Origin: Desulfuromonadaceae bacterium
GTDB taxonomy: Bacteria; Desulfobacterota; Desulfuromonadia; Geobacterales; Pseudopelobacteraceae
NCBI GenBank assembly: GCA_028712665.1
Contig: JAQTRC010000005.1
Span: forward strand, 1 to 43,337
Direction of reading: 5' to 3'
Length of the DNA stretch: 43,337 nt
Shown: positions 1 to 43,337 of the stretch, piece by piece
Position numbering within the stretch: the first letter of the stretch is position 1
Layout: each line of letters begins with the position of its first letter
Position numbers and translations under genes: made by a program
The notes under the pieces: generated by a model
What the model saw: only the letters and a program-made list of their open reading frames with translations
Database searches by the model: none
Told to the model about the DNA's origin: nothing

Positions 1-336
1 GAAGATGCGGAGTTGGTCGTGACCGCTTTCGGCTCACCGGCGCGGATCGCCAAAACCGCGATTGCCATGGCGCGAGAGGCCGGCATGAAGGTCGGTCTGC
101 TCCGTCCGATTACCCTTTTCCCTTTTCCCAAAAAGGCCTGTGCAACAATTTCAGAACGATGCAAGCGTTTTCTGGATATCGAGCTTTCCACCGGCCAGAT
201 GATCGATGATGTGCGTCTCTCGGTGGCGCGTGATGCCGAAGTGGCCTTTTACGGGCGCCCGCCGGGTGCCGGTTCGCTACCGACACCGGAAGAACTTTTC
301 GAGCAGATCAGGAAAAACTACCAGGCGCCTGCCTGA
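1..336 (+). CDS. 2-oxoacid:ferredoxin oxidoreductase, alpha subunit (3' end only)
   Basis: This is the C-terminal 111 residues of a gene that begins before the window; frame 1 is open from base 1 to the TGA at 334-336. The fragment matches the C-terminal domain of KorA/VorB-type alpha subunits, with the typical LRPITLFPFP stretch, an ELSTGQMIDDVRL motif and a final segment on the pattern FYGRPPGAGSLPTPEEL. The enzyme would oxidatively decarboxylate a 2-oxoacid to an acyl-CoA while reducing ferredoxin in the cytoplasm. The beta subunit follows after 18 bp and the gamma subunit after that, so this is an operon. The substrate (2-oxoglutarate or branched-chain 2-oxoacid) cannot be decided from this fragment. 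Apparent internal starts such as the TTG at 13 are not real starts. Confidence 0.9.
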   Translation, partial: EDAELVVTAFGSPARIAKTAIAMAREAGMKVGLLRPITLFPFPKKACATISERCKRFLDIELSTGQMIDDVRLSVARDAEVAFYGRPPGAGSLPTPEELFEQIRKNYQAPA

Positions 337-354
337 GCAGCTGAGGATCAAACA

Positions 355-1098
355 ATGAAACAGGTATTCTCCAGGCCCGAAAGCCTGAAAGACGTTCAGA
401 CCCACTTCTGTCCCGGTTGTCATCATGGCTCGATCCATAGGCTGGTGGCCGAAGCTATTGATGAGTTAGGTGTCCGCAGCGAGACAATCGGTGTTGCTTC
501 GGTAGGCTGCTCAGTTTTTCTATACGCGTATTTCGATGTCGACGTGATCGAGTCACCGCACGGTCGAGCCCCGGCGGTAGCTACCGGTGCCAAGCGTGCA
601 CGCCCTGACCGGATAGTCTTCACCTACCAGGGGGATGGGGATCTGGCGGCCATCGGAATGTCCGAGATCATCCATGCCGCCAACCGGGGCGAGGATATCA
701 CCGTCATATTCGTAAACAACACCACTTACGGCATGACAGGAGGCCAGATGGCCCCCACCACAATGCCGGGACAGAAAACTTCAACCTCACCTTATGGACG
801 CGACATCAAAAAGGACGGTGCGCCATTCAAGATGGCTGAACTGCTGGCTCAATTGGAAGGAGTGGCCTTTTCGGCCCGCGTGGCGGTCAATAACCCCAAG
901 AACGTTCTGCAGGCCAAGAAGATGATAAATACCGCCTTCCGCTATCAGGTCGAAAAAAAGGGGTTTTCTTTCATAGAGGCCCTGGCCGCCTGCCCCACCA
1001 ACTGGGGCATGAGGCCGCTGGAGGCCAACAAGCGGGTGGGTGACGAGATGATTCCCTACTTCCCGTTGGGTGTGTACCGCAACACCGCTAACCTTTAA
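355..1098 (+). CDS. 2-oxoacid:ferredoxin oxidoreductase, beta (TPP-binding) subunit
   Basis: This 247-aa protein is the thiamine-pyrophosphate subunit of a ferredoxin-dependent 2-oxoacid oxidoreductase. FCPGCHHG near residues 18-25 is the start of the TPP/[4Fe-4S] domain. The TPP/Mg site is visible as [11 protein letters not shown] (about 91-101) followed by [11 protein letters not shown] (about 121-131). Length and motifs fit KorB/VorA-type beta subunits. It lies 18 bp after the alpha subunit and 92 bp before gamma; that gap is filled by a hairpin repeat (1101-1180). Known role of the family: acyl-CoA formation coupled to ferredoxin reduction. Reduced ferredoxin is also the low-potential donor that benzoyl-CoA reductases depend on in some anaerobes, but a link to the bam genes 30 kb away is only inference. 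Confidence 0.93.
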
Positions 1099-1100
1099 TA

Positions 1101-1180
1101 TAAGTTAGAAATTATTTTCTGCGTTTTTTTTTTTGAGGAAAATAATTTCGTTAACGCACTCATCCCGTTAATCGGGGTCT
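1101..1180 (+). repeat. Hairpin repeat, copy 1 (TAAGTTAG element)
   Basis: The sequence begins TAAGTTAG and has a perfect 12-bp inverted repeat, GAAATTATTTTC (1108-1119) and GAAAATAATTTC (1138-1149), around a T-rich loop. A conserved tail of the type GTTAACGCA-TCCCGTTA then runs to about 1180. Two more copies are at 4702-4775 and 20488-20552. The stem sequence differs between copies while pairing is kept. This copy sits inside the oxidoreductase operon, directly before the gamma-subunit ribosome binding site. Confidence 0.75.
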
Positions 1181-1190
1181 GGAGAAATTC

Positions 1191-1745
1191 ATGCGCTACG
1201 ATGTTTTTATTTCGGGTTACGGCGGTCAGGGAGCACTGCTGGCCGGAAACCTGCTTTCATATGCCGCCATACACGAAGGTCTGAATGTATCGTTCTTCCC
1301 GGTGTACGGAGTTGAAAAGCGTGGTGGCTCAGCCATGTGCACGGTGGTTTTTTCCGACGGAGATACCGGATCTCCGGTTGTTGGCAACCCCTCCGTGTCT
1401 GTTATTCTCAATCAGCTCTCCTTCGACAAATACGCCGCCAAGGTCAGGCAGGGGGGGATCTGTATTGTTAACTCGAGCCTGGTCAACACCGACGGGGCCA
1501 AACTGCCGGGAATCGATCTGGTATTGGTGCCGATGAATCAGCTGGCAATCGACCTGGGCGATGTGAGGATGGTCAACATGGTTGCGTGCGGAGCGTATAT
1601 CGCGATGACCGGGGCGCTGCCATTCGCCGCTCTGGAAGAGGCGCTAAAAAAGACGTTGCCGGAGCGCAATCACCACCTGATCCAGGCCAATGTTAAGGCG
1701 ATTGAGGCCGGAGCAGTTGCGGCATGCGGCCAAAGAAAGGCTTGA
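1191..1745 (+). CDS. 2-oxoacid:ferredoxin oxidoreductase, gamma subunit
   Basis: This 184-aa protein is the gamma subunit of the oxidoreductase. The N-terminus FISGYGGQGALLAGNLL (about 6-22) is the glycine-rich signature of the POR gamma domain, and YGVEKRGGSAMCTVVFSD (about 39-56) is the second conserved segment. The start codon follows a GGAG at 1181-1184. It completes the alpha-beta-gamma set; a small separate ferredoxin-like delta subunit is not seen downstream, so it may lie upstream of the window. The tRNA-Gln gene starts 38 bp after the stop codon. Confidence 0.92.
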   Translation: MRYDVFISGYGGQGALLAGNLLSYAAIHEGLNVSFFPVYGVEKRGGSAMCTVVFSDGDTGSPVVGNPSVSVILNQLSFDKYAAKVRQGGICIVNSSLVNTDGAKLPGIDLVLVPMNQLAIDLGDVRMVNMVACGAYIAMTGALPFAALEEALKKTLPERNHHLIQANVKAIEAGAVAACGQRKA

Positions 1746-1770
1746 CGTCCGTGCCCCGATTTGATACAAA
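1742..1770 (+). promoter_or_regulatory. Possible sigma-70 promoter for tRNA-Gln
   Basis: TTGACG (1742-1747), a 17-bp spacer and TACAAA (1765-1770) lie just upstream of the tRNA. The -35 overlaps the stop codon of the gamma subunit. The -10 is a weak match, so the tRNA could instead be co-transcribed with the operon. Confidence 0.4.
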
Positions 1771-1783
1771 AACAGTCCTTTAT

Positions 1784-1857
1784 TGGGGTATCGCCAAATG
1801 GTAAGGCAACGGACTCTGACTCCGTCACTCTTGGTTCGAATCCAGGTACCCCAGCCA
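1784..1857 (+). tRNA. tRNA-Gln (anticodon CUG)
   Basis: A complete cloverleaf is readable. The acceptor arm is TGGGGTA pairing with TACCCCA, followed by discriminator G and an encoded CCA. The anticodon stem CGGA/TCCG holds the loop CTCTGAC, giving anticodon CTG, which reads Gln CAG codons. The T-loop is GTTCGAATC. A rho-independent terminator follows at 1867-1898. The 3' half is partly duplicated at 3207-3258. Confidence 0.95.
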
Positions 1858-1866
1858 TAAAACATG

Positions 1867-1898
1867 CGGGTTCACAGACTGTTGTGGACCCGTCTTTT
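1867..1898 (+). terminator. Rho-independent terminator after tRNA-Gln
   Basis: The stem CGGGTTCACA (1867-1876) pairs with TGTGGACCCG (1883-1892), with one G-T pair and a 6-nt loop, and is followed by TCTTTT. Confidence 0.75.
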
Positions 1899-1925
1899 CG
1901 TGATTATTCGGGAAATATTTGTCCA

Positions 1926-1957
1926 TAAAAAAACCCACCATTTCAATCAGTGGGTTT
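1926..1957 (-). terminator. Possible minus-strand terminator
   Basis: The 7-bp inverted repeat AACCCAC / GTGGGTT has seven T residues after it only when read on the minus strand. No convincing minus-strand gene lies to its right, so what it would terminate is unclear. Confidence 0.4.
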
Positions 1958-2453
1958 CGCTTCTCTGTAAATATTCTAATACCTTTAGGTTTTTATCCGA
2001 TCGGTTGCTTCAATCGGAACACTTTCGCGGCCTATGTCTGATTCAACTCAGGCGGAGTAACTTCCATATTCAAGTAAGCCCTCCTTCCAAATGATTTGAA
2101 CTTCTTTCCATCTGACTAAAATTATACCACACGGAATATGAAAATACAGTCTGTTGAAAATATTTTTATGCGAGTATACTGTGAGGCTGTAAACCATACC
2201 ATTTGAGATAGCATACCTGTCGGATATAGAAATGCCCCTCCAAGATGAAAGTTTTATACACTCCATATTTTCGTTAATATATATAACATGCCGTATTTAC
2301 TGAGCTATAACTTAACCTCCAGAAATTTAGTATCATTTCCACATACAGCACCCCCCTGATTGTTCTTCCCGGAACAGCCTACTCCGCTAACTTATATAAT
2401 AATGTTCCATAATATTAAATGGTTACGACCCAACTGATTTATTCAACTCAACT

Positions 2454-2469
2454 TGGCACCGGCAATGCA
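2454..2469 (+). promoter_or_regulatory. Sigma-54 (-24/-12) promoter
   Basis: TGGCACCGGCAATGCA fits the sigma-54 consensus TGGCAC-N5-TTGCW with correct GG-to-GC spacing and one difference (ATGCA). It is 54 bp upstream of the small membrane protein at 2524. A short dyad, TGTTC-TTCCC-GGAACA, about 85 bp upstream could be an activator site. Confidence 0.7.
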
Positions 2470-2523
2470 GTAACAATTACAAAAGCAATCCAGATTCCAG
2501 AACAGTCGAAATAGGAGGATGTC

Positions 2524-2751
2524 ATGAGAACGCTAGCTACGATAATCGGAATCATCGCACCGGCAACGGCATTTGCAACAAACGATGTAACCAACAATGT
2601 TTTCGTAAGTGGCCCACTGATTCTGCTCTTCCTCGGTTTCTGCGCCTTGGTGGTTGTTATCCAGTGTGTACCGGCGATTACGATGCTTTATGGGATGTTC
2701 AAAGGAATCAGGTCTGTAGTGAAAGATGAAATGGCGACAACCCACAAGTAG
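2524..2751 (+). CDS. Small membrane protein of the Q-x-x-P family (paralogue A)
   Basis: I do not know a named family for this 75-aa protein. Residues 1-18 look like a signal peptide or N-terminal helix (TLATIIGIIAPATAFA). A single transmembrane segment, about 32-56, contains FLGFCALVVVIQCVPAI and is followed by a basic KGIRS stretch and a polar tail. The pattern FLxFxAxxxxxQxxPxxxLxxxxKG recurs in four other small proteins of this window (4457-4684, 12254-12535, 12994-13233, 15007-15285). A strong AGGAGG lies 6 bp before the start. It is a one-gene unit between a sigma-54 promoter and a terminator. By analogy with small subunits of respiratory complexes it may be an accessory subunit, but that is inference. 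Confidence 0.8.
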   Translation: MRTLATIIGIIAPATAFATNDVTNNVFVSGPLILLFLGFCALVVVIQCVPAITMLYGMFKGIRSVVKDEMATTHK

Positions 2752-2785
2752 CAAAGGGGAATATATGAAAATCGAATATAATATA

Positions 2786-2813
2786 AGAGGCCACCTCCGG
2801 GGTGGCCTCTTTG
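2786..2813 (+). terminator. Terminator of the small membrane protein gene
   Basis: A perfect 10-bp stem, AGAGGCCACC (2786-2795) with GGTGGCCTCT (2801-2810) and loop TCCGG, sits 34 bp after the stop codon. The T tract is short. Confidence 0.75.
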
Positions 2814-2980
2814 CATATCTGTCGTCGGATCAGATACTATTATCCGCTTTTCGGTTTGTTCATTTGCATACGCAAGATATGAAAAAACTAAAAATGAGTA
2901 GGTAATATTGACTTTTGTAAAATAGCAGATGATTAAAGAGCAAAATAGGTGTATTCAGAATCAAAATTCAGCAAAAAGTG

Positions 2981-3182
2981 TTTTCCACAAAAACTGTGGA
3001 TAAACACGCTGCAACTGTGGATAAACTTCAAAGTTATCTTGAATAATACAGCTTTTTATCGTTTTGCATACAGAATGAGCAGTACTTGTAACAACCTGTA
3101 ATTGCGTGTTAATAGTTATTTTATGGTTGTATGCGATATCATTAAAACAGAGAAATATAAAAGTGCATTAAAAAGTGGATAA
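2981..3182. other. Cluster of DnaA boxes in AT-rich DNA
   Basis: Two perfect DnaA boxes in the same orientation, TGTGGATAA at 2995-3003 and 3016-3024, are spaced 21 bp (two helical turns). One-mismatch boxes lie at 2981-2989 (TTTTCCACA) and 3174-3182 (AGTGGATAA). The surrounding 350 bp is non-coding and very AT-rich. This looks like an origin-type or DnaA-titration site. No dnaA, dnaN or rep gene is present, so a functional origin is not shown. Confidence 0.55.
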
Positions 3183-3206
3183 CTTTATAGAAACAGGAGA
3201 TATCAA

Positions 3207-3258
3207 CCCAACTCTGACGCCGGCATCTCCTCGTTCGAATCCAGGTACCCCTGCCATG
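3207..3258 (+). pseudogene. Degenerate tRNA-Gln 3' half (possible att-site remnant)
   Basis: The segment keeps the anticodon-loop sequence CTCTGAC and, after a diverged variable region, GTTCGAATCCAGGTACCCC followed by tGCCAT. This matches the 3' end of tRNA-Gln at 1839-1858 with one difference in the last 25 bases. The 5' half of a tRNA is absent and the anticodon stem no longer pairs properly. It is either a tandem tRNA-Gln gene that decayed or the distal direct repeat left by an element that integrated at tRNA-Gln. Confidence 0.75.
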
Positions 3259-3367
3259 GATAAATCAGGCACGAAAACCGCAGTCCGAAACAGGCTGATC
3301 CTCCTTAATCGCTTAATATTATTTCTATAATGCCGATATAAACCAAAACGTGTCAAGGAGGTGGGTA

Positions 3368-3625
3368 ATGTCTGTAATTCTTCCTCAACTCTCGCCGAAC
3401 GCACTGATAGGGAACCCAGCCAACTTAAATCCGCTGGCGCATGCTTCTTACAATGTATCGGCATCTGCTGCCGGAACTATGGCCCAACAAAAAACTGCTC
3501 GGGATAAAAGTGATTCCGTGACCATTTCCAGGCAGGCGCTGGAAAAGTCGGCAGAGGCAGATGGTCACGATGGGAATGCGAAGGAGACCCAAACAAAACA
3601 AGCGCCGGGCAAGGCGAAACTCTAG
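3368..3625 (+). CDS. Small hypothetical protein
   Basis: This 85-aa protein starts at the ATG at 3368, preceded by a very strong AAGGAGG at 3356-3362; an in-frame start 18 bp upstream lacks this site. The first half is rich in small and polar residues (SPNALIGNPANLNPLAHASYN). The middle contains DSVTISRQALEKS and the tail is highly charged and Lys/Gln-rich. There is no signal peptide, membrane helix or cysteine. It is probably disordered and cytoplasmic. I do not recognise a function. The strong ribosome binding site and the T/S-V-T-I-S-x-x-A motif, which I have seen in short proteins of related bacteria, argue that it is real. Confidence 0.65.
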   Translation: MSVILPQLSPNALIGNPANLNPLAHASYNVSASAAGTMAQQKTARDKSDSVTISRQALEKSAEADGHDGNAKETQTKQAPGKAKL

Positions 3626-3775
3626 GGTATACACGGATCCTGACGTTCCTTGACCAAACCAAACAGAGCAGTCAGCCCTGTCTCTTCAAAAGGTTCCCCC
3701 TAAAGATGCCACTCCCGGTCGGGGTAAAGCCGTTATATTGAAGGGTCAGAAGTTTTCTTATTCCTGTCTGCTTCT

Positions 3776-4093
3776 CTAACTTATTTTATCTGCGTTTATA
3801 TGAAGTTGACAGTGGAGGCATTTGCGCAGGAACAGAAGAGTCATCCCATGCAGATGGAAATAGTTGCCGCATCTTGGACATTTGCTCAACGCGGCCTGAA
3901 AAGTAAAAATGATCAAAAAGAGCACCCAGATACCAAATACAGTTCCCATGGCTCTGTTGGTGGGTGAAATATTATAGGTAATCCATAAGGCAGGGATATA
4001 AACAAGCAGTGTGCCGAAAAAATATTTTCGGCGCCTTCTTGTTGTTTTTAAAATATCCCTGTATGTCACCGGGTCGACCGGACTGTCATCCAT
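3776..4093 (-). CDS. Membrane protein with a zinc-ribbon-like CxxC pair
   Basis: This 105-aa protein has two predicted transmembrane helices (about 25-41 and 48-68) after a basic RRRRK segment. A C-terminal cytoplasmic region carries CPRC (about 72-75) and CLHC (about 92-95), the spacing of a zinc ribbon. A GGAG sits about 8 bp before the ATG. It is the third gene of a likely minus-strand unit (4684 to 3776) that starts at a sigma-54 promoter. No function is recognised. The zinc-ribbon plus two-helix layout is common in uncharacterised bacterial membrane proteins. Confidence 0.7.
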   Translation of the reverse strand: MDDSPVDPVTYRDILKTTRRRRKYFFGTLLVYIPALWITYNISPTNRAMGTVFGIWVLFLIIFTFQAALSKCPRCGNYFHLHGMTLLFLRKCLHCQLHINADKIS

Positions 4094-4149
4094 TCATCAT
4101 CTCCACCCCTCAAACAATCCCATTCAATTATCTATACATCATAGCGTAC

Positions 4150-4383
4150 TTATTCTCTTTTTCTAAAAAGAAAATACCAGATCGAGAAAATTGATTCTCC
4201 GAGAGCTATAAACAGCAGGTAGGGAATAACAATACCTACGCGGTCATCGACCAATAATCTGTAGATGCCGGGTAAAAATGATGGTACGAGGCAGACAATA
4301 ATAATACTTACACCACAGGCAAGCGTAGCTATTGAACCTGCGATATGTGCTTTTATAAAGAAGTTTTCGCTTGGCAACCACAT
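4150..4383 (-). CDS. Hypothetical membrane protein
   Basis: This 77-aa protein has two to three hydrophobic segments (about 9-33 and 44-70: HIAGSIATLACGVSIIIVCL and the IPYLLFIALGESIFSIWYFLF region) and ends in FRKRE. I chose the ATG at 4383, preceded by GAGAGG. The longer frame from 4446 adds 21 polar residues without a better ribosome binding site. It lies between the Q-x-x-P small protein (4457-4684) and the zinc-ribbon protein (3776-4093) on the same strand. No homologous family is recognised. Confidence 0.55.
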   Translation of the reverse strand: MWLPSENFFIKAHIAGSIATLACGVSIIIVCLVPSFLPGIYRLLVDDRVGIVIPYLLFIALGESIFSIWYFLFRKRE

Positions 4384-4456
4384 GACCAGACCTCTCGATT
4401 CTCTTGATGCCAAAGGCGCGAACTTTCCTTCCGGTCCGCGCCACAAGCAGCCGGAG

Positions 4457-4684
4457 TTATTTCGCCTCGGTTTTTGCTTCAGTTTTTGCTACCTTTTTTG
4501 CTGTGATTCCCTTGACCAGTCCTGCGATCAACATGATGGCCGGGATTAACTGCCCGACTACAATCACCGCAAAGAAGCCGAGGAATATCCAGACAAAAAT
4601 ATCACCGCCTCCTGCGGTTACGTCTGAAGATGCAAATACAGTAGCGGGGGCCATTGTTCCTATCAGGGCGGCTAACGTTTTCAT
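4457..4684 (-). CDS. Small membrane protein of the Q-x-x-P family (paralogue B)
   Basis: This 75-aa protein is very similar to the one at 2524-2751: the N-terminus KTLAALIGTMAPATVFA parallels RTLATIIGIIAPATAFA. The transmembrane segment FLGFFAVIVVGQLIPAIML with the following LVKGI carries the family motif. The tail is a Lys/Glu/Ala/Thr repeat (KTEAKTEAK). An AAGGAG lies 8 bp before the ATG. It heads a three-gene minus-strand unit whose sigma-54 promoter is at 4805-4820, and copy 2 of the hairpin repeat lies in its leader. Function unknown; a secreted or membrane-anchored small subunit is likely. Confidence 0.8.
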   Translation of the reverse strand: MKTLAALIGTMAPATVFASSDVTAGGGDIFVWIFLGFFAVIVVGQLIPAIMLIAGLVKGITAKKVAKTEAKTEAK

Positions 4685-4701
4685 GGCTTGCTCCTTTTTA
4701 A

Positions 4702-4775
4702 TAAGTTAGGAATCATTTCTGAGGTTTTAATGCTGAAATGATTTTGTAAGCGCATTTATCCTGTTTATCATGGCC
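4702..4775 (+). repeat. Hairpin repeat, copy 2
   Basis: It begins TAAGTTAGG and has a 9-bp inverted repeat AATCATTTC (4711-4719) / GAAATGATT (4735-4743). The conserved tail has the form TTTTGTAAGCGCA-TTATCCTGTTTA. The stem bases differ from copies 1 and 3 but still pair. Read on the plus strand it has the same orientation as the others, although the flanking gene here is on the minus strand. Confidence 0.7.
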
Positions 4776-4804
4776 AGGTTTTCTCGTTGTTCGATTTAAA
4801 AAGC

Positions 4805-4820
4805 AGCATCAATTGTGCCA
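4805..4820 (-). promoter_or_regulatory. Sigma-54 (-24/-12) promoter
   Basis: On the minus strand the sequence is TGGCACAATTGATGCT: a perfect -24 box TGGCAC and an ATGCT -12 box with correct spacing. It is 120 bp upstream of the small membrane protein at 4684. The rest of the 4821-5072 gap is AT-rich and I see nothing else in it that I can support. Confidence 0.7.
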
Positions 4821-5072
4821 ATAGGTTATCTGTTGTAAATGCGATACTCTAAGAAGAGAAATTTCGGGTTGTTACGTAGCTCAGGGGCGGAATATACCGT
4901 TTTTATTATTTTTTTGAACCTTATGGAAAGTATAGAATAGTTATACTTATCTAAGTTCTCAAATATCCGGAACAGCGGCCAGAAGAGGTTTTTTGCTGGC
5001 AGTGCGGCCGGAAACAGGTGTATATGGTTTGCAAACAGTTACGGCACCGATGAATAACAAGGAAATCAGAGC

Positions 5073-6674
5073 ATGAAAATGCGCATATCCCTCATCGCAA
5101 AATTTACCTTTTCCACTTCGTTGATACTGCTTGTTTTCATGTTGTTGCTGGATAATATAAATAATAAAAACTTCAGAAAGGTAATGATAGGTTACGCCGT
5201 TTCAAACGCCGAAGAAGTTGCCAACATAATCAATCAGAGCGCATATGACGCGATGATGAGAAACGACAAAAACAGCCTTTATCATATAATCGGAAAAATT
5301 GCCGAAAGTGAAGATATTGCTCATATTCGGTTGATTGATCAAAAAGGGCAGGTGGTCTTTTCAAACTTAAATGCAGAAATCGGTTCCGTCATCGGCAAAC
5401 ATGCCGACGAATGCATTATGTGTCACAATTCTGAAAGTCCCGATGTACCGAAATTGAACAGCAGCAGGATCATTACTACAAAGTCGGGCAAAGAAGTGCT
5501 TGGCTTCACTAAGGCAATTCATAATCAACCGGCCTGTATTGCTGCATCCTGCCATTTTCATGGAAAACACGACACTGTGCTGGGACTTCTTGATATTTCA
5601 ATCTCCCTGGAAATGCTCCGAAAGAAATCCCGGGAATATCGGCTGGATTTTTTCGTGCTGACATGCCTGCTCCTGTTGATGATCGGTACGCTGGTAATAG
5701 TTCAGACATATTTTCTTGTTGATATTCCGGTGCAGAGGCTTGTCAGGCAGAGCACTCTGGTTGCAGCGGGGGATCTTGAATCAAGGGTTCCTGTCTCAAG
5801 CAGGGATGAACTTGGCGAATTGTCTGAAGCATTCAACCTGATGACCAATAATCTTGGCAATGCCCGCAAGGAGTTGGAGGAATGGGGCGCAAGTCTGGAG
5901 CTGAAGGTGGAGGAGCGAACACGCGAGGTCAAGATAATTGAGAACCAGCTCTTCCGATCTGAAAAACTGGCATCGCTGGGTCAACTGGTAGCCGGCATAG
6001 CGCATGAGATCAACAATCCGTTGACCGGCATTCTACTCTTTGCCTCTATTGTCAGTAGCGACAAACGCCTTGACCCGGCGCTAATAGCAGATATTGATCG
6101 AATCATATCCGAAACCAGCCGCTGTGCGGATATTGTCAAACGGCTCCTGGAATTTTCCCGTGAGTCAGTGGCCCATAAAGAGAGCTTTTCGCTGAATAAA
6201 AAGATGGAAGAGGTCATCGCCTTGATGTACCAGCATCCGAACTTTCAAAATATCAACTTCATCAAGGTGTGCGCCCCTTATCTACCCGACGTCATTGCAG
6301 ATCCGGCGCAGATTCAGCAGGTGCTTGTAAACCTGTTCATAAACGCCAGTCAAGCCATGCCGGAAGGGGGCGATCTCAAATTGAGCACCAGAATGTCGCC
6401 AGATGGAGGCTATGTCTGCATTGAGATTAAGGATACCGGCCATGGCATCCCCGAAGAAAACCTCAACCGGATATTCGATCCGTTCTTTACAACCAAAACG
6501 GATGGAACCGGCCTGGGGCTTTCAATATCTTATGGGATCGTGGAAAACAATGGTGGGAAATTGGAGGTTAAAAGCCGGGTTGACGAGGGAACGGCTTTTA
6601 CTCTCATGCTGCCTGTCGATGACGGAACCATGCCACTAACTCCACGGCTGCCAGATAATTCCAATGGCAAATAG
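5073..6674 (+). CDS. Sensor histidine kinase with periplasmic c-type heme sensor domain
   Basis: This 533-aa membrane kinase has a first helix at about 7-26, a periplasmic domain (27-190), a second helix (about 192-216) and HAMP (217-262). A coiled coil is followed by HisKA with His311 in AGIAHEINNP, then the HATPase domain with N (LFINASQAM), G1 (DTGHGIP) and G2 (GTGLGLS) boxes. The periplasmic domain carries CIMCH (Cys114-His118) and an unusual CIAASCH, CX4CH (Cys155/Cys160-His161). Both are plausible covalent heme sites, so it may sense redox state, oxygen or NO. The protein at 20570-21403 has the same sensor with identical CX4CH position. The adjacent NtrC-type regulator (6695-8110) is convergent, 20 bp away, and is the likely partner. 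No receiver domain is fused. Confidence 0.92.
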   Translation: MKMRISLIAKFTFSTSLILLVFMLLLDNINNKNFRKVMIGYAVSNAEEVANIINQSAYDAMMRNDKNSLYHIIGKIAESEDIAHIRLIDQKGQVVFSNLNAEIGSVIGKHADECIMCHNSESPDVPKLNSSRIITTKSGKEVLGFTKAIHNQPACIAASCHFHGKHDTVLGLLDISISLEMLRKKSREYRLDFFVLTCLLLLMIGTLVIVQTYFLVDIPVQRLVRQSTLVAAGDLESRVPVSSRDELGELSEAFNLMTNNLGNARKELEEWGASLELKVEERTREVKIIENQLFRSEKLASLGQLVAGIAHEINNPLTGILLFASIVSSDKRLDPALIADIDRIISETSRCADIVKRLLEFSRESVAHKESFSLNKKMEEVIALMYQHPNFQNINFIKVCAPYLPDVIADPAQIQQVLVNLFINASQAMPEGGDLKLSTRMSPDGGYVCIEIKDTGHGIPEENLNRIFDPFFTTKTDGTGLGLSISYGIVENNGGKLEVKSRVDEGTAFTLMLPVDDGTMPLTPRLPDNSNGK

Positions 6675-6694
6675 GCATAAGTCACTACTGGAAT

Positions 6695-8110
6695 TTATCT
6701 TTCCATCTGTTCCTTGACCGAGATGCCAAGTTTTTTGAGCATCCCCTGAAAGTTAGGCCGCAAAATTCCAGTTTCTTCGGCGGAACGGGTCACGTTCCAG
6801 TTGTTGCGCTCCAGCGCATCCATGACAAAGGCCTTTTCAAGGGCTTCAACCGCCTTCCCTCGAATATGGCGCTTCATCTCCTTTAATTCTTCCGAGTTTT
6901 GCGGAATACGTTCAATCGTTTTATCTATCGACGTATTCTTGCTGTCCCACAATTCGAGATCTTCATTACGTATAATATCCCCTTCCGCCAGCACTACCGC
7001 CCTCTCGATCATGTTCTCAAGCTCTCTGACATTTCCTGGATAAGAATGATTTTCAAGAAAAGACATTACATCAGGTGCAACCCCCCGGATTTCCTTGCCA
7101 ATTTCCACAGTATACTTTTTCAGAAAATGACGTATCAGGATCGGGATATCCTGTTTGCGGTCGCGAAGAGGTGGGAGTTCGATAGGAATTATATTAAGGC
7201 GAAAGAACAGGTCTTCACGGAAAGTTCCTTCGTTTGCCATAGTTCTGAGATTCTTGTTTGTTGCTGCAACAAGATGTATATCTATCGGCACCAGCTGCGT
7301 TCCGCCGATAGGGGTTATTTTGCGTTCCTGCAGGGCGCGCAGGAGTTTTGCCTGAGTAGACAGACTGATGTTTGAAACTTCATCAAGAAAAAGAGTTCCG
7401 CCATCGGCAATCTTGAATAGTCCGGTCTTCGTCTGAACCGCGCCGGTAAAAGAGCCTTTGACATGTCCGAATAATTCGCTCTCAAGCAAAGTATCAGCCA
7501 GGGAAGAGCAATCTACTGCGACAAAAGGTTTATCCTTTCTGGGACTGTTTTCATGTATTGCACGAGCGGCCAGTTCCTTACCGGTACCGCTTTCACCTGT
7601 GATGAGCACAGTGCTGTTCGTGGCCGCAACATGCATGATCCGGTGATATACTTTCTGCATCTCCTTGCTTTCACCAATAAACTGATGAAAACCATGATGC
7701 AGGCTGATCTCTTTATTGAGACATAGATCATCAAGTGGTATTGTGCGCTGGCTAAGGGCGTTCTGCACCTTTTCCATTAAAAAATCCGGTGTAAAAGGTT
7801 TTGATATATAATCCGCCGCTCCATTTTTCATGGCCTCAACGGCTGTATCAATTGAGGCATAGCCGGTGATCATAATAACAGGTATATAGGGCTGAAGCGC
7901 TTTTACTGCTTTAATCAATTCAATGCCATTCATGCCAGGCATCTTCAGATCCGTCATAATCAGCCCATACTCTTTTTCCTGCATACGTTCAATTGCTTTA
8001 TGCCCGCTCCCGCAAGTCTCCACCTCGAATCGGTCCCCTTCCAGAACACGTTTAATACCGTCGCGTATCACCGCCTCATCGTCTACAACAAGTATGACGA
8101 TCTTCTCCAT
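6695..8110 (-). CDS. Sigma-54-dependent response regulator (NtrC family)
   Basis: This 471-aa protein has the classic three-domain layout. The receiver (1-120) has acidic Asp10/Asp11, phospho-acceptor Asp54 (TDLKMPG) and Lys104 (SKPF). The AAA+ domain has Walker A GESGTGKE (about 172-179) and Walker B LFLDEV. A Fis-type helix-turn-helix is at the C-terminus (NNWNVTRSAEETGI). The sigma-54 contact loop reads GSFTGA (219-224), a small departure from GAFTGA. It should activate -24/-12 promoters once phosphorylated. It faces the heme-sensor kinase gene tail-to-tail. Four sigma-54 promoters in this window are candidate targets. Confidence 0.94.
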   Translation of the reverse strand: MEKIVILVVDDEAVIRDGIKRVLEGDRFEVETCGSGHKAIERMQEKEYGLIMTDLKMPGMNGIELIKAVKALQPYIPVIMITGYASIDTAVEAMKNGAADYISKPFTPDFLMEKVQNALSQRTIPLDDLCLNKEISLHHGFHQFIGESKEMQKVYHRIMHVAATNSTVLITGESGTGKELAARAIHENSPRKDKPFVAVDCSSLADTLLESELFGHVKGSFTGAVQTKTGLFKIADGGTLFLDEVSNISLSTQAKLLRALQERKITPIGGTQLVPIDIHLVAATNKNLRTMANEGTFREDLFFRLNIIPIELPPLRDRKQDIPILIRHFLKKYTVEIGKEIRGVAPDVMSFLENHSYPGNVRELENMIERAVVLAEGDIIRNEDLELWDSKNTSIDKTIERIPQNSEELKEMKRHIRGKAVEALEKAFVMDALERNNWNVTRSAEETGILRPNFQGMLKKLGISVKEQMER

Positions 8111-8232
8111 AACTTCCCTCCGCGCTTATGCAAAATCAACTGCAACAAACATGCAACTGCCGATATCAGTCTAAAACCGTACGCCTTTCTGAACTCTCAA
8201 GTCAATATTTTACTGCTCTTTATTATTAAAAA

Positions 8233-10617
8233 ATGCACTCCAAAATATTCGTGGTATCATTTAACAAATTCATATTACCGGTATATGAAACCATGAATAA
8301 ATTCAACATGCACCTTACCCCTCTCAGCATTGTCACCTTATACGCCTGTATTGGCGGTATATGGCTTCTTTTGAGTTGCGCCAGGATTTTCACCAACCTG
8401 TTCATCGATCAAGCTGCCTTTACATTACTTGAAGTAAATAACATCGTATTCATTTTGCTGACGTCCTGGCTTCTATATTTTATGATCCGTAAGAGCGAAG
8501 CCGACATCAAACATCGCAAAAATGCGCTCAGCAAACTCTACCGCGCGCTCAAGACTTATAGTCAATGCCATCAGGCTCTTATCAGGGCCGATAACGAAAT
8601 GCAGCTCATGCAAAATATCTGTCGAATTATTGTCGAGGTGGGTGGTTATCGTGTAGCCTGGGTCGGAATTGCGGAACACGACGATGAAAGAAGTATCCGG
8701 CCTATAGTCCAATGGGGGGACAGCCAAGGCTACCTCAAAAACCTTAATGTTAACTGGTCTGACACGGATCGGGGACGAGGGCCCACCGGAACCGCCATCA
8801 AGACCGGAAAACCGGTGGTGGTCAAGTACATTGAGTATGACCCCAAATGGGAACTCTGGCGGGAAAATGCCCTCAGGCACGGCTTCCGTTCGTCCTTATC
8901 ACTGCCGTTAATCATTGCCGGCCGTCCGTTTGCAGCACTGGTAATCTTTTCCGGTGAAACGCGCATCTTTGATGTCAATGAAGTCAAGCTATTGTCCGAA
9001 CTTGCCGATGACCTTTCCTACGGGATTGCCACACTGAGAGCTTCCATCGAACGGTTGAAGGTTGAGAAGGAATACAGCTTGTTGGCATCAGTCATTGAAC
9101 AGGCAAACGAGGGGATATTCCTTTTTAATGATGGGGGTGTTATCCAGTATGTGAACCCTGCTGTGGAGAAAATCACCGGTCTCCCCCCATTGGCCATGGT
9201 CGGCAAAAACATCCAGAACCTGGAGTACATGGAGCCAAACAGGCAGTTCTACGAAGCCATTTTGAAGGGCATTCCGCGCGGCAGACAACGAGCAGGCCAT
9301 TTCCAGTTTAAACGTCAGGACAACGTCATGTTTGAACTGAACGTGATCACCTGGTCGGTGTCGGACGAATCTGGAAACGTCATCAGCCACGTTGCTCTGA
9401 TCCGCGATGTAAGCCATGAAATGCAGCTTGAACGCCAGTTGCGCTGTGCACAGCGTATGGAGGCTATCGGCACCCTGGCTGGTGGCATAGCCCATGATTT
9501 CAACAATACACTGGCTTCCATAATTACCTGCTCCGAAATGGCTTTGGAAGAGTCTCCTCCAGGGAGTACGCTGCATGAACTCATTGAGGTCGTTTTCAAA
9601 TCCGGTCTTCGAGGGAAGAACCTTGTAAAGCAGATACTTACTTTCAGTCGTCAGGGTGAGCAGGAGCGACAAGAGGTGCAAGCTGACCTGGTAGTGCGCG
9701 AATGCCTGATGCTCCTTCGGGCGACCCTGATGCCGACGATCGAGATAAGGCTTCATATAGATAAAAATCTTGGATTGCTGTTCGCGGATCCAACCCAGAT
9801 TCAGCAGATAGTGATGAACCTTTGTACCAATGCCGTTCATGCCATGCGCTCTCAAACACATGGTGAAATGGATATCTGGCTGGATAATGTCGACATTGAT
9901 CACCTTTATGTAACGAATTTCGGCAACCTGTTGCCGGGCCCTTACTTCTGCCTGACCGTCAGAGATAACGGTCACGGAATGGATGAAGATACCATATATC
10001 GCATTTTCGACCCGTTTTTCTCCACTAAGGGGCAGTCCGAAGGTACCGGTCTGGGGCTGTCGGTAATTCACGGGATTGTAAGTAACCACGGCGGTGTCAT
10101 TACAGTAGAGAGCCAACCCGATCAAGGTTCACAATTTAAAGTCTATCTTCCCCGTCTGAATAAATCTACAAACGTAACGACAGATGTTCCAGAAACAACA
10201 GTCTTGTCAGGAACTGAAAGTATTCTTCTGGTGGATGATGACGAAAATCTGGTTTTTGCAACGGAACAGATGCTGAGGCAACTCGGCTACAAGGTAATTG
10301 CGCGGACTGATCCCCTGGTTGCATTGCAATTGTTTTCCTCCTCGCCCGAAAAATATGATCTCATCATCACCGACCAAGCCATGCCTCATATGAATGGAAC
10401 TGAACTGGCCAGGGAACTGACAAGTATCCGACCCGGCATCCCGGTTATTCTCTGCACCGGGTATGATACCATATCAAGCAGTGATACGGACGATATCGGA
10501 GAGACAGCCTCATTCATCAGCGAACTGGCGCTTAAGCCTCTTATACGTGGAGAAATAGCCACAATTATTCGCAGGGTACTCGATGACTCAACTCAGTGTG
10601 AGGGATTACGTGGCTAG
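8233..10617 (+). CDS. Hybrid sensor histidine kinase (GAF-PAS-HisKA-HATPase-REC)
   Basis: This protein has up to 794 aa. Two N-terminal helices (about 31-52 and 66-85) with a very short external loop are followed by GAF (about 120-270), PAS (about 282-400), HisKA with His421 (GGIAHDFNN), HATPase (DNGHGMD, GTGLGLS) and a C-terminal receiver whose acceptor Asp lies in IITDQAMP. The ATG at 8293 is an alternative start; neither start has a good ribosome binding site. It overlaps the next gene, an NtrC-type regulator, by 35 bp, so the two form a phosphorelay operon. The minus-strand regulator gene at 8110 diverges from it across a 122-bp gap that must hold both promoters. The signal is unknown; input is probably cytoplasmic or membrane-borne because there is no large periplasmic domain. 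Confidence 0.92.
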   Translation: MHSKIFVVSFNKFILPVYETMNKFNMHLTPLSIVTLYACIGGIWLLLSCARIFTNLFIDQAAFTLLEVNNIVFILLTSWLLYFMIRKSEADIKHRKNALSKLYRALKTYSQCHQALIRADNEMQLMQNICRIIVEVGGYRVAWVGIAEHDDERSIRPIVQWGDSQGYLKNLNVNWSDTDRGRGPTGTAIKTGKPVVVKYIEYDPKWELWRENALRHGFRSSLSLPLIIAGRPFAALVIFSGETRIFDVNEVKLLSELADDLSYGIATLRASIERLKVEKEYSLLASVIEQANEGIFLFNDGGVIQYVNPAVEKITGLPPLAMVGKNIQNLEYMEPNRQFYEAILKGIPRGRQRAGHFQFKRQDNVMFELNVITWSVSDESGNVISHVALIRDVSHEMQLERQLRCAQRMEAIGTLAGGIAHDFNNTLASIITCSEMALEESPPGSTLHELIEVVFKSGLRGKNLVKQILTFSRQGEQERQEVQADLVVRECLMLLRATLMPTIEIRLHIDKNLGLLFADPTQIQQIVMNLCTNAVHAMRSQTHGEMDIWLDNVDIDHLYVTNFGNLLPGPYFCLTVRDNGHGMDEDTIYRIFDPFFSTKGQSEGTGLGLSVIHGIVSNHGGVITVESQPDQGSQFKVYLPRLNKSTNVTTDVPETTVLSGTESILLVDDDENLVFATEQMLRQLGYKVIARTDPLVALQLFSSSPEKYDLIITDQAMPHMNGTELARELTSIRPGIPVILCTGYDTISSSDTDDIGETASFISELALKPLIRGEIATIIRRVLDDSTQCEGLRG

Positions 10618-12022
10618 GATTTTGATCATAGACGACGACCAACTGATGTGCCAGTCATTATCCCTTGTGGCGAGGCAAAAAGGGTACGAGGCAACAAGCG
10701 CCCATACTCTGGGCGAGGGGCTGGAAAAGGCCATCGCCGAGCCATTCGACGTTGTATTTCTGGATGTCAACATGCCTGATGGCAATGGCCTCGAGTTTCT
10801 CTCCAAACTCCCTAAACTCCCCTCGTCTCCGGAAATCATCATAATAACCGGTTATGGGGATCCGAATGGCGCCGAGTTTGCCATTAAATCCGGCGCCTGG
10901 GACTACCTGGAGAAAGGTGCCTCGGTGAAGGAAATCACCCTCTCATTATTAAGAGCACTTCAATACAGGGAACAGAAACAGATCGCAAACGCAACAAATG
11001 ATGCGGCAAGCATTAAAAGAGAAGGTATTATCGGTAACAGCGCTCGTCTGAGAGAATGTCTTGATCTTGTTGCCCAGGCTGCGATCAGTGATTCCAGCGT
11101 GCTGATTACCGGAGAAACCGGAACCGGCAAAGAGTTGTTTGCAGCGGCGGTACATCAAAACAGCCTCCGGAGTAAAAATAAATTCGTGGTGGTTGACTGT
11201 GCTGCGCTTCCGGAAAACCTTATTGAGGGGATGCTCTTTGGCCACGAGAAAGGGGCTTTCACCAACGCGGACCAGGCACGGGACGGATTAATCTGCCAGG
11301 CCAATGGCGGCACGCTTTTTCTGGACGAGATCGGAGAGATGCCCCTTTCATTGCAGAAAGTTTTCCTGAGGGTGTTGCAGGAACATAGATTTCGGCCATT
11401 GGGGAGTAATCGTGAACTGGAAAGTAATTTCAGACTCGTTACGGCGACCAACCGCAATTTGAACGAGATGGTGAAAAACGAACGCTTCCGCCCAGATCTT
11501 CTGTTCCGCATCAGCACCTTTGTGCTTGAACTGCCGAGTCTCAGAGAACATCCCGAGGACATCAAGGTTCTGGCACGCTACCATACCGACATGATCTGCG
11601 AGCACTACGGCACCCCGCCCAAGGAGTTTTCACCTGATTTCCTGAAAATGCTGGCTGCCTACAGCTGGCCGGGAAATGTCAGGGAGCTGATCAACACCCT
11701 TGAGCGAACCGTGGCGGCGGCCCGCTTTGAATCAATTCTTTTTCCAAAGCATCTTCCTATTAATCTAAGAATAGAAGTAACCAAGAGTACCATGAAACGG
11801 GGTGTCTCCTCTCCCCACTCCACCGAGAATAATGGCACTTTAAGCCTACCCCAACTCCACGAGTTCCGAGACTCCATTTGTTCGAATGCCGAAAAACAGT
11901 ACCTCCAGGATCTTATGGCACTCACCGGCAATAATGTCGCAGAAGCATGCCGTGTGTCCGGTCTTTCCCCATCGCGTCTCTATGCTCTACTCAAGAAACA
12001 GGGAATTCAAGCGCATCATTGA
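10583..12022 (+). CDS. Sigma-54-dependent response regulator with altered GAFTGA loop
   Basis: This 479-aa NtrC-type regulator has a receiver with acidic DDD (17-19), phospho-acceptor Asp61 (FLDVNMPDG) and an AAA+ domain with Walker A GETGTGKE (177-184) and Walker B LFLDEIGEMP. The C-terminal Fis-like helix-turn-helix is NNVAEACRVSGLSPSRLYALLKK in outline. The sigma-54 contact loop reads GAFTNA (224-229), with Asn in place of the second Gly. The start at 10583 overlaps the kinase gene; a GTG at 10610 is possible. It ends 170 bp before a sigma-54 promoter and just before a 12-bp inverted repeat, so it probably controls the cytochrome operon that follows. Confidence 0.93.
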   Translation: MTQLSVRDYVARILIIDDDQLMCQSLSLVARQKGYEATSAHTLGEGLEKAIAEPFDVVFLDVNMPDGNGLEFLSKLPKLPSSPEIIIITGYGDPNGAEFAIKSGAWDYLEKGASVKEITLSLLRALQYREQKQIANATNDAASIKREGIIGNSARLRECLDLVAQAAISDSSVLITGETGTGKELFAAAVHQNSLRSKNKFVVVDCAALPENLIEGMLFGHEKGAFTNADQARDGLICQANGGTLFLDEIGEMPLSLQKVFLRVLQEHRFRPLGSNRELESNFRLVTATNRNLNEMVKNERFRPDLLFRISTFVLELPSLREHPEDIKVLARYHTDMICEHYGTPPKEFSPDFLKMLAAYSWPGNVRELINTLERTVAAARFESILFPKHLPINLRIEVTKSTMKRGVSSPHSTENNGTLSLPQLHEFRDSICSNAEKQYLQDLMALTGNNVAEACRVSGLSPSRLYALLKKQGIQAHH

Positions 12023-12038
12023 TATTCTTCCTGCACGT

Positions 12039-12074
12039 TTCCTGTATTGCAAAAATTTTCCTGCAATACAGGAA
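12039..12074. promoter_or_regulatory. Perfect 12-bp inverted repeat, candidate activator binding site
   Basis: TTCCTGTATTGC (12039-12050) and GCAATACAGGAA (12063-12074) are perfect inverted copies separated by 12 bp. No T tract follows, so it is a poor terminator. It lies about 120-150 bp upstream of the sigma-54 promoter at 12192, the usual place for an NtrC-type enhancer, and directly behind the gene of such an activator. It could also end the upstream transcript. Confidence 0.55.
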
Positions 12075-12191
12075 TAACTCCATCCCACTCTCTGGATGAC
12101 TAATTCAAAACTTTTTCACATGTTTATACAACCTGCTGTTTTTACAGAATTAACTAGCACCTCTCCCCACTAAATATATATCCACTCCTCT

Positions 12192-12207
12192 TGGCATCCC
12201 GATTGCT
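12192..12207 (+). promoter_or_regulatory. Sigma-54 (-24/-12) promoter of the first cytochrome operon
   Basis: TGGCATCCCGATTGCT has TGGCA and a perfect TTGCT -12 box at exact spacing. The first gene of the operon starts 47 bp downstream. Confidence 0.78.
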
Positions 12208-12253
12208 TATAAGTTGAATATCAAATGACAATTAACGGTTAGAGGGGGTTGTC

Positions 12254-12535
12254 ATGGAACCCAACAAGCTTAATAGCAAGACACAAAAGATTGCCAATGT
12301 GATGATTATTGGCATGGTAATAGTCGGAACAGTTATCTTTGCGGTTATCAACCAAGCGTCGTCGGGAGCCGAATTAATGCCCAGGTTGTTTCTACTTTTT
12401 TTCGGCGCCATCATCACCGTTCAGGTAATCCCCAGTCTGATACTGCTGGCAAAAGTTATCAAAGGCGTAGTAACTATTGGCCAGAAAAAACGAGAACCCG
12501 CCAAAGCGATTTCAAGCGGCAACAGAGAGAAATAG
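12254..12535 (+). CDS. Small membrane protein of the Q-x-x-P family (paralogue C)
   Basis: This 93-aa protein has two predicted helices: about 16-34 (MIIGMVIVGTVIFAVIN) and about 43-68 (LFLLFFGAIITVQVIPSLILLA) with the family motif, followed by VIKGV and a basic, polar tail. It is closest to the 92-aa protein at 15007-15285: both share IFxxxNxASxGxELMPxLFLxFxGAIITVQxIP. It differs from paralogues A and B in having an uncleaved first helix rather than a signal-peptide-like start. It is the first gene after the sigma-54 promoter. Function unknown; an assembly or stabilising subunit of the membrane cytochrome complex encoded downstream is a reasonable guess. Confidence 0.85.
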   Translation: MEPNKLNSKTQKIANVMIIGMVIVGTVIFAVINQASSGAELMPRLFLLFFGAIITVQVIPSLILLAKVIKGVVTIGQKKREPAKAISSGNREK

Positions 12536-12539
12536 AGTC

Positions 12540-12938
12540 ATGTCACCATTGGCGGTGACAAAAGAGGCGGCCATGGAAGAACAGGGTATATTGGTTGCGG
12601 ACAAGGACACTGCGTTCCTTAGAGAGGTGGCCGACCACTTCTCAAACGCCGGTTACCAGGTTGAGACAACAGATTCGGCTGTCCGTGTAATCAACAGTAT
12701 TTTAGAAAAACGGACTCCGGTTGTTATGTTGGGAAGCGATTTTGACAAGAAAATCAATCTGCTGGAACTGGTACTGTTTCTGAAGAAGTGCAACCGGCAC
12801 TTGGCGGTGATTCTGGTGTCAGACGAGGCGTCACTTCCTATAGTCAAGAGAATCAGGAAGGAAGGGATATTTTACTACGCACTCCGTCCGGTCAGTGAGT
12901 TCAACAAGGCTGTAGAATATGTTCTAAAGGCGGCATAG
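12540..12938 (+). CDS. Degenerate receiver-domain protein
   Basis: This 132-aa protein (start at 12540, or possibly at the ATG at 12573 with GAGG before it) has the fold pattern of a lone response-regulator receiver: ILVADKD, a helix AFLREVADHFSNAGYQV, VVMLGSDF, LAVILVSDEAS and a final helix. The phospho-acceptor position appears to be Gly (VVMLG instead of LLLD), and the conserved Lys-Pro is Arg-Pro (ALRPVSEF). It is therefore probably a pseudo-receiver that binds a partner without phosphorylation. An alignment would settle whether Asp in GSDFD can substitute. It sits inside an operon for membrane electron-transfer proteins, an unusual place for one. Confidence 0.82.
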   Translation: MSPLAVTKEAAMEEQGILVADKDTAFLREVADHFSNAGYQVETTDSAVRVINSILEKRTPVVMLGSDFDKKINLLELVLFLKKCNRHLAVILVSDEASLPIVKRIRKEGIFYYALRPVSEFNKAVEYVLKAA

Positions 12939-12993
12939 CTGTCATACGTCAAAGCAAGATTCATTAGTCAAATTCATTGAGGGGGAACAAGCC

Positions 12994-13233
12994 ATGTCAT
13001 CACCTCTAACGAAAATCACAATTATTTTAAGCTTTTTGTCAGCAACCTCCATTTCGGCATTAGCTGCCGCCGAGGGTAGGAACAATGAGTCGGAAATAGT
13101 TGTCTGGGGATTTTTGGCGCTATGTGCAGTGATAATAATCGCCCAAATCGCCCCCCTGATTCACAATCTCAAGAAGCAGGGCAAGATGGCGGCCGAACAG
13201 ACGAAGTCAGTTAAATCAGAACAGATGCAATGA
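12994..13233 (+). CDS. Small membrane protein of the Q-x-x-P family (paralogue D)
   Basis: This 79-aa protein has a signal-peptide-like N-terminus (KITIILSFLSATSISALAAA), a short polar stretch, then a transmembrane segment about 35-55 (VVWGFLALCAVIIIAQIAPLI) carrying the Q-x-x-P motif. The Lys-rich, Gln-rich tail lacks the KG pair of the other copies. AGGGGG lies before the ATG. It is the most divergent of the five paralogues. It lies in the operon between the pseudo-receiver and the 7-heme cytochrome, whose upstream ATG overlaps its stop codon. Confidence 0.8.
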   Translation: MSSPLTKITIILSFLSATSISALAAAEGRNNESEIVVWGFLALCAVIIIAQIAPLIHNLKKQGKMAAEQTKSVKSEQMQ

Positions 13234-13268
13234 ACCGAAAATATCTTGGCCAGAAAGGGGGGGGTGGC

Positions 13269-14351
13269 GTGAAACAGGTCGATCTTTTACTCCTAGCGAA
13301 GCATGGCATTATCCTCGTGTCGTTCATTGCGACCTCTGTTGCAACTGGAGATCGGGCAGAGGGAGCCGATTATTCTTTTGGCGACGGCACAAGTAAAAAC
13401 GAGGCATGCATGTCGTGCCACGGAAATCAGGCAAAGGTCAGCGGCCTTAACTATGTCAATCCGAAGAACTTTGGGCATACCACTCATGCCAAGTTCGGTT
13501 GCGTAACCTGCCACGATTCCATTACCAGTAATCATCCTGATGCCAAGGCTGTAGTCCGTACAACCGGTTGCGGCGATTGCCACGGCGAAACGCTCTCCCA
13601 GTATTCGGCAAGTATCCATGCAAAAAACGCGACCTGCAGCGGTTGCCATAACCCTCACAGGGTAAACTCGTCAAGTGAGATCGCTGCCACCGAAATGAAC
13701 AAACAGTGTGCTGTTTGTCACGACAATTACAAGATAACGGCGTCACACTCCCGGTGGCTTCCACAGACCGGACTGCACCTTGGAGCGATAGCCTGTGTTA
13801 CCTGTCACAGCAAGGCGGAAAACTACGTTATTTCCATTTATATTGCCAAACGTGATGGGGCTGAACCTGAATCAAAACCCAATTTGGTCACTTATGAGGA
13901 TCTGCTGAAATATTCTGATGGTGACAACATACAGTATCTTATCGACAGGAATCGCGACAACTATATCTCCCTCGATGAGCTACGAAAGTTCAACCGCGAT
14001 CCGTCCAATAAGAACATCTACCTGAAGGCGATGATGACCCCGGTCAAGCCTACCCATTCCTTTCAGACATTTGATAATAGGTGGGACTGCACCTTCTGCC
14101 ATGCATCCGGGCCGGAAATCATGCAGGTCAGCTATCTCTCTTTCCCCCAACAAAACGGGACCTTCCGGCAAGTGGCCGTGGAAAAGGGGGCCGCAATGGA
14201 TGCCCTGCGCGCCATTCCCAATTTCTACCTGATGGGATCTACCCGAAACGGGGTACTTAACAAGATTGGTCTGCTCATCATCGCCGGCGGAATGGTCATG
14301 CCGGTTGGGCACGGGTTTCTCCGCTTTCTGAGCAGAAAAAACAGACTATAG
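13269..14351 (+). CDS. Membrane-anchored 7-heme c-type cytochrome with an EF-hand loop
   Basis: Seven CXXCH motifs are visible: CMSCH, CVTCH, CGDCH, CSGCH, CAVCH, CVTCH and CTFCH. I prefer the GTG at 13269, which follows a run of G and gives a clean signal peptide (MKQVDLLLLAKHGIILVSF). An ATG at 13230, overlapping the previous stop, would add 13 residues. Between hemes 6 and 7 is a canonical EF-hand loop, D-R-N-R-D-N-Y-I-S-L-D-E (239-250 counted from 13230), predicted to bind calcium. A C-terminal helix (IGLLIIAGGMVMPVGHGFL) should anchor it in the inner membrane, facing the periplasm. The cytochrome b subunit follows after 12 bp, so the two probably form a quinol:cytochrome oxidoreductase like the Geobacter Cbc-type complexes. 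360 aa from the GTG. Confidence 0.9.
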   Translation: MKQVDLLLLAKHGIILVSFIATSVATGDRAEGADYSFGDGTSKNEACMSCHGNQAKVSGLNYVNPKNFGHTTHAKFGCVTCHDSITSNHPDAKAVVRTTGCGDCHGETLSQYSASIHAKNATCSGCHNPHRVNSSSEIAATEMNKQCAVCHDNYKITASHSRWLPQTGLHLGAIACVTCHSKAENYVISIYIAKRDGAEPESKPNLVTYEDLLKYSDGDNIQYLIDRNRDNYISLDELRKFNRDPSNKNIYLKAMMTPVKPTHSFQTFDNRWDCTFCHASGPEIMQVSYLSFPQQNGTFRQVAVEKGAAMDALRAIPNFYLMGSTRNGVLNKIGLLIIAGGMVMPVGHGFLRFLSRKNRL

Positions 14352-14363
14352 AGGAGTACTGTC

Positions 14364-15038
14364 ATGAGCGAGAAAAAGGTCTATCTACAACCGGTTCCAG
14401 TCCGTATCTGGCACTGGCTTAACGCCTTGGGAATAGTCACTCTTTGTATCTCTGGCGCCCAAATCCGCTTCCCTGAATATGTAGCAATATTCAGCAGCTA
14501 CCGTTCCGCGATCCTGCTGCACAACACCGCAGGGATCGTTGTGGCGCTCTCCTTTTCCATATGGTTCTTCTACTACAAGATTGTCGCCGGTAATTTAGCA
14601 GACATATACATACCAAAGAAGAGCGATTTGACGACAGGTCTATTCCGACAAGTTGTTTTCTATTTCTTTGCCTATTTCTTCGGAGCACCCAATCCACACC
14701 ACGCCACACCGGAAAACAAGTTCAACCCTCTTCAGAAATCGGCCTATCTCGGCATCATGTTTGTGCTTATGCCGATTGTCAGCCTGAGCGGCATTTTGCT
14801 TATGAATGTGGGACCGATGCGCGAAATAGTTCTGTTGATCGGTGGACTCAAGATCCTTGTTGCCATACACTTTTTGTCATGTTGCTCACTTAGTGCCTTC
14901 ATTCTCACACATGTCTACCTGGCGACCCTCGGTTCAACTCCAATGGCCTATTTAAAACCTATGTGGACAGGTTGGGAAAAGGTTGAAGATGTAAAAGGAG
15001 CGTGTCATGAGAACAAACAATCATACCAGCAAAACTAA
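14364..15038 (+). CDS. Cytochrome b561-type membrane subunit
   Basis: This 224-aa integral membrane protein has about four to five helices. VRIWHWLNALGIVTLCISG (13-31) is the typical first helix of b-type cytochromes of the thiosulfate-reductase/hydrogenase cytochrome b class, with a histidine-containing start. Further candidate heme-b ligands are His in LLHNTAGIVVAL, in VAIHFLSC and in FILTHVYLATLG. AGGAG lies 8 bp before the ATG. It would take electrons from menaquinol and pass them to the 7-heme cytochrome encoded just upstream, or the reverse. Its last 32 bp overlap the next small membrane protein, which implies translational coupling. Confidence 0.9.
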   Translation: MSEKKVYLQPVPVRIWHWLNALGIVTLCISGAQIRFPEYVAIFSSYRSAILLHNTAGIVVALSFSIWFFYYKIVAGNLADIYIPKKSDLTTGLFRQVVFYFFAYFFGAPNPHHATPENKFNPLQKSAYLGIMFVLMPIVSLSGILLMNVGPMREIVLLIGGLKILVAIHFLSCCSLSAFILTHVYLATLGSTPMAYLKPMWTGWEKVEDVKGACHENKQSYQQN

Positions 15039-15285
15039 TAGAGTAGTCAACATGATGATTTTAGGAGTGGTAGTGGCGGGAGCGGTTATTTTCGGGTTTT
15101 TAAACCACGCATCCACAGGAAGAGAGTTGATGCCCACACTGTTTCTTGCATTTATTGGCGCCATAATCACGGTCCAAATCATCCCCTGCATATTGTTGCT
15201 TGGATCAATACTTAAAGGCATTATAACTCTGGGTCGCAGGGAGCTAAAGTTAGAAGTTTCCGTTCATAACGATGAGGACAAATAG
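15007..15285 (+). CDS. Small membrane protein of the Q-x-x-P family (paralogue E)
   Basis: This 92-aa protein is a close paralogue of the one at 12254-12535, with two helices (about 13-31 and 41-66) and the motif region LFLAFIGAIITVQIIPCILLL followed by ILKGI. An AAGGAG precedes the start, which lies inside the end of the cytochrome b gene. C and E flank the cytochrome pair in the same operon, so the operon probably contains an internal duplication. The function is not known. Confidence 0.85.
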   Translation: MRTNNHTSKTNRVVNMMILGVVVAGAVIFGFLNHASTGRELMPTLFLAFIGAIITVQIIPCILLLGSILKGIITLGRRELKLEVSVHNDEDK

Positions 15286-15331
15286 CAATTTATTCCTTTT
15301 GCACGATAGAGCTATATGAGGGAGGTGCCTC

Positions 15332-15868
15332 ATGTTAAGCAACCTGCCGGTCACCGCACATGGGAAACGCCAAAAAGCTTCTTCGGAAAATGATTTTTAT
15401 GATAGTGAGGCGCGTCCGAACGATCAAGCCCTAGAAGCAAATTTTGATGATCTGTATAGCAATTCACGCAGTGGCCTTAGGGGGTTATTAATATTTCTGG
15501 GCGCCAGCGCAATCGCCTATTACTTTAACGAGCACACCCTGGCCGGTTCGCTCCCTGCCAACATCATGGATCAACTTGGTTCGATACCTCCGGTGATTCT
15601 TATCAATTGCGTGTTTGGCGCATCCACCATCAGTTCTCTGATCAGCATCGCCGGGAAAATCCATAACGGCAGGGAACCGGGTAAAACTTCGACCCATCTA
15701 CTGTTCAGAGTCTTCTTTTATCTGCTCTACTTCATCTCAGGTGCTCTGGGTGACTACTTCAATGTGGTTTTCATTTCCGGGCTCGTCGTCCTTGGCCTTC
15801 AGCACTACAACGTCTGGAATTACTACATGAGGGCCATCGAAAAAATGCGGACAAATATATCGGCATGA
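15332..15868 (+). CDS. Membrane protein, paralogue of the 179-aa protein at 21425
   Basis: This 178-aa protein has a charged N-terminal region (about 1-48) followed by four predicted helices (about 51-70, 83-105, 120-143 and 145-163). The C-terminal part matches the protein at 21425-21964 over a pattern FYLxxF-x-GxxL-x-x-Y-x-x-VFxSGxxxLGxxxYxxW and a final IEK/ITK. GGGAGG precedes the ATG. Both copies are the last gene of a sigma-54 cytochrome operon, which argues for a shared structural role in the two complexes. There are no cysteines or heme motifs. Family not recognised. Confidence 0.85.
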   Translation: MLSNLPVTAHGKRQKASSENDFYDSEARPNDQALEANFDDLYSNSRSGLRGLLIFLGASAIAYYFNEHTLAGSLPANIMDQLGSIPPVILINCVFGASTISSLISIAGKIHNGREPGKTSTHLLFRVFFYLLYFISGALGDYFNVVFISGLVVLGLQHYNVWNYYMRAIEKMRTNISA

Positions 15869-15976
15869 ATAACGTTGACAACCAGATACTGTATCTTTTG
15901 AGTTCGGCCAAGCCCGCCTTATCCTAGCCCCCCGCTCTCCATTCCCCGAGCATTACCAGGTGTATAGAATAAATAG

Positions 15977-15998
15977 GCATATCAATAATATGATATGC
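15977..15998. promoter_or_regulatory. Inverted repeat upstream of the second cytochrome operon
   Basis: GCATATCA (15977-15984) and TGATATGC (15991-15998) are perfect inverted 8-mers. A second, weaker dyad (GTA-TTGT / ACAA-TAC) is at 16057-16079. Both lie 100-210 bp upstream of the sigma-54 promoter at 16187, so they are candidate activator sites. They do not match the 12039-12074 repeat. The rest of 15869-16186 shows no gene that I can support. Confidence 0.4.
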
Positions 15999-16186
15999 AA
16001 TATTATCTTACGTAATTTCAGTATGTTAAGTATTGAGTCATTTCAGGGTTACTACTGTAATTGTATACCGACAATATACTGTACCCCCCCCCACCGCGAT
16101 CCCAATCAAAGAGACATGAGACATCCTGAAATTTATTATTAAATTATATCAGATAGTTATGGCAAATATTTCGGATGATTTTTTTT

Positions 16187-16202
16187 TGGCACGCTCGCTG
16201 CT
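16187..16202 (+). promoter_or_regulatory. Sigma-54 (-24/-12) promoter of the second cytochrome operon
   Basis: TGGCACGCTCGCTGCT has a perfect TGGCACG -24 box and CTGCT -12 box at the correct spacing, preceded by a T tract. The first convincing gene begins 252 bp downstream; a 12-codon reading frame begins 69 bp downstream. Confidence 0.72.
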
Positions 16203-16271
16203 TTGGAGATGTACAGGATCGGGCAATTCAGAAACCAGCAGGCAGATCAAAAATAAGGAAAAGAGGATTCC

Positions 16272-16310
16272 ATGAGAACCGCGTTAAAGGTCACCATGTT
16301 AGCGATTTAG
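16272..16310 (+). other. 12-codon leader frame or remnant of a small-protein gene
   Basis: An ATG preceded by AAGAGG opens a 12-residue frame, MRTALKVTMLAI, that ends at TAG. Its start resembles the N-termini of the small membrane proteins A (MRTLATIIGI) and B (MKTLAALIGT), and it lies where the first gene of this regulon would be expected. It may be a decayed sixth copy or a leader peptide. Evidence is thin. Confidence 0.25.
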
Positions 16311-16454
16311 AAGGTTTTTGAACTCTTCGATGGGCATATTATAAACGCCATCTCGTTTGCAAAGACGAAAGACGGTGAATAATAAAAAAATGTATACAGA
16401 ATGTTGACAGAGTAAAAATCGGAGATATAAGAAAGAAAAGCGAGGAGGTTTATC

Positions 16455-16628
16455 ATGGATTTATCATCAGTAGGCGAAGTTAAGGAAGTTTTCACGCTGG
16501 TAGATTATTACTCGTACATCAAAAGCATGGAATACCTCATCTGCATAGCTTTCTTCGTCGGGTTCCCGATGTTTTACCGTTACATAAACAAAAAGGAGGA
16601 GGGTACCACCTCCGATGATGGTCTCTAG
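16455..16628 (+). CDS. 57-aa membrane protein, first gene of the NrfD-type operon
   Basis: This short gene has a perfect AGGAGG 6 bp before the ATG. Residues 1-24 are polar; a single helix follows at about 28-45 (MEYLICIAFFVGFPMFYRYI), then a charged tail NKKEEGTTSDDG. It has no Q-x-x-P motif, so it is not one of the five paralogues. It precedes the 5-heme cytochrome by 130 bp on the same strand and behind the sigma-54 promoter. A single-helix subunit of the cytochrome/iron-sulfur/NrfD complex is likely. I do not recognise a named family. Confidence 0.72.
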   Translation: MDLSSVGEVKEVFTLVDYYSYIKSMEYLICIAFFVGFPMFYRYINKKEEGTTSDDGL

Positions 16629-16758
16629 GCGATGTTTCTTGCCACAATCCTTTTTAGAGGAAACAACTACAGAGTATCGGCATATGTATGGCGTCTGGTT
16701 CCGTATATGATATGCACGATTGATCAGAATTCACGCAGCATGCAAAGGAGAATGCGTT

Positions 16759-17283
16759 ATGCAGAATAATAGGTTCTGGCTCGCCAGTGGTATGGCGGTT
16801 TTATTGTTTGCTGCGGTTCCAGAGAGTAGCCGGGGGATATCCGTTCCAGATACAATTACCTTGAACAGTCAAAGCAAGCTGTATGAGCCATTCAAATTTG
16901 ATCATGCCAAACATATCATTTTGACGAAGGAATGCTCCTACTGCCACCATCACACCACCGGAACGCTGGAGCAGGATTCCAACTGCGTCAGATGTCACCG
17001 TAACAGTAGCGAGACAAAGGTAGTATCTTGCAAGGGATGCCATCGGACCGATTCGTTCTCAGCTGTCAGCATGAAGGAAAAAGATCCCAAAACCTATCAT
17101 CTGGACAAACCAAGTCTAAAGGCGGCAATGCACCGGAACTGCATCAGCTGCCACGAGAAGATGAAGGGTCCGATCGGTTGCCAGGATTGTCACCATCGTA
17201 CAAAAGAAGGGGACGCCCTCTATAACTCCGGCGTATTTGCTCCCAAGAAAAAAACCGCCAAGGGAGGACACGGTGCACATTGA
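16759..17283 (+). CDS. 5-heme class III-like c-type cytochrome
   Basis: This 174-aa periplasmic cytochrome has a signal peptide (MQNNRFWLASGMAVLLFAAVPESSRG in outline) and CXXCH motifs CSYCH, CVRCH, CKGCH, CISCH and CQDCH. Additional histidines, as in FKFDHAKH and CHHHTTG, are the pattern of class III (cytochrome c3-type) folds. I chose the ATG at 16759, with AAGGAG about 8 bp upstream; the frame is open 13 codons further upstream without a signal peptide. The next genes encode a Tat iron-sulfur protein and an NrfD-type subunit, as in Hmc, Tmc, Qrc and Geobacter Cbc4-type complexes. It probably passes electrons between that complex and periplasmic cytochromes. The tail is Lys/Gly/His-rich. 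Confidence 0.9.
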   Translation: MQNNRFWLASGMAVLLFAAVPESSRGISVPDTITLNSQSKLYEPFKFDHAKHIILTKECSYCHHHTTGTLEQDSNCVRCHRNSSETKVVSCKGCHRTDSFSAVSMKEKDPKTYHLDKPSLKAAMHRNCISCHEKMKGPIGCQDCHHRTKEGDALYNSGVFAPKKKTAKGGHGAH

Positions 17284-17331
17284 CAATCAGCATATACGGT
17301 TAATAGCAGATCCGAACCGAAGGAGAATATC

Positions 17332-18249
17332 ATGAAACGTAGAGATTTCCTGAAAGGCTGCCTGGTGAGTGGAGCAGCCGCCTCTCTTTGTGCGCCATCC
17401 AAAAGTTGGGCAGTCGGCTCCTTCGAGGGATACCCTGATTCAATGGGGGTTCTGGTGGACACGACACGCTGTATCGGCTGTCGAAGCTGCGAAGCTGCCT
17501 GCAATAAGGAGCAAAAGCTTCCTGAGCCGGATGTTCCGTTCGACGACACCTCAGTTTTTAAAGAAAAACGGAGAACTACCGAAAAAGCATATACCGTAGT
17601 CAACCGTTATGAGGCAAACGATGCTCAAAAACCACCCTACCGGAAAATGCAATGCAACCACTGCAACGAACCTGGCTGTTTAACTTCATGCTTTGTAAAT
17701 GCCTATACAAAAACGAAAGAAGGTGCAGTTATCTACAATGCTGAGGTTTGTGTCGGATGCCGCACCTGCATGGTTGCATGTCCCTTCAATATTCCTGCGT
17801 ACAGTTATTCCAGTGCCATTAGTCCGATCATTAAAAAGTGTATTTTTTGCTATCACACACGCCTGAAATTTGGCAAACCTCCCGCATGTGTTGAGATATG
17901 TCCACAGGAAGCTCTTACATTTGGTCTTCGCAGTGATTTGATCAAGATGGGTCACGAACGTATCAGGGAGACACCCGACCGTTATGTCGACCATATTTAT
18001 GGCGAAAAAGAGATGGGTGGCACCAGTTGGCTCTACCTCTCCAGGGTATCAGCAGAACAGATCGGCCTGGATACAACCCTCGGCAATGAGCCGATTATCT
18101 CGAACGTCAAGGATTTTCTCGGTATGGTTCCGATGGTGCTCACAATCTGGCCGGCGCTCTTTACCGGGATACACCTCCTAGCCACCCGTAACAAAAACCA
18201 TGGTGATGTTCACGATAACCATTCTGAGCAGGAGGATGGCAAAAAATGA
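17332..18249 (+). CDS. Tat-exported 4x[4Fe-4S] ferredoxin-like subunit with C-terminal helix
   Basis: This 305-aa protein starts with a Tat signal (KRRDFLKG, then a hydrophobic stretch to about 27). Four cysteine groups follow, as in HmcB/DsrO/NrfC-type subunits: CIGCRSCEAAC, CNHCNEPGCLTSC, CVGCRTCMVAC and CIFCY with a later CVEIC. A C-terminal helix (about 264-283) should anchor it on the periplasmic side of the membrane. It overlaps the NrfD-type gene by 4 bp. Known role in these complexes: electron wire between a quinone-active membrane subunit and cytochromes. The direction of flow cannot be read from sequence. Confidence 0.93.
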   Translation: MKRRDFLKGCLVSGAAASLCAPSKSWAVGSFEGYPDSMGVLVDTTRCIGCRSCEAACNKEQKLPEPDVPFDDTSVFKEKRRTTEKAYTVVNRYEANDAQKPPYRKMQCNHCNEPGCLTSCFVNAYTKTKEGAVIYNAEVCVGCRTCMVACPFNIPAYSYSSAISPIIKKCIFCYHTRLKFGKPPACVEICPQEALTFGLRSDLIKMGHERIRETPDRYVDHIYGEKEMGGTSWLYLSRVSAEQIGLDTTLGNEPIISNVKDFLGMVPMVLTIWPALFTGIHLLATRNKNHGDVHDNHSEQEDGKK

Positions 18250-19613
18250 AAAAATTGATCGCGAGCGGTACACAAAGCGTCGATTCTCTCCAAAAGTCCC
18301 ACGGTCGCAATTGGACTTTGATGGAGAAGCTTTTTCTCGGACTGACACTTCCGCAATACGTTGGACAGGCCCTGCGCAACCCCCTCAACTGGATTTTTGC
18401 AATTATTTTCGCAGTCGGCATTCCAATTATTTTGGGGCGTTTCTTTTTTGGACTCTCCTGGGTCACGCATAGTTCCAATGACTACCCCTGGGGGTTGTTC
18501 CTTGGTTTCGGCCTCTTCGGCATGGTTCCGCTCTCCTCGTCCGGTTTTCTGCTAGGTACATCGTGCGTTGTTTTTGGACGTCACGATTTGGAACCGATGG
18601 AGCGCCTCGGACTCCTAAACGGCCTATTGGGGTATTTTTTCGCCGTGGTTTATCTGCTGATTGACCTTGGACAGCCTTGGCGTTTGCCTTTTCCGATGGT
18701 GGTATCATTTGGGCCGGCAGCAGTGCTCTTCCTGGTCGCCTGGCATGTGTCAACCTACCTTTCGGTGCAGATCGCCGAAGTTTCAACCAGCTTTTTCGAA
18801 TGGATCGGTTTTCCGATCGGTATACGCGCTATAAGGAAAATTACCCTGGGGCTCACCGTATCCGGCATTATCCTCTCCACGCTGCACCAAGGCGCCCTCG
18901 GTGCCCTCTTCACCTATGCCCCAGGTAAAGTTCATCCTCTCTGGTACTCGTCATCATACCAGTGGATACACTTTTTTGTATCGTCCATTCCAGGCGGACT
19001 CTGCATGGTGATCACAGTCAGCACCATTGCCAGCAAGACCATGTCATGGCGGTTTGACAAGCGATTCAAAGAAAGTCTGGACCGTATAACGATCTCACTG
19101 GCCAAAGGCGCCAGTATGGGCCTTGCGACCTATCTCACAATCAAGCTCATGAGTATTGCCCATGACAACAAATGGGCTTATTTTGCCACCGGTTGGGGTG
19201 AATGGTATCTGGTTGAGATATTTATTGGTGTAATACTGCCAATGTTTATGCTTGCGTACGCAATACACCATAAGAATATGGCAATCATACGCTTTGGTGC
19301 TCTCCTTGTTGTAATTGGAATATTTTTGAATAGGCTTAATGTAGCTCTCATTACTTTTAACTGGAAACTGCCTTACAGGGAGATTCCGCACTGGCGTGAA
19401 TTTATCGTCACCCTAACGGTGTACGCTCTCTATATCGTGGTATACCGATTTATCCTCTACAGACTTCCAATTTTATATGAGTGGAGAGTAGAGAAGGAGT
19501 TTGCGCCTGCATACGTAACTGAAACTGAATCGACGCCCCTCAGGCTTGCAGTTGCATATGCCGCCGAAACTGAATCGACGGCTCTGGAAAACAGTGATAC
19601 CGCGACTTCTTGA
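18246..19613 (+). CDS. NrfD/HybB-type quinone-interacting membrane subunit
   Basis: This 455-aa polytopic protein has about ten predicted helices, the size and layout of HybB/HmcC/DsrP-type NrfD members. Recognisable segments include SNDYPWGLFLGFGLF, PLSSSGFLLG and HPLWYSSSYQWIHFFVSSIPGG. It should exchange electrons and protons with the menaquinone pool and hand electrons to the iron-sulfur subunit encoded upstream (4-bp overlap). The C-terminal tail contains a 45-bp imperfect tandem duplication giving two copies of AYxxETESTxL (19509-19600). Confidence 0.92.
   Translation: MKKLIASGTQSVDSLQKSHGRNWTLMEKLFLGLTLPQYVGQALRNPLNWIFAIIFAVGIPIILGRFFFGLSWVTHSSNDYPWGLFLGFGLFGMVPLSSSGFLLGTSCVVFGRHDLEPMERLGLLNGLLGYFFAVVYLLIDLGQPWRLPFPMVVSFGPAAVLFLVAWHVSTYLSVQIAEVSTSFFEWIGFPIGIRAIRKITLGLTVSGIILSTLHQGALGALFTYAPGKVHPLWYSSSYQWIHFFVSSIPGGLCMVITVSTIASKTMSWRFDKRFKESLDRITISLAKGASMGLATYLTIKLMSIAHDNKWAYFATGWGEWYLVEIFIGVILPMFMLAYAIHHKNMAIIRFGALLVVIGIFLNRLNVALITFNWKLPYREIPHWREFIVTLTVYALYIVVYRFILYRLPILYEWRVEKEFAPAYVTETESTPLRLAVAYAAETESTALENSDTATS
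19509..19600 (+). repeat. 45-bp tandem duplication in the NrfD-type gene tail
   Basis: GAAACTGAATCGACG occurs at 19521-19535 and again at 19566-19580 with similar flanks (TGCATA at the same relative position), giving a 45-bp period. It encodes two 15-residue units ending in ETEST. Confidence 0.75.
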
Positions 19614-19686
19614 TGTTAATGTAATGCAATTATAGATGGGGGGAGCGCCCTCCAGAATAGTGAAGAGCTACTGACAGGAGACGACA

Positions 19687-20457
19687 ATGAGACTCTGCTG
19701 GATACTACCCATAGCTGCGATTACGTGCTGCACCATCCCGGCTCTGGCGCTTGATATTAAAGACAAAACTTTTATCACCGAAAATGCCGGTAAGGTCGTG
19801 TTCAGCCACTCCATACATTTAAAGAAGAAAAGCAGAAATTCGCCAAACATAAGCTGTAAGGGATGTCATAACAATGCTATGAAAAGTAATGCCCATTATA
19901 CCATGGCACAGATGTACCAAGGCAAGTCATGCGGACAGTGCCACAATGGCAAACGGGCTTTTGCTCTTGCAAAATGCACAGCCTGCCACAAGGTAAGGAA
20001 CATTACCTTCAAGGTGAAGGAAACCGGACCGGTTCTGTTTAAGCATAATGCTCATTTGCAGAATAAAAGTGAATGCAGCACTTGCCACAATGCGCTTTTC
20101 AAGGCGGGCTCCAACCCGCGTGCAAGCATGAACGAAATGGAAAAAGGAAAATCATGCGGCGCCTGCCATAACGGGAGAAATGCTTTCCCATTGTCGGACT
20201 GTTCCAACTGTCACCCGACAAAGGAAATTACCTATATTGAAAAGGATGCCGGCAACGTTATCTTCAGTCATAACAATCACACCGGCCTTTACAAGTGTGG
20301 TGAATGTCACACTAAAATATTCAACACAATTAAGAGCAAGATCCGGGTCAGCATGAAGGAGATGGAAGCAGGTAAATCATGCGGAGCGTGCCATGAGGGC
20401 AAGACAGCTTTTAGTGTCGCCACAGATAAAGATTGCGATAAATGCCATAAAATGTAG
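19687..20457 (+). CDS. 9-heme c-type cytochrome built of three triheme units
   Basis: This 256-aa protein has a signal peptide ending near ALALDIKD and nine CXXCH motifs: CKGCH, CGQCH, CTACH, CSTCH, CGACH, CSNCH, CGECH, CGACH and CDKCH. They form three similar units of the type CxxCH, then MxxMxxGKSCGxCHNGKxAF, then CxxCH: the c7-type triheme repeat found in Geobacter nanowire-like and periplasmic cytochromes. GGAG lies 8 bp before the ATG. It lies 73 bp after the NrfD-type gene, so it is the likely periplasmic electron acceptor or donor of that complex. Confidence 0.93.
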   Translation: MRLCWILPIAAITCCTIPALALDIKDKTFITENAGKVVFSHSIHLKKKSRNSPNISCKGCHNNAMKSNAHYTMAQMYQGKSCGQCHNGKRAFALAKCTACHKVRNITFKVKETGPVLFKHNAHLQNKSECSTCHNALFKAGSNPRASMNEMEKGKSCGACHNGRNAFPLSDCSNCHPTKEITYIEKDAGNVIFSHNNHTGLYKCGECHTKIFNTIKSKIRVSMKEMEAGKSCGACHEGKTAFSVATDKDCDKCHKM

Positions 20458-20487
20458 TTGCAACCCGGCGATTTGAATTGGTATTGG

Positions 20488-20552
20488 TAAGTTAGAAGTA
20501 TTATTTGATAGAAAATACTTTGTTAACGCAGTTTCCCTTATTCGGTGTCGGG
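20488..20552 (+). repeat. Hairpin repeat, copy 3
   Basis: It begins TAAGTTAGA and has an inverted repeat AAGTATT (20496-20502) / AATACTT (20514-20520). The tail is TTTGTTAACGCAGTTTCCCTTATTCGG. It fills the gap between the 9-heme cytochrome gene and the heme-sensor gene. Confidence 0.7.
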
Positions 20553-20569
20553 AACAGTGGAGGAATGAT

Positions 20570-21403
20570 ATGTTTGCCACACTTGCGGGAAAAGCCCTGA
20601 TTCCGGTTGGTCTTGCCGTTACCGGATTCATGGTGGTCTGTTGTCTGATTCTCTACTCCTTTATCCGTGATGATCTTCATCGTGGCGAGATAGTTCATGC
20701 CAGCAATCTTGCCGACACGGTTCTTAAATCTACCCGCTATGCGATGCTCAAGTCCGACCGGGAAACGCTGGCAACAATTATACGGAATGTGGGTGGTCAG
20801 AAAGGCGTGGATCATGTCAGGATATTTAATAAGAAAGGTATTGTGACCTTTTCTGCCAATTCGGTTGAGATAAACCGTCAGGTGGATAAAAATGCAGAAG
20901 GGTGCATTGTTTGTCACAAGGGGACCGCCCCGGTTACTAATCTTGGGACTATGCAGCAGTCCCGTACCTTCAGAAATCCGGGTGGTATGAGTGTAATGGC
21001 AATTACTGCACCCATCTACAATGAGCCGGACTGTTCATCTGCCGCGTGTCATCCACCAGGCCAGAAGGTTCTTGGTACATTGGACATTGGACTCTCCAGG
21101 GCGGAACTTGAAAGATCGCTTAAATTACTTCGAATCCAGATGATCATCTTTACATTTATGACGCTAATCCTTACTATTGGAGGAGTTACCGCCTTGTTGA
21201 GGAGAAATGTTTTTCTTCCGGTCCAGAGATTGCGGAATTATGTTGAATCCTCTGCATTGAAGGACGATTTGCCGGAACCTCCGCCACACTTGCCTCATGA
21301 TCTTGACATAATAGCTACAGGATATTACAACGTGAAAACGAACTTTGCCGACAAGAAACCGGATACTGAAATATCCGTTAATGACTTCAATAAAAAAAAT
21401 TAG
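20570..21403 (+). CDS. Kinase-less periplasmic heme sensor protein
   Basis: This 277-aa protein has helices at about 11-30 and 190-210 around a periplasmic domain with CIVCH (112-116) and CSSAACH, CX4CH (155-161). This is the same layout as the sensor of the kinase at 5073-6674, with the CX4CH at the identical residue number. Both share features such as YAML/YDAMM, a GVxHxRIF/DIAHIRLID strand and LGTLDIGLS/LGLLDISIS. After the second helix only a HAMP-like start (FLPVQRLRNYV) and about 50 residues remain; no kinase, cyclase or methyl-accepting domain follows. It may be an electron-transfer or redox-sensing subunit of the cytochrome complex. GGAGG precedes the ATG. Confidence 0.87.
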   Translation: MFATLAGKALIPVGLAVTGFMVVCCLILYSFIRDDLHRGEIVHASNLADTVLKSTRYAMLKSDRETLATIIRNVGGQKGVDHVRIFNKKGIVTFSANSVEINRQVDKNAEGCIVCHKGTAPVTNLGTMQQSRTFRNPGGMSVMAITAPIYNEPDCSSAACHPPGQKVLGTLDIGLSRAELERSLKLLRIQMIIFTFMTLILTIGGVTALLRRNVFLPVQRLRNYVESSALKDDLPEPPPHLPHDLDIIATGYYNVKTNFADKKPDTEISVNDFNKKN

Positions 21404-21424
21404 TCCAAAGCTATCGGGGATTGC

Positions 21425-21964
21425 ATGACAGGCCTGAGTGAACATCAACGGTCGGCTGATATCAATGAATCCCACGATGGCGCTGATAGCCTTCGACAAG
21501 AATTAATGAGGGAAATAAACCGGTTGAACCGCTTTTCAGTCCGCGGTATCCTGGCGCTTTCCTTGTTTCTAGTAGTCTGTATCCTTGCCTGGTGGGAGTT
21601 TTCCTTTCTTCCAGCTCCTGAAAAAGTCACCGCTTTGCTGGGTAAACCTCCATCTGCCGGCATTATCAGCATCGCACTCCTGCTCTATACTTTTTCAGCT
21701 ATCATACTTAGTCTTTCCCGAATGACTGCAGGCGTTGAACATCGCAGCAGTTTCAGCCATGTAGCTTATCTGACACTCTTTTTTCTCTTTTATTATTTTG
21801 GTAAATCCCTTGAAGAAAATTACTGGGCGGTATTCGGATCAGGTGTAACAATTCTGGGAGTTGAAAGTTATCGGATATGGACCTTTTGCGCCGAGGGTAT
21901 TACCAAAAACAGGGAAGATATTGAGTATGTTAATAGAACCGGCAGGCCTCCGCCAGAGGAGTGA
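21425..21964 (+). CDS. Membrane protein, paralogue of the 178-aa protein at 15332
   Basis: This 179-aa protein has a polar N-terminus and four predicted helices (about 38-58, 75-95, 108-125 and 136-152). Its C-terminal half aligns with the protein at 15332-15868 (FxxFYxxFGKSLEENYWAVFGSG region, then LGVESYRIW and ITK). It is the last gene of the second cytochrome operon, as its paralogue is of the first. It ends 10 bp before the convergent carbonic anhydrase gene. Function unknown. Confidence 0.83.
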   Translation: MTGLSEHQRSADINESHDGADSLRQELMREINRLNRFSVRGILALSLFLVVCILAWWEFSFLPAPEKVTALLGKPPSAGIISIALLLYTFSAIILSLSRMTAGVEHRSSFSHVAYLTLFFLFYYFGKSLEENYWAVFGSGVTILGVESYRIWTFCAEGITKNREDIEYVNRTGRPPPEE

Positions 21965-21974
21965 AGCTATAATA

Positions 21975-22550
21975 TCAAATGAGCGTGCTTGCAAAGCTTT
22001 GTTGGGTATAACCATTAATCACAATGTCAAGGTGTCCATCATTGGGGCAAAAAAGCAGTCCGTGTATCGGAACGTCTTTCGGGATCAGAGGATTATGCCG
22101 TATGATTTTAACCACACGTTCAATATTCTGAATTGGATTTGAAAAAATACCCAGCCATTGTTTGAGGTCGGGCACATGGATGTCAATCACATCAGGCGAA
22201 ATGCCTCGACTGATCATATCCTGTTTTACGGAATCAGCATCTATCTCGGCCATGCCGCAGTCTCGGTGGCCGATAACAAACACCTCGTCAACACCAAGCA
22301 TGAAGATTCCCGCGACCAGACTCCGGATAACGGCTCCAGACATAGGGTCTACGAGTGTATTCCCGGCATTTTTTATGACCTTCGCTTCACCCCTCAATAT
22401 CCCCATTGCAGGCTCCAGAAAATCCACCAGGCGCGTATCCATGCAGGTGAAAATTGCGATCTGCTTTTTGGGCGCCTTTGGAAGCGGAGGAAAGGCATCC
22501 GGCTTGATAAAGTCCCTGTTTGCCGCCATGATCGAATCGAGTTGAGTCAT
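21975..22550 (-). CDS. Beta-type carbonic anhydrase
   Basis: This 191-aa protein has the zinc-site motifs of beta carbonic anhydrases: CMDTRL (about 36-41) and HRDCGM (about 95-100), with KNAGN in between. It interconverts CO2 and bicarbonate in the cytoplasm. It is somewhat short but complete, and ends in a normal helix-rich tail. It converges on the membrane protein gene at 21425-21964. It has no obvious functional tie to its neighbours. Confidence 0.93.
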   Translation of the reverse strand: MTQLDSIMAANRDFIKPDAFPPLPKAPKKQIAIFTCMDTRLVDFLEPAMGILRGEAKVIKNAGNTLVDPMSGAVIRSLVAGIFMLGVDEVFVIGHRDCGMAEIDADSVKQDMISRGISPDVIDIHVPDLKQWLGIFSNPIQNIERVVKIIRHNPLIPKDVPIHGLLFCPNDGHLDIVINGYTQQSFASTLI

Positions 22551-22753
22551 GCTTCCGATCCCTTCGAGGATAAGGGTAGAAATAAGCTTTTACGAGCGGC
22601 AAACATACCACTTTGATCGATTCACCGTCAAAGCAATATTCTTGGCAGATTCTTCCCGGAAGTTAAAATGTTGTTAGAAGACTACATATTGTTTGCAATT
22701 ATTATGATAGTTATCTCAGGACAAATTTTATTATTTATTTAACGGGGGGCGTT

Positions 22754-23503
22754 TTGACCTTAGAAGAGGCTTTTGGCGCCGTCATACGGAGATTCAGGAA
22801 AGAACTTCAACTATCTCAGGATGAACTCTCCAGAATCAGTTCGTTGGACAGGGTGTTCATATCCCAGCTTGAACGGGGGAAACAGCAACCAACGCTTGTC
22901 ACGATGTTTGAACTTGCTGCGGCAATGAAAATTCCGGTCGCAACAATTCTGACCGAGACGGAGTTGCTGTTGCGTTTTCGCGAAGTTAAGCCTTACTGGC
23001 AAGGTCATAAGCCAATTACGAAAAAGAAATGCTGGGAGCAATTTGGAGAAAATATCATAAACGGTGATTCCTGCATCCCGGCCAAAGAAACCATTTTACT
23101 TGTTGATGACTCAAAGGATCTGCTCCTTTCCATATCCGAGCTGTTAACGTCACAAGGATACAATGTCATTATAGCCGAGGATGGACGGGATGCTGTTAAT
23201 ATATACAAAGAAAATATGAACGGGATTGACCTGGTAGTAATGGACGTCATGATGCCGCGAGAAAATGGAATTGCGGCACATAAGGAAATTTCACGCCTGA
23301 ATCCTGATGCCAGGATACTGTTGATGAGTGGTTATTCCCCTACCTCTTTGTCCAATACTCGAGGTCTCAACTTTATTCAAAAAAACATGTTGCCCGCCAT
23401 GCTGTTTAAAAAAATCAGGGAACTGCTTGATTCTAAATCGGAAAAGTCTTTAATGGAACCTGAAGCTCTGACTGCCTGCACTCCAATTGGAGAACAGACC
23501 TGA
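22754..23503 (+). CDS. HTH (Cro/CI-type) and receiver-domain fusion
   Basis: This 249-aa protein starts at a TTG preceded by GGGGGG. Residues 6-65 form an XRE-type helix-turn-helix (VIRRFRKELQLSQDELS, then LERGKQQPTLVTMFELA). A linker is followed by a receiver domain (about 112-228) with acidic DDS, phospho-acceptor Asp in VVMDVMMPREN and a variant end where the usual Lys-Pro reads IQKNMLP. The order, HTH first and receiver last, is the reverse of usual response regulators. The next gene is a hybrid kinase, a possible phosphodonor. The gap 22551-22753 holds only a short dyad (CTTTGA / TCAAAG) and AT-rich promoter-like DNA. Confidence 0.9.
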   Translation: MTLEEAFGAVIRRFRKELQLSQDELSRISSLDRVFISQLERGKQQPTLVTMFELAAAMKIPVATILTETELLLRFREVKPYWQGHKPITKKKCWEQFGENIINGDSCIPAKETILLVDDSKDLLLSISELLTSQGYNVIIAEDGRDAVNIYKENMNGIDLVVMDVMMPRENGIAAHKEISRLNPDARILLMSGYSPTSLSNTRGLNFIQKNMLPAMLFKKIRELLDSKSEKSLMEPEALTACTPIGEQT

Positions 23504-23701
23504 CATAACCGATTCCAAAGCCAACATACGGTTTAGAAAGGGCTTAATGTGGCAGTAATTTGTTCAGCCAGCCAGCTATCCAGACTGACAGAACCATTCC
23601 CTGACAAACTTTTCTGTAAGAAAATTTATTCTTATGTATCGTGTAGAAACTGGCATTTCGGATTTTTTTCCGGCTGCCCTTTTTTATATTGAGGTGATGC
23701 A

Positions 23702-25774
23702 ATGGACTACACGCTTAAAGAGCTTCTCGATGTTCCCAGGCTGCGGGAATTGTTGGACGCACTTGACGAAATTCACAGCATGCCGTCCGGCATTATAGAC
23801 ACTGAAGGAAATGTACTGATAGCGACTGCTTGGCAGGATATCTGTACCAAATTCCATCGTGTGAACCCTGATACAGAAAAGAGGTGCATAGAGAGCGATA
23901 CACATATTCGAGCCGGGCTTGACAATAATATGCCTCATATCATCTATCGTTGTCCAATGGGGCTTGTAGATGCGGCAACGCCCATAATCATCAATGGGAA
24001 ACATCTCGGTAACGTATTCACAGGCCAGCTTTTTTTGGAACCGCCTGACGAATCCTATTTCATCGAACAGGCTCGCCAGTTCGGTTTTGACGAAAGCGAC
24101 TACCTCGAAGCAATGCGGAAAGTGCCACTCTTCTCAGAGGAGAGGCTTCACAAGAATCTCTCCTTTATCCATGGTCTGGCTCAAATGCTTGCGGAGCATG
24201 GATTGCAGCATAAACGGCAACATGAGGCGGAGAAGGCTCAGAAGGAAGCGGCAGAGGAATGGCGCAAGACCTTTGACACAGTACCTGACCCGGTGGCCAT
24301 TATCGCCCCCGACTACTCGGTAGTGAAGGCAAACCTGGCTTTTGCAGAATTAGTTGGTAAAAACAATAAAAATTTGGTTGGCATGAAGTGTTGCAGCTTG
24401 GTACATGGCTTAAATAGCCCGATTCCAGGGTGTCCACTCTCCAACACGCTGAAGGAACAAAAGAAGAATTTAGCGGAATTGTATGAACCTCATTTGGACA
24501 AACATCTCCGTATCAGTGCCACGCCGCTGTTTGCAGATGACGGGACACTGGCAGGAGCGGTACATGCTATCCACGATATAACCGCGCTCAAACAGGCGGA
24601 GGAAGAAAAACTGGCGCTTCAACAGCAACTCCAACAGACACAGAAGCTGGAAAGCCTGAGCGTGCTGGCCGGTGGCATAGCTCATGACTTCAACAACATC
24701 CTGGCGATCATCCTGGGATATTGTTACATTGTAAAGATGGATTATGAAACGGCGGAACATCATATTCCTGAAATAGAGAAATCTGTTGAACGAGCAGCCG
24801 GATTATGCCGCCAGATGCTTACATACGCTGGTAAAGCCCCCCTTGACCAGGAGCAGATCGAGATGGAGGCATTGGTGGATGAGATGCTCAATATGTTGAA
24901 ATCTCCTATCCCTCGGAATTTAGTCATAAAACCGGATTTCTCATCAAATATACCCCTCATCAAAGGGGACGCCAACCAGATCAGGCAGATCGTCATGAGC
25001 CTGCTCAGCAATGCATCGGAAGCCATTGGCGACGAAATGGGGGAGATTCATGTATCGCTTTCAAAATCGGTGGTCAGAACGGATAAATCAGACAAGGATC
25101 ATTTAGGCAAAATCATTACGCCCGGCTGTTATGTTTGCCTGGAAGTCACCGATAACGGTTGCGGCATGGATGATGAAACCAGGCGTCGAATCTTCGAGCC
25201 GTTCTATACCACCAAATTCACCGGGCGCGGCTTGGGGTTGTCAGCAGTACTCGGCATAATCAAGGCTCATAAGGGAGCATTGCAGCTATTCAGCCAACCG
25301 GGAACAGGCACAACCTTCAAAGTTTATCTGCCGGTTCTGAGCAGTGACTCCATTGGAGATGAAGCAATCCGGCAACTCTTATCGGAAGAGTGGCAGGGGG
25401 GAGGCACGGTACTGCTTGTAGAGGATGAAGAACAGATTTTATTTATTGCAAAGACAATGCTGAAGGCATTGGGATTCACGGTTATTGAAGCATCAAACGG
25501 CAGGGATGCCTTGGAGTTGTACCAGAAGAACGCAGCAGATATTACCCTGGTTGTCACCGACATGGGTATGCCACTGATGGATGGCTACGAATTGTTCTGT
25601 GAATTGAAAAAGCGGAACCCGCAACTCCCGATCATCATCTCCAGCGGGTTTGGATACTCCGCCGTGACCTCGCGGATACCACGGGAGGATATTGCCGGCT
25701 TACTAAGCAAGCCGTACGGCTTCGATCAGTTTCGGGAGGTTCTGAAGAGTGTTGTTGAAGGATCTGCTACATAA
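23702..25774 (+). CDS. Hybrid histidine kinase with PocR sensor domain
   Basis: This 690-aa cytoplasmic kinase has no membrane helices. Residues 1-165 form a PocR-type ligand-binding domain with the characteristic cysteines Cys48, Cys62 and Cys84 (YRCPMGLVDAATPI). PAS (about 185-300), HisKA with His328 (GGIAHDFNN), HATPase (DNGCGMD, GRGLGLS) and a C-terminal receiver (acceptor Asp in VVTDMGMP) follow. GAGGTG lies 7 bp before the ATG. PocR domains bind small molecules and possibly metals or Fe-S; the ligand here is unknown. No separate regulator follows, so output may go through the HTH-receiver protein upstream. The gap 23504-23701 shows nothing I can support. Confidence 0.92.
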   Translation: MDYTLKELLDVPRLRELLDALDEIHSMPSGIIDTEGNVLIATAWQDICTKFHRVNPDTEKRCIESDTHIRAGLDNNMPHIIYRCPMGLVDAATPIIINGKHLGNVFTGQLFLEPPDESYFIEQARQFGFDESDYLEAMRKVPLFSEERLHKNLSFIHGLAQMLAEHGLQHKRQHEAEKAQKEAAEEWRKTFDTVPDPVAIIAPDYSVVKANLAFAELVGKNNKNLVGMKCCSLVHGLNSPIPGCPLSNTLKEQKKNLAELYEPHLDKHLRISATPLFADDGTLAGAVHAIHDITALKQAEEEKLALQQQLQQTQKLESLSVLAGGIAHDFNNILAIILGYCYIVKMDYETAEHHIPEIEKSVERAAGLCRQMLTYAGKAPLDQEQIEMEALVDEMLNMLKSPIPRNLVIKPDFSSNIPLIKGDANQIRQIVMSLLSNASEAIGDEMGEIHVSLSKSVVRTDKSDKDHLGKIITPGCYVCLEVTDNGCGMDDETRRRIFEPFYTTKFTGRGLGLSAVLGIIKAHKGALQLFSQPGTGTTFKVYLPVLSSDSIGDEAIRQLLSEEWQGGGTVLLVEDEEQILFIAKTMLKALGFTVIEASNGRDALELYQKNAADITLVVTDMGMPLMDGYELFCELKKRNPQLPIIISSGFGYSAVTSRIPREDIAGLLSKPYGFDQFREVLKSVVEGSAT

Positions 25775-25814
25775 GCAGGGCTAAGGAATAGATGCTCCGG
25801 GATTAAATCAGATT

Positions 25815-26993
25815 TCAACTCCCCAAAAATTTTATCGCACGATCAATTCCATCCAAGTTCAACGGGAACATCTGCCCGACCATCAACTGATCTGTGATCT
25901 GTATCGAATGCGTGTATTTCCAATGCTCGCGTGGCTCCGGATTTAGCCAGACAGCCCGGCGGTAGTGATCTGTCAGGCGTTTCAACCAGACCGATCCCGG
26001 CTCGGGGTTGTGGTGCTCGACGCTCCCCCCAGGCAGATGAATCTCGTAAGGGCTCATGCTGGCATCGCCGACGATGACCAGCTTGTAATCTGGACCGAAC
26101 TGGTTGATCAGAGTCGAGGTTTCAAGCTGTTCATTCCAGCGCCGTCGATTTTCTCGCCACACCCGTTCGTACACAAAATTGTGGAAGTAGAAATATTCGA
26201 GATGTTTGAACTCGCTTCTGGCCGCAGAAAACAGCTGCTCACAGACCTCAACGTGCGGATCCATGGAACCGCCCACGTCAAGAAACAGCAGCACCTTAAC
26301 CTTGTTGTGCCGCTCCGGCACCATCTTGATATCCAGAAAACCGGCATTTCCGGCTGTCGCACGGATCGTGCCGGGAAGGTCCAGTTCCAGCGCTTCTCCC
26401 TCCCTGGCAAATGTGCGCAGCTTCCGCAGGGCCACCTTCATGTTGCGCGTGCCCAACTCGACCGAATCATCAAGGTCTTTGAATTCGCGCTTCTCCCAAA
26501 CCTTGACGGCCCGCCGGTGACGTGATTCGCTCTGTCCGATACGGATCCCTTCGGGATTGTATCCATAGGCGCCAAATGGTGATGTGCCGCCGGTGCCGAT
26601 CCACTTGCTCCCCCCCTGATGCCGCTCTTTTTGCTCTTCAAGCCGTTTTTTCAAGGTTTCCATCAGCTTGTCCAGGCCCCCCATGGCCTGAATCTGTTTT
26701 TTTTCCTCTTCGCTAAGAAAACGCTCCGCCAGTTTGCGCAGCCATTCTTCCGGGATCTCCTGATTCAGCTCTTCAGCGGTGACACTTATTCCCTTGAAAT
26801 ACTCCATGAAAACCCGGTCAAATTTGTCAAAATGGGTTTCGTCCTTCACCATGCAGAGGCGTGCCAGATAATAGAAATCCTCGGCGCTTCCGAAGGCCAG
26901 ATTCTTTTGCATGGCTTCGAGCAGGGTGAGAAACTCCATAATACTGACCGGGATCCCGATATTCCGCAACTGCTGAAAAAAATCAATCAACAT
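25815..26993 (-). CDS. VWA-domain protein (CoxE-like)
   Basis: This 392-aa protein has a helical N-terminal region with a Glu/Lys/Gln-rich stretch (about 90-125), then a C-terminal von Willebrand A domain. The metal-ion site reads DVGGSMD (about 240-246), with Gly where the first Ser of DxSxS would be. It follows a MoxR-type ATPase gene by 9 bp on the same strand; MoxR/VWA pairs act together as chaperone-like systems that insert cofactors or activate enzymes. What this pair acts on is not shown; its place between signalling and benzoyl-CoA genes is suggestive only. Confidence 0.9.
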   Translation of the reverse strand: MLIDFFQQLRNIGIPVSIMEFLTLLEAMQKNLAFGSAEDFYYLARLCMVKDETHFDKFDRVFMEYFKGISVTAEELNQEIPEEWLRKLAERFLSEEEKKQIQAMGGLDKLMETLKKRLEEQKERHQGGSKWIGTGGTSPFGAYGYNPEGIRIGQSESRHRRAVKVWEKREFKDLDDSVELGTRNMKVALRKLRTFAREGEALELDLPGTIRATAGNAGFLDIKMVPERHNKVKVLLFLDVGGSMDPHVEVCEQLFSAARSEFKHLEYFYFHNFVYERVWRENRRRWNEQLETSTLINQFGPDYKLVIVGDASMSPYEIHLPGGSVEHHNPEPGSVWLKRLTDHYRRAVWLNPEPREHWKYTHSIQITDQLMVGQMFPLNLDGIDRAIKFLGS

Positions 26994-27002
26994 CTGCGGG
27001 GA

Positions 27003-27845
27003 CTAGTAACCGGACGCAGAGCGCCTTGATTGCGGACCAAACAGCAGCAGGTCGAGTTCGTTTTTGAGGAGGGCTCCGTGCAGTGGGGGGATCTGTCGCT
27101 CTTTGCGGCTGTTTTTCAGATGCTCCGGTCCGATCTTTTCGGCCAATAGAATTTTCAGCCAGTCGAGCAATTCGGAGGTTGAAGGTTTTTTCTTCAGACC
27201 GGGGACTTCACGTACCCCAAAAAAGACCTCCAAAGCCTCTTTTACCAGAGAGGAGTGGATGTCTGGATAGTGTACCGCAACAATCTGTTCGAGTGTTTCC
27301 CTGTCAGGAAAGCGGATGAAGTGAAAAAAACAGCGCCGCAGGAAAGCGTCGGGCAGCTCCTTCTCATTGTTGCTGGTAATGATTATTATTGGGCGGTGTT
27401 TGGCCTGCACCACCTGCTGCGTTTCGTAGACATAGAATTCCATCCGGTCCAGTTCGCGCAGCAGATCGTTTGGAAACTCGATGTCGGCCTTATCAACCTC
27501 ATCGATAAGCACGACGGCCTGGCAATCAGACTCGAAGGCCTCCCACAGTTTGCCCTTGACGATGTAGTTAGAGATTGCATGAACTCTGGGATCACCCAAC
27601 TGCGAGTCCCTCAGGCGCGAAACCGCATCGTACTCATACAGCCCCTGTTGGGCCTTGGTGGAGGATTTTATGTGCCACTGGAAGAGCGGCTTGCCAAGAG
27701 CCCGAGCCACTTCCTCGGCCAGCATGGTCTTTCCTGTGCCCGGTTCTCCCTTTATCAACAGGGGGCGTTCAAGAACGATAGCCGAATTGACCGCCAACAT
27801 CAGGTCATCGGTGGCAATATAAGAATCTGTTCCGGTAAATTTCAT
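27003..27845 (-). CDS. MoxR-type AAA+ ATPase
   Basis: This 280-aa ATPase has Walker A GEPGTGKT (about 37-44), Walker B VVLIDEVDKAD (about 110-120) and sensor 1 IIITSNNEKELPDAFLRRC. This signature is typical of the MoxR group. It would work with the VWA protein encoded 9 bp downstream. It is separated from the upstream Rrf2 gene by a strong terminator (27872-27902), so it has its own promoter in a very short leader or depends on read-through. Confidence 0.93.
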   Translation of the reverse strand: MKFTGTDSYIATDDLMLAVNSAIVLERPLLIKGEPGTGKTMLAEEVARALGKPLFQWHIKSSTKAQQGLYEYDAVSRLRDSQLGDPRVHAISNYIVKGKLWEAFESDCQAVVLIDEVDKADIEFPNDLLRELDRMEFYVYETQQVVQAKHRPIIIITSNNEKELPDAFLRRCFFHFIRFPDRETLEQIVAVHYPDIHSSLVKEALEVFFGVREVPGLKKKPSTSELLDWLKILLAEKIGPEHLKNSRKERQIPPLHGALLKNELDLLLFGPQSRRSASGY

Positions 27846-27871
27846 TTTGGTTTCCTGTCCGGTAATAAAAT

Positions 27872-27902
27872 GGTGCCCATCCGAAGCAGTTGGATGGGCA
27901 CC
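27872..27902 (-). terminator. Terminator of the GNAT-Rrf2 operon
   Basis: A perfect 11-bp stem GGTGCCCATCC / GGATGGGCACC with a 9-nt loop is followed on the minus strand by ATTTTATT. Confidence 0.8.
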
Positions 27903-27931
27903 TGGTATAAAGTTTTTGGGATTAAGCTGTC

Positions 27932-28378
27932 TCAGGCGGTTGTGGTGGAAAGAGCCGCCATCACTGCGCTACGTCTTTGACTGTTCTTGAGGACAGTTGC
28001 CAGGGTAATCGTGTCCAGAACCGCCTTTGTCAATTCGTCGATCTCATTGGTTATGCTCTGAAGCTCGGTGATGATCTGGTTACCCTTCTGATCCCAGTGG
28101 TTAGGCACGTCAAGTTCAGACTCCAGTGTCTCAAAGAGCTGAATGACATCCAGCAATGTTGTCCGTTTGACATTCCCGGAAAATCGATACCCCCCTCCAG
28201 CCCCTCGTACAGCCTGAACCAATCCTTCATGAACAAGATTGCGCATGACTTTAGCCAGATGGTGTGTGGAGATGCCATGTCTATCCGCAATGTCTGTGGT
28301 TGAAAGCTGCTGCTCCGTGTCGCTGGCCAGTTCCAACACGGCTATGAGTGCAAACAGGCTTGCTTTATTCAGTTTCAT
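27932..28378 (-). CDS. Rrf2-family transcriptional regulator
   Basis: This 148-aa protein has the Rrf2 winged helix: STTDIADRHGISTHHLAKVMRNL in outline (recognition region about 27-48), then GAGGGYRFSG (the wing, about 60-69). Unlike IscR or NsrR it has no cysteine at all, so it cannot hold an Fe-S cluster and more likely binds a metabolite. It lies 18 bp after a GNAT gene in a two-gene operon. A GGTAT-N4-GTACC site overlaps the predicted promoter of that operon, and very similar sites precede the tandem-GNAT/bamB block and bamA. It is the natural candidate to bind them. From memory, a repressor of benzoate genes (BgeR) is known in Geobacter; whether this is its orthologue cannot be checked here. 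Confidence 0.9.
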   Translation of the reverse strand: MKLNKASLFALIAVLELASDTEQQLSTTDIADRHGISTHHLAKVMRNLVHEGLVQAVRGAGGGYRFSGNVKRTTLLDVIQLFETLESELDVPNHWDQKGNQIITELQSITNEIDELTKAVLDTITLATVLKNSQRRSAVMAALSTTTA

Positions 28379-28396
28379 GATGGACTCTCGTTCTAT

Positions 28397-28843
28397 TCAG
28401 TCGATCTGTTTTTCAAGTTCGATATACTTGCCGGTGCATAAACCCAGGCTGCGGAAAAACGACAACGTCAGCTTATCGTCACGGTCCACCATTGTTCGTA
28501 CAGTAGTAACTCCGGACTGTTTCAGTCGCTTCGATATCTCTTCGAACATCTGTTCACCAATGCCCATCTGCCGGTTATTCGGGGAGACAGCCAGAGCGAA
28601 AACCCAGCCGCAGGGAGGCGAACCGAACTCCCATGCACGAACTTCGCCGATGATAAAACCGACGACCCTGTTATTGGATTCGGCGACCAGAAAAAGCCGG
28701 TCATTTTTGTCTCGGCGAACGTAGTGATCGAAGACATCGCTCCAATAGGTCGATTTTTCTTCCATGGGAGCCCATTGGTCCAGTGAGATTACGGCATCCA
28801 GATCGGATGCAATAGCGTCGCGAATGGAAATATTTTCTTTCAT
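28397..28843 (-). CDS. Single-domain GNAT acetyltransferase
   Basis: This 148-aa protein carries the acetyl-CoA site NNRQMGIGEQMF and a typical C-terminal SFFRSLGL. I chose the ATG at 28843; the frame is open to a GTG at 28924, but that start would lie inside the operator and -10 region. It shares a [W/G]EFG segment with both halves of the tandem GNAT protein at 29393-30376, so all three domains are related. It is co-transcribed with the Rrf2 gene. In other aromatic degraders, GNAT enzymes of the Pat type acetylate and switch off acyl-CoA ligases such as benzoate-CoA ligase; a similar role is possible but not shown. Confidence 0.85.
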   Translation of the reverse strand: MKENISIRDAIASDLDAVISLDQWAPMEEKSTYWSDVFDHYVRRDKNDRLFLVAESNNRVVGFIIGEVRAWEFGSPPCGWVFALAVSPNNRQMGIGEQMFEEISKRLKQSGVTTVRTMVDRDDKLTLSFFRSLGLCTGKYIELEKQID

Positions 28844-28908
28844 ATCTTTATCCAATATGTCGATATTATTACTCTTTAGTGAGAGTAAAGCATGCTGATG
28901 CATAATTC

Positions 28909-28922
28909 GGTACTTTAATACC
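28909..28922 (-). promoter_or_regulatory. GGTAT-N4-GTACC operator over the GNAT-Rrf2 promoter
   Basis: On the minus strand GGTAT-TAAA-GTACC is a near-perfect palindrome. It overlaps the -10 (TATTAA, 28915-28920) of a promoter with TTGAAA at 28938-28943 and a 17-bp spacer. The same element is at 29262-29275 and 42080-42093. Confidence 0.6.
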
Positions 28923-28990
28923 ACTATATAATGTTTATTTCAAGCTATATTAAATAACGCCGCAAAAATAATGAAATTTCAAAATATAAA

Positions 28991-29197
28991 AGCCTCGGAT
29001 TCACAATCCTCTCTTGTCCCAATCAGCTTATCTTCAAGGCCGCCGAATTGAAGGCGCGTTTTGCCATGTCATATGCCGGCACCTTTGCGGTCGCTTCCGC
29101 AATTGAACATAATGCAGTCCTGGATACTGGTGATCCGGAGTTTCGGCAGGTGGAGCATCTGCTAAATATTCTCTGGCTTTATATTTCAACCGGTTAG
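28991..29197 (+). pseudogene. VapC-type PIN-domain toxin, C-terminal remnant
   Basis: An open frame with no start codon reads FKAAELKARFAMSYAGTFAV, then SAIEHNAVLDTGDPEFRQ and LLNILWL before TAG at 29195. This is the C-terminal half of a PIN domain: the helix with AAELKAR, the A-D-A-F-A-type helix in altered form (YAGTFAVA) and the TGDPEF strand with its acidic residue. The N-terminal half and any antitoxin gene are missing. It is a decayed toxin-antitoxin locus lying just upstream of the bam promoter. Confidence 0.7.
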
Positions 29198-29247
29198 AAG
29201 CTGGGTTTCCACTCAGAATAACTTCGGAAATAACCGCTAATTTCTCC

Positions 29248-29277
29248 TTGACATATAAAGTGGTATAGTGGTACTTA
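29248..29277 (+). promoter_or_regulatory. Promoter and operator of the tandem-GNAT/bamB block
   Basis: TTGACA (29248-29253) is followed by GGTAT-AGTG-GTACT (29262-29275), which overlaps the -10 position (GTACTT or TACTTA, 17-18 bp spacer). The bamA promoter at 42066 has the same elements at the same spacing. Such a site suits a repressor that blocks RNA polymerase. Confidence 0.65.
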
Positions 29278-29392
29278 TTTGCATAATAACTTGGTTATGT
29301 CTCCAACAGAATGTGTTGCTTCCGTGCTACATACACCTTCAAATCGTCGCCAAAAATAGTTTTTTGATGTGCCGCAGAAAGGAAAAACGGAT

Positions 29393-30376
29393 ATGTCAGA
29401 CCTCACGCTTCGCTCGCTCTATCCAGAAGATATAAATCGGGTTTCAGAAATTGAGAGTAGTCTGACGGGAAGTCCGAGAAAGGCTTTTCTGGAAAAAAGG
29501 CTTGCCGTCGCGACCGCAATGCCTGACAGTTTTATCACCTCTGCGGTTCTTGATGACAAGAAGCTGGCCGGCTATGGGTTTGCCAGGATACTCGAAGGAG
29601 AATTCGGCGCAAGAAGCGCAATAGCGGTGCTTGATGACTTCGGTGTCGATATCGGCTACAGAGGCAGAGGGATCGGCAAAATGCTCATGTCCGGGATTGA
29701 ACGACGGATGAAAAACAGGAATATCAGTACCCTGCAGAGTCAGATCGTATGGTCAAACCACTCCATGATCAGATTTTTTGCGGCAGCAGGTTTCACTCTC
29801 GCGTCCGGGCAGATCATAGAGCGCAATACTTCGCCTCTGGATGAGGAGGTGGCCGAGATAGCGCCGGTTAAAATGGATGGAAAATGGCGGGTCCACAGCG
29901 GCGCCGGAGGTAACCATTATGATAAACTGGCGAGGGACCGCGTCCTGGTCCGCTCTCTCAAAGGGGAAGATATTGCGTCGATTGATCGAATAGACACCAA
30001 GCTTACCGGCCTTGACCGGTCGGCGTATTACGCCTCCAAGTTCAGGGAGATGCTTGATGAATCAGGTATCCGTGTCTCCATGGTGTCGGAAGAAGACGGA
30101 ATCGTCACCGGATTTATCATGGCCCGCGTTGATTACGGTGAGTTCGGTAAAGTTGATAAAACAGCAGCGATTGACACAATAGGAGTACACCCCGCCTATT
30201 CCGGCTCCGGTGTCGGTCATGCGCTGCTCTCGCAGCTTCTGTTAAATCTTTCATCTCTACAGGTCGAATCGGTCCGGACAAAATTGGAACATGAGAATTA
30301 CGCCCTGAGGAATTTTCTCACCAGGAGGGGATTCAAGCCTTCCCAGCGTCTGCTTCTAACTAGAGAGATAATGTGA
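29393..30376 (+). CDS. Tandem GNAT acetyltransferase
   Basis: This 327-aa protein has two GNAT domains, about 1-150 and 175-327. Each has an acetyl-CoA loop (GYRGRGIGKML and AYSGSGVGHALL) and a GEFG segment (LEGEFG and DYGEFG). I chose the ATG at 29393, with AAAGGA before it, over a GTG at 29369. It is the first gene behind the GGTAT-N4-GTAC operator and lies 186 bp before bamB, with no strong terminator in between. It may therefore be the leader gene of the benzoyl-CoA reductase operon. A protein-lysine acetyltransferase acting on benzoate-CoA ligase is a plausible role; the two domains may instead make one active and one regulatory unit. Confidence 0.88.
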   Translation: MSDLTLRSLYPEDINRVSEIESSLTGSPRKAFLEKRLAVATAMPDSFITSAVLDDKKLAGYGFARILEGEFGARSAIAVLDDFGVDIGYRGRGIGKMLMSGIERRMKNRNISTLQSQIVWSNHSMIRFFAAAGFTLASGQIIERNTSPLDEEVAEIAPVKMDGKWRVHSGAGGNHYDKLARDRVLVRSLKGEDIASIDRIDTKLTGLDRSAYYASKFREMLDESGIRVSMVSEEDGIVTGFIMARVDYGEFGKVDKTAAIDTIGVHPAYSGSGVGHALLSQLLLNLSSLQVESVRTKLEHENYALRNFLTRRGFKPSQRLLLTREIM

Positions 30377-30394
30377 CGTCAATAAGATAATTAC

Positions 30395-30524
30395 CATCCC
30401 ACCCTGGACGGACCATCTGGGGTCTAAAGGATGGGATTGAGGGGTGGGTGAAGTTACGGCATGCTGATTTCATGGCAACCTTCCCCCCACCCTGATCCTC
30501 CCTCCGCCAAGGTGGAGGGGACTT
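30395..30524. repeat. GC-rich hairpins in the gap before bamB
   Basis: CATCCCACCC (30395-30404) can pair with GGGTGGG (30442-30448). CCCTCC (30500-30505) pairs with GGAGGG (30514-30519) and is followed by GACTTTT. The second hairpin could be a weak terminator or attenuator; it resembles the hairpins in later gaps of this operon. Confidence 0.45.
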
Positions 30525-30562
30525 TTGAAGCAACTACGAAAGTTAAGTAAAGGGGCTAAAAA

Positions 30563-32527
30563 ATGGCTTACGCAGAGACAGGGTTTAATTTAGAGATTGA
30601 TCTTACCCGGGGAAACATTGAGAGGGTAGCGACCGACCCGAAATTGACCAAGCTTTATCTGGGGGGGCTGGCTACTAACGCCAAGATACTATGGGACAGG
30701 GTTCCGCCTGAAGTCGAACCGTTTTCTCCCGAGAACCTGCTGATATTCGGTACCGGTCTGTTAGTCGGCACACCCGCTCCCGGTTGTAATCGTACCATAG
30801 TTTCCACCATTTCTCCCCAGACCGGTTTAATGGCCTATTCAATGATGGGTGGATTCTGGGCGCCGGAATTAAAGTATGCCGGTTATGACAAAGTGATCTT
30901 TCGCGGCAAATCCCCCAAGCTGGTTTATTTGTGGATACACAATGACAAGGTGGAAATACGCGACGCCTCTCATCTGCAAGGCAAAGGGGCGGTTGAAACC
31001 CAGGAGCTTATCCGTCAGGAGCTGAAGGATCCTAACATCCAGGTGGCGGCTATCGGTCTGGCTGGCGAAAACAGGGTCTTTACGGCTTCCATTGAGCAGG
31101 GTAGATCCAGCGCCAGCCGCCTCGGAATTGGCGCTGTGATGGGTGACAAAGGGATTAAGGCGATAGCTGTCCGTGGAACAAAGGATATCAATATTGCCAG
31201 GCCGGTTGAATATTTAAAACTATGCAGTGAAGTGCTGAAGTATATCAGTGACCGGGAAGAAAAACCGGTTCCCGGAGTTATGCCCATTTTGGCCGGATTG
31301 GGGTCGCCGCAGGAGATGCTGCATACCGATGAGAAGTGGCACACTGAAAATTTCTCCTGGGGAAACTCCCGTACGCGGAGAAAAGAGTTCTGGACCAAAG
31401 AAGTGGAAGAAAAGTGGACTGCGACTCAGGAAGGGGCAAGGACCCGGCTGATCAGTTGTTACAACTGTCCGATGAAATGCGGAGCAATCATTTCCCTGCC
31501 GGGCATGTCAACCTACATGATGAAATGCTTTTCAAAGCTGACCTATAACATGGCGGCCTTTGTCGATGACCTGGAGTTCGGTTTCAGAATTGCGCAGCGC
31601 GCCACGGAGTACGGAGTTGACGGCTTCTCAACCCCTCAGATTATGGCCTTCGCTGTCGAGCTTTGGGATGCCGGCATTCTGACCGATCAGGACTTTGAAG
31701 GCTGCCCGACTGATAACGAGGGGAAATTTTACTGGCTGCTCGACCGGATTGTCCGGCGTGAAGGAATCGGCGACATCCTGGCTGACGGCACTCACTGGGC
31801 CGCCAAGAAAATTGGCAAGGGGGCGGAAGCTTACGCTCATAACAACATAAAGAAACATGAACAGTTGCCGCTCAAGCTGGGGATGCTGAATCCCGTCTAT
31901 TTCCTTATGTACAGCACCGGCGAAAAGTCAAACATCACCCAGATTGAGGGGCAGTTCCCGCAATCGCCATTCCCGACGATGGAGGAGAGGGAGGAGTTTG
32001 TAAAAGACTGGGTTCACGTTCCCGATGAGAAGTTCAAGCAATATCTTCTGGACTGGGAATTGCGCGGAGAAAAATCGAATCCGTATTACCCGACTGTTGA
32101 CATGTCCGTTGACATTGTTGACTGGCAGGAGATGATGCACTACATCGACGACGGCCTCGGAATGTGCGCCGGTTTGTCGTCATTTCCCCTGAAACCTCCG
32201 TATCATATTCACAACTACCCGCAATTCATCTCGGCAGCGACCGGGATAGATATGAATGAAGACGAGCTATCGCTGGCGGCCAAGAGGAGCCGGACATTAG
32301 TCAGAGCTTTCAATATTCGAAGAGGCTTGACGAGAGCTGATGAAAAACCGCCTGAAGACCATTGGAAAAAAAGATTCCCCGAGCTTGAAGAACAGCTCCT
32401 GGATGCGTACTACAAATTCAAGGGTTGGAATAATCAGGGTATTCCGACAAAAGAGACGCTGCATGAATTAGGAATGGACTATGTCGGCGAAGACCTGGAA
32501 CAGAGAGGGATCTTGAGCTATGAGTAA
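30563..32527 (+). CDS. bamB: Benzoyl-CoA reductase (class II) catalytic subunit BamB
   Basis: This 654-aa protein belongs to the tungsten-containing aldehyde:ferredoxin oxidoreductase family: the N-terminal LxxGxIxR-type start (IDLTRGNIERV), YLGGLATNAKIL, a SxxGLxAYSMMGGFWAPELK region and the Cys group CYNCPMKC (about 299-306) that ligates a [4Fe-4S] cluster. Followed directly by bamC to bamI, it is BamB, the active-site subunit that reduces benzoyl-CoA to a cyclic dienoyl-CoA without ATP in obligate anaerobes. It acts in the cytoplasm. AAGGGG precedes the ATG and its end overlaps bamC by 8 bp. Confidence 0.95.
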   Translation: MAYAETGFNLEIDLTRGNIERVATDPKLTKLYLGGLATNAKILWDRVPPEVEPFSPENLLIFGTGLLVGTPAPGCNRTIVSTISPQTGLMAYSMMGGFWAPELKYAGYDKVIFRGKSPKLVYLWIHNDKVEIRDASHLQGKGAVETQELIRQELKDPNIQVAAIGLAGENRVFTASIEQGRSSASRLGIGAVMGDKGIKAIAVRGTKDINIARPVEYLKLCSEVLKYISDREEKPVPGVMPILAGLGSPQEMLHTDEKWHTENFSWGNSRTRRKEFWTKEVEEKWTATQEGARTRLISCYNCPMKCGAIISLPGMSTYMMKCFSKLTYNMAAFVDDLEFGFRIAQRATEYGVDGFSTPQIMAFAVELWDAGILTDQDFEGCPTDNEGKFYWLLDRIVRREGIGDILADGTHWAAKKIGKGAEAYAHNNIKKHEQLPLKLGMLNPVYFLMYSTGEKSNITQIEGQFPQSPFPTMEEREEFVKDWVHVPDEKFKQYLLDWELRGEKSNPYYPTVDMSVDIVDWQEMMHYIDDGLGMCAGLSSFPLKPPYHIHNYPQFISAATGIDMNEDELSLAAKRSRTLVRAFNIRRGLTRADEKPPEDHWKKRFPELEEQLLDAYYKFKGWNNQGIPTKETLHELGMDYVGEDLEQRGILSYE

Positions 32528-33050
32528 GACTAAAAAGAAAATCAAGGTAATCAAGATCGACGTAGATAAATGTAACGGTTGCCGTGCATGCGAGATGATC
32601 TGCTCCGCTTTTCACGCCAGTCCGAAATATAGCAGCAACAATCCGCAAAGATCGCGAATTCGGCTGATTCGAGATCCGATCAATGATAAATACCTGCCGG
32701 TGTATGCAGGTGAGTACACGGCGTCAGAATGCAAGGGCAGAGACAAATATGTGATTGACGGTAAGGAATATGCCGAGTGTGATTTTTGCAGGGCTTCATG
32801 CCCATCAAGAGACCTTTTCAAAGAGCCCGATTCCGGCCTCCCTTTAAAATGCGATATGTGTGAAGATGAAGAAGAGCCGTTATGTGTTACCTGGTGTCTG
32901 GCCAAGGCCCTGGTTTACGAAGAACGGGAAGAGGAACGGGAAGAGGAACCGGTACTGGGCGAGGTTGAGACAGGTCTGGAAGCATTGGTTAATAAGCATG
33001 GGTTGCAGAAGGTAGTGGATACCGTTGCCCGACTGTCAAAGAAGGGTTGA
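32520..33050 (+). CDS. bamC: BamC, iron-sulfur electron-transfer subunit
   Basis: This 176-aa protein has ferredoxin-type cysteine groups CNGCRACEMIC, CDFCRASC and CDMC with a later CVTWC, indicating about three [4Fe-4S] clusters as in AOR-associated small subunits. It overlaps bamB by 8 bp and should form the BamBC catalytic core. The C-terminal region has a repeated Glu/Arg stretch (EEREEEREEEP). The 162-bp gap after it is filled by a palindromic repeat (33051-33175). Confidence 0.93.
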   Translation: MSKTKKKIKVIKIDVDKCNGCRACEMICSAFHASPKYSSNNPQRSRIRLIRDPINDKYLPVYAGEYTASECKGRDKYVIDGKEYAECDFCRASCPSRDLFKEPDSGLPLKCDMCEDEEEPLCVTWCLAKALVYEEREEEREEEPVLGEVETGLEALVNKHGLQKVVDTVARLSKKG

Positions 33051-33175
33051 TTCCAATTCCAGATCAAGGCGCAATCTTCGTTGGCTTAGTCGAAGACACC
33101 TCAGCGTACTGTTTGTACGCTTTCGTCGCCTTCTCCCTTGCCGCCTTGATATCATCCTTGATTTGAAATCGGAAT
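33051..33175. repeat. Nested palindromic repeat between bamC and bamD
   Basis: Outer arms TTCCAATTCCAGATCAAGG (from 33051) and CCTTGATTTGAAATCGGAA (to 33175) are imperfect inverted copies. Inside, ATCAAGGCG (33063-33071) pairs with CGCCTTGAT (33142-33150). The centre has AGCGTAC (33103-33109) with GTACGCT (33115-33121). The whole can fold into one long hairpin. It has the look of a REP or MITE-type dispersed repeat; I believe similar sequences are common in Geobacter genomes. Confidence 0.7.
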
Positions 33176-33212
33176 AAAACACTTATAGAAAAAGAAGAGG
33201 AGCAAAAAAATA

Positions 33213-34364
33213 GTGGAAACAGTCGCCCCCTTCAAGGAAATAATTGATCTTATAAAAGAGCAGGGCGGAGACGCCTTCAAATACTGCTATCAATGCGGTC
33301 GATGCGATACGGTATGTCCCTGGAACAGAGTCAGGGACTTCAGTATGCGAAAGCTGATCCGTGAGGCCACCTTCGGTCTGACCGACATTGAAAGTGAAGA
33401 TTTGTGGCGTTGCACTACCTGCGGCAAGTGCCCCCAGTACTGCCCCAGGGGTGTAAAGCAGATTGAATCCGGTGTCGCCCTGCGTAAGATTGCCACTGAA
33501 AATGATATTTTCCCAGGCCCGATCGCGCCAATTCGCACCGTGAGCGTTGGCCTTATGGGGGAAGGAAATCCATTTAATGAGGAACGAAGCAAGAGGGCGG
33601 AGTGGGCAGAAGGGCTGTCGGTAAATACCTTCTCCGAAGGTATGGAAGTACTTTATTTTTCCTGTTGTTACTTAAGCTATGCCCCAAGGCTGAAGAAGGT
33701 GGCCGCCGCCACAGTCGATATCCTGAAAAAAGCAGGGGTGAAGTTCGGGATACTAGGCTCCAAGGAGAGCTGCTGTGGTGAAAGTATCCGCAAGACCGGC
33801 AATGAGGAATTATTTAAAAAGCTTGCCAAGGATAACATCAAGACATTCATCGACAACGGGGTGAAGAAAATCCTTGTTTCGTCCCCGCACAGTTATCATA
33901 CCTTTAAAAATGAATATCCTGAATTCATGGTGAATTTTGAAGTTGTACATATCTCCCAGTATCTGCATGAGCTTATCAGCAGTGGTCGGCTGAAGCTCAC
34001 CAAGGGATACGGGAAAAAAGTCACGTATCATGACCCCTGTTACGCCGGGCGCCATAACGGAATTTTTGATGAACCGCGTGAAATATTGAAGGGTATTTCA
34101 GGCATAGAGCTACTGGAGATGCCTGATACGCGCGAAAACAGTCTCTGTTGCGGTGGTGGTGGTGGCAGAATTTGGGTTGAGACTCCCAAGAGCGAAAGAT
34201 TCTCCGACCTGAGGCTGGAACAGGCGATCGGGGTCGGAGCTGAGGTGCTGGTGACTTCCTGCCCATATTGCATTACCAATTTTGAAGACAGCAGGTTATC
34301 GCTGGATGATCCTGAAGTCCTTGAGATCAGGGACATCACTGAGATTATACAGGAATTGATATGA
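33213..34364 (+). CDS. bamD: BamD, HdrB/HdrC-like subunit
   Basis: This 383-aa protein starts at a GTG with GAGGAG upstream. It has two [4Fe-4S] groups (CYQCGRCDTVC, about 28-38, and CTTCGKCPQYC, about 65-75) like HdrC. Two CCG-type domains follow (FSCCYLSY with CCGES, and HDPCYAGRH with CCGGGGG), like HdrB. A fused HdrCB architecture fits BamD. It is part of the electron-bifurcating module that drives benzoyl-CoA reduction. It overlaps bamE by 4 bp. Confidence 0.93.
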   Translation: METVAPFKEIIDLIKEQGGDAFKYCYQCGRCDTVCPWNRVRDFSMRKLIREATFGLTDIESEDLWRCTTCGKCPQYCPRGVKQIESGVALRKIATENDIFPGPIAPIRTVSVGLMGEGNPFNEERSKRAEWAEGLSVNTFSEGMEVLYFSCCYLSYAPRLKKVAAATVDILKKAGVKFGILGSKESCCGESIRKTGNEELFKKLAKDNIKTFIDNGVKKILVSSPHSYHTFKNEYPEFMVNFEVVHISQYLHELISSGRLKLTKGYGKKVTYHDPCYAGRHNGIFDEPREILKGISGIELLEMPDTRENSLCCGGGGGRIWVETPKSERFSDLRLEQAIGVGAEVLVTSCPYCITNFEDSRLSLDDPEVLEIRDITEIIQELI

Positions 34365-37300
34365 CAGAAAAAAATCTTATAGATGTATTGGTTGTTGGTG
34401 GAGGAATCAGCGGTATTCAGGCTTCTCTTGATCTCGCCGACTCGGGCTTCAAGGTTTATCTGATTGATAAATCACCGGCCATCGGCGGAAAGATGTCCCA
34501 GCTTGACAAAACCTTTCCCTCAAATGACTGCTCGATGTGCATTGAGTCCCCCAAGTTCAACGAATGCAGCAGGCACCCGAATATAACAATCCTTACCTAC
34601 ACTGAAGTCGGCACTGTCAAGGGAAAACCGGGCAACTTCAAGGTCTCTCTGGTCAGAAAGCCCCGCTATGTGATCGAGAGCAAATGCACCGGCTGCAACA
34701 TCTGTGCTGAATACTGTCCGGTCAAGGTGCCAGACCAGTATAACCAGAATCTTTCCAACAACAAAGCCATACATATATATTTTTCGCAGGCGCTGCCGCT
34801 GATTCCGTACATAGATCCGAAAACCTGCCTCTATCTCAAGGACGGGTCGTGTGCAATATGCGAAGGGGTCTGCAAACCCAGGGCCATCGACCTTCATCAG
34901 GAAGAGGAGATAGTTGAAGTGGAGGTAGGGGCCATCGTCCTCTCTCCCGGTTTCGACACCTTTAACCCAAAGTTAAGGAATGACTTTGGCTATGGCATCT
35001 TCGAGAATGTCGTTACCAGTCTGGACTACGAGCGGATTCTTTGCTCAACGGGTCCGTACGAAGGCACGATAAGGCGTCCCTCCGACAAAGTGCATCCGCA
35101 CAGCATCGCCTGGATTCAGTGCGTTGGTTCCAGGCAGGTTATCCCTGGGGGGAACAGTTACTGCTCGGCGGTCTGCTGCGCCTACACTCAGAAACAGGTG
35201 ATCCTGACCAAGGATCATGACGCCGGGATGCAGGCGACGATCTTCCATAACGACATCAGAGCCTTCGGCAAGGATTTCGAACGGTTCTACAAACGGGCGG
35301 AAAATCTCCCCGATGTACGGTTTATCCGGAGTTATGTCTCCATCGGTTCGGAAGACCCGGAGACCAAAAATGTTTCCATCCGTTACTCGACCCTTGATGA
35401 GGGGGTCAAGGAAGAGCAATTCGACATGGTCGTCCTATCTGTCGGTATTGAACCTCCAGCCGATTTCCTGCAGCTGGCCGAAACCTTTGGAATTGAGCTG
35501 AATGATCACGGTTTCTGCAAGACCAACCCCCTTAATTCCATTGAAACAAGCCGTCCGGGTGTTTTTATCAGCGGTGCATTCCAAGGCCCTGTTGATATTC
35601 CAGAGTCGGTTGTGACCGCCAGCGGCGCCGATGCCCTCTGCAGTCAACTGCTCTCTTATCGCCGTGGGGATTTGTCGAGGGAGCGAGTGTATCCTCCTGA
35701 AAAGGATGTCTCTGAAGAGGAAGTCAGGATTGGGGTTGTCACCTGCCTCTGCGGAGCCAACATCGGCCGGGTGGTTGATACTCCCTCAGTCGCAGACTAC
35801 GCAGGCACCTTGCCGAACGTAGTCTACTCCCAGGAGAACCTTTTCGCCTGTTCCACTGAAAACGCCCAACTGATAGCGGATGCTATCGTGGAACATAACC
35901 TGAACCGCGTGGTGCTGGCGGCATGCACACCGCGGACACACGAGCCGCTGTTCCGGGATACCTGCCGCGAGGCCGGACTTAATCAATATTTCTTCGAATT
36001 CGCAAATATAAGGGAACACTGTTCCTGGGTCCACTCAAAGGACAAAGAGGGTGCCACCCAGAAGGCAAAAGACATCATACGGATGTCGGTGGCACGGGCT
36101 GAACACCTCGAACCGCTGCAGGAATTCCAACTGCCAGTCACCAAGGTTGCTCTGGTGATTGGCGGCGGCGTGGCCGGCATGACCAGCGCTCTTAGTATGG
36201 CCAACGTCGGTTTTGAAGTGTACCTGCTGGAGAAAAAGAGCGACCTTGGCGGCATGGCGCGGCGGATTCATTATACCCTAGATGGTGTTGATGTTCAGCC
36301 ATTTCTGGACGATCTCGTCCAGAAGGTTTATCGGCACCCGTCGATTCATGTCTACATAGATGCCGTTATCACTGATGTTTCCGGCTATGTCGGCAATTTT
36401 GTGACCAGGGTTACGACCGAGAGGATGGTCAGGGAGATCAAGCACGGTGCGGTCATTATCGCCACCGGCGCTGATGAATACAAACCGGTCGAATACCTGT
36501 ATGGTCAGGATGATAAGGTTATGACTTCGCTGGAGCTTGAGGAACGGATCGTCAAGCAGGATGAAAAGGTGCTCGGAGCCCAGAGCCTGGTCATGATTCA
36601 ATGCGTCGGCTGTCGCCAGACGGATCGGAATTACTGCAGCCGGGTTTGCTGCAGCCAGTCCATCAAGAATGCCCTGAAACTGAAAGAGACCAACCCCGGG
36701 ATGGATATTTATGTGCTGTTTCGGGACATGAGAACCTATGGCTTCAAAGAGGATTATTACCGCGAGGCCTCCAACAGGGATGTTAAGTTTATCCGTTATG
36801 AACCGCTTGACAAGCCCTTGGTCGAAGCCGTTGTCGAAGGTGGCCAGCCCATGATCAGGGTAACGGTTTCGGACCCCGTATTGGGTCAGAAACTCGCCAT
36901 TGATGCCGATCTGCTGGTGCTGGCCGCCGCCGTTATTCCTTCTCCATCAAGCGCCGAGATGGCCAAGCTGTTCAAAGTGGCCATGAACCCGGACGGTTTC
37001 TTCCAGGAAGCCCACGTAAAACTCAGGCCGGTCGACTTTGCCGCCGACGGAGTTTTCCTATGCGGCCTTGCGCACTATCCGAAGCATCTGTCTGAAACCA
37101 TCAGTCAGGCTTACGGAGCGGCGGGACGGACGATCAACCTGCTCACCAAAGACACGGTTACCGCCTCCGGCTCGGTGTGCGAAGTTGATGAGAACGACTG
37201 TGTCTCATGCGGGGCTTGCATCACCGCATGTACCTACGGCGCCATAGAGTTCCACGACACACCGAAGGGGAAAAAGGCAACCGTCAACCAGATCCTCTGC

Positions 37301-37453
37301 AAGGGAGATGGCCTCTGTAATGCAAAATGTCCTACTCAGGCCATCAAACTGAAGCACTATACGGATGACGAGATTTTTTCGCAGATTGACGCGTCGGTTC
37401 CGGATACGGATAAAGAAACTTGCCGTGATTGTCCCGGCTTAGGAAGGAGATAG
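34361..37453 (+). CDS. bamE: BamE, HdrA-like flavoprotein with two FAD units
   Basis: This 1030-aa protein contains two HdrA-like FAD modules: GGGISGIQASLDLADSG (about 12-28) with GGKMSQLDKTFP, and GGGVAGMTSALSMANVG (about 601-617) with GGMARRI. [4Fe-4S] groups are at CTGCNICAEYC (about 111-121), CAICEGVC, CVSCGACITAC and CNAKC near the C-terminus. It is the presumed flavin site of electron bifurcation in the Bam complex. BamF starts 2 bp after its stop. No in-frame TGA was found in it. Confidence 0.94.
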   Translation: MTEKNLIDVLVVGGGISGIQASLDLADSGFKVYLIDKSPAIGGKMSQLDKTFPSNDCSMCIESPKFNECSRHPNITILTYTEVGTVKGKPGNFKVSLVRKPRYVIESKCTGCNICAEYCPVKVPDQYNQNLSNNKAIHIYFSQALPLIPYIDPKTCLYLKDGSCAICEGVCKPRAIDLHQEEEIVEVEVGAIVLSPGFDTFNPKLRNDFGYGIFENVVTSLDYERILCSTGPYEGTIRRPSDKVHPHSIAWIQCVGSRQVIPGGNSYCSAVCCAYTQKQVILTKDHDAGMQATIFHNDIRAFGKDFERFYKRAENLPDVRFIRSYVSIGSEDPETKNVSIRYSTLDEGVKEEQFDMVVLSVGIEPPADFLQLAETFGIELNDHGFCKTNPLNSIETSRPGVFISGAFQGPVDIPESVVTASGADALCSQLLSYRRGDLSRERVYPPEKDVSEEEVRIGVVTCLCGANIGRVVDTPSVADYAGTLPNVVYSQENLFACSTENAQLIADAIVEHNLNRVVLAACTPRTHEPLFRDTCREAGLNQYFFEFANIREHCSWVHSKDKEGATQKAKDIIRMSVARAEHLEPLQEFQLPVTKVALVIGGGVAGMTSALSMANVGFEVYLLEKKSDLGGMARRIHYTLDGVDVQPFLDDLVQKVYRHPSIHVYIDAVITDVSGYVGNFVTRVTTERMVREIKHGAVIIATGADEYKPVEYLYGQDDKVMTSLELEERIVKQDEKVLGAQSLVMIQCVGCRQTDRNYCSRVCCSQSIKNALKLKETNPGMDIYVLFRDMRTYGFKEDYYREASNRDVKFIRYEPLDKPLVEAVVEGGQPMIRVTVSDPVLGQKLAIDADLLVLAAAVIPSPSSAEMAKLFKVAMNPDGFFQEAHVKLRPVDFAADGVFLCGLAHYPKHLSETISQAYGAAGRTINLLTKDTVTASGSVCEVDENDCVSCGACITACTYGAIEFHDTPKGKKATVNQILCKGDGLCNAKCPTQAIKLKHYTDDEIFSQIDASVPDTDKETCRDCPGLGRR

Positions 37454-37455
37454 GA

Positions 37456-38223
37456 ATGAGCGCTGAACTTGAGTTTAAACCCAGAGTAGTCGGCTTTCTC
37501 TGCACGTGGTGAGCATACGCCGCGGCGGACCTGGCTGGAGTTTCCAGACTGCAATATACAACTGAAACAAAGATTATCCGCGTAATGTGCTCCGGCAGAG
37601 TCGATATGGCCTTTGTACTCCGCGCTTTCGCAAATGGAGCGGACGGGGTGTTTATCGGCGGATGCTGGCTTGGCGAATGCCATTATGTGACCGAAGGAAA
37701 TTACGATGCATTGAGTATGATGCATCTATCCAGAAAAGTGCTTGAACAGATCGGTGTAAACCCCGCAAGGTTACGGCTTGAATGGATTTCCGGCTCTGAA
37801 GGGATGCGTTACGCCGAGGTTATGAATGACTTTGGCAAAAATCTGAAGGAGCTGGGACCTATTGGTGTCGGTGAGGGCATCAGTGCGGACGGACTGAAGC
37901 TCAAATTTGAAGCTGTTAAAAAAATACTCCCCTACCTCAAACTGGTTGAAAGAGAGCGGCTTAGAGTACGGTTTAAAACGGAAGATGAGTACAACGAATT
38001 TTTCAGCAGTGACGAGGTAAACAGCTTAATTAGCGACGTAATAGCTGAAAAACTGGCTATCAGCCAGATTACCACGCTGCTGGGGAGAAATCCGCTTTCA
38101 ACAAGGGAAATCTCTGAACGATTAAGTTTGGATCCGGCTGAAGTATCAAGACACCTAAACAGTTCGGCAAGGCAGGGATTGGTGAGATACGATGAAAATC
38201 AAAAACGTTACGCAATAGCTTAA
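37456..38223 (+). CDS. bamF: BamF, MvhD-like selenoprotein (in-frame TGA = selenocysteine)
   Basis: The frame from the ATG at 37456 (AGGAGA before it) reads GFLCTW-TGA-AYAAADLAG. The TGA at 37510-37512 is codon 19 and replaces the second residue of the cysteine pair of the MvhD [2Fe-2S] domain (C-x-x-U). Read through, the protein is 255 aa and continues with CSGRVDMAFVLRAF, GCWLGECHY and a C-terminal winged-helix-like extension (STREISERLSLDPAEVSRHL). BamF in Geobacter is known to be a selenocysteine MvhD homologue. A small hairpin 22 nt after the TGA fits a bacterial SECIS. Automated calls will start the gene too late, at 37585. Confidence 0.95.
37535..37547 (+). promoter_or_regulatory. Candidate SECIS hairpin of bamF
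   Basis: CTGGA (37535-37539) pairs with TCCAG (37543-37547) around loop GTT, 22 nt after the TGA. This is within the usual window for bacterial SECIS apical loops, and the loop contains a G-U as in the E. coli type. Confidence 0.6.
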
Positions 38224-38240
38224 CCATAACTCCCCCTGCT

Positions 38241-38312
38241 CCCTCTTAGCTTGAGAGGGGGAATGAATTGCTCCCCCCCTTATGTTAATGGAAGGAAGGG
38301 AGGGGCTATGAA
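38241..38312. repeat. GC-rich hairpins between bamF and bamG
   Basis: CCCTCT (38241-38246) pairs with AGAGGG (38254-38259). Just after it, a C-run (38271-38279) can pair with GGGAGGGG (about 38300-38307). They resemble the hairpins before bamB. The remaining gap to bamG shows no gene. Confidence 0.45.
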
Positions 38313-38392
38313 ACACGAAAGATATTTGGTTGGCTTGCTAATATTTTTGAAGCCTAACGTTATAAATAATCAAGAAATTCGGGACATAAAAT

Positions 38393-38845
38393 ATGAATGT
38401 AGAAACCATCGACCAGATTATTGATAATCACCAGTGCGAAGCCGGTTCGTTGATTCAGATACTGCTTGATATTCAGAGCGAAAATCATTGGCTCCCCAAA
38501 GAAGCATTGGAAAGGGTCAGTGAAAAATTACGTGTGCCTCTGAGCCAGATACAGCATATAACTACTTTTTATAAATCTTTTAGTCTGGTCCCCAAGGGGC
38601 GTCATGAAGTTCACGTTTGTGTCGGCACCGCCTGCCATGTTCGTGGGGCGCAGCGTGTCCTCGACACGGTTCAGGATCAGATTGGAATCAAACCGGGTGA
38701 AACGGACGTGGATTTGAAGTTCAGCCTGGAAACCGTCAACTGCCTCGGTTGCTGCGCCTTAGGACCGGTGATGGTGGTTGACGGCGAATATCATGGCAAT
38801 ATTGCGCCGGCCCGGATTGAAGAGACGTTGAAAAATTACGAATAA
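38393..38845 (+). CDS. bamG: BamG, NuoE-like [2Fe-2S] subunit
   Basis: This 150-aa protein has the thioredoxin-like ferredoxin fold of NuoE/HoxE. Cysteines sit in CVGTACHVRG (about 77-86) and VNCLGCCALGPV (about 118-129), the C-x4-C and C-x3-C pairs for one [2Fe-2S] cluster. The N-terminal helix region LIQILLDIQSENHWLPKEAL is typical of the family. It should work with BamH and BamI as the NAD(H)/ferredoxin-reactive end of the Bam complex. Confidence 0.93.
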   Translation: MNVETIDQIIDNHQCEAGSLIQILLDIQSENHWLPKEALERVSEKLRVPLSQIQHITTFYKSFSLVPKGRHEVHVCVGTACHVRGAQRVLDTVQDQIGIKPGETDVDLKFSLETVNCLGCCALGPVMVVDGEYHGNIAPARIEETLKNYE

Positions 38846-38847
38846 GC

Positions 38848-38957
38848 AGGCTGAAGACTGAAGGTCGTTAGGAGAACACAATTTAAGTTCCACCGACTCA
38901 ATACATTTGAACAGGGCTACGAAGTAATTCAATTAATCCACTGATTTCCTTCAGCCT
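38848..38957. repeat. Inverted repeat between bamG and bamH
   Basis: AGGCTGAAG (38848-38856) and CTTCAGCCT (38949-38957) are perfect 9-bp inverted copies near the two ends of the 142-bp gap, with further TTC-rich matches around them. The interior shows no gene. Confidence 0.45.
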
Positions 38958-38987
38958 TCTACCTAAATACCGAAGTTAGGGACTAAT

Positions 38988-40916
38988 ATGTCACGGATAA
39001 ATTCCTCTGCCGAACTTGAAAAATTAAGGAAGAATATCTTATCAAAAAGGGATCCAAACAGGCCTTGTATAACGCTCTGTTCCGGTTCGGCCTGTCAGGC
39101 TACGCATTGTAAAAAAGTTGCTGCCGCTCTTGATCTGGAAATTGAGAAGCAGGGATTAACGGGTAAGGTGGATCTCAGAAAAACCGGCTGTCACGGTTTT
39201 TGCGAGAAAGGTCCCATTATCGTTATTTACCCTGAGGAGATATGTTATCTCCAGGTAAAGCCTGAAGACGTCTCCGAAATCATTTCGCAGACTTTGATTG
39301 AGAAGAAAGTTGTTGAGCGCCTGGTCTATGTTGACCCGAACACAGGTGAAAAAGTAACCCATGAATCGGAAATTCCCTTCTACAAGAATCAGAAACGGCT
39401 CGTTCTCGGTCAGAATACAAAGATTGACCCCAAAAGTATTGAAGACTATCTGGCCGTTGGCGGCTATCAGGCTTTAGCGAAAGTGCTCTTGGGGATGACG
39501 CCGGAGCAGGTTATCGGAGAAGTGAAAGCGGCAAGTCTGAGGGGGCGGGGAGGCGGAGGTTTCCCGGCCGGGATAAAATGGGAAGCTGCCCGGAACGCAA
39601 AGGGTGAGCCGAAGTATGTGATTGTCAACTGTGATGAGGGAGATCCGGGGGCCTACATGGACAGGTCCCTTATGGAAGGAAACCCTTTTTCTGTTCTTGA
39701 GGGTCTTCTTATCGGGGCCTATGCCATCGGCTCCCACGAAGGTTATATTTACGTTCGACAGGAATACCCCCTTGCGGTGGAAAACGTTACTTTTGCCATC
39801 AAGAAGGCAGAAGAATACGGTCTTCTGGGGGAAAACATCCTCGGCTCCGGATTCGATTTCTCCATCAAGGTGCATAAGGGAGCCGGAGCCTTTGTCTGTG
39901 GCGAGGAAACAGCGCTCATCAAGTCACTGGAGGGGAAGGTAGGCGAACCAAAAGCGAGGCCTCCATATCCGGCCGTTAAAGGACTCTGGGACAAGCCGAC
40001 AAACATAAATAATGTGGAGACCTGGGCCAATGTTCCGTTGATTATTAATAAGGGGGCTGCTGCCTTTACCTCGATAGGTACCGAGGGAAGCAAGGGGACC
40101 AAGATTTTTTCACTGGTCGGAAAGGTGAACAACACCGGTCTCGTTGAGGTGCCCATGGGTGTGACCTTGCGGGATATCGTTTACAAGATAGGGGGCGGAA
40201 TACCCGGAGGAAAGAAGTTCAAAGCGGTGCAGACAGGCGGTCCGGCGGGAGGATGTATGCCTGAGGGGCTGTTGGATATGGAGGTCGATTTTGACCAGCT
40301 CACGAAAGCCGGCTCAATGATGGGGTCTGGCGGGATGATAGTCCTGGATGATGCTACCTGCATGGTCGATTTCGCCAGGTACTTCCTCGGCTTCCTCGCT
40401 GATGAATCGTGCGGCAAATGTGTCCCGTGTCGCGAAGGCGTCAAGCAGATGCTTAAAATTCTGACTAATATAACCAGAGGGAAGGGAAAAAAAGGAGACA
40501 TCGAACTCCTGGAGGAGCTTTCGGAGGTAGCTGGAAGCGCCGCACTCTGTGCTTTGGGCAAGGGCGCCCCCAACCCGGTGCTAAGCACGATTCGCCATTT
40601 CAGAGACGAGTATGAGGCTCACATCAACGAGGGGAAGTGCCCGGCTTATTCCTGCAAGGAGCTGATCTCGTACTATATCGACCCGGGCAAGTGCCAGGCC
40701 TGTATGAGTTGCGGCAAAAAATGTCCGGCAGAGGCGATTCTTGGCGGCAAAAACCTGATCCATGTGGTTGTTCAGGATAAATGCACGAAATGCGGATCCT
40801 GCCTCGAAGCCTGTCCTCCACGCTTTGGCGCGGTGAGGATAATTTCAGGCGAGCCTGTTCCTCCTCAGGTTCCGGAAGATGCAAGAACTATAGTCAGAAA
40901 GAGCAAACAATTATGA
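38988..40916 (+). CDS. bamH: BamH, NuoF-like FMN/iron-sulfur subunit
   Basis: This 642-aa protein has an N-terminal thioredoxin-like [2Fe-2S] domain (CSGSACQATHC and TGCHGFC), a NuoF core with the nucleotide/FMN region LRGRGGGGFPAGIKW (about 185-199) and NCDEGDPGAYMDR, the [4Fe-4S] group CGKCVPCREG, and a C-terminal pair of ferredoxin clusters (CQACMSCGKKC and CTKCGSCLEAC). The layout matches NADP/NAD-dependent hydrogenase and formate dehydrogenase beta subunits. In the Bam complex it is the likely NAD(H) site. It overlaps bamI by 4 bp. Confidence 0.94.
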   Translation: MSRINSSAELEKLRKNILSKRDPNRPCITLCSGSACQATHCKKVAAALDLEIEKQGLTGKVDLRKTGCHGFCEKGPIIVIYPEEICYLQVKPEDVSEIISQTLIEKKVVERLVYVDPNTGEKVTHESEIPFYKNQKRLVLGQNTKIDPKSIEDYLAVGGYQALAKVLLGMTPEQVIGEVKAASLRGRGGGGFPAGIKWEAARNAKGEPKYVIVNCDEGDPGAYMDRSLMEGNPFSVLEGLLIGAYAIGSHEGYIYVRQEYPLAVENVTFAIKKAEEYGLLGENILGSGFDFSIKVHKGAGAFVCGEETALIKSLEGKVGEPKARPPYPAVKGLWDKPTNINNVETWANVPLIINKGAAAFTSIGTEGSKGTKIFSLVGKVNNTGLVEVPMGVTLRDIVYKIGGGIPGGKKFKAVQTGGPAGGCMPEGLLDMEVDFDQLTKAGSMMGSGGMIVLDDATCMVDFARYFLGFLADESCGKCVPCREGVKQMLKILTNITRGKGKKGDIELLEELSEVAGSAALCALGKGAPNPVLSTIRHFRDEYEAHINEGKCPAYSCKELISYYIDPGKCQACMSCGKKCPAEAILGGKNLIHVVVQDKCTKCGSCLEACPPRFGAVRIISGEPVPPQVPEDARTIVRKSKQL

Positions 40917-41560
40917 GCGAAGTTCTCTTACAGATTGATGGCAAGGAAGTCAGTGCAATTGAAGGCGCAACCATTCTGGAGGCGGCCCGGAGTGTCGGGA
41001 TAATCATTCCTACGCTTTGTCACCACGAGAAACTGGAACCGTATGGGGGGTGCCGGATCTGTTCGGTGGAAGTAGATGTCCGCGGCAGGACCAGCGTAGT
41101 TGCTTCGTGTCTTTTCCCGGTAGAAAAGGATCTGGTGGTAAGAACCGTATCCAAGAAGCTGGACCGGATCCGGAAATCGCTTCTGGAGATGATGCTGGCT
41201 CATGCCCCTGATTCCGAGCAGTTACAAGTATTGGCTCAAGAGTATGGAGCGGACAGGGAGCGGTTTGGAAAAGAGGCCTCATTTTGCATTCATTGCGGTC
41301 TATGCGTGAGATACTGTGCCGAGGTCAAGAAGAAGGACGCGCTTGGATTTATCGACAGGGGAGCCAGGAAAGAGATATGCTTTATCCCTGAGATAGCATC
41401 CAGAGAGTGCTGGGAGTGCAAGGAATGCTTTCCGCTCTGCCCGACATCGGCGCTTCAGGCAGCGTTTGTTTTATGCAAAGCTCTGTCATTCCCCCCCGAG
41501 ACCGGATCACAGGAAGAGGTGAATATTTCTACACTTCCAGTACGAGAGCAAAATGACTGA
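40913..41560 (+). CDS. bamI: BamI, NuoG-like iron-sulfur subunit
   Basis: This 215-aa protein starts at the ATG at 40913 that overlaps the bamH stop; the frame is open 44 codons upstream but that part overlaps bamH. It has an N-terminal [2Fe-2S] domain like NuoG (TLCHHEKLEPYGGCRIC and VASC) and two [4Fe-4S] groups (CIHCGLCVRYC and CWECKECFPLC). It lacks the large NuoG molybdopterin-like domain. It would link BamH to the remaining subunits. It overlaps the thioesterase gene by 8 bp. Confidence 0.92.
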   Translation: MSEVLLQIDGKEVSAIEGATILEAARSVGIIIPTLCHHEKLEPYGGCRICSVEVDVRGRTSVVASCLFPVEKDLVVRTVSKKLDRIRKSLLEMMLAHAPDSEQLQVLAQEYGADRERFGKEASFCIHCGLCVRYCAEVKKKDALGFIDRGARKEICFIPEIASRECWECKECFPLCPTSALQAAFVLCKALSFPPETGSQEEVNISTLPVREQND

Positions 41561-41990
41561 CCATTTCCGCTATTATCTGCGTGTTCGTTATTCAGATTGC
41601 GACGCGCAGAAGGTTGTTTTCAATGCCCGGTACGCTGAATACGTAGATATCGGAACTGTTGAATTTCTCCGCGCCAGCTGCCCGGATCAGAGTTTTTTTG
41701 AGTATCACCTCGTCAAGCAAACGATAGAATGGAAGGCGCCTGCCCGTTTCGATCAGGTTCTGGAGCTGTCGGTTTACCTGCAACATCTCGGCACGACGTC
41801 ATTTACGATCATAACGGATATTCGTGTCGCAGGCCTTGATCCTGTCATAGCCAGAGTCGAAACCGTTAATGTCTACATTGATGAGACCACGATGCAGAAA
41901 ACTGCAATCCCTGCCGATCTCGGGGCCGCCCTGGAGAGGGGCGCTTCCGGGGTAGTTGTTGACCATGCCGGGTATTTCGGGTCGATGTAA
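41553..41990 (+). CDS. 4-hydroxybenzoyl-CoA thioesterase family protein
   Basis: This 145-aa hot-dog-fold thioesterase has the signature YSDCDAQKVVFNARYAEYVD (about 14-33), with the catalytic Asp of the 4HBT/YbgC group. It overlaps bamI by 8 bp, so it is the last gene of the benzoyl-CoA operon. It may hydrolyse stalled aromatic or alicyclic acyl-CoA to free CoA, a housekeeping role in such pathways. The exact substrate is not shown. Confidence 0.9.
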   Translation: MTDHFRYYLRVRYSDCDAQKVVFNARYAEYVDIGTVEFLRASCPDQSFFEYHLVKQTIEWKAPARFDQVLELSVYLQHLGTTSFTIITDIRVAGLDPVIARVETVNVYIDETTMQKTAIPADLGAALERGASGVVVDHAGYFGSM

Positions 41991-42065
41991 AAAGTGTCGT
42001 TTGCAGTATATTCACCCTAAGTAACAACCGGCACAATTTCAGTAGATGATTCCCTGATTTTCCCC

Positions 42066-42095
42066 TTGACTTTCAAATTGGTATTGAGGTACTTG
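42066..42095 (+). promoter_or_regulatory. Promoter and operator of bamA
   Basis: TTGACT (42066-42071) is followed by GGTAT-TGAG-GTACT (42080-42093), which overlaps the -10 position (GTACTT or TACTTG). The geometry is identical to the promoter at 29248: in both, GGTAT starts 14 bp after the first T of TTGAC. Confidence 0.65.
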
Positions 42096-42195
42096 TTTAC
42101 AACAATTACAGTATTAAAACTCACCCCCAATGACTTGATTCAACAGTTGCGCTAAGCCAAACAATAGATCACATAAACACCCAAGGAGGAACTTA

Positions 42196-43337
42196 ATGTC
42201 CACAACTGACGAGATTATTTCCCGCACCGCCCCGTCGCACCTGATTGACCACAACCTGATCGACCGCGAAATCGAGAGCCTCTGCGACGGCATGGTATTG
42301 TATGAAAAACGCCCCGCAACCCGCCGTGACGGCAGTATCGCTACAGGGCTCTATAACGCCTGGATCATCCTGAACAACCCCAAACAGTACAACTCATACA
42401 CCACCGACATGGTAAAAGCCACCATCCTGGCCTTTCGCCGTGCCTCCGTCGATCGTGAAGTCAACGCAGTAGTCTTTACCGGCGTTGGCGACAAAGCCTT
42501 CTGCACCGGCGGCAACACCAAGGAATACGCCGAATACTACGCCGGCAATCCGCAGGAATACCGTCAATACATGCGCCTGTTCAACGACATGGTCTCCGCC
42601 ATCCTTGGGTGCGACAAGCCGGTGGTCTGTCGCGTCAACGGCATGCGGATAGGCGGCGGCCAGGAAATCGGCATGGCCTGCGACTTCACCATCGCACAGG
42701 ATCTGGCCAACTTCGGCCAGGCCGGCCCCAAACATGGCTCGGCGGCAATAGGTGGCGCGACCGACTTCCTCCCGATCATGATCGGCTGTGAACAGGCCAT
42801 GGTTTCCGGCACCCTTTGTGAGCCCTTCTCGGCCCACAAAGCCAACCGTCTCGGCATCATCGCCGATGTAGTTCCTGCTCTCAAAATCAATGGAGGTTTC
42901 GTAGCCAACCCGACCGTGATAACTGACCGGATGCTGGACGAATACGGCCGCATCGTCCACGGTGAATTCAAAAGCGGCCCCGCTTTCAAGGAAGGGGCCG
43001 CCCTGATCAAGGAAGGCACAATCGACCTGACCCTTCTGGACGAAAAAGTCGAAACACTCTGCTCCAAACTGCTGGACACCTTCCCGGAATGCATGGCCAA
43101 GAGCCTTGAAGAGCTGCGCAAGCCCAAACTGGATGCCTGGAACAAAAACAAGGAAAACTCGCGTGCATGGCTGGCCCTCAACATGATGAACGAAGCCCGC
43201 ACCGGTTTTAGAGCCTTCAACGAAGGGACCAAAGAGACCGGCCGCGAAATAGACTTCGTCAAACTGCGCCAGGGACTTGCCAAAGGGGCACCCTGGACGG
43301 AAGAGTTGATCGAGAGTCTGATGCCTGGAGCGAAGTA
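42196..43337 (+). CDS. bamA: 6-oxocyclohex-1-ene-1-carbonyl-CoA hydrolase BamA (stop codon cut by window end)
   Basis: The frame encodes 380 residues, and the window ends in TA, two bases of a probable stop, so the protein is essentially complete. It is a crotonase-fold enzyme with an oxyanion-hole segment AVVFTGVGDKAFCTGGNTKEY in outline (about 88-108) and VNGMRIGGGQEIGMACDFTIA (about 150-170). A C-terminal extension typical of BamA (about 380 aa against about 260 for ordinary hydratases) follows. It opens the ring after benzoyl-CoA reduction, giving 3-hydroxypimelyl-CoA, and is the standard marker gene for anaerobic aromatic degradation. AAGGAGG lies 7 bp before the ATG. It has its own operator-controlled promoter. 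Confidence 0.96.
   Translation, partial: MSTTDEIISRTAPSHLIDHNLIDREIESLCDGMVLYEKRPATRRDGSIATGLYNAWIILNNPKQYNSYTTDMVKATILAFRRASVDREVNAVVFTGVGDKAFCTGGNTKEYAEYYAGNPQEYRQYMRLFNDMVSAILGCDKPVVCRVNGMRIGGGQEIGMACDFTIAQDLANFGQAGPKHGSAAIGGATDFLPIMIGCEQAMVSGTLCEPFSAHKANRLGIIADVVPALKINGGFVANPTVITDRMLDEYGRIVHGEFKSGPAFKEGAALIKEGTIDLTLLDEKVETLCSKLLDTFPECMAKSLEELRKPKLDAWNKNKENSRAWLALNMMNEARTGFRAFNEGTKETGREIDFVKLRQGLAKGAPWTEELIESLMPGAK

Follow-up and report, generated by a model that had tools for sequence, protein, structure and literature searches.

Two neighbouring respiratory operons that end on the same gene family and carry different quinone-reactive cores raise the question of whether they encode separate complexes or share accessory parts. 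We addressed this in the 43,337-nt contig JAQTRC010000005.1 (assembly GCA_028712665.1, forward strand) from a Desulfuromonadaceae bacterium (Geobacterales; Pseudopelobacteraceae), hereafter the window. Both operons lie on the plus strand, operon 1 at 12254-15868 and operon 2 at 16455-21964. An assembly artefact was considered and rejected, as the identical tandem arrangement is found in other MAGs (L086 and L091).

Two tandem operons related to Cbc5

Both operons probably encode machines that export electrons from the membrane to the cell exterior. Judged by sequence, the core of operon 1 is that of the known Geobacter complex Cbc5 (cbcABCDE), with a 7-heme CbcA and the cytochrome b CbcB, and operon 2 is a hybrid in which the CbcC-CbcD-CbcE tail of Cbc5 is combined with an Hmc-like core that replaces CbcAB. 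A preliminary description had recognised multiheme cytochromes and quinone-type subunits in the middle of both operons, which we recovered (seven, five and nine CXXCH motifs, a b561-type and an NrfD-type subunit), but had found no known complex that matched in full. The latter statement has to be revised, since operon 1 matches Cbc5/CbcABCDE, as does the tail of operon 2. Published Cbc5 comprises a 7-heme CbcA, the cytochrome b CbcB, a 12-heme CbcC/OmcQ, a 2-heme HAMP protein CbcD and the membrane protein CbcE (PMC7894505, PMC10470525, PMC11434368). The named relatives Geobacter sp. AOG1 and Geomobilimonas luticola carry the order NtrC-[REC-sB]-cbcA(7 hemes)-cbcB-cbcC(12 hemes)-cbcD-cbcE, which agrees with the published make-up. 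We found no earlier description of the hybrid operon in the literature searched, which does not prove that none exists.

Operon 1 carries a CbcBA-type core

Operon 1 opens with a 93-aa small membrane protein (sA1, 12254-12535) whose position is conserved in relatives, followed by a pseudo-receiver (12540-12938, 132 aa from the ATG at 12540) and a conserved 79-aa small membrane protein (sB, 12994-13233). The pseudo-receiver scores below the Pfam Response_reg cut-off (27.0 vs 30.2 bits), its phospho-acceptor Asp is replaced by Gly or Ser in every homologue aligned, and it is kept in all three kinds of operon (canonical, stand-alone and hybrid). The core consists of a membrane-anchored heptaheme c-type cytochrome followed by a b561-type cytochrome b, as in CbcBA. 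CbcA (13230-14351) has seven CXXCH motifs in 373 aa and a C-terminal TM anchor, and matches the solved cytochrome 28pb_A (E 1.1e-89); CbcB (14364-15038) matches Pfam Ni_hydr_CYTB (E 5.7e-27). They are followed by sA2 (15007-15285), a 92-aa paralogue of sA1 (49% identical) that overlaps the end of cbcB and is also present in locus L074, and by the CbcE homologue E1 (15332-15868), a 178-aa helical membrane protein that adjoins cbcB in every stand-alone operon seen. The receiver gene and the second small protein had escaped the preliminary description, as had the identity of the 256-, 277- and 179-aa genes of operon 2 as CbcC, CbcD and CbcE.

In the CbcB tree, the operon 1 protein falls outside the canonical cbcABCDE CbcB, in a separate stand-alone clade (100/99 support on both sides) that includes a few members in the canonical place. 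Because of this separate clade, we do not favour operon 1 as a displaced canonical CbcAB. Compared with Cbc5 of G. sulfurreducens and G. metallireducens, operon 1 shares the heptaheme CbcA, the b561-type CbcB and a CbcE-like last gene, but lacks CbcC and CbcD and has, besides its distinct CbcB clade, a kinase/NtrC pair and small proteins of its own.

Operon 2 joins an Hmc/Hyb-type core to a Cbc5 tail

In operon 2, CbcAB is replaced by four genes. The first encodes s57, a 57-aa single-TM protein (16455-16628) that is conserved across hybrid loci (up to 95% identical) and precedes the 5-heme cytochrome in nearly all of them; it had no Pfam match and no detectable kinship to the first genes of operon 1. 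The periplasmic cytochrome (16759-17283, 174 aa from the ATG at 16759) has five CXXCH motifs, kept in 23 of the 24 loci scored, and partial NCBIfam matches relate it to the HmcA C-terminus and TmcA. Next is a Tat-exported Fe-S protein of the HmcB/HybA type (17332-18249), with an RR pair at residue 3, 16 cysteines arranged as four 4Fe-4S clusters and a C-terminal TM segment (NF045715, 409 bits, cut-off 420; HybA, 212 bits, cut-off 263). The fourth is an NrfD-type quinone subunit of the HmcC/HybB type (18246-19613; NF045714, 352 bits, cut-off 550; NCBIfam E 4.9e-105 and 2e-44 for the HmcC/HybB-like profiles), which had no match in a search of solved structures. This NrfD-type subunit is present in 49 of the 141 genomes of the order, and further Fe-S/NrfD sets occur elsewhere in the host genome.

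The Fe-S/NrfD pair had been likened to Hmc, Qrc and Cbc4. The pair itself and the likeness to Hmc stand, as HmcBC/HybAB type, whereas the likeness to Qrc does not: QrcC and QrcD score 55 and 44 bits against cut-offs of 400 and 570, and operon 2 has no QrcB-like (molybdopterin-type) ORF. With Hmc (HmcABCDEF, Desulfovibrio) it shares an HmcB-like Tat Fe-S protein, an HmcC-like NrfD protein and a multiheme cytochrome, yet this cytochrome has 5 hemes rather than the 16 of HmcA, the HmcB and HmcC scores both lie below the curated cut-offs, CbcC-D-E is linked, and no HmcD-, HmcE- or HmcF-like genes were found among its annotated ORFs. HybA/HybB of E. coli hydrogenase-2 likewise pairs a Tat-leader Fe-S protein bearing a C-terminal TM segment with a following NrfD-family quinone subunit; operon 2 differs in lacking hydrogenase genes, in its multiheme cytochrome partners and in scores below the HybA/HybB cut-offs. 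The organisation of cytochrome c, Fe-S protein and NrfD also resembles Cbc4 (CbcSTU, Geobacter) and SirCD/NrfCD; by family scores, the Fe-S protein points to HmcB (409 bits) rather than to the DsrO and NrfC types (88 and 85 bits).

The remaining three genes follow the order of the Cbc5 tail, with a c7-type multiheme CbcC, a 2-heme membrane CbcD and a membrane CbcE. CbcC (19687-20457, 256 aa) is built of three c7 triheme modules with nine hemes (TIGR04257, E 1.9e-75, three stretches). Most canonical operons have a 12-heme CbcC, and 13 of 24 hybrid loci, about half, have none. CbcD (20570-21403, 277 aa) is a membrane-anchored diheme Cache-type protein whose alignment shows one CX2CH and one CX4CH motif; its profile matched no solved structure, and its model (pLDDT 75, moderate) resembles the sensor domains of WalK, KinD, DctB and CitA. 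The CbcE homologue E2 (21425-21964, 179 aa) is modelled as an all-helical membrane protein (pLDDT 86). A fold search with this model gave E-values of 0.44 or higher, all to generic helical bundles, so no function can be assigned by fold. Overall, operon 2 resembles Cbc5 in its c7 CbcC-like cytochrome, diheme CbcD, CbcE and regulator neighbourhood, and differs in the Hmc/Hyb-type core that takes the place of CbcA/CbcB and in the 9-heme CbcC.

The two operons had further been described as matching in their first and last parts. The last genes do match: E1 and E2 are homologous (BLASTP E 1e-15, 25% over 171 aa; reciprocal genome searches, 1.8e-11 and 2.6e-11). The first parts do not, as s57 looks unrelated to the opening of operon 1, and operon 2 of the window, unlike most relatives, lacks the receiver and sB genes. 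Hybrid operons of relatives start with this same receiver, sometimes with the 79-aa sB as well (L065, L066 and Geomonas loci); the parallel is therefore true of the family and not of this window, where the overlap lies chiefly at the 3' end.

Sigma-54 promoters and regulators

Each operon is preceded by an exact match to the -24/-12 sigma-54 consensus on the plus strand, as previously proposed: TGGCATCCCGATTGCTT at 12192-12208 for operon 1 and TGGCACGCTCGCTGCTT at 16187-16203 for operon 2. These are the only two exact matches on both strands of the 43 kb, where 0.01 is expected and two were reached in 0 of 100 shuffles. In relatives, the operon 1 site is kept, 59-75 bp ahead of the first gene, and equivalent sites are far commoner upstream of their operons than in random 600-bp stretches, although many were missed by the strict pattern and recovered with a weighted scan.

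NtrC-type activators lie nearby, as in sigma-54-dependent operons. A 533-aa sensor histidine kinase (5073-6674, plus strand; HAMP/HisKA/HATPase) with a periplasmic diheme sensor domain adjoins its partner, the sigma-54 response regulator NtrC0 (6695-8110, minus strand, Pfam). NtrC0, which probably corresponds to BccR of G. sulfurreducens, is orthologous to the regulator that is encoded divergently to canonical cbcABCDE operons; its orthologues (60-85% identical) adjoin canonical and hybrid operons alike, and the same diheme kinase flanks both operon types in relatives together with NtrC0. The kinase sensor domain is homologous to CbcD (BLASTP E 3e-28, 32% over 186 aa). Operon 1 has its own regulators, a hybrid sensor kinase (GAF-PAS-HK-REC, 8233-10617, plus strand), syntenic with the stand-alone CbcBA operon in L070-L074 and L162, and the sigma-54 response regulator NtrC1 (10583-12022, plus strand), both identified by Pfam and synteny.

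The CbcD-CbcE pair accompanies different cores

Of 141 genomes from the order, 47 have the CbcD module next to NrfD, 55 have it next to CbcB and none has it next to both. CbcE adjoins CbcD in all 78 assessable named loci, and a few CbcD-E pairs lack a nearby core. The last genes thus do not occur mostly away from cytochrome genes, the finding that would have spoken against shared accessory genes. Loci with the Fe-S/NrfD core followed by C/D/E occur in Geomonas, Citrifermentans bremense and Trichlorobacter, among others, with CbcC missing from some, and a third core, a CbcL-like 9-heme cytochrome c-b fusion, accompanies CbcD-E in one lineage (L147/L180). A quick CbcD tree with many weak branches gives about 11 changes between hybrid and canonical states, at least five of them forced by well-supported branches. 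CbcD of the window is 83% identical to that of the canonical locus L087 and 83-85% to those of hybrids, so near-identical modules carry different cores. The preliminary proposal of an accessory set common to different oxidoreductase cores is thus strongly supported by gene content and synteny.

Proposed mechanism and alternatives

The account we consider likely is that operon 1 encodes a CbcBA-type oxidoreductase and operon 2 a Cbc5/Hmc-Hyb hybrid with a portable CbcDE pair and a repeatedly exchanged core. Operon 1 would then yield a menaquinol:cytochrome c oxidoreductase of the CbcBA type, accompanied by a CbcE-like protein. In operon 2, the CbcC-CbcD-CbcE module would be joined to an Hmc/Hyb-type quinone core, with Cbc5-type sigma-54 and diheme-kinase control retained. 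This core would exchange electrons with menaquinone and relay them, by way of its Fe-S clusters and hemes, to CbcC, from which they would reach periplasmic cytochromes. CbcD, as a heme-bearing Cache sensor-like domain, may report or buffer the periplasmic redox state rather than act as a main carrier, with CbcE as its membrane adaptor, and the core would have been swapped repeatedly at one locus, presumably tuning respiration to the acceptor potential. During DIET in G. metallireducens, cbcA/B are induced 29-42-fold, whereas cbcC/D/E rise only 2-2.8-fold (PMC10470525), consistent with CDE as a separable unit.

A broader version, which we hold only tentatively, is that CbcD-CbcE is a general portable redox-sensing and adaptor module for at least three cores (CbcBA, Fe-S-NrfD and CbcL-like), with module and regulators kept as the core was repeatedly exchanged. 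It is unlikely, in our assessment, that the pair is purely regulatory, with CbcD competing with or feeding the homologous diheme kinase as a feedback sensor that is no part of the enzyme. The homology of CbcD to the neighbouring kinase's sensor domain and its modelled fold agree with such a role, and the conserved receiver without a phospho-acceptor Asp means that these operons hold further signalling-like parts. However, CbcD carries no output domain such as a kinase or receiver, is a complex subunit in published annotations, and is kept with CbcE, a membrane protein without a signalling match, which suggests a structural role.

Somewhat less probable still is that the operon 2 core works as a quinone reductase, passing electrons from periplasmic cytochromes or hydrogen to quinone as in Hmc, HybAB and Qrc, so that the two operons run in opposite directions. 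Cores of the HybAB/Qrc type reduce quinone, which counts against outward flow, and sequence leaves the direction unset. The top family matches are indeed HmcB/HmcC and HybA/HybB, and a Seep-SRB study suggests that CbcBA itself may run in reverse (PMC10553843). Operon 2, however, has no periplasmic hydrogenase or dehydrogenase gene, and its core is linked both to CbcC-E and to the locus that holds NtrC0 and the kinase of the outward-respiring Cbc5. Finally, two unrelated complexes that merely share a four-helix membrane protein, with CbcC/D/E co-transcribed for regulation or by chance and functionally unlinked, would account for the loss of CbcC in many hybrids, the CbcD-like paralogues that in other genomes lie without CbcE or a quinone core near a 1079-aa protein with 11-14 TM segments, and the few coreless CbcD-E pairs, but this is improbable, because the adjacency of CbcD-E to NrfD and CbcB, alongside its occurrence with the c-b fusion, and the invariant D-E pairing make chance linkage not credible.

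Implications for extracellular respiration

Geobacter inner-membrane quinone oxidoreductases are thought to determine the energy yield of extracellular respiration, each known one having its own range of acceptor potentials. To our knowledge, the requirement of CbcBA for low-redox-potential respiration is a phenotype known from G. sulfurreducens only. We read the arrangement as one in which a portable CbcDE pair would serve exchangeable quinone-oxidoreductase cores. Repeated core exchange with kept accessory genes provides a natural experiment that separates the role of CbcCDE from that of CbcBA, and predicts that in Geomonas, Citrifermentans and Trichlorobacter an Hmc-like core would fill the niche of CbcBA. 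CbcBA as the sole marker of extracellular electron transfer would miss the hybrid complex, which is found in about one third of the order.

Organization of the two operons and their promoters

The source genome (3.55 Mb, 197 contigs, 98.7% complete; the window lies on contig G000:C196) has Geobacteraceae/Desulfuromonadales MAGs and isolates as its relatives. Operon 1 (12254-15868, +) encodes, in order, a 93-aa membrane protein, a receiver-like protein, a 79-aa membrane protein, a seven-heme cytochrome anchored at its C-terminus, a b561 cytochrome, a 92-aa paralogue of the first gene product (49% identity), and a 178-aa protein. Operon 2 (16455-21964, +) encodes a 57-aa membrane protein, a five-heme cytochrome, a Tat Fe-S protein with 16 cluster cysteines and a C-terminal helix, an NrfD protein, a nine-heme cytochrome built of three c7 modules, a diheme membrane protein (CX2CH and CX4CH), and a 179-aa protein. 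The preliminary description held that the operons match in their first and last parts: the 178- and 179-aa last gene products are indeed homologous, and the first genes show no detectable homology in the window.

The sigma-54 promoters it placed before each operon were borne out by exact TGGCAYN5YTGCTT elements upstream of operon 1 (12192) and operon 2 (16187). The window has no exact matches besides these two, and shuffles predict 0.01, an expectation that is somewhat too favourable since the pattern was derived from the same two sites. In an independent weighted scan, comparable sites scored over the 95% null level upstream of 41 of the 73 CbcA operons and 17 of the 34 Fe-S operons; the Fe-S set includes a few unrelated Fe-S genes.

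A motif like FLGFCALIVVxQxIPA recurs in small membrane proteins of 75-93 aa, of which there are at least five: 2524-2751 (+), 4457-4684 (-), and 12254-12535, 12994-13233 and 15007-15285 (all +). Two of them lie outside the operons, near the kinase/regulator pair, and the proteins apparently form a family tied to these respiratory loci. Downstream of the operons is a pair encoding a CoxE-like VWA protein and a MoxR-like AAA ATPase (25815-27845, -). In the region 30563-40916, genes for CCG-domain Fe-S, long FAD/Fe-S (HdrA-like) and NuoF-like proteins come after that for a tungsten-type aldehyde ferredoxin oxidoreductase; together they may form an electron-bifurcating set.

Operon 1 is of the CbcBA type

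The 373-aa cytochrome of operon 1 matched the solved chain 28pb_A (E 1e-89 over 272 residues), which carries only the name "Cytochrome c". Published CbcA and CbcB are a seven-heme cytochrome c and a cytochrome b (PMC7726332; PMC10470525), the same make-up as this cytochrome and the b561 protein that follows. In the CbcB tree, stand-alone CbcBA operons, including that of the window, form a clade apart from canonical cbcABCDE operons (support 100/99 on both sides), except that four genes in canonical position (L129, L145, L149, L160) fall inside it. The stand-alone operons are accompanied by their own hybrid kinase, sigma-54 regulator (NtrC1), small proteins and 178-aa CbcE homologue. Within CbcA (13230-14351), residues 238-254 form a loop resembling an EF-hand, DRNRDNYISLDEL, with a sub-threshold Pfam match (E 7.8e-4); 28pb_A has this loop too, and a calcium site in this respiratory cytochrome is possible.

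Operon 2 joins a Cbc5 tail to an Hmc/Hyb-type core

Published Cbc5 comprises a seven-heme CbcA, CbcB, a 12-heme CbcC/OmcQ, a two-heme HAMP protein CbcD and membrane protein CbcE (PMC7894505; PMC11434368), with Gmet_2928-2932 as its G. metallireducens counterpart (PMC10470525). Geobacter sp. AOG1 and Geomobilimonas luticola show a fitting order: cbcA (seven hemes), cbcB, a 12-heme c7 cytochrome, a diheme protein and a 179-aa homologue. On the basis of order, heme counts and these named relatives, we thus assigned the last three genes of operon 2 to CbcC, CbcD and CbcE. Operon 2 ends like Cbc5 but has a different core. This core is of the Hmc and Hyb type, yet falls under the membership thresholds of both: the Fe-S protein scored 409 bits for HmcB (cut-off 420) and 212 for HybA (263), and the NrfD protein 352 for HmcC (550) and 153 for HybB (450).

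The same module occurs with alternative cores

Among 141 genomes of the order, the operon 2-type NrfD was present in 49, CbcB in 96 and CbcD in 109. CbcD adjoins NrfD in 47 genomes, CbcB in 55 and both in none, in line with the earlier suggestion of a common accessory set serving different cores. That the two never coincide is partly a matter of copy number, as most genomes carry one CbcD-E module; the telling observation is that this single module pairs with two alternative cores. In 78 of the 78 named loci without an earlier contig end (80 in total), CbcD is followed by CbcE. Hybrid operons, with the Fe-S/NrfD core, include those of Geomonas spp., Citrifermentans bremense, Trichlorobacter sp. 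MAG11 and Geobacter sp. OR-1. Among the 49 genomes with this NrfD, 35 also carry a CbcB elsewhere, and in 20 of these it lies no more than 12 kb away. These 20 are not independent, since twelve come from a single genus (g22).

The core was exchanged repeatedly. The CbcD tree contains 11 changes between hybrid and canonical states, an approximate count given a quick tree with many weak branches; at least five are forced by well-supported branches. With the CbcD of one canonical operon (L087), that of the window shares 83% identity. In relatives, both operon types are flanked by the sigma-54 regulator NtrC0 (6695-8110 in the window) and the diheme kinase (5073-6674), which places the exchange at one shared locus. 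In one further record, the module has a third core, a 619-aa nine-heme cytochrome with six predicted transmembrane segments (L147 7420-9279, identical to L180 6231-8090), followed by a small protein, CbcD and CbcE; by its make-up, this cytochrome appears CbcL-like.

CbcBA, Hmc and HybAB are already known. In the literature searched, which covered a minority of subscription papers, we found no account of an Hmc/Hyb-type core combined with the CbcCDE module, or of such a core being exchanged repeatedly.

A putative sensor-like role for CbcD

CbcD and the sensor domain of the kinase next to the operons share 32% identity (E 3e-28), and the Cache-like model of CbcD (pLDDT 75) resembles the sensor domains of WalK, KinD, DctB and CitA. 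CbcD-like diheme paralogues without CbcE (L173-L177) have in their vicinity a 1079-aa protein for which 11-14 transmembrane segments are predicted, perhaps a transporter-type sensor kinase. The model of CbcE (pLDDT 86) is that of a wholly helical membrane protein, for which a structural match search gave nothing informative. The receiver-like protein (12540-12938), conserved in all operon types, has Gly or Ser in place of the phospho-acceptor Asp in all homologues aligned. Taken together, these homologies and models suggest that CbcD serves as a sensor-like redox domain with bound heme, which CbcE holds and which is attached to whichever core is present; an electron-relay role is conceivable. 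A lone truncated CbcE fragment (L079, 14077-14310), with no other Cbc gene nearby and seen in one genome of the genus, is probably a remnant.

The sequence comparisons establish the gene content, the heme and cluster motifs, the homologies, the conserved linkage, the repeated exchange of cores and the sigma-54 sites. In the working that we propose, both cores would exchange electrons with menaquinone and would be physically assembled with CbcC, CbcD and CbcE. We infer the direction of flow as well as its path, which would lead from the core through CbcC to periplasmic cytochromes, with CbcD in a sensing role. During DIET in G. metallireducens, cbcA/B rose 29-42-fold and cbcC/D/E only 2-2.8-fold (PMC10470525), a split that fits a separable CDE unit without proving it.
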